Assembly (NCBI GenBank): GCA_031264185.1
Contig: JAISEL010000117.1
Coordinates: 1 to 51,206 of the forward strand
Direction of reading: 5' to 3'
Origin: Deltaproteobacteria bacterium
GTDB lineage: Bacteria > Desulfobacterota > Desulfarculia > Adiutricales > Adiutricaceae
Length of the DNA: 51,206 bases
The notes under the pieces were generated by a model. The model was not told where the DNA came from. It made no database searches and saw only the letters and a list, made by a program, of their open reading frames with translations. Below, in pieces: positions 1 through 51,206 of the stretch; the stretch's first letter is position 1; the number at the start of each line of letters is the position of its first letter. The position numbers and the translations under genes are program-made.

Positions 1-116
1 ATAAAAATAATGCAATATCTATTCTCTGTTTGTGGTAAGGATAAAAAAGTTTTAATTCCACAATATCCTTAAATGGTACGGTGTTTATAATTTATCAAAA
101 TTATCCGCCGAGGTAA
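1..116 (-). mobile_element. End of an IS630-like insertion sequence (truncated by window edge)
   Basis: The reverse complement of these bases matches, with scattered mismatches, the left end of the IS630-like element at 27670-27785. The outermost bases, TTATCCGCCGAGGTAA at 101-116, are its terminal inverted repeat, and TA at 117-118 is the expected target duplication. Only the non-coding end is visible; the transposase would lie to the left of the window. The two copies differ at several positions, so this is not a very recent duplication. The insertion cut into the ATPase gene that follows. Confidence 0.8.
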
Positions 117-784
117 TATATAAGACTATAAACGATTTTCTTCCTCAACTTGACCTCGGCATTACTAGTTTCGATAAAAAAAAGGTTGCTCCTGACAGCA
201 TTTCGTTCCCCAAACATCTGTAGGACCAGTTAATGCTAGAGCTAGCTGACGGACAGATAATCAGTATATTAGGGGCAGGATCGAACTATGAAAAATTACT
301 GGTTACCCGTCAGGGCAACAAACTTAATTTTGAGATGCTGGATCCCGTTTATCAGACATCTGATGGAACGGAAGTTAAATTCGATATTAATCAGGAGTCA
401 GACGGCACAAAGCAAGTACTCAATCTGATTCCTTTTTTTGCTGAAATGTCTTCTGGCTCATCAAAAAAGGTCATCGTGATAGATGAAATAGACCGGAGTC
501 TGCATACCCTTTTGACCCGGCTGTTGATTGAAGAATTTCTGGACGGCAGTTCAGACGAATCAAGAGCTCAGTTATTATTTACCACCCACGATCTTTTTCT
601 TATGGACAAAAATCTGTTTCGCCTGGATGAAATGTGGCTGACTGAACGGGACTCTGACGGGGCCACTGCCCTTTTTTCCATCTCCGAATTTCCAGAGGCT
701 AAAGGCGATAAGAACATCCTAAAAAGTTATATTACAGGCCGTATGGGCGGAATCCCTAAAGTGTCGGGCAGAATCTCGTCTTAA
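117..784 (+). pseudogene. C-terminal stump of a defence-type AAA ATPase (RloA/AbiL-like), cut by an IS and carrying a stop codon
   Basis: The frame is open from the IS border at 119 to the stop at 784, apart from an in-frame TAG at 221-223; protein-like sequence continues on both sides of that stop (residues up to SFPKHL, then DQLMLELADG). The part after 233 has the features of ABC-like AAA_15/AAA_21 ATPases: a signature-like ESDGTKQ, a Walker B stretch VIVIDEIDRSLH, a switch region LLFTTHDLFLMD, and the C-terminal KSYITGRMGGIP typical of this group. Walker A and the N-terminal half are missing, removed by the IS insertion at 116. Such ATPases usually act with a small partner (RloB or a nuclease) in phage defence; no partner is seen, because the next gene is on the opposite strand. 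I infer a dead defence gene. Confidence 0.75.
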
Positions 785-814
785 TCCAGAGCGTAAGTTC
801 ATTTTCTTGGGGAA

Positions 815-1921
815 TTAATTCGCTGAGGTTGCTGGAGCAGCCATCGGTTTCAGCGGGCTCCACACAACGTCGTCATCGGCTTGAAGCGCAATGAGCTTCA
901 TATTAGCGCTCTTTGGATACTCGAAGTCCAGTCCAACTCCGACGCCAGCGGGAGCGTTTGTGTTCACCTCTATCTCCTGTATGTCAGCATCATCGACCCG
1001 TAAGCTCTGAATGCGTCCCCATCGCACGCCTTTGGACTCAACGATGACAAACACGGGCTGGCCGACGAAGAGTCTTTGGCCGGGCTTACCGACGACAACT
1101 ATCGTCCAGTTCTTGTCGGGGTCAGCACGCAGCGTCAACTCAATGCGGCTCATGGACGCGGCGTGGTGGGCCTGAAGATAGCGACCGGCCACTAGCCCGA
1201 AAATCGACGTCGCTAAACTCTTAATGAAGGCTACCGCTTCGCTCATCTCTTTATCACCAGGGAGGTCAATGGGAATGTCTCCACGGTGGGAGACCTGATT
1301 CCGGCGTTCAACGATATCTTTGAGACGCTCTTCAATAACCGTACGCTTCACTCCGTCCTGTAACGGCGTTTCAAGATCATGTGTGTCGCAGTACCAAGTC
1401 ATAGTCGCTTCGGTGCGACACACGCGATCGCAAATATTATCAATACCAATCACGCTGAAGACAGCATCGACTTCACTCGCACGTAGGTTCACATCGTGAG
1501 CGATGACCGCAGCCTGGTTTATGACGTAGGGCTTAGTTCCGCTCAGGCAATCGAATAGATTCTTAACCACGCCCAGCTCGCTCAGGCCGATGTAACGTCC
1601 CTTTCCGAGGCGCCTGCGGCAGATCAGTTCAGCCGACCTGATCAGGTGTTTGTCCGTCAGCTTCTGCGGGAGCTCCGCGTAGTCAATGCGGCGAGTCTCA
1701 AGCCGCACGTATTCTTTGATGAGGTTTTCGATGAATTTTTCAAACGACGCATACAGAGCGACAGCGAACGCCGCATAGTCAAAGCGTTTCCGGACCAAGA
1801 TATACCGCTGCACCACGGTGTCCTTGTGATCCGCTAGAGCGCGATTAACTGGGGCGATTGACTTGGCAAGCGTATCCAGATCCTCTAACTCCGTGATGAG
1901 TTCATCCAACGTAGAACGCAT
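815..1921 (-). CDS. RiboL-PSP-HEPN / MAE_28990-like HEPN protein (putative RNase effector)
   Basis: A 368-residue protein, last gene of a three-gene minus-strand cassette; its reading frame begins just after the DUF262 gene stops. I chose the ATG at 1921, which has GGAG six bases upstream, over an in-frame TTG at 1939. The N-terminal third is helical and contains YASFEKFIENLIKEYV, resembling the MAE_28990/MAE_18760 group of HEPN proteins. Near residue 207 is ERRNQVSHRGD, which fits the HEPN RNase motif R-N-x-x-x-H. The C-terminal third looks beta-rich and may be a separate sensor or binding domain. HEPN proteins of this kind are metal-independent RNases in toxin and defence systems, so here it is the probable killing subunit. 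Family assignment is from motifs only; the activity is inferred. Confidence 0.6.
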   Translation of the reverse strand: MRSTLDELITELEDLDTLAKSIAPVNRALADHKDTVVQRYILVRKRFDYAAFAVALYASFEKFIENLIKEYVRLETRRIDYAELPQKLTDKHLIRSAELICRRRLGKGRYIGLSELGVVKNLFDCLSGTKPYVINQAAVIAHDVNLRASEVDAVFSVIGIDNICDRVCRTEATMTWYCDTHDLETPLQDGVKRTVIEERLKDIVERRNQVSHRGDIPIDLPGDKEMSEAVAFIKSLATSIFGLVAGRYLQAHHAASMSRIELTLRADPDKNWTIVVVGKPGQRLFVGQPVFVIVESKGVRWGRIQSLRVDDADIQEIEVNTNAPAGVGVGLDFEYPKSANMKLIALQADDDVVWSPLKPMAAPATSAN

Positions 1922-1939
1922 AGGCAGGCTCCATCGCAA

Positions 1940-3247
1940 TCATTGCTTGGTCTTGGCGATCGCGGCGGCAAAGGCCTCGTTCATGCAGCGGTTACGATCC
2001 TGGGTATGCTTAAAGTTCGTGCGGCGCCCAAAGAACAACTCCTGATTCTTCTTGTACATCGCCTGCAATTCTCTGCGCAATACAGCCTTGTTTTTGATGA
2101 GATTGACACGGTGAAGCACCACATCTGGGCTGTTTGCAACGAACATAAGTGAGTCGTAAACTATCCTGGTAGGTCGCTTCCTGGAAGGACTGAGCACGGT
2201 GAACGCTTCGTTTCCTAGCACCTCCCAAAGGAAATCGACGGTCGCCTCGAACATTAATCGGTACTCTACGAGACCATCTGGCGGGAACTTGTTCCCTAAA
2301 ACAATAAACCGATCGAGAAACTCCGTAATTTTGTTCAGTCCTGCCTTGAACTCACCGATCCTGCGGTAGGCAAAGAAGCGTAAAACTAGTTCCACGTCCT
2401 CCATCTTTTCGAACATATTAGTGCCCGTCTTCGTCGGTTCATCGAGAGTTTCGTCGACTTCTTCGTCGGCGTCTTTTTCCTCAGGTTTCGGGTCGAGCGG
2501 GATACCCCACATCTGCCGAAACTTATCGTTCGCAGAAAGTTCGAGGCACAGCTTGTTAAGAGGACCGTTATAAACGGCGTTGCGCGTCTCCTGGTTGGCA
2601 AGCTTCACACCTCCCGAGTTGAGACGCTCAAAGACAATTTTTTTCAACATTGCGGCCTGTTCCTCGCATGAAGCCGTCTCTTTGAGAAGAATGATCGACG
2701 AAATGTAACGGCGATCAATGCCATCACGAATCTTCGACGGAAGCTCCGAGTACTTTCGTCCGTTTAGCTCTAACCAATGTTGCAACCCTGTTAGCGCAAA
2801 CTTATCGTCGTAGAAATCGTTCAACGCTGTAAGACGCTGGCGTCCATCCATAACTTCGAAACGCGCCAGGTCGCGCTCGTAGAGGAAGACCGGCGGTACT
2901 GGCACGTTCATAAGGAATGATTCGATGAGCCGCGATTTCCGCTCATCGCTCCAGCGATGGCGGCGCTGGTATTCGGGGTCAAGCTTGTAACGAAGTTCCT
3001 TCTCGCCGTTATCTCCCTCGATCTCTTCCTTGAGCATCCCAAGGATGCCTGCAAGTGGATACCGTGCCTGCTCCGTAACGATCCGGATTTCGCCCTTCGC
3101 GTAGCGACTGTTCAGTTCTTCATCCGTTGCGGTGAGTTCGCTTGCACCGTCATAGAACGAGACCTTCTCAAACTCAAGAAGATAGTTCGCCGCTGTTTGT
3201 TGCGTCTTAGCGCCTACTGTTGAGTTCTGTTGGTTATCTTTCGTCAC
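1940..3247 (-). CDS. DUF262 (GmrS-like, ParB/Srx-fold) protein of a putative defence cassette
   Basis: A 435-residue protein starting at GTG (3247) with an AGGGGAG Shine-Dalgarno sequence. Around residues 85-120 it has the DUF262 pattern DPEYQRRHRWSDERKSRLIE followed by a small hydrophobic stretch (VPVPPVFLYE), and near residue 133 the hallmark VMDGRQRLTAL, which corresponds to the DGQQR nucleotide-binding/nuclease motif of GmrS. An acidic linker (KPEEKDADEEVDE) lies mid-protein. I see no HNH motif of the DUF1524 (GmrD) type at the C-terminus, so it is not a GmrSD fusion. It sits 12 bases after the methyltransferase gene and directly before the HEPN gene, implying one transcript. A plausible role is nucleotide-dependent sensing or cleavage of DNA that the methyltransferase has not marked. 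Confidence 0.8.
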   Translation of the reverse strand: MTKDNQQNSTVGAKTQQTAANYLLEFEKVSFYDGASELTATDEELNSRYAKGEIRIVTEQARYPLAGILGMLKEEIEGDNGEKELRYKLDPEYQRRHRWSDERKSRLIESFLMNVPVPPVFLYERDLARFEVMDGRQRLTALNDFYDDKFALTGLQHWLELNGRKYSELPSKIRDGIDRRYISSIILLKETASCEEQAAMLKKIVFERLNSGGVKLANQETRNAVYNGPLNKLCLELSANDKFRQMWGIPLDPKPEEKDADEEVDETLDEPTKTGTNMFEKMEDVELVLRFFAYRRIGEFKAGLNKITEFLDRFIVLGNKFPPDGLVEYRLMFEATVDFLWEVLGNEAFTVLSPSRKRPTRIVYDSLMFVANSPDVVLHRVNLIKNKAVLRRELQAMYKKNQELFFGRRTNFKHTQDRNRCMNEAFAAAIAKTKQ

Positions 3248-3259
3248 TGGCTTTCTCCC

Positions 3260-4363
3260 CTAAGCAAGATGGCAGTACACATCATGCTCAGTGATGGCTT
3301 TTTTCGGCTCGAACTGGAACTGTCGCACCTGTCGGCGCCCGTTGTCAGAGTCGGGCACAGCTTTCGCGGTAACCATTCTCCAGCCAGAATCGATCAACGA
3401 CTTTTTAAGGACGTCCATAGGTTCGGCGGCGCGATCGTTAATCCCACCATAACGGATAATCAGACGCGCCCCTGCGGTCGCATGTGAGGCTACGTTCTTC
3501 CAGACACGGCCCATTTCGGTCGCGAAATGAGCAGGGTTCAAGTGTTCGAGCTGCCCCTCTGGCTGGCGGTACTCGACGTAGTCCGGACCACCGAGGAACC
3601 AAAGCCGTAACCACTGGTCTGGCAGGTACGTACGCATTCCGAAGTACGGAGGCGACGTGACGATGAAGCGCGTCTTCGGCATGTCGCTGAACGTGTTCTC
3701 AACCCGGCTGTCACCAAGTTCCACCTTGCCTTCAACGTCCGGTAATGGCTCGGAGAGGTAGCGATTCGCCCTCGTCTTGATGATCGACAGCACGTCGACG
3801 TCGTCGGGACACATGCCGTGTGCTGTCCAAAACTTCACCGCGTAATTTGGCTTAGGCGCGAAAGTCCTCGGCGATTGGTTCGAGAAATACGACGGCGCCA
3901 TCTTCGGGCGCGGGCCATGAAGCGCTCCAAGGATGATCGCTCTCAATAAGATGCGCGTTGAGGAGGAGCACTCGCAGAGTAATGCTTCGCGGAGTTGACA
4001 GAGCTGCATGAGAGTGTGCTCATGGTACGCAAGCCTCCAGAACTCGCCGGAAGGAATTGATATCGGCTCCTTCGTCGCATTCAGGATGGCCCTGGCGTTC
4101 GCCACGACTCGACCCGGTTCAGCGCTGACGAGCTTCGCCCCTGCGAGGGCGGCCGCTACCGGACTGCTATCCACGCCCATCGAAGGCATCCCAAGCAAGC
4201 GGGCTGCAAAGTTTGTGGTGCCACGGCCGCAGAATGGATCGATCACCCAGTCTCCTCGCTTACCATGCTCCTTCAGCACTCGCAATGGAAAGTCGAGAGG
4301 GAACATCGTGTAGTACGGACATACCCCGTTCAAGGCGTTAGGTCTCATGGGAGGCTCCGACAT
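3260..4363 (-). CDS. DNA methyltransferase, N4-cytosine/N6-adenine type, of the DUF262-HEPN cassette
   Basis: A 367-residue protein with an ATG at 4363, first gene of the cassette. The SAM-binding motif DPFCGRGTTNFAARLLG is at residues 42-58 and the catalytic motif TSPPYFGMRTY near residue 235, an order of motif I before motif IV. A TSPPY sequence is common in m4C enzymes but does not exclude N6-adenine. The N-terminal CPYYTMFPLDFP is typical of methylases in which the target-recognition region lies between the two motifs (about residues 90-220). It probably marks host DNA so that the two following proteins ignore it. Cassette codons contain far fewer CCGG/GGCC words than the housekeeping genes to the right, which fits recent acquisition. 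Confidence 0.8.
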   Translation of the reverse strand: MSEPPMRPNALNGVCPYYTMFPLDFPLRVLKEHGKRGDWVIDPFCGRGTTNFAARLLGMPSMGVDSSPVAAALAGAKLVSAEPGRVVANARAILNATKEPISIPSGEFWRLAYHEHTLMQLCQLREALLCECSSSTRILLRAIILGALHGPRPKMAPSYFSNQSPRTFAPKPNYAVKFWTAHGMCPDDVDVLSIIKTRANRYLSEPLPDVEGKVELGDSRVENTFSDMPKTRFIVTSPPYFGMRTYLPDQWLRLWFLGGPDYVEYRQPEGQLEHLNPAHFATEMGRVWKNVASHATAGARLIIRYGGINDRAAEPMDVLKKSLIDSGWRMVTAKAVPDSDNGRRQVRQFQFEPKKAITEHDVYCHLA

Positions 4364-4562
4364 GCAGATACTTGGATATCATCACTGCACCCTATACACC
4401 TTCATAACTTCATCCTCAAGATGATTGATAACCTGTCCTTCACTTGCCGTAACAAAGATTCTCTTATAAACAGATAATAATTTAATTATATTTCTTTAGC
4501 CAAAAAAAACAAGCCCCCTTTAAAAGAAATTGATATATTTATTATCTCAATCTGACACAGCA

Positions 4563-4604
4563 CTTATAAATAAGCCGCTTACCCAGCAGCCTCTTATTTA
4601 TGAG
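4563..4604 (-). terminator. Hairpin at the 3' end of the integrase gene
   Basis: CTTATAAATAAG (4563-4574) pairs with CTTATTTATGAG (4593-4604) with one G-T mismatch, giving a 12-bp AT-rich stem around an 18-base loop. It overlaps the integrase stop codon. No U-run follows on the minus strand, so this is at best a weak terminator. The 4364-4562 spacer is AT-rich and holds no gene that I can see. Confidence 0.35.
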
Positions 4605-5788
4605 TTCTTGAGCCGGTCCAGATAGTCGGCCCATTCCTGCTTCATCTTACGGCGTTCGGGCAGGTACTGGGCGTAGTTGCAGGCGGCCCGGACACCTCCG
4701 GGGACGTGTGCAAGCTGACGCTCGATCCAGTCGGGGCTGTAACCCTGCTCATTCAATATAGTGCTGGCTATTGACCTGAATCCGTGGGGAACTATTTCGT
4801 CTTTAGTAAAGCCCATACTCCGGAGAGCGTTTAAAGCGGCCATATCGGTTATCGGCCGGACGGCTGTTCGCGGACTTGGGAACAGGTACCGCCCCTGGCC
4901 TGTATAATTCCGGAGCGCCTCAATTATGGAGACAGCCTGTGTGCTTAAAGGAATGATATGCGGCCGTCCCGTTTTCATTTTCCTGGCTGGTATTTTCCAC
5001 TCCCTGTTTTCCAGGTCAATCTCTGCCCATTCTGCGTGTCTGAGTTCTCCCGGCCTGGTGAAGACCAAAGGGGCCAGTTGCAAAGCGGCCTTGACGGTCC
5101 GGCTTCCGTGATATTCGTCAATGGCCAAAAGAAGCCTTTTGAGGTCCTGCGGCTTAGTCAGGCTTGGGTAATGCCTTTTCTTCGGCGTTTTCAAAGCTCC
5201 CTTCAGGTCGCCGGCGATGTCCCGGCTGGCCCGGCCGGTGACTATGGCGTATCTGAAAACCTGGCCGGCAAATGCTCTGACTCTTCTGGCCATCTCAAAT
5301 AAATTCCGGCTTTCCGTTCGCTTTAAGACCGCTAAGAGTTCCGGGGCCTCAATCTCACTTATGGGCCGCTGGCCAAGGAATGGAAACAGATGATTCCTGG
5401 CCCGGCCAAGCAAAACCTCAATATATCCTTCTTTTTTTCCTGCCCTGTGGACTTCCAGAAATTCTAAAGCTATGGCCTCAAAGGAATTTTCAAGACTTCC
5501 GGATTTTGCAGCCTTTTTTCGGGCAGCCGGATCAATCCCTGAACTAAGAGCCTGTCTGGCCTGCAGAGCTTTTTCTCTGGCCTGAGCCAAACTGATTTCA
5601 GGGTAGGTGCCTATCGTGAGGGTCTTTTGAGTTCCATGGAATCGGAAATTATATCTCCAGCTCTTAATTCCAGTAGTGGAAGTGAAAAGGTACAGCCCCT
5701 TCCCGTCGACTTCCTTATAGGGCTTGTCCCTGGCTTTAAGCTGGCGGATATGAAAATCGGTCAGCTTGTTTAATCCGATTCTGGCCAT
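4598..5788 (-). CDS. P4-type tyrosine integrase (DUF4102 N-terminus)
   Basis: A 396-residue recombinase that would insert and excise a genomic island at a tRNA gene. The N-terminal DUF4102 arm-binding domain (KPYKEVDGKGLYLFTSTTGI, then YRFHG-like and LTIGTYPEISLAQAR) is followed by a core-binding domain near residues 105-200 and the catalytic domain. Catalytic residues are visible: Arg in TRPGELRHAEW, His and Arg in HGFRSIAST, a second His in QLAHVPGGVRAA, and the nucleophile Tyr in NYAQYLPERRKM. The length is normal for the family and the frame is intact, so it could be active. It starts 300 bases from the 3' end of tRNA-Ser, with its 5' end facing the tRNA, the usual arrangement of such islands. 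Confidence 0.93.
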   Translation of the reverse strand: MARIGLNKLTDFHIRQLKARDKPYKEVDGKGLYLFTSTTGIKSWRYNFRFHGTQKTLTIGTYPEISLAQAREKALQARQALSSGIDPAARKKAAKSGSLENSFEAIALEFLEVHRAGKKEGYIEVLLGRARNHLFPFLGQRPISEIEAPELLAVLKRTESRNLFEMARRVRAFAGQVFRYAIVTGRASRDIAGDLKGALKTPKKRHYPSLTKPQDLKRLLLAIDEYHGSRTVKAALQLAPLVFTRPGELRHAEWAEIDLENREWKIPARKMKTGRPHIIPLSTQAVSIIEALRNYTGQGRYLFPSPRTAVRPITDMAALNALRSMGFTKDEIVPHGFRSIASTILNEQGYSPDWIERQLAHVPGGVRAACNYAQYLPERRKMKQEWADYLDRLKNS

Positions 5789-6087
5789 AAATCCGCCTTG
5801 ACTGTTGGTATCGGCTGTTGTTTTTCAACAAATTCTTGCATCTTTACCCAAAAACTAGCTGAAAGCCAGTTGTTACGGCACGGCTGTCCTGATTTGCTGG
5901 TATTATGTTTCCGCTGCGCTTCAATGCCAGCGACAATATTTATCTTGATTGTAAAGGCTTTTGTTGGCGTTTAAGGTTGATTTTTTAGGGCTGGCTGGGA
6001 CAAAAAAAGCTCGAAAACCGTTTGCTGGTGCGGATTTCCGGGCTTTATTGATGTTTATGGACATGGACATAAAAGGTTTTTATGCGC

Positions 6088-6181
6088 TGGCGGAGAGGGT
6101 GGGATTCGAACCCACGTGCCGGCTCATCACCGACAAGACGATTTCGAGTCGTCCCCGTTACGGCCACTTCGGTACCTCTCC
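6088..6181 (-). tRNA. tRNA-Ser(CGA)
   Basis: On the minus strand the gene runs from GGAGAGG (6181-6175) to the encoded CCA at 6090-6088. The acceptor stem pairs with CCTCTCC, the anticodon stem GACGA/TCGTC holds the loop CTCGAAA with anticodon CGA (reads UCG), a long variable arm is present as expected for serine, and the T-arm contains GTGGGTTCGAATCCCAC. Its 3' end faces the integrase, so it is the likely island attachment site. I saw no second copy of the 3' end of this tRNA in the window. The 5789-6087 interval between integrase and tRNA contains no gene. Confidence 0.95.
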
Positions 6182-6223
6182 AATTGTTTTCAAATTTAAT
6201 TTAAAACGATCAGATAGTCAACC

Positions 6224-7252
6224 TTAATATTCCTTTACCCGCCATCTTCCGGCAATTTCGGTCCGGCATTTGGGACATAGACCTCCTGAGTCCAACTGAT
6301 AGTCATCCACCCAGAAACCGCTTCGCCGGATCAAAACCTCGCCGCAGTTTGGGCAAACCGTATCACCGTAGCCCGGTCCTTGGGCGTTGCCGATATAGAT
6401 AAACCTCAGTCCCGCCTCCCGGCCGATCTCCCTGGCTTTTTCCAGAAGAGATATGGGCGTAGGCAGCTTGTGGGTCTGCCGGTAATGGGGGGTAAAGCGG
6501 CTGATGTGCCAGGGTATGTCAGGATTCAGGTCAGCCAGCCACTGGGTCATGGCCTTTAAATCCGCTTCAGAATCATTCTCCCCTGGGATCAAAAGGGTAG
6601 TCACTTCCAGCCAGATACCGTTAGTTACAATAATCTCCAGACTCTCTAAAACCGGTCTTAAGTGCCCGCCGGTGATCTTATGGTAAAAACTGTCGGAAAA
6701 GCCTTTCAGATCCACGTTTAAAGCCACCACATGGCTTAAAGCCTCAATGGTTTTTTTGGACATGAAGCCGTTGGTGACCCATAAGGAAGGCAATCCTTTT
6801 TCCCGGCCGGCCTGAGCTAAATCCTGGGCATACTCAAAAAATACCGTAGGCTCGTTATAGGTGAAGGCCAGTGAGGTAGCTCCGACTCTTACGGCTTCCT
6901 CGACCATTTTCCTGACAGGAGACGGCGGAGATTCGGTCACCCCTGGCCAGCTTTCCGGTACCTGGCTTAAACTGTGGTTCTGGCAGCCTAAACAGGCAAA
7001 ATTGCAACCCGGCGTGCCAACGGAAAAAGTCTGGCTGCCTGGCCAAAAATGGTAAAAAGGTTTTTTTTCAACCGGATCTAAGGCCATGGCCCCGGTATAA
7101 CCGTAATTTAAGGTATAGACCGAACCGTCCTCAAAAACCCTGACCCCGCAGCGGCCTCTCTGACCCGGAGCCAGATGGCAGAAAAAAGCGCACAGAAGGC
7201 ACCTGGCTCCCGAGCCGTGTTTTTCCCAAAGGCGGGCCTCGGTCCTGGTCAT
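6224..7252 (-). CDS. amrS: AmmeMemoRadiSam-system radical SAM enzyme
   Basis: A 342-residue radical SAM protein of the PflA-like AmrS group, which accompanies MEMO1- and AMMECR1-like proteins in many anaerobes; its substrate is not settled. The 4Fe-4S motif CNFACLGC gives Cys83, Cys87 and Cys90. A cysteine-rich N-terminus (CLLCAFFCHLAPGQRGRCG) is typical of AmrS, and the C-terminus carries a zinc-ribbon-like CPNCGEV...CPKCRTE. FTYNEPTVFFEYA and VTNGFMS are conserved SAM-barrel segments. It follows lptE by two bases and closes the housekeeping run. The partner genes are not in the window. Confidence 0.9.
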   Translation of the reverse strand: MTRTEARLWEKHGSGARCLLCAFFCHLAPGQRGRCGVRVFEDGSVYTLNYGYTGAMALDPVEKKPFYHFWPGSQTFSVGTPGCNFACLGCQNHSLSQVPESWPGVTESPPSPVRKMVEEAVRVGATSLAFTYNEPTVFFEYAQDLAQAGREKGLPSLWVTNGFMSKKTIEALSHVVALNVDLKGFSDSFYHKITGGHLRPVLESLEIIVTNGIWLEVTTLLIPGENDSEADLKAMTQWLADLNPDIPWHISRFTPHYRQTHKLPTPISLLEKAREIGREAGLRFIYIGNAQGPGYGDTVCPNCGEVLIRRSGFWVDDYQLDSGGLCPKCRTEIAGRWRVKEY

Positions 7253-7254
7253 GA

Positions 7255-7833
7255 CTAAAACTCGTTAAACATGACCAGACCTATTTTCTGGGCCAAATCT
7301 TCCATAATCCATGTCAGAGCCTCGGCTTCCTGCATTTCCACCTGACCCTGGATCTGGCTGACCAGGTAAGTCCGGCTGGAAGAAAACTTCATCCTGTTCG
7401 ATAAGGGCGGATCAATGGAGTTTTTCCCGGGCCTGGTAAAGTTCACGTCCACTGTGACGCTGACGGTCCGGCTTGAGGAAGCTTCCGGAGTTTCATCGTC
7501 ATGGGTCCGGACAATATCCCACGAACCGCTGCCGACCACGACCTGAGTAATGGTCATCTTAAGGCTTGAGTCGGCGCCTCGGCTGTCGATCACCAAACCC
7601 GGCGTTCCCGACAGCCGGGCAATGACCGCTCTCGTCAGTTCCGGGCCCAGATGCCCGTAACGGCTGCTGTTATCGGCCACAGGTACAGATAAGGTAAGCG
7701 GCTCGGCCAGGCGGTAGGAAGTGGGATTCAAGCTGTAGCCGCAGCCGGACAAAACAGTCAGAATTATGGCCGGCAGCGTTTTAAAGCTTAATGTCTTCCG
7801 AAAGAAAAGACCTGTTTTGAAAAAAAGGTTCAT
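7255..7833 (-). CDS. lptE: LptE-like LPS-assembly lipoprotein
   Basis: A 192-residue lipoprotein: after a hydrophobic segment the lipobox VLSGC puts the acylated Cys at residue 31, followed by GYSL as in LptE proteins. Later segments (LGPELTRAVIARLSG, VTVDVNFTR, and a C-terminal helix ending EDLAQKIGLVMFNEF) match the small alpha/beta LptE fold that plugs the LptD barrel in the outer membrane and helps deliver lipopolysaccharide. Its ATG overlaps the nusB stop in an ATGA, so the two are probably translationally coupled. Sequence conservation in this family is low; the call rests on lipobox, size and placement. Confidence 0.75.
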   Translation of the reverse strand: MNLFFKTGLFFRKTLSFKTLPAIILTVLSGCGYSLNPTSYRLAEPLTLSVPVADNSSRYGHLGPELTRAVIARLSGTPGLVIDSRGADSSLKMTITQVVVGSGSWDIVRTHDDETPEASSSRTVSVTVDVNFTRPGKNSIDPPLSNRMKFSSSRTYLVSQIQGQVEMQEAEALTWIMEDLAQKIGLVMFNEF

Positions 7834-8315
7834 ATGTCTTCTGAATTGCTGGATGTTATTTCACTGAGCAGGCGGTCCAAAACTCCGTTAATAAAAGCTG
7901 TGGACTCCGAGTCGCCGTAGCTTTTGGCAATCTCCAAGACCTCGTTTAAACTGACTTTGGGCGGAATGTCCCGGCGGAAACGCATCTCGTAAAAAGCCAG
8001 CCGGATTAAAGCCCGGTCAACCTGAGCCATGCGGCCCAGACGCCAGTTGTCGGTCGCCTGGGCAATGGCTGTATCCAGTTCTTCCATATGCCTGGCCGTA
8101 CCGTAAAAAAGCTCCAAGGCTAAAGGCAGAGAAGAATCATAAGATTTCCGGGTCAGACCCAGACCGTTTTCCTCGTCATAATCCGGAGCAAAACTGTTCT
8201 GAAAAATAAGGACCGTCTCTTCCGGGCTCAGTTGACTGGCTTCCATCTGATAAAGAAGCTGCATGGCCATTTCCCGGGATAATCGCCGACCCGAAGGTCT
8301 TGGGGTCAATTTCAA
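7830..8315 (-). CDS. nusB: Transcription antitermination factor NusB
   Basis: A 161-residue all-helical protein that binds boxA RNA with ribosomal protein S10 and promotes rRNA antitermination. The N-terminal [18 protein letters not shown] and the C-terminal [38 protein letters not shown] and [10 protein letters not shown] are the standard NusB signatures. The likely start is a TTG at 8315 that overlaps the ribH stop (TTGA); an internal ATG at codon 16 would remove the first conserved helix. The ribH-nusB pairing is common in proteobacteria. Confidence 0.95.
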
Positions 8316-8791
8316 ACTCCATTGACCAGACCCATCAATCTGGCCATTTCCATGGCCGTGACCATGGCCTCAAAGCCCTTGTTGCCGCCCTTGACTCCGG
8401 CCCGGTCAACGGCCTGCTCAATGGTATCGCAAGTCAAAACACCGAAACTGACAGGTACTCCGGTCGATAAAGCCGCCTGGGCCAGACCTTTGGAGACTTC
8501 GGCCGCCACATAATCAAAATGAGGGGTGGAGCCCCGGATAACCGCGCCCAGAGCCGCTATGGCCTCATACTTGCCGCTTTTGGCCGCAGCTGAAGCCACC
8601 AGAGGCAGTTCAAAAGAACCGGGGGTTTTAATGATCGTCAGGTTATCAGCCTCACCGCCGTGTCGGACAAAGGCGTCTTTGGCCCCCTCCAAAAGACGCT
8701 CAGTTATGAAACTGTTGAAACGGCTGACCACAACGGCTATTTTAAGGCCCTGAGCCGAAATCTGGGCTTCTATAAGTTTAGTCATACTCAC
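8312..8791 (-). CDS. ribH: 6,7-dimethyl-8-ribityllumazine synthase
   Basis: A 159-residue lumazine synthase, the penultimate enzyme of riboflavin synthesis, condensing the RibBA product 3,4-dihydroxy-2-butanone 4-phosphate with the ribityl-pyrimidine. Family segments are clear: [60 protein letters not shown] and the C-terminal [15 protein letters not shown]. The His in STPHFDYV is the catalytic base. Start is GTG at 8791 or ATG at 8785; AGGA lies five bases before the GTG. It follows ribBA after 37 bases. Confidence 0.97.
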
Positions 8792-8828
8792 TTAATTCCT
8801 CACGGCCGGAACTTTAAACCTCCGGATT

Positions 8829-10043
8829 TTAGCACCTGGATTTAGCCGCGCCTAAAAGATGCCCCATCTTGACGCACTTAGTTTCCATATAACGGTGATT
8901 TTCAGGCCTGGACGGCACTTCCAAAGACACCCGCTCCACCACTTCCAGACCGTAGCCTTCCAAGGCCACCATTTTAGTCGGGTTATTGGTCATCAGGCGC
9001 ATTTTAGTCACGCCCAAATCCCTTAAGACCTGAGCTCCCAGGCCGTAATCCCGGAGATCTTCCCCAAATCCCAAAGCCAGATTAGCCTCCACCGTATCCA
9101 TCCCCTGGTCCTGAAGAGCATAAGCTTTTATCTTATTGATCAGGCCGATACCCCGGCCTTCCTGAGGTACATAGAGAAGAACGCCCCTTTGAGCCTCAGA
9201 TATCTTCCGCAGGGATTCTTTCAGCTGCTCACCGCAGTCACAGCGCCTGGAACCTAAGGTATCGCCAGTCAGACACTGGGAATGGACCCGGACTAAAACC
9301 GGCTCCGGGGAGGTCAAATCGCCTAAAGTCATGGCCAGATACTCGGACCCGTCAACCGAGGACTTATAAGCGTAGAGATCAAAAACCCCGCTGTCGGTCG
9401 GCAGGGTGGTTTTGGCCGCCTGATCGACCAGTTTTTCGTGGGCCAGACGGTAAGCCACCAGATCGGCTACAGTTACGATTTTTAAATCATGCTCCTGAGC
9501 AAAAATCTCCAAATCCGGCCGCCGGGCCATGGTGCCGTCCCGGTTTAAAATCTCGCAAAGAACTCCGGCCGGAGTCAAACCGGCCAGTCTGGCCAGATCG
9601 ACCGAACCTTCCGTCTGGCCGGTCCGGACTAATACTCCCCCTGGTCTGGCTCTTAACGGGAATATGTGCCCCGGAACCACCAAATCATGGGGCACGGCTC
9701 CAGGCTGAACAGCTGTCAGTATGGTCGTAGCCCGGTCGGCAGCCGAGATACCGGTCGTCACTCCCCGTCTGGCCTCAATGGAAACAGTAAAAGCCGTACC
9801 GAACGGAGAGTCATTAATCTGAGTCATCTGAGGCAGACCTAAAGATTCTATTTTTTCAGCCGTCAGGGTCAGGCAGACCAGACCCCTGGCATAGGTGACC
9901 ATGAAATTAACAGCGTCCGGCGTGGTATGTTCGGCGGCTAAGACCAGATCCCCCTCGTTTTCCCGGTTTTCGTCGTCCACCAAAATTATCATCCGCCCGG
10001 CCCTGACATCGGCCAGAGCCTCTTCAATGGTGGATATTGGCAT
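8829..10043 (-). CDS. ribBA: Bifunctional DHBP synthase / GTP cyclohydrolase II
   Basis: A 404-residue fusion supplying both precursors of riboflavin. The N-terminal half (about 1-200) is RibB, with [17 protein letters not shown] and [20 protein letters not shown]. The C-terminal half (about 205-404) is RibA, with the zinc-binding [18 protein letters not shown] near residues 252-270, then [11 protein letters not shown] and [19 protein letters not shown] at 10043 with GGGGAA upstream. In this cluster it is followed by ribH; ribD and riboflavin synthase are not present. The 159 bases upstream do not show an evident FMN riboswitch. Confidence 0.97.
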
Positions 10044-10165
10044 AATCGTGTTCCCCTAAATTCAATATAACGGCATCAAGCCGCTGAAACCGTTAGACCC
10101 TGCCGGCTCACCGCCAAAACTAAAGAGCTTCTCATAATAGCATGGGCTGCCGGATTGTCAAAGAC

Positions 10166-10191
10166 GCAGCCCGAACCGGAAAACGGGCTGC
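10166..10191 (-). terminator. GC-rich hairpin after rsmI
   Basis: GCAGCCCG (10166-10173) and CGGGCTGC (10184-10191) form a perfect 8-bp stem with a 10-base loop, starting 12 bases beyond the rsmI stop on the minus strand. The bases after it are only mildly U-rich, so it may weaken rather than end transcription into ribBA. Confidence 0.4.
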
Positions 10192-10202
10192 AGGACCGGA
10201 TT

Positions 10203-11081
10203 TTAAGCCTTATCCGCCTCTTTTTCCCTTCTTAAGGTCAAAAGACGGTTGTATATTTCCTTTTTACTGTAACCGGTCAGATGCCAGAGTTCTTCAGCCA
10301 GTTCCGCCGTCGGCCGGGAATCGGACCCGGCCCCGGCCAGAACTTCAGCCCAGTCAATTTCCGGACTTTTATCTTTCGGTTTAGGCCCAATAACCAGAGT
10401 AATCTCCCCTTTCCGGGGGTTTTCTATTACCGACTCATGGAGTTTTTCCAAAGAAAGGGGCAGATATTCTTCGTAAACCTTAGTCATTTCCCTGGCTAAA
10501 AAGGCCTCCCGCCGACCTCCCAGTTCCAGAACCAGATCGCCTATCGACTCAGCCAGCCTATGAGGGCTTTCAAAAAAGACCATAACCAGCCCCAGAGTGT
10601 CCAACTGCCGAACCAAAGCCCGGCGGCCGGCCGATTTCTCCGGCAGAAATCCTCCAAAAACAAACCTCTCCGCCCAGAAGCCGGAAACTGTTAAAGCGGT
10701 AATGACCGAAGAAGGTCCCGGAACCGGCCAGACTCCGAAACCGGCTTCTCTGACCGCTCTGACCAGCCTGGCTCCGGGATCGGCTATGACCGGAGCTCCG
10801 GCATCGGAAAGAAGGGCCAATACGCCTCCCTCAGATAAGACCCGGCAGATCTTGGGCCAGATCCGGTCATGATTCTGTTCCCGGTAAGAGATGATATTTT
10901 TTCTTAATCCCAGGCTGCTTAAAAGCTTGACTGTCCTTCTTGTATCTTCGGCCGCCACTGCGGAAGCTTTTTTTAAAACCTCGACGGCTCTTTGGCTTAT
11001 GTCCCCTAAATTACCGATGGGGCCGGCCAGAACATACAGTCCGGCCTCAGGTTCACCTTTATTCGGGGTATTTTCCGGCAT
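10203..11081 (-). CDS. rsmI: 16S rRNA (cytidine-1402 2'-O)-methyltransferase RsmI
   Basis: A 292-residue SAM enzyme of the tetrapyrrole-methylase fold that 2'-O-methylates C1402 in the ribosomal P site. Family segments in order: LYVLAGPIGNLGDISQRAVE near the N-terminus, AAEDTRRTVKLLSSLGL, LSDAGAPVIADPGARLV, VPGPSSVITALTVSGF, FFESPHRLAESI and REMTKVYEEYLPLSL. The usual ATPIGNL reads AGPIGNL here, a small departure. Its ATG overlaps the rnhB stop by one base. A lysine-rich tail ends the protein. Confidence 0.95.
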   Translation of the reverse strand: MPENTPNKGEPEAGLYVLAGPIGNLGDISQRAVEVLKKASAVAAEDTRRTVKLLSSLGLRKNIISYREQNHDRIWPKICRVLSEGGVLALLSDAGAPVIADPGARLVRAVREAGFGVWPVPGPSSVITALTVSGFWAERFVFGGFLPEKSAGRRALVRQLDTLGLVMVFFESPHRLAESIGDLVLELGGRREAFLAREMTKVYEEYLPLSLEKLHESVIENPRKGEITLVIGPKPKDKSPEIDWAEVLAGAGSDSRPTAELAEELWHLTGYSKKEIYNRLLTLRREKEADKA

Positions 11082-11806
11082 CAGAACAGAGTTTCTTCAG
11101 GGGCTTCCGGTTTTACCCCCCGATAGCTTAAGCGGTGGACAGGCGACGGCCCGTACTGAGCCAGAGCCGCCAGATGGTCACGGGTGCCGTAGCCTTTGTG
11201 CCGGTCAAATCCGTACTGGGGGTACTTCAGATGCTCCTCCAGCATGATCCGGTCCCGGATGACTTTAGCCACGACCGAAGCAGCGGCAATGGCTAAGGAC
11301 TTACTGTCCCCTTTGACTACGGTAACTGTCCGGCAGGGCAGGTGAGGTTTGCTGTTGCCGTCAACCAGAGCAATCCCGGGAACCTCTTTCAAGCGGCCAA
11401 AAGCCTCGGCCATGGCCAGAAGAGAGGCTCTTAAAGGATTCAGAAGGTCAACGTTCCGGGGGCTCATAACAGCATAGCTGACATCCTGAGCCTGTTTCAT
11501 GATGACCTCAAAAGCCCTCTCTCTCTGCTCCGGACTTAGCTTTTTAGAGTCATCAATACCGGCCAGTTCAGCCGGATCGGCCGTTGGCTCCAAAATAACG
11601 GCCGCCGCCACTAAAGGTCCGGCCAAAGGCCCCCGTCCGGCCTCATCCAGACCGCACAAAGGCCTCCGGTTCCACTGCCGGTCAAATGAGGCCAGATCAA
11701 GAGTCTTTTCCACATGAAAAAAGCCGTCACCAGCCCCTGGGGCTTTGACGGCTGATTCCGAATATTCTGACCTGCTGTCCGGGGAAGTCTTATGGCCCGA
11801 GGTCAA
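11081..11806 (-). CDS. rnhB: Ribonuclease HII
   Basis: A 241-residue RNase HII, which removes RNA from RNA-DNA hybrids and nicks at embedded ribonucleotides. The signature GLDEAGRGPLAGPLV supplies Asp54 and Glu55; further acidic metal ligands lie in IALVDGNSKP and VVAKVIRDRIM. The C-terminus GFDRHKGYGTRDHLAAL is typical. The first 45 residues look non-conserved; the frame opens at a TTG at 11806, and a GTG at about codon 32 is an alternative start. Located between rplS and rsmI, as in many bacteria (rplS-rnhB order). Confidence 0.96.
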   Translation of the reverse strand: MTSGHKTSPDSRSEYSESAVKAPGAGDGFFHVEKTLDLASFDRQWNRRPLCGLDEAGRGPLAGPLVAAAVILEPTADPAELAGIDDSKKLSPEQRERAFEVIMKQAQDVSYAVMSPRNVDLLNPLRASLLAMAEAFGRLKEVPGIALVDGNSKPHLPCRTVTVVKGDSKSLAIAAASVVAKVIRDRIMLEEHLKYPQYGFDRHKGYGTRDHLAALAQYGPSPVHRLSYRGVKPEAPEETLF

Positions 11807-11814
11807 AAAAGAAC

Positions 11815-12168
11815 CTACTTGACAAAAAGGTTCTTGGTCCTGACCTTGGCCGCCTTGCCTCTCAGCTTCCTGAGATAATAAAGACGGGACCGGCGAACCC
11901 GGCCTTCAGTGACCACTTCCACTTTGTCAATGATAGGCGAATTGGTGGGAAAAATCCTCTCCACCCCAACGCCGTAGGAAATTTTACGGACCGTGAAACT
12001 GGAATCCATGGTGCCCTTGCGCCGCCGGATGACTACTCCTTTGAAGACCTGAATCCTCTCTTTGTCGCCTTCCTTGATCCGCACGTGTACCGCCACAGTA
12101 TCCCCCGGCCGGAAAGACGGCAGGTCAAAACGCATCTGCTCTAAATTGAGCTGACTAATGGCATCCAT
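11815..12168 (-). CDS. rplS: 50S ribosomal protein L19
   Basis: A 117-residue protein at the 30S-50S interface. Family markers: [51 protein letters not shown] and [25 protein letters not shown] sits before the ATG at 12168. TrmD and RimM, usual upstream neighbours, are not adjacent: 429 non-coding bases separate it from a nuclease gene, so the ancestral operon has been broken here. Confidence 0.98.
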
Positions 12169-12597
12169 GACAATTGCTCCTATTTGGCATCCTCCCCCGC
12201 CTGAAATCGGGGTATAATCACTGAGCCGGAAACTTTACCGCTCCTGGTCTCCAGAGCGGGGTCCCGCTTAACCGGCCGGCTGACGTCAGTATCTGCGGGC
12301 AGTAACGACGGTTTGCCCGGCCGCCAAAACGTCTAAAGCGCTGAACCTGCGGCTCAACCCCAACCATAAGGCGCCTGATTTACCCGGCCTCTGGGCTGCG
12401 GAAATTTACGGCGGGTTGGATTAAAGCCCTAAGCTCTTGAAATTACAGATTAAATCCGCTTACCTAATGGATAAGCCCCTTTAGGTAACTAGCGACTATA
12501 ACCCATATTCTCACTAAAATCAAGAGCTTTTAAAAATAAAAAATTTCTAGCTTCAGTCCGGCAGGGGCCGTAAGTCCCGGCCTGATTCCGCCCAGGA
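12169..12597. other. Non-coding interval upstream of rplS, with nested inverted repeats
   Basis: No gene is evident. It is GC-rich near rplS and AT-rich near 12500. AAGCTCTTGA (12431-12440) is perfectly complementary to TCAAGAGCTT (12520-12529); inside that lies a second pair, TTACCTAA (12460-12467) with TTTAGGTAA (12480-12488). The rplS promoter should be here but I could not fix it. Confidence 0.5.
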
Positions 12598-13164
12598 CTA
12601 CTGCCGCTTATTTCTGCGCCACTGCCAGGGCGGGGTAGGATCTTTTTCCCGCCACAGACCCAGGCCGCTATTTTTGGCCTTCTGTTCGGCGGCCGAAACC
12701 AGAGTACAGACATCTTTGAGCTTGCAGTACTGAGGGTAAAGCCAGGCCCAGCCCTCTTCGACCATAGTCAGATTGATAAGGGTCTGATCTAACCTGACCA
12801 GAGCCACAGCCCGGCTGTAGCGGTCAGTGTCGATCACTTCCACAGTCACATCCCGGCCGTCAACCAACTTTTTTAAAGCCTCGGCCGACTGGGGCCCCAT
12901 AGACTGATTTTTCTCCGGCGCGTCAATACCGTAGAAACGGACCCTCAGCCGTTCAAAATCTACAGTCTGCAGGGTTAAAGTATCCCCGTCCTGAACGCTG
13001 ATAACCCGGCCGGAATAAATCTCCGGCGCCCCAGAGGCTGCAGACTGGGGCCAGAAGAACAGGACAGTCAGTAAGGTCAAAAACCCGCATTTTTTAAAAT
13101 CTGATAATCTCACCGGAACCTCGCCGCCAGTTTTTGTTCTAAAAAAGTTAACCCGGAGGGGCAT
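12598..13164 (-). CDS. Secreted staphylococcal-nuclease-like (SNase) endonuclease
   Basis: A 188-residue protein with an N-terminal hydrophobic segment (about 26-46, ending AASGAP) that should export it. The SNase/thermonuclease domain follows: GRVISVQDGDTLTL, then RVRFYGIDAPE and DRYSRAVALV. The three catalytic residues of the family are present as Arg76, Glu84 and Arg118, so activity is expected. GWAWLYPQY and GLGLWRE complete the fold. It probably degrades DNA or RNA in the periplasm or outside the cell. It stands alone, with 178 bases to exbD upstream. Confidence 0.88.
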   Translation of the reverse strand: MPLRVNFFRTKTGGEVPVRLSDFKKCGFLTLLTVLFFWPQSAASGAPEIYSGRVISVQDGDTLTLQTVDFERLRVRFYGIDAPEKNQSMGPQSAEALKKLVDGRDVTVEVIDTDRYSRAVALVRLDQTLINLTMVEEGWAWLYPQYCKLKDVCTLVSAAEQKAKNSGLGLWREKDPTPPWQWRRNKRQ

Positions 13165-13342
13165 GACCTGTCACTCCGGGGCAGGACCCGTCCCGGCCGT
13201 TTGAGCCGGACCGGCCGCTAATTTAGCTCAATCAACCCTTAACCGCAGCAGGCGCAGGCCCTTATCCTCAAAAAAATACTGTTTCGGCCGGAAAAAAGCC
13301 AAAATTTACTGCAAATCCACCCCGCCGGGAGACAGAGCGCCT

Positions 13343-13732
13343 TTACCTTCGGGAAGTATCAGTCTGAACAGCCACTCTGGTAAACTGCAGCTGTTTGAGC
13401 AAATCGGCCACGTCCACAAATTTCTGCAGCTGAACCGTTTTATCGGCTCTGACCAGAAAACCCTGAGACCGGTCTAAGTTCTTCATTTTGTCCCTTAAAC
13501 TCTCCAGGGAGACACTTTCCTCGCCGAAAAAAATCAACCCCTGGGCGTTGATCTCAATGGTCAGGAGCTCCGAATTATCCGCCTTGTCGGGCGTGGCCTG
13601 GGGCAGTCTGACCGGGATCCGGCCGGTGGCAATGAAACTGGAGGTAGTTAAAACAATTGTCAGCAGAACCAGCATGATATCTATGAGCGGTATCATGTTC
13701 AAAGAATCAATGGGTTTATCGTCCATGGCCAT
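13343..13732 (-). CDS. ExbD/TolR family inner-membrane protein (no ExbB neighbour)
   Basis: A 129-residue protein with the ExbD layout: short cytoplasmic N-terminus, one membrane helix (NMIPLIDIMLVLLTIVLTTS, about 12-31) containing the conserved Asp of PLIDIM, and a periplasmic domain (LLTIEINAQGLIFFGEE, FLVRADKTVQLQKFVDV). With ExbB/TolQ it uses the proton gradient to drive TonB or TolA. ATG GCC ATG GAC at 13732. No exbB or tonB gene lies in the 770 bases upstream or elsewhere in the window; the TonB receptor is 30 kb away. Whether it serves TonB or Tol cannot be told from sequence. Confidence 0.9.
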   Translation of the reverse strand: MAMDDKPIDSLNMIPLIDIMLVLLTIVLTTSSFIATGRIPVRLPQATPDKADNSELLTIEINAQGLIFFGEESVSLESLRDKMKNLDRSQGFLVRADKTVQLQKFVDVADLLKQLQFTRVAVQTDTSRR

Positions 13733-14502
13733 ATTCCGTTAAATGATTTAGAAAAAAAAATAGTTGAGAAGTAATGATACAGCCATAAGGCCTGGATGTC
13801 AAAAGGCCGGAAGACTTAACAGCCGCTTTTTAGATGGTTAAAGTTTTTTTTCGTTTATTTTAAATCATTAACGTCCGCTGTTTAAGGACATACGCCGCAT
13901 ATTTCAGTGTTGAACATGACTGAAGCTATAAATCCGGCAGCAAGAACTCTGAGGCTTATTTTGGCTGAACAAGATTGCCTGTCTTTTACCTATATAATAT
14001 TGAAATAATATATTTAAAACAATATTTGTCATTATAACCATAAACACAATGTCTTTTTATTAAGGATTTCAGAGCTGAAGAAAATGCCGGTCCGGGTTCC
14101 GGCTTATAAATTGTTCAGATAATTTTCTTGACTTTGCACCAAGCGCCGTAAAACCACGAACAAAAAAACTGCCTAAGAGACTTTTTGGGCTTCAGTTTCA
14201 CCCCGGACCCGGCCTGATATTCGGTTTCCTTTGGTTGCGGTAAAAAGCCGGAGGTTTAAATCCGACTTAAAACAGTTTGTCCGAAGGCGAAAAATTGACC
14301 GGACTTGAGTCTGTTCGGCGGTCAGGCCGATAATTTTTTGTTGAAATCCCGGTGTCTTTCTCCTAAGATGGACGATATTTTTTGGCCCCCTGGGCCTTAT
14401 TTTCATTCCGGCTTCAATTTCCGGCTCCCTTTTACCCTTTAATTAGCCTAAGTGTAAGACTTATTCATCTGGTTTTATTTTCAGGCTAAAAAGGAGTTTT
14501 TA
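13733..14502. other. 770-bp non-coding interval between divergent exbD and potD-like genes
   Basis: Partly AT-rich (13830-14050), partly of core-like composition (14080-14450). No open frame here looks like a protein, and no ExbB remnant was recognised. Promoters for both flanking genes are expected. AAGGAG of the potD-like gene is at its right edge. Confidence 0.5.
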
Positions 14503-15573
14503 ATGGCTATTTTTCGTTCGGCGTTTTCAGTGATTCTGGCTCTTTTGACTTTGGCCGGGGTCTGGGGGGTTTCGGCCTCTGAAGTCCGGGCCGCCGAGCC
14601 GGTCCGCCAGCTCAACTTATTTATCTGGTCTGAGTACATGGATCCGGAGGTCATCTCTGATTTTGAAAAAAAATTCAACGCCAAAATCCGCCTGGATTTC
14701 TATGAATCCAATGAGGAAATGATCGCCAAGCTCCAGAGCGGGCAGCAGGGAACTTACGATCTGATCGTTCCCAGCACTTACTATATTCCCACTCTGACTA
14801 ATCTGGGCCTTATTCAGCCTTTAAACCGCGAGCTTCTGTCCAACATCGAAAACCTCATGCCGGAGTTTACTAAAATTGATGTTGATCCCGGCAACAAATA
14901 CTCGGTGCCTTACCAGTGGGGCACTTCCGGTCTGGTCACCAGAGGCACGAAATCACTGCCCTTCAGCTGGAAGATCATATTTGATTCCCAGGCCAATCAC
15001 GGCAACTTTCTGATCTTTGACACGGCCCGGGATGCCATGGGCAGCGCCCTTAAATATCTGGGCTACTCGGCCAACACCACTGATTTAAACCAGATTAAAG
15101 CCGCCGGTCAGGTTTTGACAGACACTAAGAAAAAGCCCACCTTCATGGGCTTTGACTCCGGCGTCGGCGGCCTGGCCAAAGTCGTCGGCCAGGTAGCCTC
15201 CATAGCCCAGGTCTACAGCGGCGAAGCCATAAGGGCCTCAAAAGAAGAAGAAAACATCGCTTACATTATTCCCGAAGAAGGCTGCGAGCAGTGGCTGGAT
15301 GTGCTGGTCATTCCCAAAGGGGCTCCCCATCTGGAACTGGCCCATGAGTTTTTGAACTACATCCTAGAACCGGAAGTGGCCGCCAAACTGGCCTCCTATA
15401 ACAATTACGCCACCCCCAACGAAAAGGCCATGGCTTTTATTCCTGAGGAAGACCGCAATAACCCCGGCATGTATCCACCTGAGAGCTTAAAAAGCAAAAT
15501 GGAATACTTCCGGGATCTGGGCACCGACTCCCGTCTCTACGATGAGACGTGGACTTTGGTTAAATCCCGTTAA
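14503..15573 (+). CDS. Spermidine/putrescine-type periplasmic binding protein (PotD-like)
   Basis: A 356-residue extracytoplasmic solute-binding protein. A signal peptide occupies about residues 1-30 (SVILALLTLAGVWGVSAS, cleavage near VRAAEP). The mature start LNLFIWSEYMDPEVISDFEK is the PotD/PotF signature, followed by YDLIVPSTYYIPTL, VPYQWGTSGLV and the late VYSGEAIRASKEEENIAYIIP, which matches the polyamine-site region of PotD. AAAAGGAG lies eight bases before ATG. No PotABC transporter is next to it; trmJ follows after eight bases, so it depends on permeases encoded elsewhere. Confidence 0.9.
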   Translation: MAIFRSAFSVILALLTLAGVWGVSASEVRAAEPVRQLNLFIWSEYMDPEVISDFEKKFNAKIRLDFYESNEEMIAKLQSGQQGTYDLIVPSTYYIPTLTNLGLIQPLNRELLSNIENLMPEFTKIDVDPGNKYSVPYQWGTSGLVTRGTKSLPFSWKIIFDSQANHGNFLIFDTARDAMGSALKYLGYSANTTDLNQIKAAGQVLTDTKKKPTFMGFDSGVGGLAKVVGQVASIAQVYSGEAIRASKEEENIAYIIPEEGCEQWLDVLVIPKGAPHLELAHEFLNYILEPEVAAKLASYNNYATPNEKAMAFIPEEDRNNPGMYPPESLKSKMEYFRDLGTDSRLYDETWTLVKSR

Positions 15574-15581
15574 ATAAAATA

Positions 15582-16367
15582 GTGTCAAGTCCGAAAAAAA
15601 ATGCTGACCCGGGCCCCGGCGCCAGAGTCCTAAGCCGCCGGCATATTGATATTGTCTTAAACTGCCCCCAAAAACCGGAAAATATCGGCGGTTCGGCCCG
15701 GGCCGTTCACAATATGGGGCTGGGCTCCCTGATTCTGGTCCGGCCCAGAACCATTAACGAAGAGCTGACGGCGGCCACGGCCACTGTCCACGCTTTACCG
15801 GTCCTGGAGTCAATGAAGACTTTCAGCTCACTGAGGGAAGCTCTTCTGCCGTATGAACTTGTGGTGGGCACCACGGCCAGAGGCGGCAGCCGCCGAGGCG
15901 ATCTTTACTCACCCAGACAGTTGGCTCCGGAACTATTGTTTGCGGGGAATCCCCGGCCAGTGGCCTTGGTCTTCGGACCCGAAAGGATGGGGCTGTCGAC
16001 CGAAGATCTGCGCCTGTGTCAAAAAACTGTCCGCATCCCAACCGACTCTCCCGAGGCCAGTTCCCTTAATCTGGCCCAGGCGGTTCTGATATTAGGCTAT
16101 GAGCTCCTCCTTGCGGCCGGCGGGGAAAGTCCGCCGCCGCCGTCCGTCCGGGCTGCGGCTCAGGAAACTGTCCTTAATATGTATGACGATCTGGAATCGA
16201 CCCTTTTGAAGATCGGTTTTTTACCTCAGGATAATCCCGGTCACTGGCTCATGAACATCAAAAAAATCTTTAACCGCAGCCGACTGACTGCCGGCGAATG
16301 CGATCTCCTCAGGGGCATCTGCCGGCAGATCCGCTGGGCCGTCAACAACATGGACCGTTTAGATTAG
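15582..16367 (+). CDS. trmJ: TrmJ/LasT-type tRNA (2'-O) methyltransferase (SPOUT family)
   Basis: A 261-residue protein with the SpoU/TrmJ layout: DIVLNCPQKPENIGGSARAV near residue 25, ALVFGPERMGLSTEDL in the middle and ASSLNLAQAVLILGYEL at the SAM-binding knot. Such enzymes methylate the ribose at position 32 of several tRNAs. The C-terminal tail (VLNMYDDLESTLLKIGF, then KIFNRSRLTAGECDLLRGI) is the dimerisation region of TrmJ. Start is GTG at 15582, only eight bases after the PotD-like stop, so co-transcription is likely. A strong hairpin lies downstream. Confidence 0.9.
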   Translation: MSSPKKNADPGPGARVLSRRHIDIVLNCPQKPENIGGSARAVHNMGLGSLILVRPRTINEELTAATATVHALPVLESMKTFSSLREALLPYELVVGTTARGGSRRGDLYSPRQLAPELLFAGNPRPVALVFGPERMGLSTEDLRLCQKTVRIPTDSPEASSLNLAQAVLILGYELLLAAGGESPPPPSVRAAAQETVLNMYDDLESTLLKIGFLPQDNPGHWLMNIKKIFNRSRLTAGECDLLRGICRQIRWAVNNMDRLD

Positions 16368-16428
16368 GGAGCCGGATTTAGCCCGCTGTCAGAAGACAGA
16401 TCTCACTAAATCTGCAAAAAATAAAAAT

Positions 16429-16461
16429 GCCGGATCGGAAGCAGGCAGCTTCCAATCCGGC
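16429..16461. terminator. Bidirectional terminator between trmJ and hsp20
   Basis: GCCGGATCGGAAGC pairs with GCTTCCAATCCGGC around a five-base loop (a C-A mismatch in the stem). On the minus strand the hairpin is followed by TTTTTATTTTTTG, a good U-run for the hsp20 transcript; on the plus strand the tail (TTAAACACTTTT) is weaker. The two transcripts converge here. Confidence 0.8.
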
Positions 16462-16539
16462 TTAAACACTTTTGGCCGGCCGATTTTATTAACCCGGCCC
16501 GGGCTTTTTTCATCCGGGCCGCTTTAAAACCGGACTGTT

Positions 16540-16950
16540 TTAAGCCTGAACTACGGTAATCTTTCTGGGCTGAGCCGGAGCCATCTTCGGGAGGCTGACC
16601 GCCAGAACGCCGTCTTTAATGGTAGCCGCGATGGCCTCTTTGTCAATATCTTCGGACAGTTTGAACTGGCGGTAATAATCGCCGACCTCAAACTCCTGGG
16701 TCAGGACCTTTTTGCCCGGATTCTGGGCCTCAATACGGCCGTGGATGGTCAGAACGTTATCGTTTAAATCAATGGACAGGCCGTCGGCGTTGACGCCAGG
16801 CATGTCGGCCACCACGGTCAGGCCCCGGTCGTTCTCCCAAATGTCCACTTGGGGACTGAAACGGGGTTCTGATGAAGTGCTTTCGGCAGTGCCGGTATCC
16901 AGCGGTCTTTTTTCCTGAACATTAATTTCCGGCTGATTGGTCTGGGTCAT
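16540..16950 (-). CDS. Small heat-shock protein, Hsp20 family
   Basis: A 136-residue alpha-crystallin domain chaperone that holds unfolding proteins in the cytoplasm. The crystallin core runs from VDIWENDRGLTVVADMPGV through SIDLNDNVLTIHG to the conserved AATIKDGVLAVSLPK, and the C-terminal tail contains RKITV, an I-x-V type anchor for oligomers. It lies 30 bases after a second hsp20 gene in the same direction, and the two proteins differ mainly in the N-terminal arm, which sets oligomer type. ATG at 16950 with AAGGAG upstream. Confidence 0.95.
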   Translation of the reverse strand: MTQTNQPEINVQEKRPLDTGTAESTSSEPRFSPQVDIWENDRGLTVVADMPGVNADGLSIDLNDNVLTIHGRIEAQNPGKKVLTQEFEVGDYYRQFKLSEDIDKEAIAATIKDGVLAVSLPKMAPAQPRKITVVQA

Positions 16951-16980
16951 AATTCTGTCTCCTTATACTATCCCAGCCAG

Positions 16981-17445
16981 CTACTGGGCCTGAACCGTAA
17001 TCTGATGAGCCCTGGCTTCGGTGGCCTTGGGTAAAGTGACAGTCAGAATGCCGTTTTTAAAAACCGCGCCGACATCTTCAGATTTGACTTTAACCGGCAG
17101 AGTCAAAGAGCGGCTGAAACTGCCGGCCTGCCGTTCCCGGCGGTGGTAGTTGAGTGTCTCGTCACCCGCGTTATCCTGAGTCTTGGCTCCCTTGAGGGTT
17201 AAAGTCTCGCCTTTGATGGAGATTTCCAGCCGGTCGGCGGTCAGTCCCGGCAGTTCGGCGGTCAGAAACAGGTTGTCCTCATCTTCGGAAATATTGACCA
17301 GAGGGAAAACTCCTGTATAATTTCTGCGTATCTGATTGAACCCGTCGGCCAGGGCATTGTAAACGTGGTCCATATGGCTGCGCATCTTCTCCAGTTCCCA
17401 AAAGGAGCCGGAAAAGTTACGGCCAAAAAAGGGCAGGAAAGCCAT
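16981..17445 (-). CDS. Small heat-shock protein, Hsp20 family
   Basis: A 154-residue Hsp20 protein, first of a tandem pair. An aromatic N-terminal arm (MAFLPFFGRNFSGSFWELEK) precedes the alpha-crystallin domain: FPLVNISEDEDNLFLTAELP, LEISIKGETLTLKGAK, then GAVFKNGILTVTLPK and a C-terminal HQITV anchor. GGAGGA is six bases before ATG 17445. On the minus strand upstream are a perfect TTGACA (17557-17552) and, in the leader, a CAGCC-GAAA-GGCTG hairpin just before the ribosome site, which could make translation heat-dependent; that is speculation. The dppB-like gene diverges from here. Confidence 0.95.
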   Translation of the reverse strand: MAFLPFFGRNFSGSFWELEKMRSHMDHVYNALADGFNQIRRNYTGVFPLVNISEDEDNLFLTAELPGLTADRLEISIKGETLTLKGAKTQDNAGDETLNYHRRERQAGSFSRSLTLPVKVKSEDVGAVFKNGILTVTLPKATEARAHQITVQAQ

Positions 17446-17588
17446 ATTGTGTTCCTCCTGAAATTGTCAGCCTTTCGGCTGAAGTTCTTCAGACCTGTAA
17501 AGCTTGCAGCCTCACAGATTCTTAGGGAAAAAATAAACACCCTTTTCGCTCTGTCAAGTCTTGAGATAAATTTTTAGGCCCAATTTTT

Positions 17589-18572
17589 ATGCTCAAATAC
17601 ACTTTAAAACGCCTTTTGCTCATGATTCCGGCCCTCATAGGCATTACCCTGGTCAGCTTTGTGGTCATGCACCTGGCCCCCGGAGACCCGACCGATCTGG
17701 TAACGAACTTAAATCCTCAGGCCGGCCAGGCGGCCAAAATCCGCTTAAGGGAGATTTACGGACTCGACCAGCCTATCCGAGTCCAGTACTGGAACTGGCT
17801 GAAAAACTTAGCCCGTCTTGATCTGGGCCGCTCTTTTTCCCCGGACCGGCGTCCGGTCAAGGAGAAAATCTTTGAGCGTCTGCCGGTCACTTTGGCTTTA
17901 AATATTGTATCTATGATTATAATTATGACCATCTCCCTGCCGCTGGGCCTCTGGGCGGCGGTCAGGGCCGGCGGGCTTTTTGACCGCATCTCGACTCTTT
18001 TTGTCTTTTTCTGTTTTGCGGCCCCGTCTTTCTGGCTGGCCTTACTTGGCATGTGGCTTTTCGGGGTCCATTTAGGCTGGCTGCCCACTTCCGATCTAAA
18101 TTCCTTAAACTTCAGCTCCTTAGGGCCCTTTGATAAGTTTATAGATTTAAGCCGCCACCTTATAATGCCTGTGACCATATCTTCCCTGGGCGGTCTGGCC
18201 GGTTTATCCAGATACCTGCGCTCCAATATGCTGGAAATTATCCGGCAGGACTATTTAAATACTGCCAGAGCCAAGGGTCTGACCGAAAGGGTGGTCATCT
18301 GGAAACACGCCCTCCGCAACGCTTTAATCCCGGTCATTACTATTTTAGGCTTATCGGTGCCCGGCTTAATCGGCGGTTCCGTCATAATGGAGTCAATTTA
18401 CGCCATTCCCGGTCTGGGCCAGCTTTTTTACCTGGCCGTCATGGCCAGGGATTACCCTACAGTCATGGGAGGTCTGGTCATAGGGGCGGTTCTGACTTTA
18501 GTAGGCAATCTTCTGGCCGATTTAGGCTACGCCCTGGCCGATCCGCGGGTCCGGGACAAGGCCTTTGAGTAG
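17589..18572 (+). CDS. DppB/OppB-type ABC transporter permease
   Basis: A 327-residue inner-membrane permease of peptide/nickel importers. The N-terminal helix (RLLLMIPALIGITLVSFVVM) followed by HLAPGDPTD is the DppB signature, and IYGLDQPIRVQYWNWLKNLA, DLGRSF, and the EAA loop ARAKGLTERVVIWKHALRNA that docks the ATPase are intact. Six helices are visible. It pairs with the DppC-like gene 47 bases downstream. No binding protein (DppA) or ATPases (DppD/F) are adjacent, so the pair may share components encoded elsewhere. Substrate cannot be deduced (peptide, nickel or other). Confidence 0.93.
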   Translation: MLKYTLKRLLLMIPALIGITLVSFVVMHLAPGDPTDLVTNLNPQAGQAAKIRLREIYGLDQPIRVQYWNWLKNLARLDLGRSFSPDRRPVKEKIFERLPVTLALNIVSMIIIMTISLPLGLWAAVRAGGLFDRISTLFVFFCFAAPSFWLALLGMWLFGVHLGWLPTSDLNSLNFSSLGPFDKFIDLSRHLIMPVTISSLGGLAGLSRYLRSNMLEIIRQDYLNTARAKGLTERVVIWKHALRNALIPVITILGLSVPGLIGGSVIMESIYAIPGLGQLFYLAVMARDYPTVMGGLVIGAVLTLVGNLLADLGYALADPRVRDKAFE

Positions 18573-18619
18573 CCGGCCGGCCGAAGTTTTTTCCGGCCTT
18601 AACAGGTAATCTTTAATTT

Positions 18620-19468
18620 ATGACTTTCAGCTCAAATTTAAAAAAAATAACCCAAAACCGGCTGGCCTTAGCCGGCGGCCTGATAGTTCTGGCCCTGTTT
18701 TTTGTCTCCTGGCTGGCTCCGGTCCTGTCACCCCACGAGCCCGACAGTCTGTCCGTTGCCAGACGCTTAAAACCTCCAGGCACTCCCGGGCACCCGCTGG
18801 GCACCGATTCAGTAGGCCGGGACGTTCTGTCCCGTCTTATATGGGGATCTCAGGTCAGCTTAAAAGTCGGCTTTGTGGCTGTGGGTCTGGCCACATTCAT
18901 CGGTCTTTTTTTAGGCTCCATAGCGGGCTACAAAGGCGGACTAACTGACAGCCTCATCATGCGCTTCTGCGATCTGATGCTGTGTTTTCCCAGCATGTTT
19001 TTAATCTTGGCGGTGATCGCTATTTTAGAGCCCTCCATCTGGAACGTCATGGTGGTCATAGGCCTGACCAGCTGGATGGGGGTGGCCCGATTGGTCAGAG
19101 CCGAATTTTTAAGCTTAATGACCAGGGATTTTGTGCTGGCTGCCCGGGCTCAGGGCGCCTCGGCTTTCCGGATTATCTGGCGTCATCTGATGCCCAATGC
19201 TATGGGGCCGGTTTTGGTGACCGCTACATTAGGCGTGGCCGGAGCCATTCTGACGGAGAGCGCCCTGTCTTTTCTGGGCCTGGGAGTTCAGCCGCCGACT
19301 CCGACCTGGGGCGGAATGCTGACCGAAGGCAAAGATCACCTGACCAGGGCCTGGTGGCTCAGTCTCTTCCCGGGCCTGGCCATTTTAATTACTGTCTTAA
19401 GCTACAATCTTCTGGGCGAAGGTCTCTGGGAAGCCTTTAATCCTCACCGGGAAACCCGCCGGAACTGA
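18620..19468 (+). CDS. DppC/OppC-type ABC transporter permease
   Basis: A 282-residue partner of the preceding permease. The OppC N-terminal helix is followed by LSPHEPDSLSVARRLKPPG and the family hallmark HPLGTDSVGRDVLSRLIWGS. The EAA loop ARAQGASAFRIIWRHLMPNA and the late ALSFLGLGVQPPTPTWGGML, WWLSLFPGLAI and LGEGLWEAFNP are typical. The frame is intact. The C-terminus ends within 15 bases of a methyltransferase gene, suggesting one transcript of three genes. Confidence 0.93.
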   Translation: MTFSSNLKKITQNRLALAGGLIVLALFFVSWLAPVLSPHEPDSLSVARRLKPPGTPGHPLGTDSVGRDVLSRLIWGSQVSLKVGFVAVGLATFIGLFLGSIAGYKGGLTDSLIMRFCDLMLCFPSMFLILAVIAILEPSIWNVMVVIGLTSWMGVARLVRAEFLSLMTRDFVLAARAQGASAFRIIWRHLMPNAMGPVLVTATLGVAGAILTESALSFLGLGVQPPTPTWGGMLTEGKDHLTRAWWLSLFPGLAILITVLSYNLLGEGLWEAFNPHRETRRN

Positions 19469-19482
19469 AAAACAGGTTTTTC

Positions 19483-20151
19483 ATGTTTCAATCTCAGACA
19501 TTAGACGACCTGGGACGGTTTTACGGAACCGACAAATGTTCCGCAGAATTCGGTCACGACTTTCTCCGCAAATACGAGTTCTTCTTCAAACATTTAAAAG
19601 ATAAAAGATTTGCGTTTCTGGAACTGGGCATCTATAAAGGGGCCAGCCTGAAAATGTGGGCCGATTATTTTACCGCAGCTGACATCATAGGAGTGGACAT
19701 AGAGCCCCAGACCCTTATGCACCGGACAGACCGGATTAAGGTCATCGTCGGCAATCTCTCCGAAGTCGATTTTCTGGAATCTCTTGCGTCTTTGAACCCG
19801 GAGGTCATCATAGACGACGCCTCCCACTGGTGGCCGGACCAGCTGAAAGCTCTTTTAGTCCTCTACCCTGGCTTAAAAAAAGGCGGCCTTTATGTCATTG
19901 AGGACATTCACACCTCTTTTCCGCCTTTGGACAAGCTTTTTAAAGCCGGTTTTGAAACCCCGCCTTTTTACATCCTCCAAAAGCTGGCCGAATATCTGAC
20001 CGGCAACTACGGCCCCAGTCCCATTGTCCGGGACGAAGAGCTTAAGCCCATCAGTCCCTCGAATGTTTTCCACGAAGAAATCTGCTTTCTGGCCAGACAT
20101 ACCGAGGCGGTCATATTTTTGGAAAGAGCGTGCCTTTTAATCAGAAAATAG
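19483..20151 (+). CDS. Class I SAM-dependent methyltransferase (unknown substrate)
   Basis: A 222-residue protein. FLELGIYKGASLKMWADYF (about 45-63) is the SAM-binding motif I, IIGVDIEP the acidic end of strand 2, and VIIDDASHWWPDQLKALL motif IV; LKKGGLYVIEDIHTSF follows. This resembles sugar or natural-product O-methyltransferases of the macrocin/demethylmacrocin type, with the opening DDLGRFYGTDKCSAEFGHDF common in that group. Its place after a permease pair gives no clear hint. ATG at 19483. Substrate unknown. Confidence 0.8.
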   Translation: MFQSQTLDDLGRFYGTDKCSAEFGHDFLRKYEFFFKHLKDKRFAFLELGIYKGASLKMWADYFTAADIIGVDIEPQTLMHRTDRIKVIVGNLSEVDFLESLASLNPEVIIDDASHWWPDQLKALLVLYPGLKKGGLYVIEDIHTSFPPLDKLFKAGFETPPFYILQKLAEYLTGNYGPSPIVRDEELKPISPSNVFHEEICFLARHTEAVIFLERACLLIRK

Positions 20152-20594
20152 ATCAGCTAAAGCCTTAAAATTTTTTAGCGGCGAGTACTTTAGTCGTCCG
20201 TGTGAATCTTTTAAGTCCCTGATTTTACTTCAAAAATCTGGAAAATCCCAGCCTAAAATCGACCGCGTATTGATTGTAATCGGCCAATACCCGGTCAAAA
20301 TTCAATTTTTTTATGATTTGTACAATAATTTTCTAAAATATATAAATAATACAAAATATATTATATATTTGATAGCGCCAGTCTGAAACCTGCAGCCTGG
20401 CAATTTTGTTCGTTTGCCTCTGTCTATTTTCTCCAAATTTCTATAGAATCATATTAAATATCATCTAATTTTTTTTCTTAATCCTTTTAAATTAGAAAAA
20501 TTTATTTTAATAATATATTATTACTTTTATACAATTATTATAGTTTTAGCAATAAATAAATGTTGCGTATATTTATTCATACGATTTAACGAGA
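20152..20594. other. AT-rich non-coding interval
   Basis: After about 20300 the sequence is over 75 percent A+T by eye, with runs such as ATATATTATATAT. No credible gene. It marks a sharp change in composition from the core-like block to the accessory stretch around the restriction enzyme. Confidence 0.5.
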
Positions 20595-20834
20595 TTGATA
20601 ATGCAAAAAAATTTTATTTTTTTGATTTTGCTATTGACATTGCTCTTTTTATTGCTATTAATAATGCCTGGAACTAATGACAAAGCCTTTTCTTTTAAAC
20701 CGCCGACTGGCGGCAATAAGGATTCAGCCACAGTTAACCAGCAGTACAACGACAAGACCCTAAGCCTGTTCAAGTCTGTATCTCTCGCCAGTAATCTCAC
20801 AAAAAGAACCCTCTTATTATTTTGGCCATGGTAA
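20595..20834 (+). CDS. Possible small exported or membrane protein
   Basis: A 79-residue open frame. It begins with a strongly hydrophobic segment after MQKN (IFLILLLTLLFLLLLIMPG, about 6-24), like an uncleaved signal anchor, then a polar stretch (NDKAFSFKPPTGGNKD) and an abrupt end. A GAG seven bases before ATG is a weak ribosome site. It may be the start of a longer gene now truncated. The opposite strand is also open across it, so this is a weak call. Confidence 0.25.
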   Translation: MIMQKNFIFLILLLTLLFLLLLIMPGTNDKAFSFKPPTGGNKDSATVNQQYNDKTLSLFKSVSLASNLTKRTLLLFWPW

Positions 20835-20901
20835 CTAACTGGCCTGAAATCGAAGCTTTCATGCTTCGGGTTCTTTAGCCTTGACAACCCGCTTGCGCTT
20901 G

Positions 20902-21125
20902 TTATTTTTTGTATTTATCTTTTGTACCTTTCATCACGGTGATTATAACAGCAGGTATTAATGCCAGAACTACTACTCCGCCGATAGCATCGGCCATTTC
21001 ACCCATCAAATATAACAATCCATATGAACCGCTGAACAGTGCGGAAGGTAATTTAGAAATATTTATGATGAACTTGATGAATGAGCATATTGCAAATAAA
21101 ATAAAAAAATTTTACCGTTGGACAT
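20902..21125 (-). pseudogene. Small two-helix membrane protein with a frameshift at a T-run
   Basis: From ATG at 21125 (AAAGGAAA upstream) the frame encodes MSNGKIFLF, then shifts at a run of seven T; the continuing frame reads ILFAICSFIKFIINISKLPS, GSYGLLYLMGEMADAIGG, VVVLALIPAVIITVM and a basic tail KGTKDKYKK before TAA at 20904-20902. A second shift in an A-run would extend the tail as NNKRKRVVKAKEPEA. With the shift repaired it is a coherent 75-90 residue protein with two membrane helices. Homopolymer slippage could mean phase variation, a sequencing error or decay. Confidence 0.4.
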
Positions 21126-21228
21126 TTTTAGGGTTTCCTTTGAACTTATTTATGGCCTGGTAAATAAATAACTCTGCAACTTACACTTTATCTTTCGCCC
21201 GTACCATTTCCGTTAAAATTATATAGTG

Positions 21229-24200
21229 CTAGAAAGTTAGCTTTGGCAGACTGTCCACAATTTTCATGGTATCCAGACTCACCGTGATAACCCGCAGAAT
21301 AAGATCAAGGATGTACCTGGGTTGGTTGTGTTCCTTAGCCCAGTCATTAGGATCGTTTTTAATCCCGCTTTTGGAGTCCACCTCAACTTGGTAGCGATCA
21401 AGAATCCATTCCACAGCCGAGCGTCCATTGATCACATAATCATAAGCTTCTAAAGGAATTCCGGTTATCCTGATGCTGGAATTGAACTGGATGGCTGTCT
21501 TGTCATATTTCCTGATGAAGCGGATTTTGTCAACTTTGAAGTTCTCTTTTTCTTCACCGGAAATTGTGACTTTGGAGTAAGGTTTGACGGTCTCATAGTT
21601 CAGATGAAGATCGGCTAAGACCCGGCCAGCTTTAGAAAAGGCCCGAAAATCTTCAGCCCGGTCCACCAAAGGAAGCCTTGGGAGCGATTTTTTCAGATCC
21701 GCAGAGAAAATCTCCCGGTAATCCGGCGAATGAAGAAGGCCGTAGACATAGTAAAAGATGTCATCTTTGGTGATTTTATTAGGACCGTATTTGGTCCGGC
21801 ATTCGCTAAATATAAAATTCGTGATTCCGTCATGCCGGATATAGCCGTCAATAATGTCATCAGACGGAAACATATCAGGACTTTTAGAAGTGTCTTCCTC
21901 ATAATAATAGCGAGGGAAGCATTGAGTGCCAGCATCCAGACAATTCAGGTCTGGAATCACATTAGAAATTAAGGCACTATTTTCTTTTGTTCCGCCAATT
22001 CCCGAGACACAAATAACTAAATTATGGTGATTTCTTGTGGGGAAAATGCTTGGTATTTTATATGTCCTTTCGTTCAATATTTTATCATAATAGATAAATT
22101 GTTTAAAAAATGGCCTATATAAAGCTGATAAAATCTTATTAGGTTTAAATAAAGACATATTATTTGCCGTGAGATTTTTTATTAATCCATCTGACAAACT
22201 AATCTTTTTTATATCATAGTATATAATATCATCCGTTACATCTTTATTTAATTGATTATTCACATTAATTATTAGGTTATTATAATAATCAGTTGTGTTT
22301 TTGATATTTTGGGTAAGTACTGCTTTTGACGAGTTATAGCACCATACATCACGCTGCGTTTTTAAGCCATTAGAATAAAAATCGCAAAAAAATGTATTTT
22401 TATTGTTTTTATCATGTTTATCTCCTATTGCTATTAATTCAGAAAATAAAACGCTCCTCTGATTGAGCCAATCTCCCATATCATTGGGAACTATTTTTTC
22501 CCATACCACACTTGAATCCAGAACATCGCGCCTTTCAGCGACTATGCCTAATTTTTTCTCCTTGGACAGATAATCGCCGATATCGTGATAAAAAATCTCG
22601 GCTGGTCCGCGATGTCTGGAGTTTTTGACCAGAACTGTTATAGCGATTGGAGTCCGACTGCCCAAACCAAAAACGTTACCAGCTTCCTTTCTACGTAATT
22701 CACCTGAAGTCCTGCAATTACCCCTTAAATCAAACACATAAATTTTGCTGAATTCCTCAGCCAAACACTTCCGCATGCCATCCATGGCGTTCCCGTCAAG
22801 CCAGCCGGAGTTGGAGACATAAGCAATCACCCCGCAGTCATTGGATGCTAAACGCTTTGAGGCCCAATAAAAGGCTTTTATATAGGAATCATAAAGAGAA
22901 TTTTTGTTATTAGCCTGTGACCTGGCGGCATAACTTGAAGCGATATCATAATCCAGTTCCGGATAAGGCTGGTTTTTAGCGTTCTTGTTGGCGTCCCCCT
23001 GTCCCACAGAATACGGCGGATTACCGAAAATAACCGTTATATGAGCTTTTTTTTGAGCCTCAACTCGTTTAGTATTTTGTTTCAACCGGAGATCTTTTAA
23101 TAAATCACTTTCTCCGCTTTTATAAAGCTGAAAAGTATCAGCCAGGCAGATTCCATCAAAAGGCAGGTAGGAGGCTTGGCTCCCAGCAGCCTCATGATAG
23201 GCGTTTTCAATGTTGATCGAAGCTATGTAATATGCGAGTAAAATTATTTCGTTAGCGTGAATTTCCTTTTTGTACTTACGGTTTAAGGATTTTCCCAAAA
23301 GGCCGGAATGAATCAGCCTGGTAATAAAAGTTCCGGTTCCGGCAAAAGGATCCAGGATATGAACGTTTTCATCGGAAATATCCCGCTTAAATTCCTTTTT
23401 AAGGACAGCGGCCACAGAATTGATAATGAAATCGACTACCTCAACCGGGGTGTAGACAATGCCAAGTTTTTCCACCGCTTTCGGCATCGCCGCCTTGAAA
23501 AAGCCGTCATACAAATTAAGGATAATCTTTTGACGTCCCTCCGATGACGTTATTTGGGCCACCTGATTTTTAACAGTCTCATAGAACCTGGTTAAAATAA
23601 TCCGGTCTTTCTCCAAGCCCTGATCTTCCAGAACATCTATCATCGCCTCAAGAGACCTGGAGACAGGATTATTCCGGACAAAAGAGTAATTCTCGAATAA
23701 AGCCTCGAAAACCGGTTTAGTGATAAGATGCTGGGCCAGCATCTCCGCAGCTTCCCCGGAATCAACTGAAGGATTAAGCGTTTTTCTCAACCCGGTCAGG
23801 AATTTATCAAACTCTTCCTTGTGGGGACCTTCTTTGGCCACAACTTTAGTAATGCGGTCCTTAAAACCCTCGGCTATTTTGGCCACATCTTTAGCCCAGA
23901 GGAGTAAATCCCGGTCACTGTTCATCTTTTTGACCAAGCGGGCGTAAATAGCCTTATGAAGAGCCGAATCATTTTCCCGAAGTCCGGCTAAAACGTCACC
24001 GGTAGTACCTCGGCAGGAAACATCTTCACCTAATTCCCCTTCCGACCGCGGCATCCCGCCTATCAGAATTGATCCGCCGCCAGCAGGGGCTTTTTCGTTA
24101 AATCTTATTTTATTAATTGTGGCCACAAACCGGTCATCGTGCGCTTTTAAAGCATTTAATACCTTCCAGACTGTCTGATAAGGCTTATTGTCGTTTAAGG

Positions 24201-26061
24201 CATCTCCCGGATCGACATAAGCCGGAACAACTACCGGAATTATGATATAGCCGTATTTTTTGCCCGGAGCTTTCCGCATAACCCGGCCAACTGACTGAAC
24301 AACCTCAATCTCGGAATTCTTGACGGCCAGAAACATGACCGCATCCAAAGTCGGGACATCCACCCCCTCGCTTAAACACCGGACATTAGTCAGAACCCGG
24401 CATTCTTTGGAGTCTTCAGGAACCTCTTTCAGCCAGGCCATTTTGCCGTCTCTGATTGAGGCTCCCATTGAGCCGTCAATATGATTGGCGGTCAGATTCA
24501 CAACCGGATTATTCCTGGACTGGTCTATTTTCCTGGAATAGTAAGCCGTCAGTCGGTTCATGACCTCGGAAATCCGGTTGGATTTGGCTATCGTCTGACA
24601 AAAAGCCACAGCTTTCCGCATAGGCTCAGGATCAGCCTGTTTTAAAATTTGGCCGTCAATATCCATGTTTTTGGACAGGGCATTGAGGCAGCCGATCAGT
24701 TTAGTCACATCATCAGCGTCAATCTCTTTTTTGCCGGCCGCCGCCTGGATTTGAATCTCTTCAGAGACTTCATTCCGGCTGACCGTAAAAACCAAACATT
24801 TATAATCGGACAAGAGACCATGGTCGACCGCTGTACCGAATCCAAGGCGGTAAACCACCGGACCGAAAAGACTTTCATCATCCATAGAGCAGAGAGTCGC
24901 CGAATACTCCTCAGCCCTGGTCCTGACTTCGTCTTTGTATATCCTGGGGGTGGCCGTCATGTAGAGACGTTTTTCCGCTTTTATGAAACTGCTGTCGTGG
25001 ACTTTTACGAATTCAGACTCGTCTTCATCGGATAAAGTAACCCCCGTGGTTCGGTGCGCCTCATCGGCAACAATCAGATTAACAGGCACCTTGGCCGCTT
25101 TAATGGCCTCAGCAGTGGCGGAAATAGACTGGTAAGTCGAAAATATCACTCGGAGCCGGTCCGGATGGCGTTCCGCCCCATGCTTCAGCTGCTTAACTAT
25201 GGTCCTTATATCGGTGCTGGCCGGCAGACTCAGATTTTCTACTCCGTACGTGTCCTCATCCAGATCTGACTTCCGATTGGATTTAGAGACCGTTGGATCG
25301 GAGCAGACACAGACAGGCCAGAGAGTTTTTTCGGCCTCGGCCGTCCATTCCTTGAGAGTTTGGCCTATTAAGGCAATTGAAGGGGCTAGGAAAAGCGCCA
25401 GTCCCTGACCTTTAGTTAAGGCCTCAGCTATTTTAAGGGAAGTAAAGGTCTTGCCGGTTCCGCAGGCCATAATCAGCTGACCTCGGTCAGAGGCTTTAAA
25501 GTGTTTTATAAAAGCAGCCAGAGCCTCTTCCTGATGGGGTAAAAGCGTCTTAGGAGCTTTTCTGGCTTTATGGCCAAAATCGCCTTTATCAAGCTTCTCC
25601 CAGTCAACCTCGGCGTTTTCCAGGTCATTCAGGCTAATTCTGGAGAACGGAATGCTCTGGTTCCTGATTTTCTCTTCAGCTCTGGCTGACCAATTGTTGC
25701 TGGTGGAGATCCACAGCCTTTGAGAGAAGGCGATTTTCCGGCCGTCGGAGGCTGTAAATTTCTGACCGCTGGCGGTCATGAAATTGCCCAAAGCGGACAG
25801 GTCAACCTCAGCGTCGGCCTGGTGGCACTTGCACTGAACAGCCCAATACTCTTCTTCTTCAGTTACTGCCACCAGGTCAATTCCAGTATCCTGACCGTCC
25901 CTGGCAGGCCAGTCAGACCAAAGCCATGTTTTTTTGAACTTTTGATCATAAACCTGATAAGTTTTCAGAAAATTAGCCATAAGCCGCTCAAACCGGCTGC
26001 CCTTTTCCTGTTGGGTCAACGATTCATGGCGGTATTTTTTTAGTACCTTTTGAAAATTCAT
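21229..26061 (-). CDS. Type ISP single-chain restriction-modification enzyme (LlaGI/LlaBIII-like)
   Basis: A 1610-residue protein carrying nuclease, motor and methylase in one chain. An Mrr-like nuclease comes first (GIDLVAVTEEEEYWAVQCKCH: Asp63, Gln77, Lys79). The SF2 helicase follows with Walker A MACGTGKTFT near 195, DEAH box VADEAHRTTG, MTATPR and motif VI VQSVGRVMRKAPG. A coupler leads to the gamma-type N6-adenine methylase with DPFAGTGTFITRL and the catalytic NPPYSVGQG, then the target recognition domain (about 1200-1600). Such enzymes translocate on DNA and cut when two converge. I use ATG 26061; a TTG precedes it. The region 22050-22450 within the recognition domain is far more AT-rich than the rest, a sign of domain exchange. 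The gene is a complete system by itself; dead transposons lie next to it. Confidence 0.93.
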   Translation of the reverse strand: MNFQKVLKKYRHESLTQQEKGSRFERLMANFLKTYQVYDQKFKKTWLWSDWPARDGQDTGIDLVAVTEEEEYWAVQCKCHQADAEVDLSALGNFMTASGQKFTASDGRKIAFSQRLWISTSNNWSARAEEKIRNQSIPFSRISLNDLENAEVDWEKLDKGDFGHKARKAPKTLLPHQEEALAAFIKHFKASDRGQLIMACGTGKTFTSLKIAEALTKGQGLALFLAPSIALIGQTLKEWTAEAEKTLWPVCVCSDPTVSKSNRKSDLDEDTYGVENLSLPASTDIRTIVKQLKHGAERHPDRLRVIFSTYQSISATAEAIKAAKVPVNLIVADEAHRTTGVTLSDEDESEFVKVHDSSFIKAEKRLYMTATPRIYKDEVRTRAEEYSATLCSMDDESLFGPVVYRLGFGTAVDHGLLSDYKCLVFTVSRNEVSEEIQIQAAAGKKEIDADDVTKLIGCLNALSKNMDIDGQILKQADPEPMRKAVAFCQTIAKSNRISEVMNRLTAYYSRKIDQSRNNPVVNLTANHIDGSMGASIRDGKMAWLKEVPEDSKECRVLTNVRCLSEGVDVPTLDAVMFLAVKNSEIEVVQSVGRVMRKAPGKKYGYIIIPVVVPAYVDPGDALNDNKPYQTVWKVLNALKAHDDRFVATINKIRFNEKAPAGGGSILIGGMPRSEGELGEDVSCRGTTGDVLAGLRENDSALHKAIYARLVKKMNSDRDLLLWAKDVAKIAEGFKDRITKVVAKEGPHKEEFDKFLTGLRKTLNPSVDSGEAAEMLAQHLITKPVFEALFENYSFVRNNPVSRSLEAMIDVLEDQGLEKDRIILTRFYETVKNQVAQITSSEGRQKIILNLYDGFFKAAMPKAVEKLGIVYTPVEVVDFIINSVAAVLKKEFKRDISDENVHILDPFAGTGTFITRLIHSGLLGKSLNRKYKKEIHANEIILLAYYIASINIENAYHEAAGSQASYLPFDGICLADTFQLYKSGESDLLKDLRLKQNTKRVEAQKKAHITVIFGNPPYSVGQGDANKNAKNQPYPELDYDIASSYAARSQANNKNSLYDSYIKAFYWASKRLASNDCGVIAYVSNSGWLDGNAMDGMRKCLAEEFSKIYVFDLRGNCRTSGELRRKEAGNVFGLGSRTPIAITVLVKNSRHRGPAEIFYHDIGDYLSKEKKLGIVAERRDVLDSSVVWEKIVPNDMGDWLNQRSVLFSELIAIGDKHDKNNKNTFFCDFYSNGLKTQRDVWCYNSSKAVLTQNIKNTTDYYNNLIINVNNQLNKDVTDDIIYYDIKKISLSDGLIKNLTANNMSLFKPNKILSALYRPFFKQFIYYDKILNERTYKIPSIFPTRNHHNLVICVSGIGGTKENSALISNVIPDLNCLDAGTQCFPRYYYEEDTSKSPDMFPSDDIIDGYIRHDGITNFIFSECRTKYGPNKITKDDIFYYVYGLLHSPDYREIFSADLKKSLPRLPLVDRAEDFRAFSKAGRVLADLHLNYETVKPYSKVTISGEEKENFKVDKIRFIRKYDKTAIQFNSSIRITGIPLEAYDYVINGRSAVEWILDRYQVEVDSKSGIKNDPNDWAKEHNQPRYILDLILRVITVSLDTMKIVDSLPKLTF

Positions 26062-26064
26062 CAA

Positions 26065-26550
26065 CTACTCACTACTGGAAAGCCTGACGACTTATCGCCG
26101 GAATGAACAAAATTATTTGTTGCTTACGAATTTGCCTCAAGAATAAAAGACAGCCAGATCAATTCAAATTATAGGCTATTTTAAGCTATTTTTATTTATT
26201 TGTCAAGTTTTTTTTTGTTGTTAAAACCGGTAAATTTTTTCCAAAAAGGCTGTTCCAGCTCCAACTAGTGCCGACAAACTCAAAACAGTCGTCCAGCTCT
26301 TAAAAATGGATTTTGTCCCAAACGAAGAGCGGACCCGGCCAAAATGTCCTAGGATGTCCCCAAAAGGCCACGGAAATCCCAAAATGTCCGCATATTCTGA
26401 TTCTGCATTCTTATTCAAAATCTTCGATAGTTCTCTCAGCTGGCCCCCCATGAGGGCCATCAGTTCCAGCCGGAAGGGAAAAAATTAAAAAAATTTTTCT
26501 ACCACTGCAATGTAACTTTTAATTTTTTTCACCCCCGTATTTTTTTAAGG
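26065..26550. other. Non-coding interval between the Type ISP gene and the IS701 remnant
   Basis: No convincing gene. Short frames on both strands at 26221-26488 lie over a patch with the recurring word AAATGTCC and look like chance. Regions 26160-26225 and 26480-26550 are very AT-rich. Confidence 0.4.
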
Positions 26551-27429
26551 TTAGGTAGCCATCCCAATGACCGCAGCCATTTTTTTCTTAGTATGAGAGC
26601 AGAATGAAGCTGCCGCAGACTGCAATAAATAGTTAATGCGCTCAAATGCCTGCCCAACTTTAGCCATAAATGGCTCAATCAATATCTTTATCAGTCCAAT
26701 TGTCAGGACTTGTTGTGGTTCCTCAGGATAGGCTCTGATGTTAGGATTATTTACGGGCTGGCTGTTTTTAGCCTGGATTATTGCGTTACGATACTCATCT
26801 GCCGACACTGGAGATGCGATGACTGGGACAGGCCCGGGAGAATTCGTTGCGGCCGTTAACATACGCCTGAGTTTGATGATAAAAAGATGGGCAATTAAGG
26901 TAAAGAGCATATGCCGTCTCCAGGCCAGCTAAATTCTGACCTCATAGTGATCCGTTCCAAGATGCTTTTTGCATTCATTAAGACATTGCTCAATCGACCA
27001 TCGCATCAATGCCGGAGTGCGCGCCATCATATGCGCTGCGTCAGCAGACTCATTGCATACTGAGTACTTGACCGACCCGTCTTCCACCAATTGCCTCACG
27101 TAAAGCCATATGTCATTACCCGGCTTTTTGTCGCGTACTTCAACAACCTTAAGGCATTTATCTCTGGCTATGACCGGACCTTTGGCTCCAATGCCGAGCA
27201 CAACTTCTTCCCATGGAATACTTGGATCCGCTGCTATGTCGCTTGCCTTGCGTGGAGCAAACGCTGGAGACTCGTCCGGTTTTCGCCCCTGACCGCTATA
27301 CTTCGGAATCGTCAATGCCTTTGGCGCCGCTCTCACTGAACATTGTCTGGCCTTGCACGACGCTGACGGCAGCCGGCATCAGATCGGGAAGACAGCTTAC
27401 TGCAGCTGCGTTCAATTCCCGCAGACTTA
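26551..27429 (-). pseudogene. Decayed IS701-family transposase
   Basis: The minus strand encodes GRKPDESPAF, WEEVVLGIGAKGPVIARD, then MRWSIEQCLNECKKHLGTD and HYEVRI, followed by an in-frame TAG at 26931-26929 and, in the same frame, LAWRRHMLFTLIAHLFI. RWSIEQ...GxDHYEVRxWxxWxRH is the conserved end of IS701 transposases. Everything before about 27336 is out of frame or gone, and the 5' part is interrupted by the 89-bp MITE at 27430. Catalytic residues of the N-terminal half are missing. Dead element. Confidence 0.75.
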
Positions 27430-27518
27430 TTACCTCGGCGGATAATTTTGATACAAACAAATCATCATAAGGTAAAATCAATGAAGAAATAGATTATCAT
27501 AATAATCCGCCGAGGTAA
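27430..27518. mobile_element. 89-bp MITE derived from the IS630-like element
   Basis: Both ends are inverted repeats: TTACCTCGGCGGATAA at the left and, at the right, a TCCGCCGAGGTAA end. TA duplications flank it (27428-27429, 27519-27520). The left 24 bases and the right approximately 30 bases match the ends of the neighbouring IS630-like element (27670-28878), but there is no transposase. This is a non-autonomous derivative that could be moved by the full element. It sits inside transposase-like sequence, and a closely similar left end recurs at 50568. Confidence 0.8.
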
Positions 27519-27520
27519 TA

Positions 27521-27667
27521 TAAAACGCCGTACGGCGACGTTAATATTATGATGTATGCATATCAATCAGCTGAAGGCGGCGGAAGATATGTCCCCCTGG
27601 AGAGCAAGGCCCGTATGATTCTGAATTCGACACCCCTGTTCGCCAAAATGACATCCTCAAAGACGGC
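27521..27667 (+). pseudogene. Short transposase-like coding fragment trapped between two IS630-type elements
   Basis: The plus strand is open and reads KTPYGDVNIMMYAYQSAEGG, then RYVPLESKARMI and STPLFAKMTSSK. This looks like real protein, similar in style to ISKra4/UPF0236-type transposases (a cross-species sequence of the form GxxFxPLExxARI-TPxFAKM). Both sides are cut: by the MITE on the left and by the IS630-like element on the right. Family is uncertain. Confidence 0.4.
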
Positions 27668-27669
27668 TA

Positions 27670-28878
27670 TTACCTCGGCGGATAACTTTGATAAATCATA
27701 AACACAGTACCATTTAAGGATATTGTGGAATTAAAATTTTTTTATCCTTACCACAAACAGAAAATAGATATTGCATTATTTTTATTGCATAATCTACGCA
27801 TGAAAACAATTGAACCTGCCAACACAACAAAAACGTATCCGCAGATGATCAGAGACCGGGTGATTAGCCTCCATCGTCGGAATTTCCCGGCGCTCATCAT
27901 CGCTTTCATGTTACTTGTAAGCGTTCCTGCTGTCTGCCGCTGGGTTGAGCGGTATGAACTTGCTGGCGAGGAAGGGCTGGCGGCCAAAAAACGCGGCAGA
28001 CCTGTTGGCAATGGAAGGAAACTCTCTCCAGGACAGGAAGAAAACATTAAGGAATGCCTTTTGAATGGCGAACCAACTAAATTCGGACTAAACCATTCCG
28101 GTTGGTCAGGAAAGGCAGTTTCAGAACTCATTACGCAGCGTTTTAATATAGATGTTGCCGCAAGGACTGCCAGGGATTATTTGAAACGATGGGATTTTAC
28201 ACCGCAGCGCCCTGTAAAAAAGGCATATGAACAAGACCCTGAAAAGGTGAAGCAATGGCTTGAGTATTTTGAGGATACTAAAAGACGCGTAATGTCAAAT
28301 GGTTATCAGATATATTTTGCTGACGAATCAGGCATACGCACAGAAGACCATAAGACCAGGTCATATGCGCCGAAAGGCAAACGCCTGCAATTAAAAGCAG
28401 CGGAAAGAGATTAAAATTAAATATTATTTCTGCAATTTCTCTTAGTGGTTTGATGAAGTATATGACATATTTAGAGTCTATGACAGCTAAATTGTTCATC
28501 AAATTCATGAACAATATTGTTAGGAATTCAACAAAAAAAGTTTTTCTTGTCGTTGACAACCTGAAAATTCATCACGGAAAGCTTGTTCAAGCATGGTTAA
28601 AAGAGCGCTCCAATAAAATCGAGCTTTTTTCTTCCGCCGTATTCTCCGGAATTAGACCCTGATGAGTATTTAAACAATATTATAAAAAATAAAATGCAGA
28701 ATCTGCCGCAAGCTCATTCTCAGGATGAGCTGAATTCAAATGTACATGGAATTCTTAAACAATTGCAAAACGATTATTTAAAAGTTAAAAAAATTTTTGA
28801 CCATGATAAAATTAAATACGCGAAAGTCGAGACGAAACCAAAGAATAAATAGATTCTCATAATTGTCCGCCGGAGTAA
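27670..28878 (+). mobile_element. IS630-family insertion sequence (1209 bp)
   Basis: Ends are TTACCTCGGCGGATAA (27670-27685) and TTGTCCGCCGGAGTAA (28863-28878), imperfect inverted repeats, with TA on both outer sides (27668-27669, 28879-28880) as expected for this family. Length is normal for IS630. A second, inverted copy ends at 116. The transposase inside is broken, so this copy cannot move itself. Confidence 0.88.
27800..28852 (+). pseudogene. IS630-family transposase, two frameshifts
   Basis: Starts at ATG 27800. The N-terminus has a helix-turn-helix (VCRWVERYELAGEEGLAAKK), a linker RGRPVGNGRKLSPGQEE, then the DDE domain across three frames: YFADESGIRTEDHKTR (first Asp) ending in a stop at about 28414; VFLVVDNLKIHHGK (second Asp) in the next frame; and FFLPPYSPELDPDEYLNNI (Glu) in a third, from about 28636 to the TAG at 28852. 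All three catalytic residues still exist, so decay is recent. A programmed frameshift at the first junction is possible but two shifts make a pseudogene more likely. Confidence 0.85.
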
Positions 28879-29068
28879 TATCAGTCGCTGAACTCCTATG
28901 CTCCGTTCGCTGTGGCTGCCAGTCACAATAAATGTTCCCTGGCAGCCCGGATCTTAAGTTACCTTAATGCCCAAATGCATTGAATAAGCTATAATAATAA
29001 AGCCCGTCTGAAAAAGTAAATAAAAACCCCCGATCTCCAGTCCTGGCCTTTACAGTTTCAGCCAAAAA

Positions 29069-30487
29069 CTATCTGTTTTCCACCTGGATGAACATATTTC
29101 TGTCTCCGCGCCGAATCCACAGCAAAACCGGGTCCCCTTTAGGCGATTCAGACAAAAGACGCCTGAATTCATTGCGACTGGCAAACCCCTGCCGGTTGAC
29201 TTCCATAATAATATCCTGAACCATGACTCCGGCCTCGTCAGCCGGGGAATCGGCGGCCACTTGGTCGACATATAAGCTCCCAAAAGGCAGCTTGAGCCTT
29301 CTGGCGGCGGCCTCCGGGATTTCTTTAAAGGTCAGTCCCAGATCCGGAAAGGCCGAACCTGCCGGCCCAGACATGAGATCCTGGAACCTGTTTTCCAAAC
29401 GCTCCACCGGAATTTTAAGGGAGGTCAATTGTCCGTTCCGGTAAAACTCAGCAGTTACCTCCTGGCCGGCCGGCCGGTAAAGGAAAGCGCGTTCCAGTTC
29501 AATCGGAGAGGTGATCTCGCGGCCGTCAATTTCGACAATAATATCTCCGGGTTTAAGACCGGCTTTTTCGGCCATGCTGCCTTTGACCACTTCCGAAACA
29601 AGAGCCCCTTTGGCCTCTTTAATCCCAAAACCTTTGGCCAGATCCTCCGTCATTGTCTGGGTCAGGACCCTCAACTGGCCTCTGTCCACCAGGCCTTTGC
29701 TTTTAAGCTGTTCGGCTATTTGGGCCACAACAGGAGCCGGTATGGCATAACCCATTACATCAAGATCCGGCAGGTTTATAAAATTAATCCCCACTACCCG
29801 GCCGCGTCTGTCAATCAAAGGCCCGCCGCCGCTGCCCGGAAAAAACCGGGTGTTAATTTCCAGATGACTCTCGGAGCCCAGACCCGGTAACTGGCGGCCG
29901 CGGCCGGCCAGTTTCCCGAACGTGACTGTCTGGCCCATTCTTGCCGAGTAACCGATTAAAATTAAATCATCTCCCAGCTTGACTTCATCCGGGTCCCCCA
30001 TGGTCAAAAAACTGTAGTTTCCTGGTTCGGACAGTTTAAGAAGGCCGAGCCCGGATAAGAAGTCAGCCCCGACTAATTCAGCCTCCAGTTCCCGACCGCT
30101 TTCTAAAATGACCGCGATGGTCTCGGCGCCGTCCACAGCTAACTGAGAAGTCAGGATATAGCCTTCCCTGTCCCATATGATCCCAGCCGCCGCCCTGTCC
30201 ACCGCCGGCGGTTCAAAGAAGAAAGGACGTCCGAACGGTCCGGGGAAAGGCCGGACATTTCTTTCCCGAATTTTACGGCCAATAACTGTGACTACCCCTG
30301 GTTTGGTCAGGTTGACGGCCTCTTCCAAAGACAACTCCGGCCCCGTGCTCCCTGGCGGTGAGGACTGGGCCGCTGAAGGCGCCTCGTGACGTGGCCGGCT
30401 GCCCTGGCCGACCGCAGCCCCGGCTGGCCAGAGTAAAACCAAAACCACAATAGAAAAAAGAAGAAAATTTGCGGCCATCTTTGTCAT
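29069..30487 (-). CDS. DegP/HtrA-like PDZ protein with all three catalytic residues replaced
   Basis: A 472-residue exported protein: signal peptide at 1-27, trypsin-like domain about 50-245, PDZ1 about 250-345, PDZ2 about 375-470. Alignment to DegP by eye shows the usual TNNHVVD as TSQLAVD (His to Leu116), the SDIAL segment as SGLGL (Asp to Gly146), and GNSGG as GSGGG (Ser to Gly220). The rest of the domain is well kept (MGYAIPAPVVAQIAEQLKSK, TVTFGKLAG), and PDZ carboxylate loops (KAGLKPGDIIVEIDG, EAGVMVQDIIMEV) look intact. So it cannot be a serine protease, but may be a periplasmic chaperone or scaffold. The gene is intact and single, with an ATG at 30487. Confidence 0.9.
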   Translation of the reverse strand: MTKMAANFLLFSIVVLVLLWPAGAAVGQGSRPRHEAPSAAQSSPPGSTGPELSLEEAVNLTKPGVVTVIGRKIRERNVRPFPGPFGRPFFFEPPAVDRAAAGIIWDREGYILTSQLAVDGAETIAVILESGRELEAELVGADFLSGLGLLKLSEPGNYSFLTMGDPDEVKLGDDLILIGYSARMGQTVTFGKLAGRGRQLPGLGSESHLEINTRFFPGSGGGPLIDRRGRVVGINFINLPDLDVMGYAIPAPVVAQIAEQLKSKGLVDRGQLRVLTQTMTEDLAKGFGIKEAKGALVSEVVKGSMAEKAGLKPGDIIVEIDGREITSPIELERAFLYRPAGQEVTAEFYRNGQLTSLKIPVERLENRFQDLMSGPAGSAFPDLGLTFKEIPEAAARRLKLPFGSLYVDQVAADSPADEAGVMVQDIIMEVNRQGFASRNEFRRLLSESPKGDPVLLWIRRGDRNMFIQVENR

Positions 30488-31016
30488 TGAAAATCCGTCC
30501 TGAAAAAATTATTTTTTAAATGTCTCTTGATAATCCAGACAGTCGAAACCGGTTCAGGGAACCTTATATCCAACCAAGTTCAAAGACCGGCTTTCAGACA
30601 CAAATTATGAAACCCGAACGACTTACGTCTGAGTATTGAGGTCTTTAAAATGCCGACTGAAAAAATAATAACCCAAACCATAGTTCAGCCGAAAAATCCG
30701 GGTCTCGATCAAATAAAGCTTTTTTGGCATGAAAAAGATAGCACTTTTAATGCCATAAGGGAATATTCGCCTTATGATACCCGGCGCCTTGGCTGACAGA
30801 AATAAAAAACTGAATTTTAAGTCAATTAACCTATTCATTTACTAAAACAGCATGGCAAAGTAAGATAAAACGCTAGATACAGCAAAAAAAACATAAATTT
30901 TTAAGGCAAAAAAAATGGAGGCCGCCCATTTTTCTGCTACTGTTACTTTTATTTTTTACTTATTTTGTAAACGCCTTTTGGTCATGAATCCGATGCTCCG
31001 GCTTTAACCAAAAGAA
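30488..31016. other. Non-coding interval upstream of the DegP-like gene
   Basis: AT-rich. A 71-codon minus frame at 30623-30838 lacks a ribosome site and recognisable sequence, so I do not call it. The DegP-like gene promoter should be near 30500-30600. Confidence 0.4.
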
Positions 31017-31610
31017 TTAGCTGCTTTTGGCCAGACGATCTACGAAGTTCAAATTCAGGTACAGGTCCCCCCGTTGAGCTGTTTTTGGGTCATAGGAACC
31101 GGCCCCTTTAAGCCGGATTTTTCCGGACCGGACCATTTCAGGGCTGACTTTAACTTCCAGGTGACTGAACTTGTCCGCATGTCCGGTGCCGCCGCAACGG
31201 GAACAAGGAGTAGGCCGGTAAACCGAACCGTAATTCAGCTGGGTCAAAGTATGCCCCTGACCGAAACAGCGGGGACAGGCTTCTTCCGAAGTCCAGGGGA
31301 CTGTTATTTTAAAGGAGCCTTTCTTTTTGACCAGGGCCAGATCATAGTAAACGTCAAGGCCGTTCCTGGTCCGGTTAAGAAACTGAAAAGGTGTCTGACC
31401 CAAAAGTTCGCCGCTTTTTTGATTAGACCGGGCCTCGGACAGAAGTTTTTGGTAAGCCTCATAGGCTGTCCGGAACTTCACGGTGTTTCCGCCGTTTACG
31501 CCGCTGTCCGGATGGTTCTCTCTGGCTAACTGCCGGAAAGCCGCCTTGATTTCAGCCTCAGTCGCTCCGGCTCTGACGTTTAGGTCCTGGCAGGACTGGA
31601 TGTTATTCAT
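31017..31610 (-). CDS. Short DnaJ-like J-domain protein with one zinc site
   Basis: A 197-residue co-chaperone. The J-domain is at the N-terminus (ATEAEIKAAFRQLARE, HPD at 33-35), which stimulates DnaK ATPase. There is no Gly/Phe stretch; instead a linker leads to two CxxCxGxG repeats, CPRCFGQGH (Cys112, Cys115) and CSRCGGTGH (Cys136, Cys139), which can bind one zinc ion; canonical DnaJ has four repeats. The tail (VKVSPEMVRSGKIRLKGAG, GDLYLNLNF) is a single substrate-binding-like unit. It is about half the size of DnaJ. Similar short proteins occur beside DnaK systems in some bacteria. GGAGGC lies upstream of ATG 31610. Confidence 0.85.
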   Translation of the reverse strand: MNNIQSCQDLNVRAGATEAEIKAAFRQLARENHPDSGVNGGNTVKFRTAYEAYQKLLSEARSNQKSGELLGQTPFQFLNRTRNGLDVYYDLALVKKKGSFKITVPWTSEEACPRCFGQGHTLTQLNYGSVYRPTPCSRCGGTGHADKFSHLEVKVSPEMVRSGKIRLKGAGSYDPKTAQRGDLYLNLNFVDRLAKSS

Positions 31611-32835
31611 GGCGGCCTCCTAAAGTTTTCTTTTGCCAGGGTATGGAGCAACTTTCGGGCCAACAGAAAACAGCTAATTATTTCAGCTATTTATCTTAAA
31701 AATTCCCTTTCCAGGCCAAGGGCCTGTGAATCTCAGTATACACTTTTGGGCATTTCTGTGATTTTATGGGATTTCAGGCCAGTTTTTCCCTGTTACTTGG
31801 CCCAACCCGAATCCGTATTGGACTGAACAATGGCAAAAAACTGAAGCTGATTTAAAAATATTTAGTTAATTCAGTATATTACTTTGATTACCTATGTGAA
31901 TTACAGTTTACACCGTCTCTAAAAGCTCTCCGGCAGACTTTTACAGATTTCCATAAAAATGTAAACTCTAGTTCACACCATCTTGGAACGGCCAGATAAC
32001 CTCCGGTATTTGGTAGTTTTTTATCCGGCCATGGGTCTTGGTGACTTAAACCGGCCAGATATGAGGGTCTGGGAAAAAGTCGTCTGTCTGTCAGAAAATT
32101 AGATTTATAACCTCCTGATATTATTATTTTTTAACTTAAACTTCTGAAAATAAGAGGTTTTGGCGGAACATCAAACAAAGATCCGGCAACGATAATTATG
32201 TATATTAATAATTAATTTATAATATTTATTTATATTATAAATGTATATTAATAATGTTTTAAAATAGGTTTGAAATTTCAATATAGCGTCAATTTCTTCC
32301 CGGCTGCGGCAGTCTGTCCACAAAATGGTGACTATTTCTGGGGACATTCTTATCTCAAACCTGAAAAGAAAACTTGCTGTGGCAGCTGCAAAGCGGAACT
32401 GCCCCTTAAGCGGATACACAGCCCTTCAACAGTCTTACTTAAGCCCGAAACCGATTATATAAGGAAGAACAGCGGACTCGCTTGCTCTGGACCGGCTCAC
32501 TCAATAACCCAAAGTCGGAGTAATTCCGGATATTCAGCCGAAGCTCCGGATATTCAGCCGGGGCTCAGAAGGACAAAATTTGATCACCACTGCAATCAAT
32601 TTGAACCCGGAAAACAACAGAGCAGAGGCTTGAAGACTGGAAGGATCTGAAGACCTCAGGCTGGCACGTACCTTTGCCTCCCGAGTCTCGGCTAAAACAG
32701 GGAACCTGAACGGTCACTAAAAAATCAACATGACCTTGGATATTATTTTGGTTATTTATTATAAAACACAACTTAATATTAATATATAACATATTTATAC
32801 AATTAATTTGCATAAATTACCCATAAAAAAAACTC
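31611..32835. other. Non-coding interval before the cobalamin riboswitch
   Basis: About 1.2 kb without a supported gene. It contains the 83-bp inverted-repeat element at 31895-31977, an AT-rich block with two copies of ATGTATATTAATAAT (32198 and 32241), and a tandem pair of 20-bp units TCCGGATATTCAGCCG(A/G)(A/G)GC at 32525-32564. Open frames at 32171-32650 on both strands overlap and look random. Confidence 0.5.
31895..31977. mobile_element. 83-bp inverted-repeat element (MITE-like, IS481/IS3-style ends)
   Basis: The left end TGTGAATTACAGTTTACA and the reverse complement of the right end, TGTGAACTAGAGTTTACA, differ at three positions. TGT...ACA ends with this body resemble IS481/IS3-type termini. 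No coding capacity. Flanking target duplication is not clear. Confidence 0.55.
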
Positions 32836-32864
32836 TTGTCTTAAGCTCAACTCTGGGCTATAGT
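32836..32864 (+). promoter_or_regulatory. Sigma-70-type promoter of the cobalamin riboswitch operon
   Basis: -35 TTGTCT (32836-32841), 17-base spacer, -10 TATAGT (32859-32864). Transcription would start near 32871, directly at the foot of the riboswitch P1 stem. Confidence 0.65.
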
Positions 32865-32874
32865 ACTGGATTAA

Positions 32875-33051
32875 GTACAGGTTCCTTTCAGGACCAATAG
32901 GGAACTCCGTGAAAATCGGAGGCGGACCCACCGCTGTAATCGGGGACTTCCGGAACATTACCGCCATAATCGGGTAACAAAAAGCCACTGGCTAATAACT
33001 GGGAAGGCTTGTTCCGGAGGCTTGAGCCGAGAGCCAGAAGACCTGCCTGTA
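32875..33051 (+). ncRNA. Cobalamin (B12) riboswitch
   Basis: The element has the conserved core in order: P1 strand GTACAGG with partner CCTGTAT at the end; GGTTCC; AATAGGGAA, CCGTGAAAATCGG; the highly conserved GGCGGACCCACCGCTGTAA; GCCACTGG ... GGGAAGGC; and the B12 box GCCAGAAGACCTGCC at 33033-33047. It binds adenosylcobalamin or another cobalamin and represses downstream genes. A separate terminator at 33147-33176 provides the expression platform. Confidence 0.93.
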
Positions 33052-33146
33052 TCATTGCCGGAACAGACGGTTTTGCGGACTGAACCGACCGGCGACCCGG
33101 ATATTTCCGGGCCGATTTCCATATCGCGGGATAAATATTGGGTAAT

Positions 33147-33176
33147 CCCGGATTGTCACAATCCGGGGTTTTTTTT
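33147..33176 (+). terminator. Riboswitch-controlled intrinsic terminator
   Basis: CCCGGATTG-TCA-CAATCCGGG forms a perfect 9-bp stem followed by G and eight T (33169-33176). It lies between the riboswitch and the first gene. When cobalamin is bound this hairpin should form and stop transcription. An alternative pairing with the upstream CCGGATATTTCCGGG stretch is the likely antiterminator, not proven here. Confidence 0.85.
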
Positions 33177-33204
33177 GCCCCGAACGCAATATTTGTTGCC
33201 AACT

Positions 33205-33966
33205 ATGGAAAAAATCCTCCTTTACTCTTGGACCGTTATTTTCGGACTGGCCTTTTTCCTGGCGCTACCCAGCAAAACCGGACCCGCCTCAACTAACCTG
33301 GCCAAATTGGGCGCCCTGGTGGCCCTGGGCTATATCTTTGTCCGTTATTACCGGGCCTGGCCCATGACTCCGATGTTTATGGGTTCGGTGGCCGTGGCTC
33401 CGTTTCTGGTGATTTTCGGTCTGATTACCTTTTCGAAAGGCAGTCTCCCTGGCCGGAATTTAGGCAGGGGCCTGGTCTTTTTCCTGGCTTTTTTCCTGGG
33501 AATTTTGGCCACTGTCTGGCCCAAGGATTTTTACCTGCCCTTTTTAAAAACCGCCTCCATTTTTTCCCAAGCTCATCTGGCCTTTAATTTTTTGGGCAAA
33601 GCGGCCTTTTTAATATCCGGCATCTGGGGACTTCTGGCCCTTTTAACTAAAAACCCCAAAGCCGACAGCCAAATCCGACTGTGGCTGGCCGTCGGCTTTG
33701 TTTTCTGGACCATGTCCATGCTGACCGGAGAGGTCTGGTCGTATTTGGGCTGGGGACTGCCGGTTGTCTGGGATGAGGCAGTCATAGTCTGCTTTATGGC
33801 CACCTGGTTTTTTTACACCGCCCTTCTCCATCTTTTTTTAACCGGCCGGCACCCTGCAATCCGCCAAATTTTAGCCGCATCCGGCTTAATCTGGATTGTG
33901 GTCATCAACATCCTGCCCGACCTGGGACCTACTCGCTGGCCCCCGGAATTATCTGGACTCTGGTGA
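33205..33966 (+). CDS. CcsA/ResC-like membrane protein (haem-handling WWD family)
   Basis: About 253 residues from ATG 33205; an upstream in-frame extension would lie inside the riboswitch and terminator, so I reject it. At least seven membrane helices are visible. The tryptophan-rich WSYLGWGLPVVWDEA matches the WWD haem-binding segment of CcsA/CcmC, and histidines (FSQAHLAFN, LLHLFLTG) lie in flanking loops. In CcsA the protein delivers haem to apocytochrome c with ResB. Here it opens a cobalamin-repressed operon with metal or corrinoid transport and chelatase genes, so its cargo may be haem-like or a corrinoid. That role is inference. Confidence 0.8.
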   Translation: MEKILLYSWTVIFGLAFFLALPSKTGPASTNLAKLGALVALGYIFVRYYRAWPMTPMFMGSVAVAPFLVIFGLITFSKGSLPGRNLGRGLVFFLAFFLGILATVWPKDFYLPFLKTASIFSQAHLAFNFLGKAAFLISGIWGLLALLTKNPKADSQIRLWLAVGFVFWTMSMLTGEVWSYLGWGLPVVWDEAVIVCFMATWFFYTALLHLFLTGRHPAIRQILAASGLIWIVVINILPDLGPTRWPPELSGLW

Positions 33967-33970
33967 GCCT

Positions 33971-34834
33971 GTGGCCACAGTACCCGGCGGAATTTTAAAA
34001 CTGTTAAAAAAAATCTGGACTGTTTCGGGCCACCTGGATCTGGCCGTAGCCATCTGCCTTTTACTGGCCGTTGATGCGGCTTTAGCCTACCCCCTCATCC
34101 AAAAGCATCTGACAACTTTCATTCCCTTAGGTGAAGTGGGCCTCATTACCTGGGTCACCACTTACGGCCGCTACAATCTCGGCCACACCTTCTGGTTCTA
34201 CGGCCTCATGCTCGGCCTTATTCTGCTGGGAATTAATACTTTTGTCTGCACCACCAACCGGGTCTGGGCCATTTTAGGACCTAAAAGGCGCCGGAAGGGC
34301 TGGCTTTATAAACTGGGGCCGCACATTATGCACTACGCCGTTTTAGTCATGGTCTCAGGCTATCTGGGCAGCTATACCCTTGCCCAGGCTTTGCCTGGCC
34401 GGGCTTTAATTCCCGACGGACCGCCTCTGAAACTGCCCGGAGAACTGGGGTTTTTATCGGTATCCGTAGAAAATCCGGTTGTCTATCAAGGCCAAAGACT
34501 GCCTTTTTTTGACAACTGGTTTTTAGATCCCGGCTTTCAGCTGACATTCACGGGTCCTGACGGCCGGACAGTCAAAAAACACGTTGCTTACAATAAGCCG
34601 GCCAGATATCGGGGCTACAATTTTTATCTGTCTGATTTTTATCCGAAAAACTCGGTCTCCCAGGGCATGGCCGGCTACAAGACCGTCAAACTCTCTATCC
34701 GGCGGGACCCTGCGGCCATAGTCTATATGGTCGGCATTTTACTGTTTGCCTGCGGCATTATAGTCTATTTGGCCGATCTTTACCGAAAATCCCGCCTCAC
34801 TTCGGCCAAGGAGAAACCCCATGAAATATCTTAG
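33971..34834 (+). CDS. ResB-like membrane protein
   Basis: About 287 residues from GTG 33971, four bases after the preceding stop; the frame is open further upstream but would overlap the CcsA-like gene. Helices near the N-terminus (DLAVAICLLLAVDAALAYPL), mid (HTFWFYGLMLGLILLGINTF) and after the PHIMHYAVLVMVSGYLGS segment, a periplasmic beta-rich domain (LSVSVENPVVYQGQRLPFFD, PARYRGYNFYLSDFYP) and a final helix (AIVYMVGILLFACGIIVYL) match ResB. With CcsA it forms System II cytochrome c synthase. The stop lies 14 bases inside the next gene, showing translational coupling. Confidence 0.8.
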   Translation: MATVPGGILKLLKKIWTVSGHLDLAVAICLLLAVDAALAYPLIQKHLTTFIPLGEVGLITWVTTYGRYNLGHTFWFYGLMLGLILLGINTFVCTTNRVWAILGPKRRRKGWLYKLGPHIMHYAVLVMVSGYLGSYTLAQALPGRALIPDGPPLKLPGELGFLSVSVENPVVYQGQRLPFFDNWFLDPGFQLTFTGPDGRTVKKHVAYNKPARYRGYNFYLSDFYPKNSVSQGMAGYKTVKLSIRRDPAAIVYMVGILLFACGIIVYLADLYRKSRLTSAKEKPHEIS

Positions 34835-35993
34835 TCTCCTGTTAATTCTTCTCCTGTCCTGGCTCAGTCTGGGCTGCTCATCGTCGGAGACCCAGTCGGC
34901 TGCGGCTACCCGTCTGGAATTGACCGATGAAAATGTTGATCCCCAAAATACCGCCTATGACGGGTCAGCCGGATTTTTAAATGTCGGCGAGTACTCGCTG
35001 ATCAAAAAAACCGGCTATACCGAAGTCCACGACGGGGCCGGCCGGACCATGGCCTTAGTGCCCAGAGGTCAGCCCCATCCCCCTGGCTTCGAACCGACTA
35101 TGGTCATTGAAACTCCGGTCCAAAGAGTGGCTGTTTACAGTTCTTTTGATGTGGCCATGCTGAACGTTTTGGGTCAGGCCGATACAATCGTGGCCCTCAC
35201 CTCTCCGCCTGAGGCCTGGCATATTGATTACATCAAAGAAGGCTATGATTCCGGCCGGATTGTCTTTGTGGGCGACTCCGGGGCCGTTGACTACGAACTC
35301 ATCAAGGCCCAGCATCCGGATATGGTCATGACCTGGGATCCTTCTATTGTACCCATGATGGATACTCTGGGCATTCCGGTACTGGTTACTTCCACTCCAG
35401 TGGCCACCTGTTTAAGCACCCAGATCCGTTTTGTGGAGTTTTTGGCCCCTTTCTTCGGAGAAGAGGAAAAAGCGCACGCTTTCTACGGCCGGGTCAGAAA
35501 ATCCCTGGCCGATATCCGGGCCAAAACAGCGGGGCTTCCCAAACCTAAGGCCATGTGGGGCGACATTTACGAAAAAAGAGTCCTGGTGGAACCGGGCAAT
35601 GCCTGGGTGGCCGAACTAATCGGACTGGCCCAGAGCGATTATCTTTTTGACGATGTCTACGGCACTTCGTGCATTGAAGTTTCCATTGAAAGATTTCTGT
35701 ACAGCGGCCGGGACGCCGATCTCTACTTTACTTACCGCTCCGTCGGTCAGGGCGTTTATTCCAAAGAAGCCCTGCTGAGAATAAATCCTCTTTTGGAGGG
35801 CCTGAAACCATTATCGGCCGAAGGCCGGGCCCTGGCGCCCAGACCGGTCTACTCCCAGTCGGCTGACCGCTTGGACGAACTTTTGACCGAGATCGCGGCC
35901 ATCCTCCACCCGGAAGCCTATCCCGGCTATGAACTTAAATATTTCGTGGAACTACCGGTCAAGGATGTTCCCCGTACTGACGGAGAAAGCTGA
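34821..35993 (+). CDS. FecB/BtuF-like periplasmic metal or corrinoid-binding lipoprotein
   Basis: A 390-residue lipoprotein: lipobox LSLGC with Cys19, then Asp/Glu-rich linker. The binding domain begins VQRVAVYSSFDVAMLNVLGQ, with later YELIKAQHPDMVMTWDPSIV, TPVATCLSTQIRFVEFLAPF and the C-terminal lobe through YLFDDVYGTSCIEVSIERFL. This is the class III (FecB/BtuF/FhuD) binding fold. RBS AAGGAG before ATG 34821. It feeds the following permease/ATPase. Ligand is not determinable by sequence, but the cobalamin riboswitch upstream points to a corrinoid or cobalt complex rather than iron. Confidence 0.88.
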   Translation: MKYLSLLLILLLSWLSLGCSSSETQSAAATRLELTDENVDPQNTAYDGSAGFLNVGEYSLIKKTGYTEVHDGAGRTMALVPRGQPHPPGFEPTMVIETPVQRVAVYSSFDVAMLNVLGQADTIVALTSPPEAWHIDYIKEGYDSGRIVFVGDSGAVDYELIKAQHPDMVMTWDPSIVPMMDTLGIPVLVTSTPVATCLSTQIRFVEFLAPFFGEEEKAHAFYGRVRKSLADIRAKTAGLPKPKAMWGDIYEKRVLVEPGNAWVAELIGLAQSDYLFDDVYGTSCIEVSIERFLYSGRDADLYFTYRSVGQGVYSKEALLRINPLLEGLKPLSAEGRALAPRPVYSQSADRLDELLTEIAAILHPEAYPGYELKYFVELPVKDVPRTDGES

Positions 35994-35998
35994 ACGTC

Positions 35999-37045
35999 AT
36001 GGAAGCTGTGTTAAACGCCAAACTTTTCACCCGCAGGCTGGCCGGCCGGCGGGTTGCGGTTTTCTATGCCCTGGGGGCCCTGACCCTCTTTCTGGTAATT
36101 CTGAACCTCTGCATAGGTTCTTTGAGTTACCCGGTTCATCAGGTAGCGGAAGGTCTGTTTCACCCTTATGAAAACAGCGATCTGTCGTTTATTATCTGGA
36201 AAATCAGGCTGCCCCGGACCCTGGCCACAGTTATGGGCGGGGCTTATCTGGCCGCCTCGGGACTCCTGCTCCAGGTCTATTTCCGCAACCCCATTGTCGG
36301 ACCTTTCATTTTAGGCATCTCCTCTGGGGCCACCCTGATGGTTTCCCTGGTCATGCTGACATCCTTAGGTCTCCAGCTGACATATATAACCCCTTTTCTG
36401 ACCACCATTGCCGGCTGCTTAGGCGCATACGGAGTCATGATTTTAGTCGTGGCCATTGCCGCCAAAGTCCGCCAGGGGGCCACGCTTTTAATTGTCGGTC
36501 TGATGATGGGCTACCTGTGCGGAGCCGTGACCTCAATTCTGACAGCCTTAGCCGAAAAAGAAAAAATCAAAGGCTTCATCCTCTGGGGTATGGGCAGCTT
36601 TTCCGGATTTAAATGGATTGAAATAGGCATCATGGCATTTTTGGGCGGGGGTCTTGTTCTGGCCATATTTTTACTGTCCAAACCATTAAACGCCTTCCTG
36701 CTGGGGGAGGATTACGCCGCCTCCATGGGCGTCAACATCCGGCGCTTCAGACTCTTTATCCTCATGGCCGCCTCGGCTTTGGCCGGACTGGTTACGGCGA
36801 TGGCCGGACCGGTGGCTTTTATCGGTCTGGCCGTTCCCCATATGGCCCGTCTGTCATTCGGCACTTCCGACAACCGCGTTTTAGTGCCAGGCGCCTGCCT
36901 CATGGGGGCGGCGGTTACCAGCCTGTGCGATCTCATAGCCCGGATGTGGCTTAATCCGGTGGAACTGCCTATCTCGGCCATTACAGCCTTTTTCGGAGCC
37001 CCGATCGTCATCGGCCTGCTTCTGAAACGCGGAGCCCGGATGTAG
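35999..37045 (+). CDS. FecCD-type ABC transporter permease (BtuC-like)
   Basis: A 348-residue permease with about ten helices. FecCD signatures: IRLPRTLATVMGGAYLAASG, FRNPIVGPFILGISSGATL, LVVAIAAKVRQGATLLIVGL, FILWGMGSFSGFKWIEIGI, the coupling region AASMGVNIRRFRLFI and GPVAFIGLAVPHMARLSFG. Starts at ATG 35999, five bases after the binding-protein stop. It forms the inner-membrane channel of the importer. Confidence 0.95.
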   Translation: MEAVLNAKLFTRRLAGRRVAVFYALGALTLFLVILNLCIGSLSYPVHQVAEGLFHPYENSDLSFIIWKIRLPRTLATVMGGAYLAASGLLLQVYFRNPIVGPFILGISSGATLMVSLVMLTSLGLQLTYITPFLTTIAGCLGAYGVMILVVAIAAKVRQGATLLIVGLMMGYLCGAVTSILTALAEKEKIKGFILWGMGSFSGFKWIEIGIMAFLGGGLVLAIFLLSKPLNAFLLGEDYAASMGVNIRRFRLFILMAASALAGLVTAMAGPVAFIGLAVPHMARLSFGTSDNRVLVPGACLMGAAVTSLCDLIARMWLNPVELPISAITAFFGAPIVIGLLLKRGARM

Positions 37046-37110
37046 TCACCCTGATTTAAACACCAGATGTCTTCTCCGGACGATCTGTCCGGCGGGAGAG
37101 GATTGACATA

Positions 37111-38313
37111 ATGCCAGAACCAAAAAGTATTTCCCAACCTCCTTTACTGGAAATAAAAAGCCTTACGGTGGGCTATAAATCCCCCATCGTGACCGGCATA
37201 TCCATGGCCTGCGGCCGGGGTCTCTTTGTTTCACTGCTGGGCGCCAACGGCTCGGGCAAAACAACTCTTCTGAGGACCGTCTCCAAGCACATAAAGCCTT
37301 TAGCGGGCCAGGTCTTTATTAACGGACAGTCTCTTTCGTCGGTCAAAACATCAGACCTGGCCCGGGTCATGAGCGTGGTTTTAACCGACCGGTCCTCGGT
37401 ACCTATGCTCCGGGGCCTGGAATTTGTGGCCCTGGGCCGGCATCCCCACTCGGACTTTTTAGGCCGGCTGACGGATGCGGATTTATCGGTCGTGGAAAAG
37501 GCCCTGGAATCTGTCAAAGCGGCCGATTTAGCTGAGAGATTCATTGACGAACTGTCCGACGGCGAACGCCAGAAAATAGTCCTGGCCCGAGCTCTGGCCC
37601 AGGAGCCCAAACTGATGCTTTTAGATGAGCCCACCGCCCATCTGGATCTTAAGCACCGGCTGGAAGTTCTGGGCATCCTGAGGGGCCTGTGTCAGAAACG
37701 GGAACTGACCGTCTTAGCCGCCCTGCACGACGTGGAAGCGGCAGCCAAAGTCTCCGATTTGGTTGTGACCATTAAAGACGGCCGTCTGACCGGTTTCGGG
37801 CCATCGGAACAGATCCTGACCCCGGAAGCGGTTAAAGAACTGTACGACTGTCCCCATGCCAATTATGACAGTCTTCTGGGGAGTTTAGAGATGGCTCCCG
37901 ACGGCCGGGCAGGCCGGGCATTTGTTCTGGGCGGCCGGGATACGGCCGCTTTGATTTACCGGCTTCTGGCCAAAAAAGGTTACAGCCTCATTTCCGGCTT
38001 TTTTCTGGAGTCCGACCTCGACGCCCACGTAGCTGCAGCTTTAGGCGGCACAGTCTTTTCTTTTAAGGACGGGGAGAATCCGCCGGAAGAAAAGTTTTTA
38101 GCCGAAAGCTTAAAGGAACTTCAAAACGCGGCCATCATGGTTCAGGGACCGGCCGGTGGGCCCCTGCCGGATCTTCGGCAAAGACTGGTCTCTGAAGCTA
38201 AAAACAGGGGCATCCCCGTTTTGACCGTGGGGCCGGACGGGGATTTGGGCCCTTTAATGGCCTCCTTGAAAAAACTGGATGACGGCCAGGGCCTGATCAA
38301 ATCGGCGGCTTAA
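37111..38313 (+). CDS. ABC importer ATPase (FecE/BtuD-like) with an extra C-terminal domain
   Basis: A 400-residue protein. The ATPase domain (about 10-255) has Walker A GANGSGKTT (44-52), signature LSDGERQKIVLARAL, Walker B LMLLDEPTAHLD and the H-loop AALHDVE. Typical FecE/BtuD proteins are about 250 residues; here an additional 140-residue C-terminal domain (from about 265, beginning GRAFVLGGRDTAALIYRLLA) looks like an alpha/beta nucleotide- or ligand-binding fold (TVFSFKDGENPPEEK, GIPVLTVGPDGDLGPL). It may sense the substrate or nucleotide state. 65 bases follow the permease. Confidence 0.93.
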   Translation: MPEPKSISQPPLLEIKSLTVGYKSPIVTGISMACGRGLFVSLLGANGSGKTTLLRTVSKHIKPLAGQVFINGQSLSSVKTSDLARVMSVVLTDRSSVPMLRGLEFVALGRHPHSDFLGRLTDADLSVVEKALESVKAADLAERFIDELSDGERQKIVLARALAQEPKLMLLDEPTAHLDLKHRLEVLGILRGLCQKRELTVLAALHDVEAAAKVSDLVVTIKDGRLTGFGPSEQILTPEAVKELYDCPHANYDSLLGSLEMAPDGRAGRAFVLGGRDTAALIYRLLAKKGYSLISGFFLESDLDAHVAAALGGTVFSFKDGENPPEEKFLAESLKELQNAAIMVQGPAGGPLPDLRQRLVSEAKNRGIPVLTVGPDGDLGPLMASLKKLDDGQGLIKSAA

Positions 38314-38315
38314 TC

Positions 38316-40370
38316 ATGTCAGAGCCCAATAGCCTGAACACGTCCCTGAAAAGGCAGATTTTTCCTTTAGCCGCTTTAGTCGGGCAGGCTGAACTTAAAA
38401 AAGCCCTGCTGCTCGCGGCTGTAAATCCCCTGTGCGGGGGCGTCCTGATCCGGGGCGAAAAAGGCACGGCCAAATCCACGGCCGCCAGGGGACTTACGGA
38501 AATATTGCCGCCCATTACGGCTGCCGTGGGCTGCCCTTACGGCTGCGAACCCGATAAGCCACAAACCTGGTGCCCTTATTGCCTGGCCAGGGGGGATAAA
38601 AACGTCTGGCAGGAAAAACCCCGGCCTTTTCTGACCCTGCCCTTGAACGCCACCGAAGACCGGGTGGCCGGGGGGCTGGATTTTGAAGTCGCCTTAGGCC
38701 AGGGGACCCGCCGCAACAATCCCGGCCTTTTGGCCCAGGCTCATCGGGGCCTCCTGTACATAGACGAGGTCAACCTATTGGACGATCACATCGTGGACAT
38801 TATTCTGGATGCGGCGGCCAGCGGCTTTAATACTCTGGAGCGGGAGGGGCTTTCTGTTTCTCATCCGGCCCAGTTTCTACTCATCGGCACCATGAATCCG
38901 GAGGAAGGTGAATTAAGGCCCCAGTTTTTAGACCGGTTCGGCATGTCGGTCCAGGTAATCGGGGAAAAAGAGCCCGAACTCCGGGTTGAACTAATCGTTC
39001 TGAGAGAGCAGTTCGAAGCCGATCCCGAAGGATTCCGGGCCAGATACCTGGAGCAGACCGAAACTTTAAAAGAAAAGGTAATCAAGGCTCAGCACTTTCT
39101 GCCCATGATTGAGATCCCCGAAAGGGTCCGCAAATTTATGGCCCAGATAGCCGCCGAACACCACGTGGCCGGCCATAGGGCCGATCTCTTTTTAGAGCAG
39201 GCGGCCAGCGCCCTCTGCGCTTTAAACGGCCGGAGGATCTTATCCGAAGCCGAAGTTCTGGAAGTGGCCCCCTTAGTTCTGGCCCACCGCCAAAGAGAGA
39301 GTGCGCCCCCGCCTCCCCCGCCGCCCCCGCCGCCGACGGAACCTCCGGAACAGCCGGAGCCGGAAGACAGCGACGAAAAGCCTCAGGAGGAAAAGCCGGA
39401 CGAAGACCGCCCGGAAAATAAGGAGCCCCCTGAGCCGGAACAGCCTGAGCCCGGGGACCAGCCGGAGGATCCCCCCGACCGGCCGGAGCTGCCGCCTTTG
39501 GATCCGGAAGGGCTCATGGAGCAGATCTTTGAAATCGGTCAGACATTTAAAGTCCGGCGGATTGATACAGCCAAAGACCGCCTCCGACGACGCGGCTCCG
39601 GCCGGAGATCGAGAAGCCGGGTCAGCCAGAAACAGGGCCGCTACGTTAAAAGCGGACCAGACGACGGGCTGGGCGACATTGCTTTGGACGCCACCATCCG
39701 GGCGGCCGCCCCTTACCAGAAGTCCCGGACCTGTCCGCCGGGTCTGGCGCTGGCCTTAGAGCCTTCAGACATCCGTTCGGCTATCCGGGAAAAGAAGATG
39801 GGGCACCATCTGTTCTTTACGGTCGACGCTTCCGGTTCCATGGGCGCCAGAGGGCGCATGGCCGCCGCCAAAGGAGCCATCATGTCGCTCCTTTTAGACG
39901 CTTACCAGAAAAGGGATCAGGTCTCTTTAGTCAGTTTCCGTCGCAACGAGGCGGTCATTAATCTGCCCTTAACGACATCGGTCGACCTGGCCGGCAAACT
40001 CCTGGCCGAAATGCCGGTTGGCGGCCGGACGCCGCTGTCCCAGGGACTGGCTGTAACGTTCCGGGAAGTCAAAAACGTTCTGGTCAAAAATCCCCTGGCC
40101 CGGCCCATTGTCATTTTAATTACCGACGGCCGGGGCAATGTCTGCCTGGACGGCCGTCCGGACCAGAATCCTCTGAAGGAGGCCTGGACATTGGCCTCAT
40201 TGATGGCCAAAGAGCATCGGGTGAAATACCTGGTCGTGGACACCGAGGAAGCGTCATTAGTGGCTTTCAATCTAGCCGCCCGCCTGGCTGACGCTCTGGG
40301 TGCCAATTACTTTAAGATCGGAGAGCTTAAGGCTCAGACTTTACTGGACATAGTCAAACAGGAATTTTAG
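38316..40370 (+). CDS. Chelatase AAA+ subunit with VWA domain (BchI-BchD fusion type)
   Basis: A 684-residue protein of the Mg/Co-chelatase motor type. An AAA+ domain (1-320) has Walker A GEKGTAKST (47-55), Walker B LLYIDEVNLLDDH and TMNPEEGELRPQFLDRF. A cysteine-rich insertion (CPYGCEPDKPQTWCPYC) is common in the CobN-associated subgroup. A proline/glutamate-rich linker (about 328-400, including a run of eleven prolines) leads to a basic patch (RLRRRGSGRRSRSR) and the C-terminal von Willebrand A domain with MIDAS DASGSMG near residue 505. It would drive metal insertion with a large CobN/BchH subunit, which is not in the window. It begins three bases after the ATPase gene. Confidence 0.92.
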   Translation: MSEPNSLNTSLKRQIFPLAALVGQAELKKALLLAAVNPLCGGVLIRGEKGTAKSTAARGLTEILPPITAAVGCPYGCEPDKPQTWCPYCLARGDKNVWQEKPRPFLTLPLNATEDRVAGGLDFEVALGQGTRRNNPGLLAQAHRGLLYIDEVNLLDDHIVDIILDAAASGFNTLEREGLSVSHPAQFLLIGTMNPEEGELRPQFLDRFGMSVQVIGEKEPELRVELIVLREQFEADPEGFRARYLEQTETLKEKVIKAQHFLPMIEIPERVRKFMAQIAAEHHVAGHRADLFLEQAASALCALNGRRILSEAEVLEVAPLVLAHRQRESAPPPPPPPPPPTEPPEQPEPEDSDEKPQEEKPDEDRPENKEPPEPEQPEPGDQPEDPPDRPELPPLDPEGLMEQIFEIGQTFKVRRIDTAKDRLRRRGSGRRSRSRVSQKQGRYVKSGPDDGLGDIALDATIRAAAPYQKSRTCPPGLALALEPSDIRSAIREKKMGHHLFFTVDASGSMGARGRMAAAKGAIMSLLLDAYQKRDQVSLVSFRRNEAVINLPLTTSVDLAGKLLAEMPVGGRTPLSQGLAVTFREVKNVLVKNPLARPIVILITDGRGNVCLDGRPDQNPLKEAWTLASLMAKEHRVKYLVVDTEEASLVAFNLAARLADALGANYFKIGELKAQTLLDIVKQEF

Positions 40371-40407
40371 TTTTTTTCCCTACGCACTTTAATTTTCAGG
40401 ATTATTA

Positions 40408-41445
40408 ATGAAACAGTCAATCCCGGTTTATCCATTTGCGGCTATTGTCGGTCAGGAACGCATGAAGCAGGCCCTGATCCTCAATATCATCAACCCCTCT
40501 CTTTCCGGAGTCCTGATCCGCGGCGAAAAAGGGACCGCCAAATCCACGGCCGTCCGGGCTCTGGCCCATATACTGCCCGAAATTGAGGTCTACAGCCCCG
40601 ATCCCTTCCAGCTCGATCCTCAAAGCGAAGCCGATCTTTTAGCCGAACTTCATCTGGCTCTGGGCCTGGGAATGGCGGCTCCGCCTAAGCCGGAAAAACG
40701 GAAGATCAAAGTCATTGAGCTGCCGGTCGGAGCCACGGAAGATCGTCTCGTGGGCTCGCTGGATTTGGAAAGAGCCTTAAAAACCGGCGAAAAAAGAGTC
40801 GAACCGGGCTTACTCGCCGCCGCTCACCGGGGCATATTGTACGTGGACGAAGTCAATCTGCTAGACGACCACCTGGTGGACGTCCTCTTGGATTCCGCAG
40901 CCATGGGCGTTAACACCATTGAGCGGGAGGGCGTCTCCTTTGCTCACCCGGCCCGGTTTACCCTAGTCGGCACCATGAACCCCGAAGAAGGCGAGCTAAG
41001 GCCCCAGCTTTTAGATCGTTTCGGTCTGTGCGTTAACATCGGCGGTATTTTAGATTTAGAGCAGCGGGTTCAGGTCCTGGAAAGAAGAGCGGCTTTTGAA
41101 GAAGATCCCGAATTATTTTCGTCTGAATGGCAGGCAGAATCCGAAAAGCTTTCGGATAATATCCAAAAAGCCCAGAAGCTTTTACCCCAGGTCAAAGCGT
41201 CTCCGGAGCTTCTGTACCACATTGCCCGATTCTGCCTGGAAGTCGGGGTGGATGGCCACCGAGGCGATATTGTCATTTACAAAGCCGCCAAAACCCTGGC
41301 CGCCTGGAACGGACGAACCGAAGTCACCAAAGAAGATATTGAGGCTGCAGCCGAACTGGCCCTTCCCCACCGCCTCCGCCGTCAGCCTCTCCAGGCCATA
41401 GCCGACAGCCTCGACCAGGTCAGGAAAGCCGGGCCTAAGCTTTAA
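40408..41445 (+). CDS. Chelatase AAA+ subunit (BchI/ChlI type)
   Basis: A 345-residue AAA+ ATPase. Walker A GEKGTAKST (39-47), Walker B ILYVDEVNLLDDHLVD, the TMNPEEGELRPQLLDRFGL sensor segment and the AAA lid (ASPELLYHIARFCLEVGVDG). It is the plain BchI partner of the preceding larger protein; the two should form a mixed ring. No VWA domain. Thirty-seven bases separate it from the preceding stop. Cognate metal is uncertain; cobalt is suggested by the riboswitch. Confidence 0.93.
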   Translation: MKQSIPVYPFAAIVGQERMKQALILNIINPSLSGVLIRGEKGTAKSTAVRALAHILPEIEVYSPDPFQLDPQSEADLLAELHLALGLGMAAPPKPEKRKIKVIELPVGATEDRLVGSLDLERALKTGEKRVEPGLLAAAHRGILYVDEVNLLDDHLVDVLLDSAAMGVNTIEREGVSFAHPARFTLVGTMNPEEGELRPQLLDRFGLCVNIGGILDLEQRVQVLERRAAFEEDPELFSSEWQAESEKLSDNIQKAQKLLPQVKASPELLYHIARFCLEVGVDGHRGDIVIYKAAKTLAAWNGRTEVTKEDIEAAAELALPHRLRRQPLQAIADSLDQVRKAGPKL

Positions 41446-41501
41446 CAGATCTCGCTAAAAAATCCTAAATGATCTATATTGCAGACCGTAAGGAGCGAGC
41501 T

Positions 41502-42338
41502 TTGATTAAGCTTACTGACATTCACAAAAGCTACGGCCCTAAAAAAGCCCTGGACGGCCTAAGTCTGGAAGTGGCCGAAGGGGAGCTTTTTGCCTTCCTG
41601 GGGCCTAACGGAGCCGGTAAAAGCACGGCCATCGGCCTTTTGACCGGTTTAGTCCGGCTTGATTCCGGGGAGGCGAAAATCGGGGGCCTTAATATTCTAA
41701 AAGAGCCTCTTAAAGTCAAGCGCCTGTGCGGTCTCGTCACCCAGTATCCCAATTTGGATGCTGAACTTACTGTCGGCGAAAATCTGGACATTCACGGCCG
41801 GCTCTTTGGGCTGCCGGCAGAGGTCCGCCAGGCCAGAAAAGAAGAATTCCTGCAGTATGTGGAACTTCAGGACCGGGCCGGCAGTTTTGTCAAACATCTC
41901 TCCGGGGGGCTTAAAAGACGCCTCATGCTGGCCAGGGCCCTCCTTCACGGACCCAAAGTCCTGTTTTTAGACGAACCGACAGCCGGTCTCGATCCGGCCA
42001 TCCGCCGCCGCATCTGGTCGCTCATTAAAAAAATCAATAAAGACGGCGTGACCATCTTTTTAACGACCCATTACATTGAAGAAGCTGAGTTTTTAGCCAA
42101 CCGGGTCGGCTTCATTAATGAAGGCCGCTTAGTGGAAACCGGCGCCCCCCGAACCATCATGAATACTTTGGGCCAATGGGCCGTGGACGTCTACAGTGAA
42201 GACGGCTTAAACTCCAGCTATTTCAGAGACCGGAAAGAGGCCGGCGCCTTCATCCAGGATCTGCCAACGGGCGGGGCCGTCAGACGGGTCAATTTAGAGG
42301 ACGCTTTTCTGGCCCTGACCGGACGTAAGGTAGATTGA
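41502..42338 (+). CDS. ABC-2 type transporter ATP-binding protein
   Basis: About 278 residues from TTG 41502, chosen because AAGGAG lies 8-9 bases upstream and the protein then starts LIKLTDIHKSYGPKKALDGL as usual; an ATG at 41469 would add 11 residues without a good ribosome site. Walker A GPNGAGKST, signature LSGGLKRRLMLARAL, Walker B VLFLDEPTAGLDP, H-loop TTHYIEE. DrrA-like exporter type. A membrane permease should follow but none is found: the next 800 bases are decayed, so the partner may have been lost or be elsewhere. Confidence 0.93.
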   Translation: MIKLTDIHKSYGPKKALDGLSLEVAEGELFAFLGPNGAGKSTAIGLLTGLVRLDSGEAKIGGLNILKEPLKVKRLCGLVTQYPNLDAELTVGENLDIHGRLFGLPAEVRQARKEEFLQYVELQDRAGSFVKHLSGGLKRRLMLARALLHGPKVLFLDEPTAGLDPAIRRRIWSLIKKINKDGVTIFLTTHYIEEAEFLANRVGFINEGRLVETGAPRTIMNTLGQWAVDVYSEDGLNSSYFRDRKEAGAFIQDLPTGGAVRRVNLEDAFLALTGRKVD

Positions 42339-42780
42339 GCCGGACTCAGCCGACTTCAACAGGTCAGCGCCCTGTAACGGCTAACTTGCCGGATAAAGAC
42401 GCCTCAGCCCGATCCAAGCCTCCGGGGCTGCAAATTATTTTTATCAAGGATGCCGACTGCTCCTTACCCATGGTCAGGTCTTACTCTCTCGCTTTATATA
42501 ATATCCATGCCGGGAATTCGGCGTTTCAAGCTAGTTTATTGGCGATGAAATTCGGTTGCCCCTCCCATATGCGTCCGCAGCTTTTATATCAAAAAAAACT
42601 TCCGTGGCAGCCCGTCAAGAGCGGCCATAGCCTGTAAACGTTCAGGAATAAAAGTATCCGGGCGGCAAAGATCACCTGCGCCGCCGGGTTCCGGCCGCGG
42701 CTGCCGCCGCCGGGGCGCCGCCCCTTATCAGCAGCCGGGGAATAAAGCTTCCGGACTGGCGGGTGACGAAGACCCCGGCC
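42339..42780. other. Decayed interval after the ABC-2 ATPase
   Basis: A 100-codon plus frame overlaps the ATPase stop (TTG at 42335 to 42637) and reads LQIIFIKDADCSLPMVRSYS in its middle. It has no clear family and no permease-like helices. It might be the relic of an ABC-2 permease or a CobN N-terminus; I cannot decide. Downstream of it, 42650-42780 is GC-rich and broken in all frames. Confidence 0.3.
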
Positions 42781-42945
42781 GGTATCAGGGAAAAGCGTCT
42801 GGGCAGCTGCCTTGCTCTTCACTGCGGACGCCAGCTGCTCATCGGGCGCCAAAAGGCGCAGGGCCGCCTCCAAAGGGTCCATCATGTGCGGGCTCAGATG
42901 CCTGTCAGGAGCCGGATCGAATTTCGCTGATCGCCTTTGCCCATA
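42781..42945 (+). pseudogene. Relic of a second VWA chelatase subunit
   Basis: In shifting frames the sequence reads IREKRLG, then LFTADASCSSGAKRRRAASK with GSIM, then DACQEPDRISLIAF. These align in order with IREKKMG, LFFTVDASGSMGARGRMAAA and DAYQKRDQVSLVSF of the intact VWA subunit (nucleotides about 39778-39941). The MIDAS serine is lost and several frameshifts occur. This is a dead paralogue, now about 70 percent similar by eye. An overlapping 157-codon minus frame is a shadow. Confidence 0.75.
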
Positions 42946-43159
42946 TGTTTGGACGCCAACGAAACCCGCCGCAAGCGGTTTCAGGATCGAATTGATTCTG
43001 ACGCGCCTTATCAATCCTGATTTTTGGTCCGGCTCCTGACAAGAGTCCGGACTTTCCGGCACGAAAATAAGGAATTAATTGACCGGCCTTAGGAGGTAGA
43101 GACGGCCGACAGCCGACTTGGTTATGTTACCTTTCTATCTTCAAGGAGATTCGAGTCTT

Positions 43160-45253
43160 ATGGGAAAAAAGTTCTTTACGGTTCTAGTCATGGCGGTCTG
43201 GCTGGCGGCGCCGGCTTTTCTGCACGCTCAGGAGACATTGACCCTCGAAACGGTGGTGGTTACCTCCGGGCGTGTTGAGGAATTATTGAAAGACGTGACC
43301 ACCAACATTACGGTCATTTCCGGCGAAGCCATTGAAAAATCGACAGCCAACAGCTTGACCGATGTCATGCTGCAGCAGGGCCTGACCGTCTATAACACTC
43401 CTGGCACCGGCATAGGCAATGTCTATATCAGAGGGCTGTCCAACGGCAGCAACCGGCTTGAGTACGAGAGCAAAGTCGTAGTGCTGATCAACGGTCACCG
43501 CACCGGCAACAGCAACTTGGATCTCATTTCCCTCGGCAATGTCGAAAGAATTGAGATCATCAGAGGGCCGGCAGCAGTTCAGTACGGTTCCTCGGCCTTG
43601 GGCGGAATAATCAACATCATTACCAAAAAAGGTCAGGAAGGCCTGACCGCCACCATGGAAGCCGGCATCGGCAGCTTCGATTACTCCGCAGAGAAGCTGA
43701 GCCTCCTGGCCGGACACAACGGTCTGGATCTGGCCCTGGACCTGAACCACAGAACGCGGGGCGACTTTAAAGTCGGAGACGGCGGCGGCGCTTATGCGCA
43801 TAACAATTATAAACACAACTACAACGGCGATTTCGACCTTGGCTTCACTTTCCTGGAAAATCACCGGCTAAGCTTCCACCACAACTTCAACACTCGCAGA
43901 GGCATAGAAAGCACCAGCGACATACAGGTGACCTGGCTGAGACCTGGCGACTTCACCGGGCAGAACAACACCGTCTACAACAGCGCCTTGAGTTACGAAG
44001 GATCCACTGAAAACAAGCTTTTCAGCTGGATGGCCGACTATACCCGGGGCTTGTATGAATATACTACTGACACTTTCAAAGATCCCAGATTTCCACTCCG
44101 CGGCCTCGCCTACCCGAATCCGGCGGATCAATTTACCCAGCGTACGGAACTGAACCAGTTCACGCTCAAGGGCAATCTGAACCATGAACTGGCCTCCTTG
44201 ACCGTCGGATATGACTACATCCGCTACGATGCCGAAAACCATCGCCATACTTACAGCGCCACCGCCCCCACTACGATCGCCAGCGCTTCCAGCTATCTGG
44301 AAAACCACGGAGCCTATCTCCTCGGCAAGCTGCGCCTGCTGGACGGCTCTCTGGTCTTTTCCGCCGGCGGACGTTATGACATCTTCGAAAACGTTGCCGA
44401 GGGGCGCGGGGTGGAGCGGGATAAAAGCGTGACTAAGAACAATTTCACCCCTTCCGTCGGCGTGGCCTGGAGCCCCTTTGAATATCTGAAGCTGAGGGCC
44501 AACTATTCCGAAGGCTTTCTCATGCCCAGCCCCACCCAGTTCAACGGCGGCGGCATATACTATGTGCCCAGCCCCGACCTTAAGCCCGAAGAGAGCAAGA
44601 CTTTCGAAATCGGCGCCGATCTGAACTGGAACTATTTCGACGCCAGCCTGACCTATTACCATACCGGCTACACCAACAAAATGGCCACCACCTCGGTACC
44701 GTCCCCCGATCCCGTCAATTGGCCGAACCGTACCTACAAGTACATCAACTATGACGGCGCGGTCTTCAGCGGCCTGGAACTGGCGCTGGGCGTGGATCTG
44801 GGCGCGGCCTTCGAACAGAACTTCAAGCTGCGGCCCTACGCCAGCCTGAACTGGACACGGGCCCGCAACGAGGACATGCTAAGGCCCCCAGTTCCACATG
44901 TCCCAAGCGCTGTGGCATACGTCCCCAGCTTTACCGGCGCTTTCGGTCTTGATTTTTCCCACCCGGAATATCATCTGGACGCCAACCTCAATGTTGCCTA
45001 CGTGAGCAAATCTTGGGCTCAAGACTTTCGAAGCGCAGCCGACAGACCCGCTGATTGGACCCAGTGGGTGCGGAACGGCGGCTTCACCATGGTTGACCTT
45101 AGCGTGTCAATGCGGATCTGGGACTTCAAAGACAATGGCTATTTGACCTTGAAAGCCAAAATCAACAATCTCCTTGATGAATATGTGGACTACACTCTCA
45201 ACTTTCCGCAGCCTGGCCGGAATTTCTATTTGGGGCTGGCTTATACCTATTAA
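43160..45253 (+). CDS. TonB-dependent outer-membrane receptor (BtuB/FepA-like)
   Basis: A 697-residue outer-membrane receptor from ATG 43160 (AAGGAG ten bases upstream); an earlier ATG at 43118 lacks a ribosome site and would hide the signal peptide. Signal peptide about 1-24 ending FLHAQ. TonB-box-like ETVVVTSGR follows, then the plug domain (TNITVISGEAIEKSTANSLT, VYIRGLSNGSNRLEYESKVV, LINGHRTGNSNLD, VERIEIIRGPAAVQYGSSAL, GGIINIITKKG) and a 22-strand-type barrel ending in the aromatic tail LGLAYTY. It passes substrates to the periplasm using TonB energy. Position behind the riboswitch operon suggests a cobalt-corrinoid ligand, but there are 800 decayed bases between, so co-regulation is not certain. 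Confidence 0.93.
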   Translation: MGKKFFTVLVMAVWLAAPAFLHAQETLTLETVVVTSGRVEELLKDVTTNITVISGEAIEKSTANSLTDVMLQQGLTVYNTPGTGIGNVYIRGLSNGSNRLEYESKVVVLINGHRTGNSNLDLISLGNVERIEIIRGPAAVQYGSSALGGIINIITKKGQEGLTATMEAGIGSFDYSAEKLSLLAGHNGLDLALDLNHRTRGDFKVGDGGGAYAHNNYKHNYNGDFDLGFTFLENHRLSFHHNFNTRRGIESTSDIQVTWLRPGDFTGQNNTVYNSALSYEGSTENKLFSWMADYTRGLYEYTTDTFKDPRFPLRGLAYPNPADQFTQRTELNQFTLKGNLNHELASLTVGYDYIRYDAENHRHTYSATAPTTIASASSYLENHGAYLLGKLRLLDGSLVFSAGGRYDIFENVAEGRGVERDKSVTKNNFTPSVGVAWSPFEYLKLRANYSEGFLMPSPTQFNGGGIYYVPSPDLKPEESKTFEIGADLNWNYFDASLTYYHTGYTNKMATTSVPSPDPVNWPNRTYKYINYDGAVFSGLELALGVDLGAAFEQNFKLRPYASLNWTRARNEDMLRPPVPHVPSAVAYVPSFTGAFGLDFSHPEYHLDANLNVAYVSKSWAQDFRSAADRPADWTQWVRNGGFTMVDLSVSMRIWDFKDNGYLTLKAKINNLLDEYVDYTLNFPQPGRNFYLGLAYTY

Positions 45254-45316
45254 TTCGGATCGGCCGCTCCGGAGTTCAATGAACTACGGAGCGGCCGACA
45301 GACAAAAGGCGGTCTG

Positions 45317-45990
45317 ATGGAAAGAAAGCGATTCCATATCCGCGCCGCCATTGCTAATAAAGGCCGGGCGGCGATGCTTTTAGCGGCTTTCCTGTCGGCA
45401 GCGGGTCTGTCCATTATGCGGAACGCGCCGTAAACTCTGATCGTCTGGCAATCGCCGGCCGGCATATCGCCGGCATGAAAGTCAGCCTGACAGCGGACAT
45501 CTTTAATCAGACGCCCGTAGTTGCGCCCAATTCCTCTTCGGCAAGCATTTGCGGCTCCTCTTAAGTCAAAGTCTTTCTGGACAGAGCGCTGCGGAATGGC
45601 CTCACTTACAGTTACAGCGCCGTCAATTTGGATCACGCGCCTATTGAAGCCATCGGCCGCATTGAGATTTTTAGAGACTCAGGAAGGCTGCAACTGCGGA
45701 CAGGCCGCCAGCGGGGGCGTCGCTTTGATGGCCCCCGTAACGGCATTGATTCACGGTCCGGCAAGATGAAGACCTGCAGGGGCAGACAGGACGCAGCTCA
45801 CTTTGACTTCAATCCGGGTGGTGCGGCAAGGATTATGGAGGCCGCTTCAAAGGCGACTGCGGCGAGGGCTATAAGGCCAGCAAGACAGACAGGAAAAAGT
45901 AGCGCATGGCGGCTTCTGGGCCCCATATTGCCCGGAAGGAAGCCATTTTCTGCTGTTTTCCGCCGACTATTTTATTTCCGTAACCTAAGC
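45317..45990 (+). pseudogene. Relic of a second TonB-dependent receptor
   Basis: ATG 45317 begins a signal-peptide-like segment (GRAAMLLAAFLSAAGLSIM), then stop codons and shifts. Further on the plus strand reads MKVSLTADIFNQTPVVAPNS, SSASICGSS, a TAA, then VKVFLDRALRNGLTYSYSAV with NLDHAPIEAIGRIEIFRDSG. This is the plug-domain sequence of TonB receptors (QTPGV, IRGSS, V-LDGR-LN, IPIEAIERIEVLRGSG) with changed residues. The barrel is unrecognisable. It begins 64 bases after the intact receptor and is not obviously a copy of it. Confidence 0.7.
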
Positions 45991-46533
45991 TCCCGCTAGA
46001 AATATGACTAGCCCGAGTTTGCAAGTTATGAGAGGTTTGTCAAATTATTTAATAATTCCAATATGTTACGCTATATACCCTAGACAAACAAATTATAATT
46101 CAAAAAATTTGATTGCCTGCTAATAAAGCCGCCCTCAACTCCTTATTAATTTCTAAGCACATCATAAATAAACTATAAAGATATATATAAACAGTTTATT
46201 AGACTTATTATAAGATAAAATACTGTTTATTGTAATTAATCATCTGAAGTATTTTGTTCGCCAAACAGAAACGAAATTTTATTGTCTTGATCATAGATAA
46301 ACTGATATTTGTGGTAGTAAAAATTGGATTAATTTTTTCTTCTCCATCTATCTATTCGATTTTTTTAATAGATATTTTTTCTCATATTTTGAATTAAAAA
46401 ATGACCTTTAAAAATTAAATAGATTTCCGAAAAAAAATTATATTAAATATTTTTTATATATATTTTTGACAAATAAAGAAATTTAGAGTTAAAATTAAAT
46501 TAATAGATAAACTATTTTGGAGTTGGTCACGGA
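45991..46533. other. AT-rich non-coding interval
   Basis: Over 75 percent A+T by eye from 46020 to 46530. No gene, no clear repeats beyond low-complexity A/T runs. It leads into a dead IS1634-type transposase. Confidence 0.5.
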
Positions 46534-48270
46534 ATGGCCTATATTACTCACAGGAAATCCGGCAATAATACCTACCTATATAGCACGATCCGAATGAAAA
46601 AACGGCAGATCCCACCAGGTGATAATTGACCGGTTAGGGACAGCTGAACAACTTTTTGCGGCCAGAGCTGACATCTCGTCCAAAGTCGAAAACACCCGAA
46701 ACAAAGCAACAGCCGGACATTGTAAGAGTTCTCAGCTTTGTAGCTGAGGCAGCCTCATATGACCTTTCCGAAAGACTTGGTGTTGCAGGCATAATTAATA
46801 AATATGCAAAAAAAAGGAACCAAGGCCTTTCAATCGGGTCATATGTTCAATTGGCGGCCATCAGCCGTGCCATTGCGCCTGTCAGCAAACTGTCTTTTTT
46901 CAATGGTTCAAGCAGACTTCTTTAACCAGCATGTTCCCGGATGCTGCCGAGCATTCATTATCCAGCCAAAGCTTTTGGAATCATATGATTGTGAACTTGA
47001 TCAAAAACAGATTACTGCCATTGAGGATGAACTGACTGCGGTGTTATTGTTAATAAGTATAAAGTTTCGACCGGGAGCCTTTTTTGATAATACCAACTTT
47101 ATGACCTGTATTGACACTTCCAACCCGGCTGCAATCCCGCAGCCAGCGTGGCCATAGCAAAGAAAAGAGGACTGACCTTAAAATTACCGGCTTGTAGCTA
47201 ATGGTAAGCCCGGAATTCAACATACCCTTATTCCATGATATATATCCTGCAAATAAGTGTAATTCAAAATAATTTATAGATATTATTGATAAATTAAAAG
47301 CCAAAGGCGCCTTTATATCAGATGATAAAAACGATATTACTTTAATATTTGATAAAGGAAATAATTCTGAAAATATCGTCGCTTTGCTTGAAGATGATAA
47401 GATTCAAAAATACCATTTCGCTGGCGGGTTGCGTCTCAACCAGTGCCCGGAACTCTTTGGAAGTAGAAAGAAATCAATATGCCCCTCTAGCTAGTTGGCG
47501 AACAGTTCAAAAAGGCTTCTGCCTTCAGAACCCAAAAGGAAGTCTGCAATCAATTGGCAACTGTGCTTGTCACGATAACCCGTATCTTCGTGATTCGCAG
47601 CTGGTTGGCTTTGCGGCCAATATGTATAAATGTAAAAAGTCGTTGCAGGCACTAAAAGACAGATTACAGCTTAGGGCCGAAGGTAAGATCTCTAAAGGAA
47701 AAAACCAGCATTCGACTCTGTGTCAAAAAATGTTAAAGACATATTATCAGCTTATATAAAAAATATTCAAATTAAATATAAATATAAATATAAATATAGG
47801 TAATTATAATTATATAGGTTATAATTTTTTAGATATTATTAAAAATAATTACCTTGGAAAAACCATTTTGTTTTCCAATAGAAATGATTGGAGTAATGAA
47901 CAAATCGTTGCAGCATATAGGGCTCAGTTTCACGTGGAGGAAGATTTCAAGCAAATGAAGAACATCAAATACCTTTCATTTAGGCCGGTCCGACATTTCA
48001 CAGACAGGACGATAAGAGTTCATGCCTTTTACTGTGTTTTAGCTTTGACATTATGCTGCCTGCTTTTAAGCTCGAAATAAATGAATTGGGGCACGATATA
48101 TCAATCAATATAGATTGTTGACAGAACTCAATAGCGTTAAACAAGTGTTAGTCATTAATTTTTGGAAAAAAAAGATCAACTAAAAGTTACCTCCTATTTC
48201 AGTGAGTCTTCAAATATTTCGCAAGATTATATTAACAAATATCATCTCCAAAGATATGGGGCAAAAATGT
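46534..48270 (+). pseudogene. Decayed IS1634-family transposase
   Basis: MAYITHRKSGNNTYLYST opens the gene, followed across several frames by DRLGTAEQLFAARADISSKV, YDLSERLGVAGIINKYAKKR, LSIGSYVQLAAISRAIAPVS (a hallmark LLAAINRAxxPxSK of IS1634), FFDNTNFMTCIDTSNPA (DDE Asp region), later KLKAKGAFISDDKNDITLIF with DKGNNSENI, and near the end QFHVEEDFKQMKN, IKYLSFRPVRHFTDRTIRVH (the DDE Glu and the RP.xHxTDxxIRVH motif). Many frameshifts and stop codons. No ends could be fixed with certainty. Confidence 0.85.
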
Positions 48271-48327
48271 AGAAAATTGCCTGAGAGTTTGTCTAGACTC
48301 AAGAGAGAAAAACCATAATAATTTCAG

Positions 48328-48422
48328 CTATTACCGCGGCACGAAACTCTGAGAGGATTAGCTCAAAACCTGTAATAAAAACAGTATTACAGCATTCTCA
48401 GAGTTAGATGCCGAGGGAATAG
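48328..48422. repeat. 95-bp element with 30-bp imperfect inverted ends
   Basis: The left end reads CTATTACCGCGGCA then CGAAACTCTGAGA; the right end, reverse complemented, reads CTATTCCCTCGGCA then TCTAACTCTGAGA. There is no coding potential in between. The ends resemble but do not equal those of the IS630-like elements (TTACCTCGGCGG). It could be another MITE or the terminus of the IS1634-like element. Confidence 0.5.
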
Positions 48423-48646
48423 TTATGTTATAAGGATATGCTAAAATAACTTGTAAACTCGGGATAGGTGGGCAAAAAGCATCTTACTCCCGTCATGCAA
48501 ATAGCCATGAAAATAATTATTGCTTTTTTTTTAATCTATTTGTATTATGGATTTTAAATTGTCCTTGTAATATTTATTCAATTTTTGTTCAATAATTATA
48601 TTTGTTTTAATTTTAATGCTTTTAATAATCATTTTAGGATAAAAAA
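48423..48646. other. AT-rich spacer upstream of a lipoprotein gene
   Basis: No gene. An AGGATAAAAAA sequence before ATG 48647 is the probable ribosome site of the lipoprotein. Confidence 0.4.
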
Positions 48647-49618
48647 ATGAATCATTCATTGGCTTATGGGGCAATTTTGATCTTCATGGCTATTTTCCTG
48701 GGCTGTACATCTTTCACGGCCGCCGAGAGAGTGGCCGTAAAACGGGCCGAGCGCTTACACTCAGGCGAACGGAAACCCGATAATCCCAAGGACATTATGA
48801 TCTTAGCCGAGAATATCAATGCTATGAGCGTTATAATACCGACCGCCAAAATAAGAATTACAAAAATCGACGGAATTCCCTCCGATAATTACAGTCTTCC
48901 GAAAACGAATATTACCTTTGTCCCCCCGGGCAGACATACCTTAACTGCCGTCTTCCATACAGGTACTTCTGTCGGAGTAAGTGTCCCGGTTTCTGCAGGA
49001 CCCGTCAGCGGCGGAATCGGTTATTCTTCGGAAGTCGTCCTGCCGCCCGAAGATGTTCAATATAGTTTTGAACAGGGAAAAAACTATACTGTTGACACCA
49101 AAATGACCTGGAGCAAGTCTGATTACACTTTCACTGAAATAAACGAGCCCGCCACGCTGGAAAAAGTAAAGGAATATAAAAATAGCTATGCCCAACACTT
49201 GGATAACCAGCTGAAAGCTGCCCAGACCGACCTCAAAGGGATGGAGGACTATCTGGCCTTTGCCCGGCAGAACCCCAATCTTCTGGAGGGCCATTGGGAA
49301 GTTGGCCCAGACCGACAAGAATTAGACATTATTGGAAATAAAATAACATATAAAGCACCAAAAACTTTGTTTATAGATACAAGAATGTCTTATACAGGTA
49401 CTTTTACTTATGACCAAAATACTATAACAGTTATTTGGAAAAAATTAACCACTTTTTTAGGCTCGTTCGGCCAAGAACCGACTGACAGTGACAATAATAA
49501 AATTTCCCTCCCAATTACCTATTATTACGTACTGCAAGGAGATACCCTGGACATCAAATCCGGAGGTGTGATCGGATTTACCTATAGTATTACCGGAAAT
49601 TTTAAAAAGGTAAAATAA
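48647..49618 (+). CDS. Lipoprotein of unknown function
   Basis: A 323-residue protein with a signal peptide (AYGAILIFMAIFLGC) whose lipobox puts Cys20 at the mature N-terminus. No known domain recognised. The mature part has a stretch (PSDNYSLPKTNITFVPPGRH) with PPGRHTLTAVF, which resembles PEGA-like or DUF-type beta-sandwich repeats, a Gly/Val-rich segment (VGVSVPVSAGPVSGGIGYSS), a lysine/glutamine-rich helix (about 185-210) and a C-terminal lipocalin-like beta region (GHWEVGPDRQELDIIGNKIT, YTGTFTYDQNTITVIWKKLT). It looks intact, and stands between two dead elements. Confidence 0.75.
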   Translation: MNHSLAYGAILIFMAIFLGCTSFTAAERVAVKRAERLHSGERKPDNPKDIMILAENINAMSVIIPTAKIRITKIDGIPSDNYSLPKTNITFVPPGRHTLTAVFHTGTSVGVSVPVSAGPVSGGIGYSSEVVLPPEDVQYSFEQGKNYTVDTKMTWSKSDYTFTEINEPATLEKVKEYKNSYAQHLDNQLKAAQTDLKGMEDYLAFARQNPNLLEGHWEVGPDRQELDIIGNKITYKAPKTLFIDTRMSYTGTFTYDQNTITVIWKKLTTFLGSFGQEPTDSDNNKISLPITYYYVLQGDTLDIKSGGVIGFTYSITGNFKKVK

Positions 49619-49811
49619 GCCGCTGATGACCTGATTAAAGACTTTTAAAGCTAATTTAAAGACCTCTTCCGCGCTCGAAAATCAAAAGTCTTAAATATTC
49701 GGAGAAAATAGTGCCAACCGGCTGTTTGACGGTTTTATGGTAAATTATCGCTGGCCAAATTACGGCTGTTTAAGTTAGCCCTGGGCAACTGCGGAAACGG
49801 AATTATTTTTT

Positions 49812-49945
49812 ATGGCTGACCCATTTCCTTTGACTCTGACAATTCTATTGATGTCCTTATTTTAAGGAAAAACGAAGAGGCCAATATCACAGACTGCCTG
49901 GAAAGCGCCAAGACCCTGGGCCGTCATATAATTCAAGTTGTTTTT
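49812..49945 (+). pseudogene. N-terminal scrap of a family 2 glycosyltransferase
   Basis: ATG 49812 reads MADPFPLTLTI, then after a frameshift near 49857 ILRKNEEANITDCLESAKTL. The pattern KNEEANI-CLESAK matches the nucleotide-binding start of family 2 glycosyltransferases (normally VVIxxKNEExNIxxCLESxK). Beyond GRHIIQVV nothing is left. A short fragment, so the family call is moderate. Confidence 0.45.
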
Positions 49946-50057
49946 TTTGTCATTTCAGAAATTAAATACATTTTATAGGCATAATGACATATTTTTATTG
50001 CCTTAACTCATCCAAAAGACTACCTATAGTTCTATTTTATATAAATTATTGTTTTTA

Positions 50058-50387
50058 CTATTTTTTTATATATAAAATATAAATTAATGATATAAATAAT
50101 ATAAATAACTTGTTATTGACTGCAATATCAGAATGCACTTCCATACGGTTAAAGTTTAAACGGTCTTTTAAATTATCAAAAACCTTTTTCATTATATCCT
50201 TTTTACTATATATGGATAGTACTTCATGAGCAGATAAGTCATTATTTGTCAATAATACAAAAAAACCAAAATCCTTACTTTTCCCCCTTACAGCTTCACG
50301 GTCAATTGTCATACTTTCAATAACATTGTCAGATATTTTTTTCACAACGAAGTATTTTTTGCATAAAGGCTCTTGTATAACGGTCAA
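50058..50387 (-). pseudogene. C-terminal fragment of a DDE transposase (IS4/IS1634 type)
   Basis: About 109 codons on the minus strand. The middle reads GFFVLLTNNDLSAHEVLSIY then SKKDIMKKVFDNLKDRLNFN with RMEVHSDIAVNNKLFILFIS, the standard end of IS4/IS1634 transposases (Y+KRDxVEKxFDxLKNxLxxxRLRVHSDxxxxGKLFVxFI). It holds the last catalytic Glu position as Lys/Val-Phe-Asp, not the usual KxFD-L exactly. The N-terminal half is missing: the bases to 50500 are AT-rich and non-coding. Confidence 0.6.
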
Positions 50388-50527
50388 AAATTTATTAAAT
50401 TTAAGTGATTGTTAAATTTAATAAATAAATTTATAAAATTTATAAATTCCATATTGACCACACACTTTATTATAATATATATGTATATTTATTTTACTAT
50501 TTTCAGTTAATATAAATTGATTTTACA

Positions 50528-50851
50528 TTATGATGATTTGTGTGTATCAAAATTATCCGCCGGAGTAATAAAGGGTTCCTTAACCTTGGCGGTTGGCCGA
50601 CCTTTTTTAGGTTTAGCTGAGCGGTCTGTAACTGGAATCGGCGTAATTTCTGAGTCACTGTTATTTTGCAGTTCAGCGCCTGGAGGATAGACGGCGTATT
50701 TTTGTTTTTTTGCTGTGCTGCCTTTAGGCCTCCCTCTCTTTGGTTTTGAGGTTCCAGTAAGGCTAATGATAAATTCTTCACTGACTTCTTTGATAAGTAC
50801 ATAAATAATCCGTAATTCCCGGTTTTTTTTAGGGCTACATAATTTTTGCAT
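50528..50851 (-). CDS. AT-hook-like protein remnant whose 3' end is an IS terminus
   Basis: A 107-codon frame. It contains two AT-hook-like basic motifs, SKPKRGRPKGSTAKK and AKPKKGRPTAKVK, separated by a polar stretch (QNNSDSEITPIPVTDRS). The last 14 codons (ITPADNFDTHKSS) are encoded by the end of an IS630/MITE-type element (50546-50568), so the original C-terminus has been replaced. The same frame stays open upstream to an ATG at 50926 except for a TGA at 50884-50882. RGRP motifs bind the minor groove of AT-rich DNA. Function unknown; possibly part of the same array as the next gene. Confidence 0.4.
   Translation of the reverse strand: MQKLCSPKKNRELRIIYVLIKEVSEEFIISLTGTSKPKRGRPKGSTAKKQKYAVYPPGAELQNNSDSEITPIPVTDRSAKPKKGRPTAKVKEPFITPADNFDTHKSS
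50546..50568. mobile_element. Solo end of an IS630/MITE-type element
   Basis: TTATCCGCCGGAGTAA at 50553-50568 and the adjoining TCAAAATTATCC side match, reverse complemented, the left end of the 89-bp MITE at 27430, including the inner TGATACAAACAAATCATCATAA-like stretch. TA follows at 50569-50570. The other end is not found nearby to the left, so this is a truncated or degraded element. Confidence 0.65.
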
Positions 50852-50955
50852 GGAAACCCATCTTGCCTTAAACCACCTCCCTCACAACTGGATGCGGTTC
50901 AGCAAGTGGTACTCTTCCTTAGCCATTGCTGCCAGCTGGCATTCTCCTTTCAGTT

Positions 50956-51206
50956 TTATTTAGCGGCAGAGCTTCCTGCTCCTACAGAAGCGGCGCCACG
51001 AATTGCGGCCTTCCTGCCGCCATTGCCAGCAGGTCTTCCCCTTTTAAGTTTAACCGACAGACTTCCCTCAGAAGCGCCGCTACGAATAGGCGCCTTCCTG
51101 CCATGGCCTGCCGGCTGGCCTTTTATAGGCCTGACCGCAGGGCTTCCTGCAGAGGCAGACCTGCGAATTGGAGCTTTCCTGCCTTTGCCAGCCAGCCTCC
51201 CTCTTT
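50956..51206 (-). CDS. C-terminus of an AT-hook repeat protein (partial, runs off the window)
   Basis: The minus strand is open from the window edge to TAA at 50958-50956, about 83 codons. It consists of three tandem 27-28 residue units: RGRLAGKGRKAPIRRSASAG..., KGQPAGHGRKAPIRSGASEG... and RGRPAGNGGRKAAIRGAASV.... Each contains an RGRP-like core and a second basic patch (GRKAPIR). This is an AT-hook-style DNA-binding repeat, reminiscent of histone H1-like or nucleoid-organising proteins. The start lies outside the window. Composition is GC-rich, unlike the neighbouring AT-rich spacers. The role is inferred from motifs only. Confidence 0.6.
   Translation of the reverse strand, partial: RGRLAGKGRKAPIRRSASAGSPAVRPIKGQPAGHGRKAPIRSGASEGSLSVKLKRGRPAGNGGRKAAIRGAASVGAGSSAAK

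Follow-up and report, generated by a model that had tools for sequence, protein, structure and literature searches.

A gene derived from degP, at positions 29069..30487 on the minus strand of the window (the whole 51,206-nucleotide stretch of contig JAISEL010000117.1 analysed here), is best read as encoding a DegP pseudoprotease peculiar to this species, with a role in binding, whether as a chaperone, an adaptor or a regulator of active paralogues. The open reading frame has 472 codons and a stop, begins with ATG and contains no internal stop. A predicted signal peptide (approximately residues 1-28, 30404..30487, minus strand, like all the features of this gene given below; MTKMAANFLLFSIVVLVLLWPAGAAVGQ), judged by eye and with a layout shared by the homologues, would imply a periplasmic location. 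An S1 domain (residues 99-255, 29723..30193; Pfam Trypsin_2, E value 5.9e-23) and two PDZ domains, PDZ1 (residues 256-365, 29393..29722) and PDZ2 (residues 366-472, 29072..29392), both matching PDZ_2, make up most of the protein. This succession of domains, together with the predicted export, is that of the Do/DegP family, and was recovered both by Pfam and in the structure model. The score against TIGR02037 (Do family serine endopeptidase) was nevertheless 253.7 bits, below the curated cut-off of 416.2, and the His-Asp-Ser triad of a Do/DegP endopeptidase is missing.

To locate the triad columns, the protein was aligned directly with E. coli DegP and with 48 sequences of homologues belonging to the same taxonomic family. 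The catalytic His (DegP H105) is replaced by Leu116 (TTA, 30140..30142), the Asp (DegP D135) by Gly146 (GGG, 30050..30052) and the Ser (DegP S210) by Gly220 (GGC, 29828..29830), preceded by Ser219 in place of Asn. These are exactly the three substitutions, with the same residue numbers, that had been proposed in a sequence-only reading of this DNA. In the relatives, the first column is always His except for one Tyr, the second is always Asp and the third is Ser except for one Tyr, and the corresponding codons are CAC or CAT, GAT or GAC, and nearly always TCN. The codons of the window gene differ from those usual in the relatives by three (TTA), two (GGG) and two (GGC) nucleotides; none is a one-step change, and the loss therefore does not stem from one recent error. 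Rereading of the three codons restored no part of the triad, and sequencing error was rejected on the basis of these multi-step changes. The substitutions extend to the surrounding motifs (NNH to SQL, PKTD to FLSG and NPGNSGG to FPGSGGG) and to the loops around residues 180-186 and 201-216. Neither of the two Asn residues that precede the His remains, the Asn in the GNSGG motif and the NPFGL loop are gone, and so is most of the strand preceding the Ser. Many barrel glycines and core positions of the S1 domain are retained, as is Arg198 (29894..29896), the counterpart of DegP Arg187 in loop L3. The protein has only two His residues (H34, in the disordered N-terminus, and H208) and no Cys, and therefore cannot form a substitute dyad. 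The residues present support the view that the protein cannot be a serine protease of the DegP family.

Structure prediction, one of the checks proposed in the sequence-only reading, was performed with AlphaFold2 and 46 relatives, and yielded a predicted DegP/DegQ fold with a confidence comparable to that of an active paralogue (mean pLDDT of 81.5 versus 79.9). In the S1 domain, most blocks lay near or above 90, except for the active-site loops, where the active paralogue dips similarly. The best PDB matches found by Foldseek were E. coli DegP (3mh6, 3cs0 and 3otp) and DegQ (4ynn and 3pv5, including Legionella). The intact predicted fold indicates compatibility rather than proof, as much of it is supplied by the alignment of active relatives. 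The window protein thus resembles DegP and DegQ in its signal peptide, S1 domain, two PDZ domains, colinearity over the full length and PDB fold matches, but differs from them in that it has none of the triad residues, retains only about half of the conserved S1 positions, scores below the TIGR02037 cut-off and has a short LA loop.

A second check, the search for an active DegP paralogue, revealed two in the same genome, a draft of 166 contigs. Both have intact triads and TIGR02037 scores above the cut-off: one on contig C65 (clade A, 464 bits) and one on contig C130 (clade C by synteny, 459 bits). The window protein is 36-39% identical to them. No orthologue of the window gene was found in genome contigs, viral contigs, plasmids, the whole class or 395 genomes of the phylum; the closest relatives in these searches were ordinary DegP proteins with at most 43% identity, the best matches being in the same genus, and the gene is known from one draft assembly only. 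In the phylogenetic tree, the window protein grouped within the clade formed by the DegP paralogues of the genus (SH-aLRT 97-99). Approximately unbiased (AU) tests rejected neither clade A (p = 0.107) nor clade C (p = 0.417) as its source, clade B was the best placement, without support, and trees based on the PDZ domains or the S1 domain only did not settle the question. Five sister species carry a clade B degP gene beside CarD-like, RluD-like and DUF456 genes. In the genome studied, the matching neighbourhood (contig C116) has undergone rearrangement and contains no degP. This hints, but no more, that the window gene could be the clade B copy after displacement; the trees do not discriminate between this origin and the others.

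Broken triads were also found in the clade C orthologues of two sister species. In one (L021, contig C169 of genome G019) the His is replaced by Tyr, and in the other (L048, contig C26 of genome G018) it is the Ser that is replaced by Tyr, with TAT as the codon in both cases. The GNSGG motif is altered as well (PGGSGG and PGGYGG, respectively), and the proteins are otherwise conserved. These genes occupy a syntenic locus different from that of the window gene, and the triad is intact in their orthologue from the window's genome. They share with the window protein the genus, the family and a broken triad, but have lost a single triad residue each in a conserved S1 domain, whereas the window protein has lost all three together with much of the rest of that domain.

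The explanation that we favour, with a probability of about 0.5 for the reading as a whole, is that of a client-binding chaperone or adaptor. An extra DegP copy would have arisen by duplication inside the genus and would now lie at a new locus; proteolysis would have been wholly lost, and selection would have retained the copy for binding proteins in the periplasm. After export, the protein would assemble into HtrA trimers, whose PDZ domains and empty S1 clefts would capture envelope proteins, either unfolded or clients, to hold them (chaperone) or hand them to the active paralogues of DegP (adaptor). Both protease and chaperone activity are established for E. coli DegP (PMC3081313); for the window protein, the chaperone role is one that we infer. 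The occurrence in one draft assembly and the lack of an orthologue in the searched genomes count against this reading. No sequence feature of the protein favours a chaperone or scaffold over regulation of the active paralogues.

In such a regulatory alternative, which we regard as possible but tentative, the dead copy would pair with an active DegP paralogue, in mixed trimers or cages or by trans-activation, and control its proteolysis. By analogy, MamO is the closest functional precedent: this HtrA pseudoprotease of solved structure activates proteolysis by MamE without catalysis of its own, and duplications yielding one dead copy recur among magnetosome HtrAs (PMC4794232). Like MamO and the inactive MamE copies, the window protein is HtrA-derived, has a degenerate triad and is encoded in frame beside active copies (PMC4794232), here the two catalytic paralogues on C65 and C130. 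It also retains the L3 Arg and the PDZ domains, and a DegP paralogue has separately lost one triad residue in each of two sister species, which keep active copies. Against this stand the 36-39% identity to the paralogues, which makes mixed trimers uncertain, and the absence of any linkage between the window gene and an active degP gene. Furthermore, all characterised HtrAs are homo-oligomers according to a review (PMC11642142), and mixed assemblies would therefore be new. The window protein is not itself a MamO: this identity was rejected, since the score against NF040961 was 47.2 bits, versus a cut-off of 800, and the surface di-histidine site is absent. MamO keeps His116 and Asp149, has Thr in the Ser position and binds metal through the di-His (PMC4794232), whereas the window protein has lost all three triad residues and, with only H34 and H208, could not form such a pair. 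No magnetosome genes were found among the window genes examined, and a search of the genome for MamP, the sole mam gene searched, gave only PDZ matches to the DegP genes, none above the cut-off. Among plant Deg/HtrA proteins, AtDeg16 and the second domain of AtDeg7 are predicted to be inactive, a triad residue being missing (PMC3473262); they resemble the window protein in being of HtrA type with a mutated triad, but are eukaryotic and differ in architecture, and AtDeg16 lacks only the Asp. Compared with the documented HtrA pseudoproteases, the window protein stands out by the loss of all three residues and by its position outside any evident magnetosome context.

A bolder version, which we consider unlikely, would place the dead DegP in mixed cages with active paralogues, where it would balance holding against degrading, other species of the genus evolving the same division from a different paralogue. 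If true, general quality control of the envelope would have a pseudoprotease subunit dedicated to it, in a setting other than magnetosomes. To our knowledge, experimental work on HtrA pseudoproteases comes mainly from magnetosomes, and binding versus cutting by DegP has otherwise been addressed with the engineered S210A mutant. A DegP copy devoid of the catalytic apparatus but retaining the fold and the PDZ domains would constitute a natural separation of the two activities, and the repeated triad losses among the DegP paralogues of one genus suggest a division of labour that is biochemically testable.

Another alternative is decay, in which the gene would be a surplus copy under relaxed selection on its way to becoming a pseudogene. 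Conservation was compared between domains, with conserved columns defined by at least 93% conservation among 42 family homologues (82 columns in S1 and 26 in the PDZ domains). The window protein keeps only 40 of the 82 S1 columns, whereas no other homologue keeps less than 89%, the lowest of them having 75 of 84. It keeps 21 of the 26 PDZ columns (15 of 19 in PDZ1 and 6 of 7 in PDZ2), a significantly higher proportion than in S1 (Fisher's exact test, p = 0.006). One of the PDZ1 losses, the replacement of the carboxylate-loop Gly by Arg (G273R), may weaken peptide binding. The terminal branch of the window protein reached 10 in the S1 tree, apparently the limit of the program, versus a median of 0.10, and 1.56 in the PDZ tree, versus a median of 0.25 (approximately sixfold). 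The S1 branch being far longer than the PDZ branch, constraint was lifted mainly from the catalytic domain. Such an extreme branch length could also be caused by relaxed selection, and decay has in its favour, in addition, the conserved positions lost throughout S1, the remnant of an IS-like transposase lying about 200 bp away and the lack of orthologues. The frame is nonetheless intact, without a single indel relative to the active C65 paralogue over residues 99-372 (274 residues), the PDZ domains are constrained, and GC1, GC2 and GC3 in each domain resemble those of the host genes. When neutral substitution was simulated from the window sequence, a stop-free frame survived with a probability of about 0.02 at 0.1 substitutions per site; at 0.2, every one of the 400 runs had acquired a stop. 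These divergences lie far below the gap between the window gene and any relative (43% identity at best). Neutral drift would thus yield stops well before the observed divergence, and the frame was therefore preserved as the catalytic site altered; the multi-step triad changes likewise appear old enough for a neutral frame to have broken. Decay consequently seems improbable.

From its frame and constraint, we consider it very probable that the window gene encodes a selected non-proteolytic protein; with an HtrA fold and a non-functional site, the product would be an HtrA pseudoprotease in the broad sense. The selected non-proteolytic role advanced in the sequence-only reading is upheld by the absence of stops, the absence of indels over residues 99-372, the host-like codon composition and the neutral simulation, but the chaperone or scaffold role that it offered as an example was not established. 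Its description of the frame as otherwise intact holds for the frame itself and for the lack of indels, but not for the S1 domain, with half of its conserved positions lost, or for the PDZ1 loop. An assembly error or contaminant sequence, compatible with a gene unique to one draft of 166 contigs, is very improbable, given that a cluster on this contig shares synteny with five sister genomes (54-86% protein identity), that GC3 of the window gene is in line with that of its neighbours, that its best matches are within the same genus and that each triad substitution involves several nucleotide changes.

The window gene is flanked on one side by the IS-like transposase remnant and on the other by a DnaJ-like gene present in duplicate, and is next to a conserved cytochrome-assembly, iron-transport and chelatase cluster. 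In the stretches read from the sister genomes at the corresponding site, neither degP nor the DnaJ-like gene is present. The DnaJ-like gene (31017..31610, minus strand) encodes a short protein with a J domain and reduced zinc-finger and C-terminal parts. It is included in a duplication of about 750 bp, the other copy of which, on contig C162, is 87% identical; it need not belong to the same system as the DegP gene. Similar short DnaJ genes occur across the family in one or more copies. The transposase remnant is an IS630-like (HTH_33/DDE_3) element (27428-28890) with a broken transposase frame and decayed inverted ends, and related ends were also found at positions 1-118 and 50516-50571 of the window. 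Positions 21229-26064 (minus strand) encode a single-chain Type ISP restriction-modification enzyme of 1611 aa, with Mrr nuclease, helicase, methylase, coupler and specificity domains and a GC content below that of its neighbours. An integrase adjoining a DNA methylase gene and a GmrSD-type (DUF262) gene (815-5788, minus strand) has the appearance of a small defence island carried by an integrated element. The genus-conserved cluster (33022-45253, plus strand) contains cytochrome c assembly genes, a siderophore/cobalamin-type ABC importer, two chelatase-type AAA genes (ChlI/ChlD-like), an ABC transporter and a TonB receptor, and is possibly involved in metal or tetrapyrrole uptake and processing.
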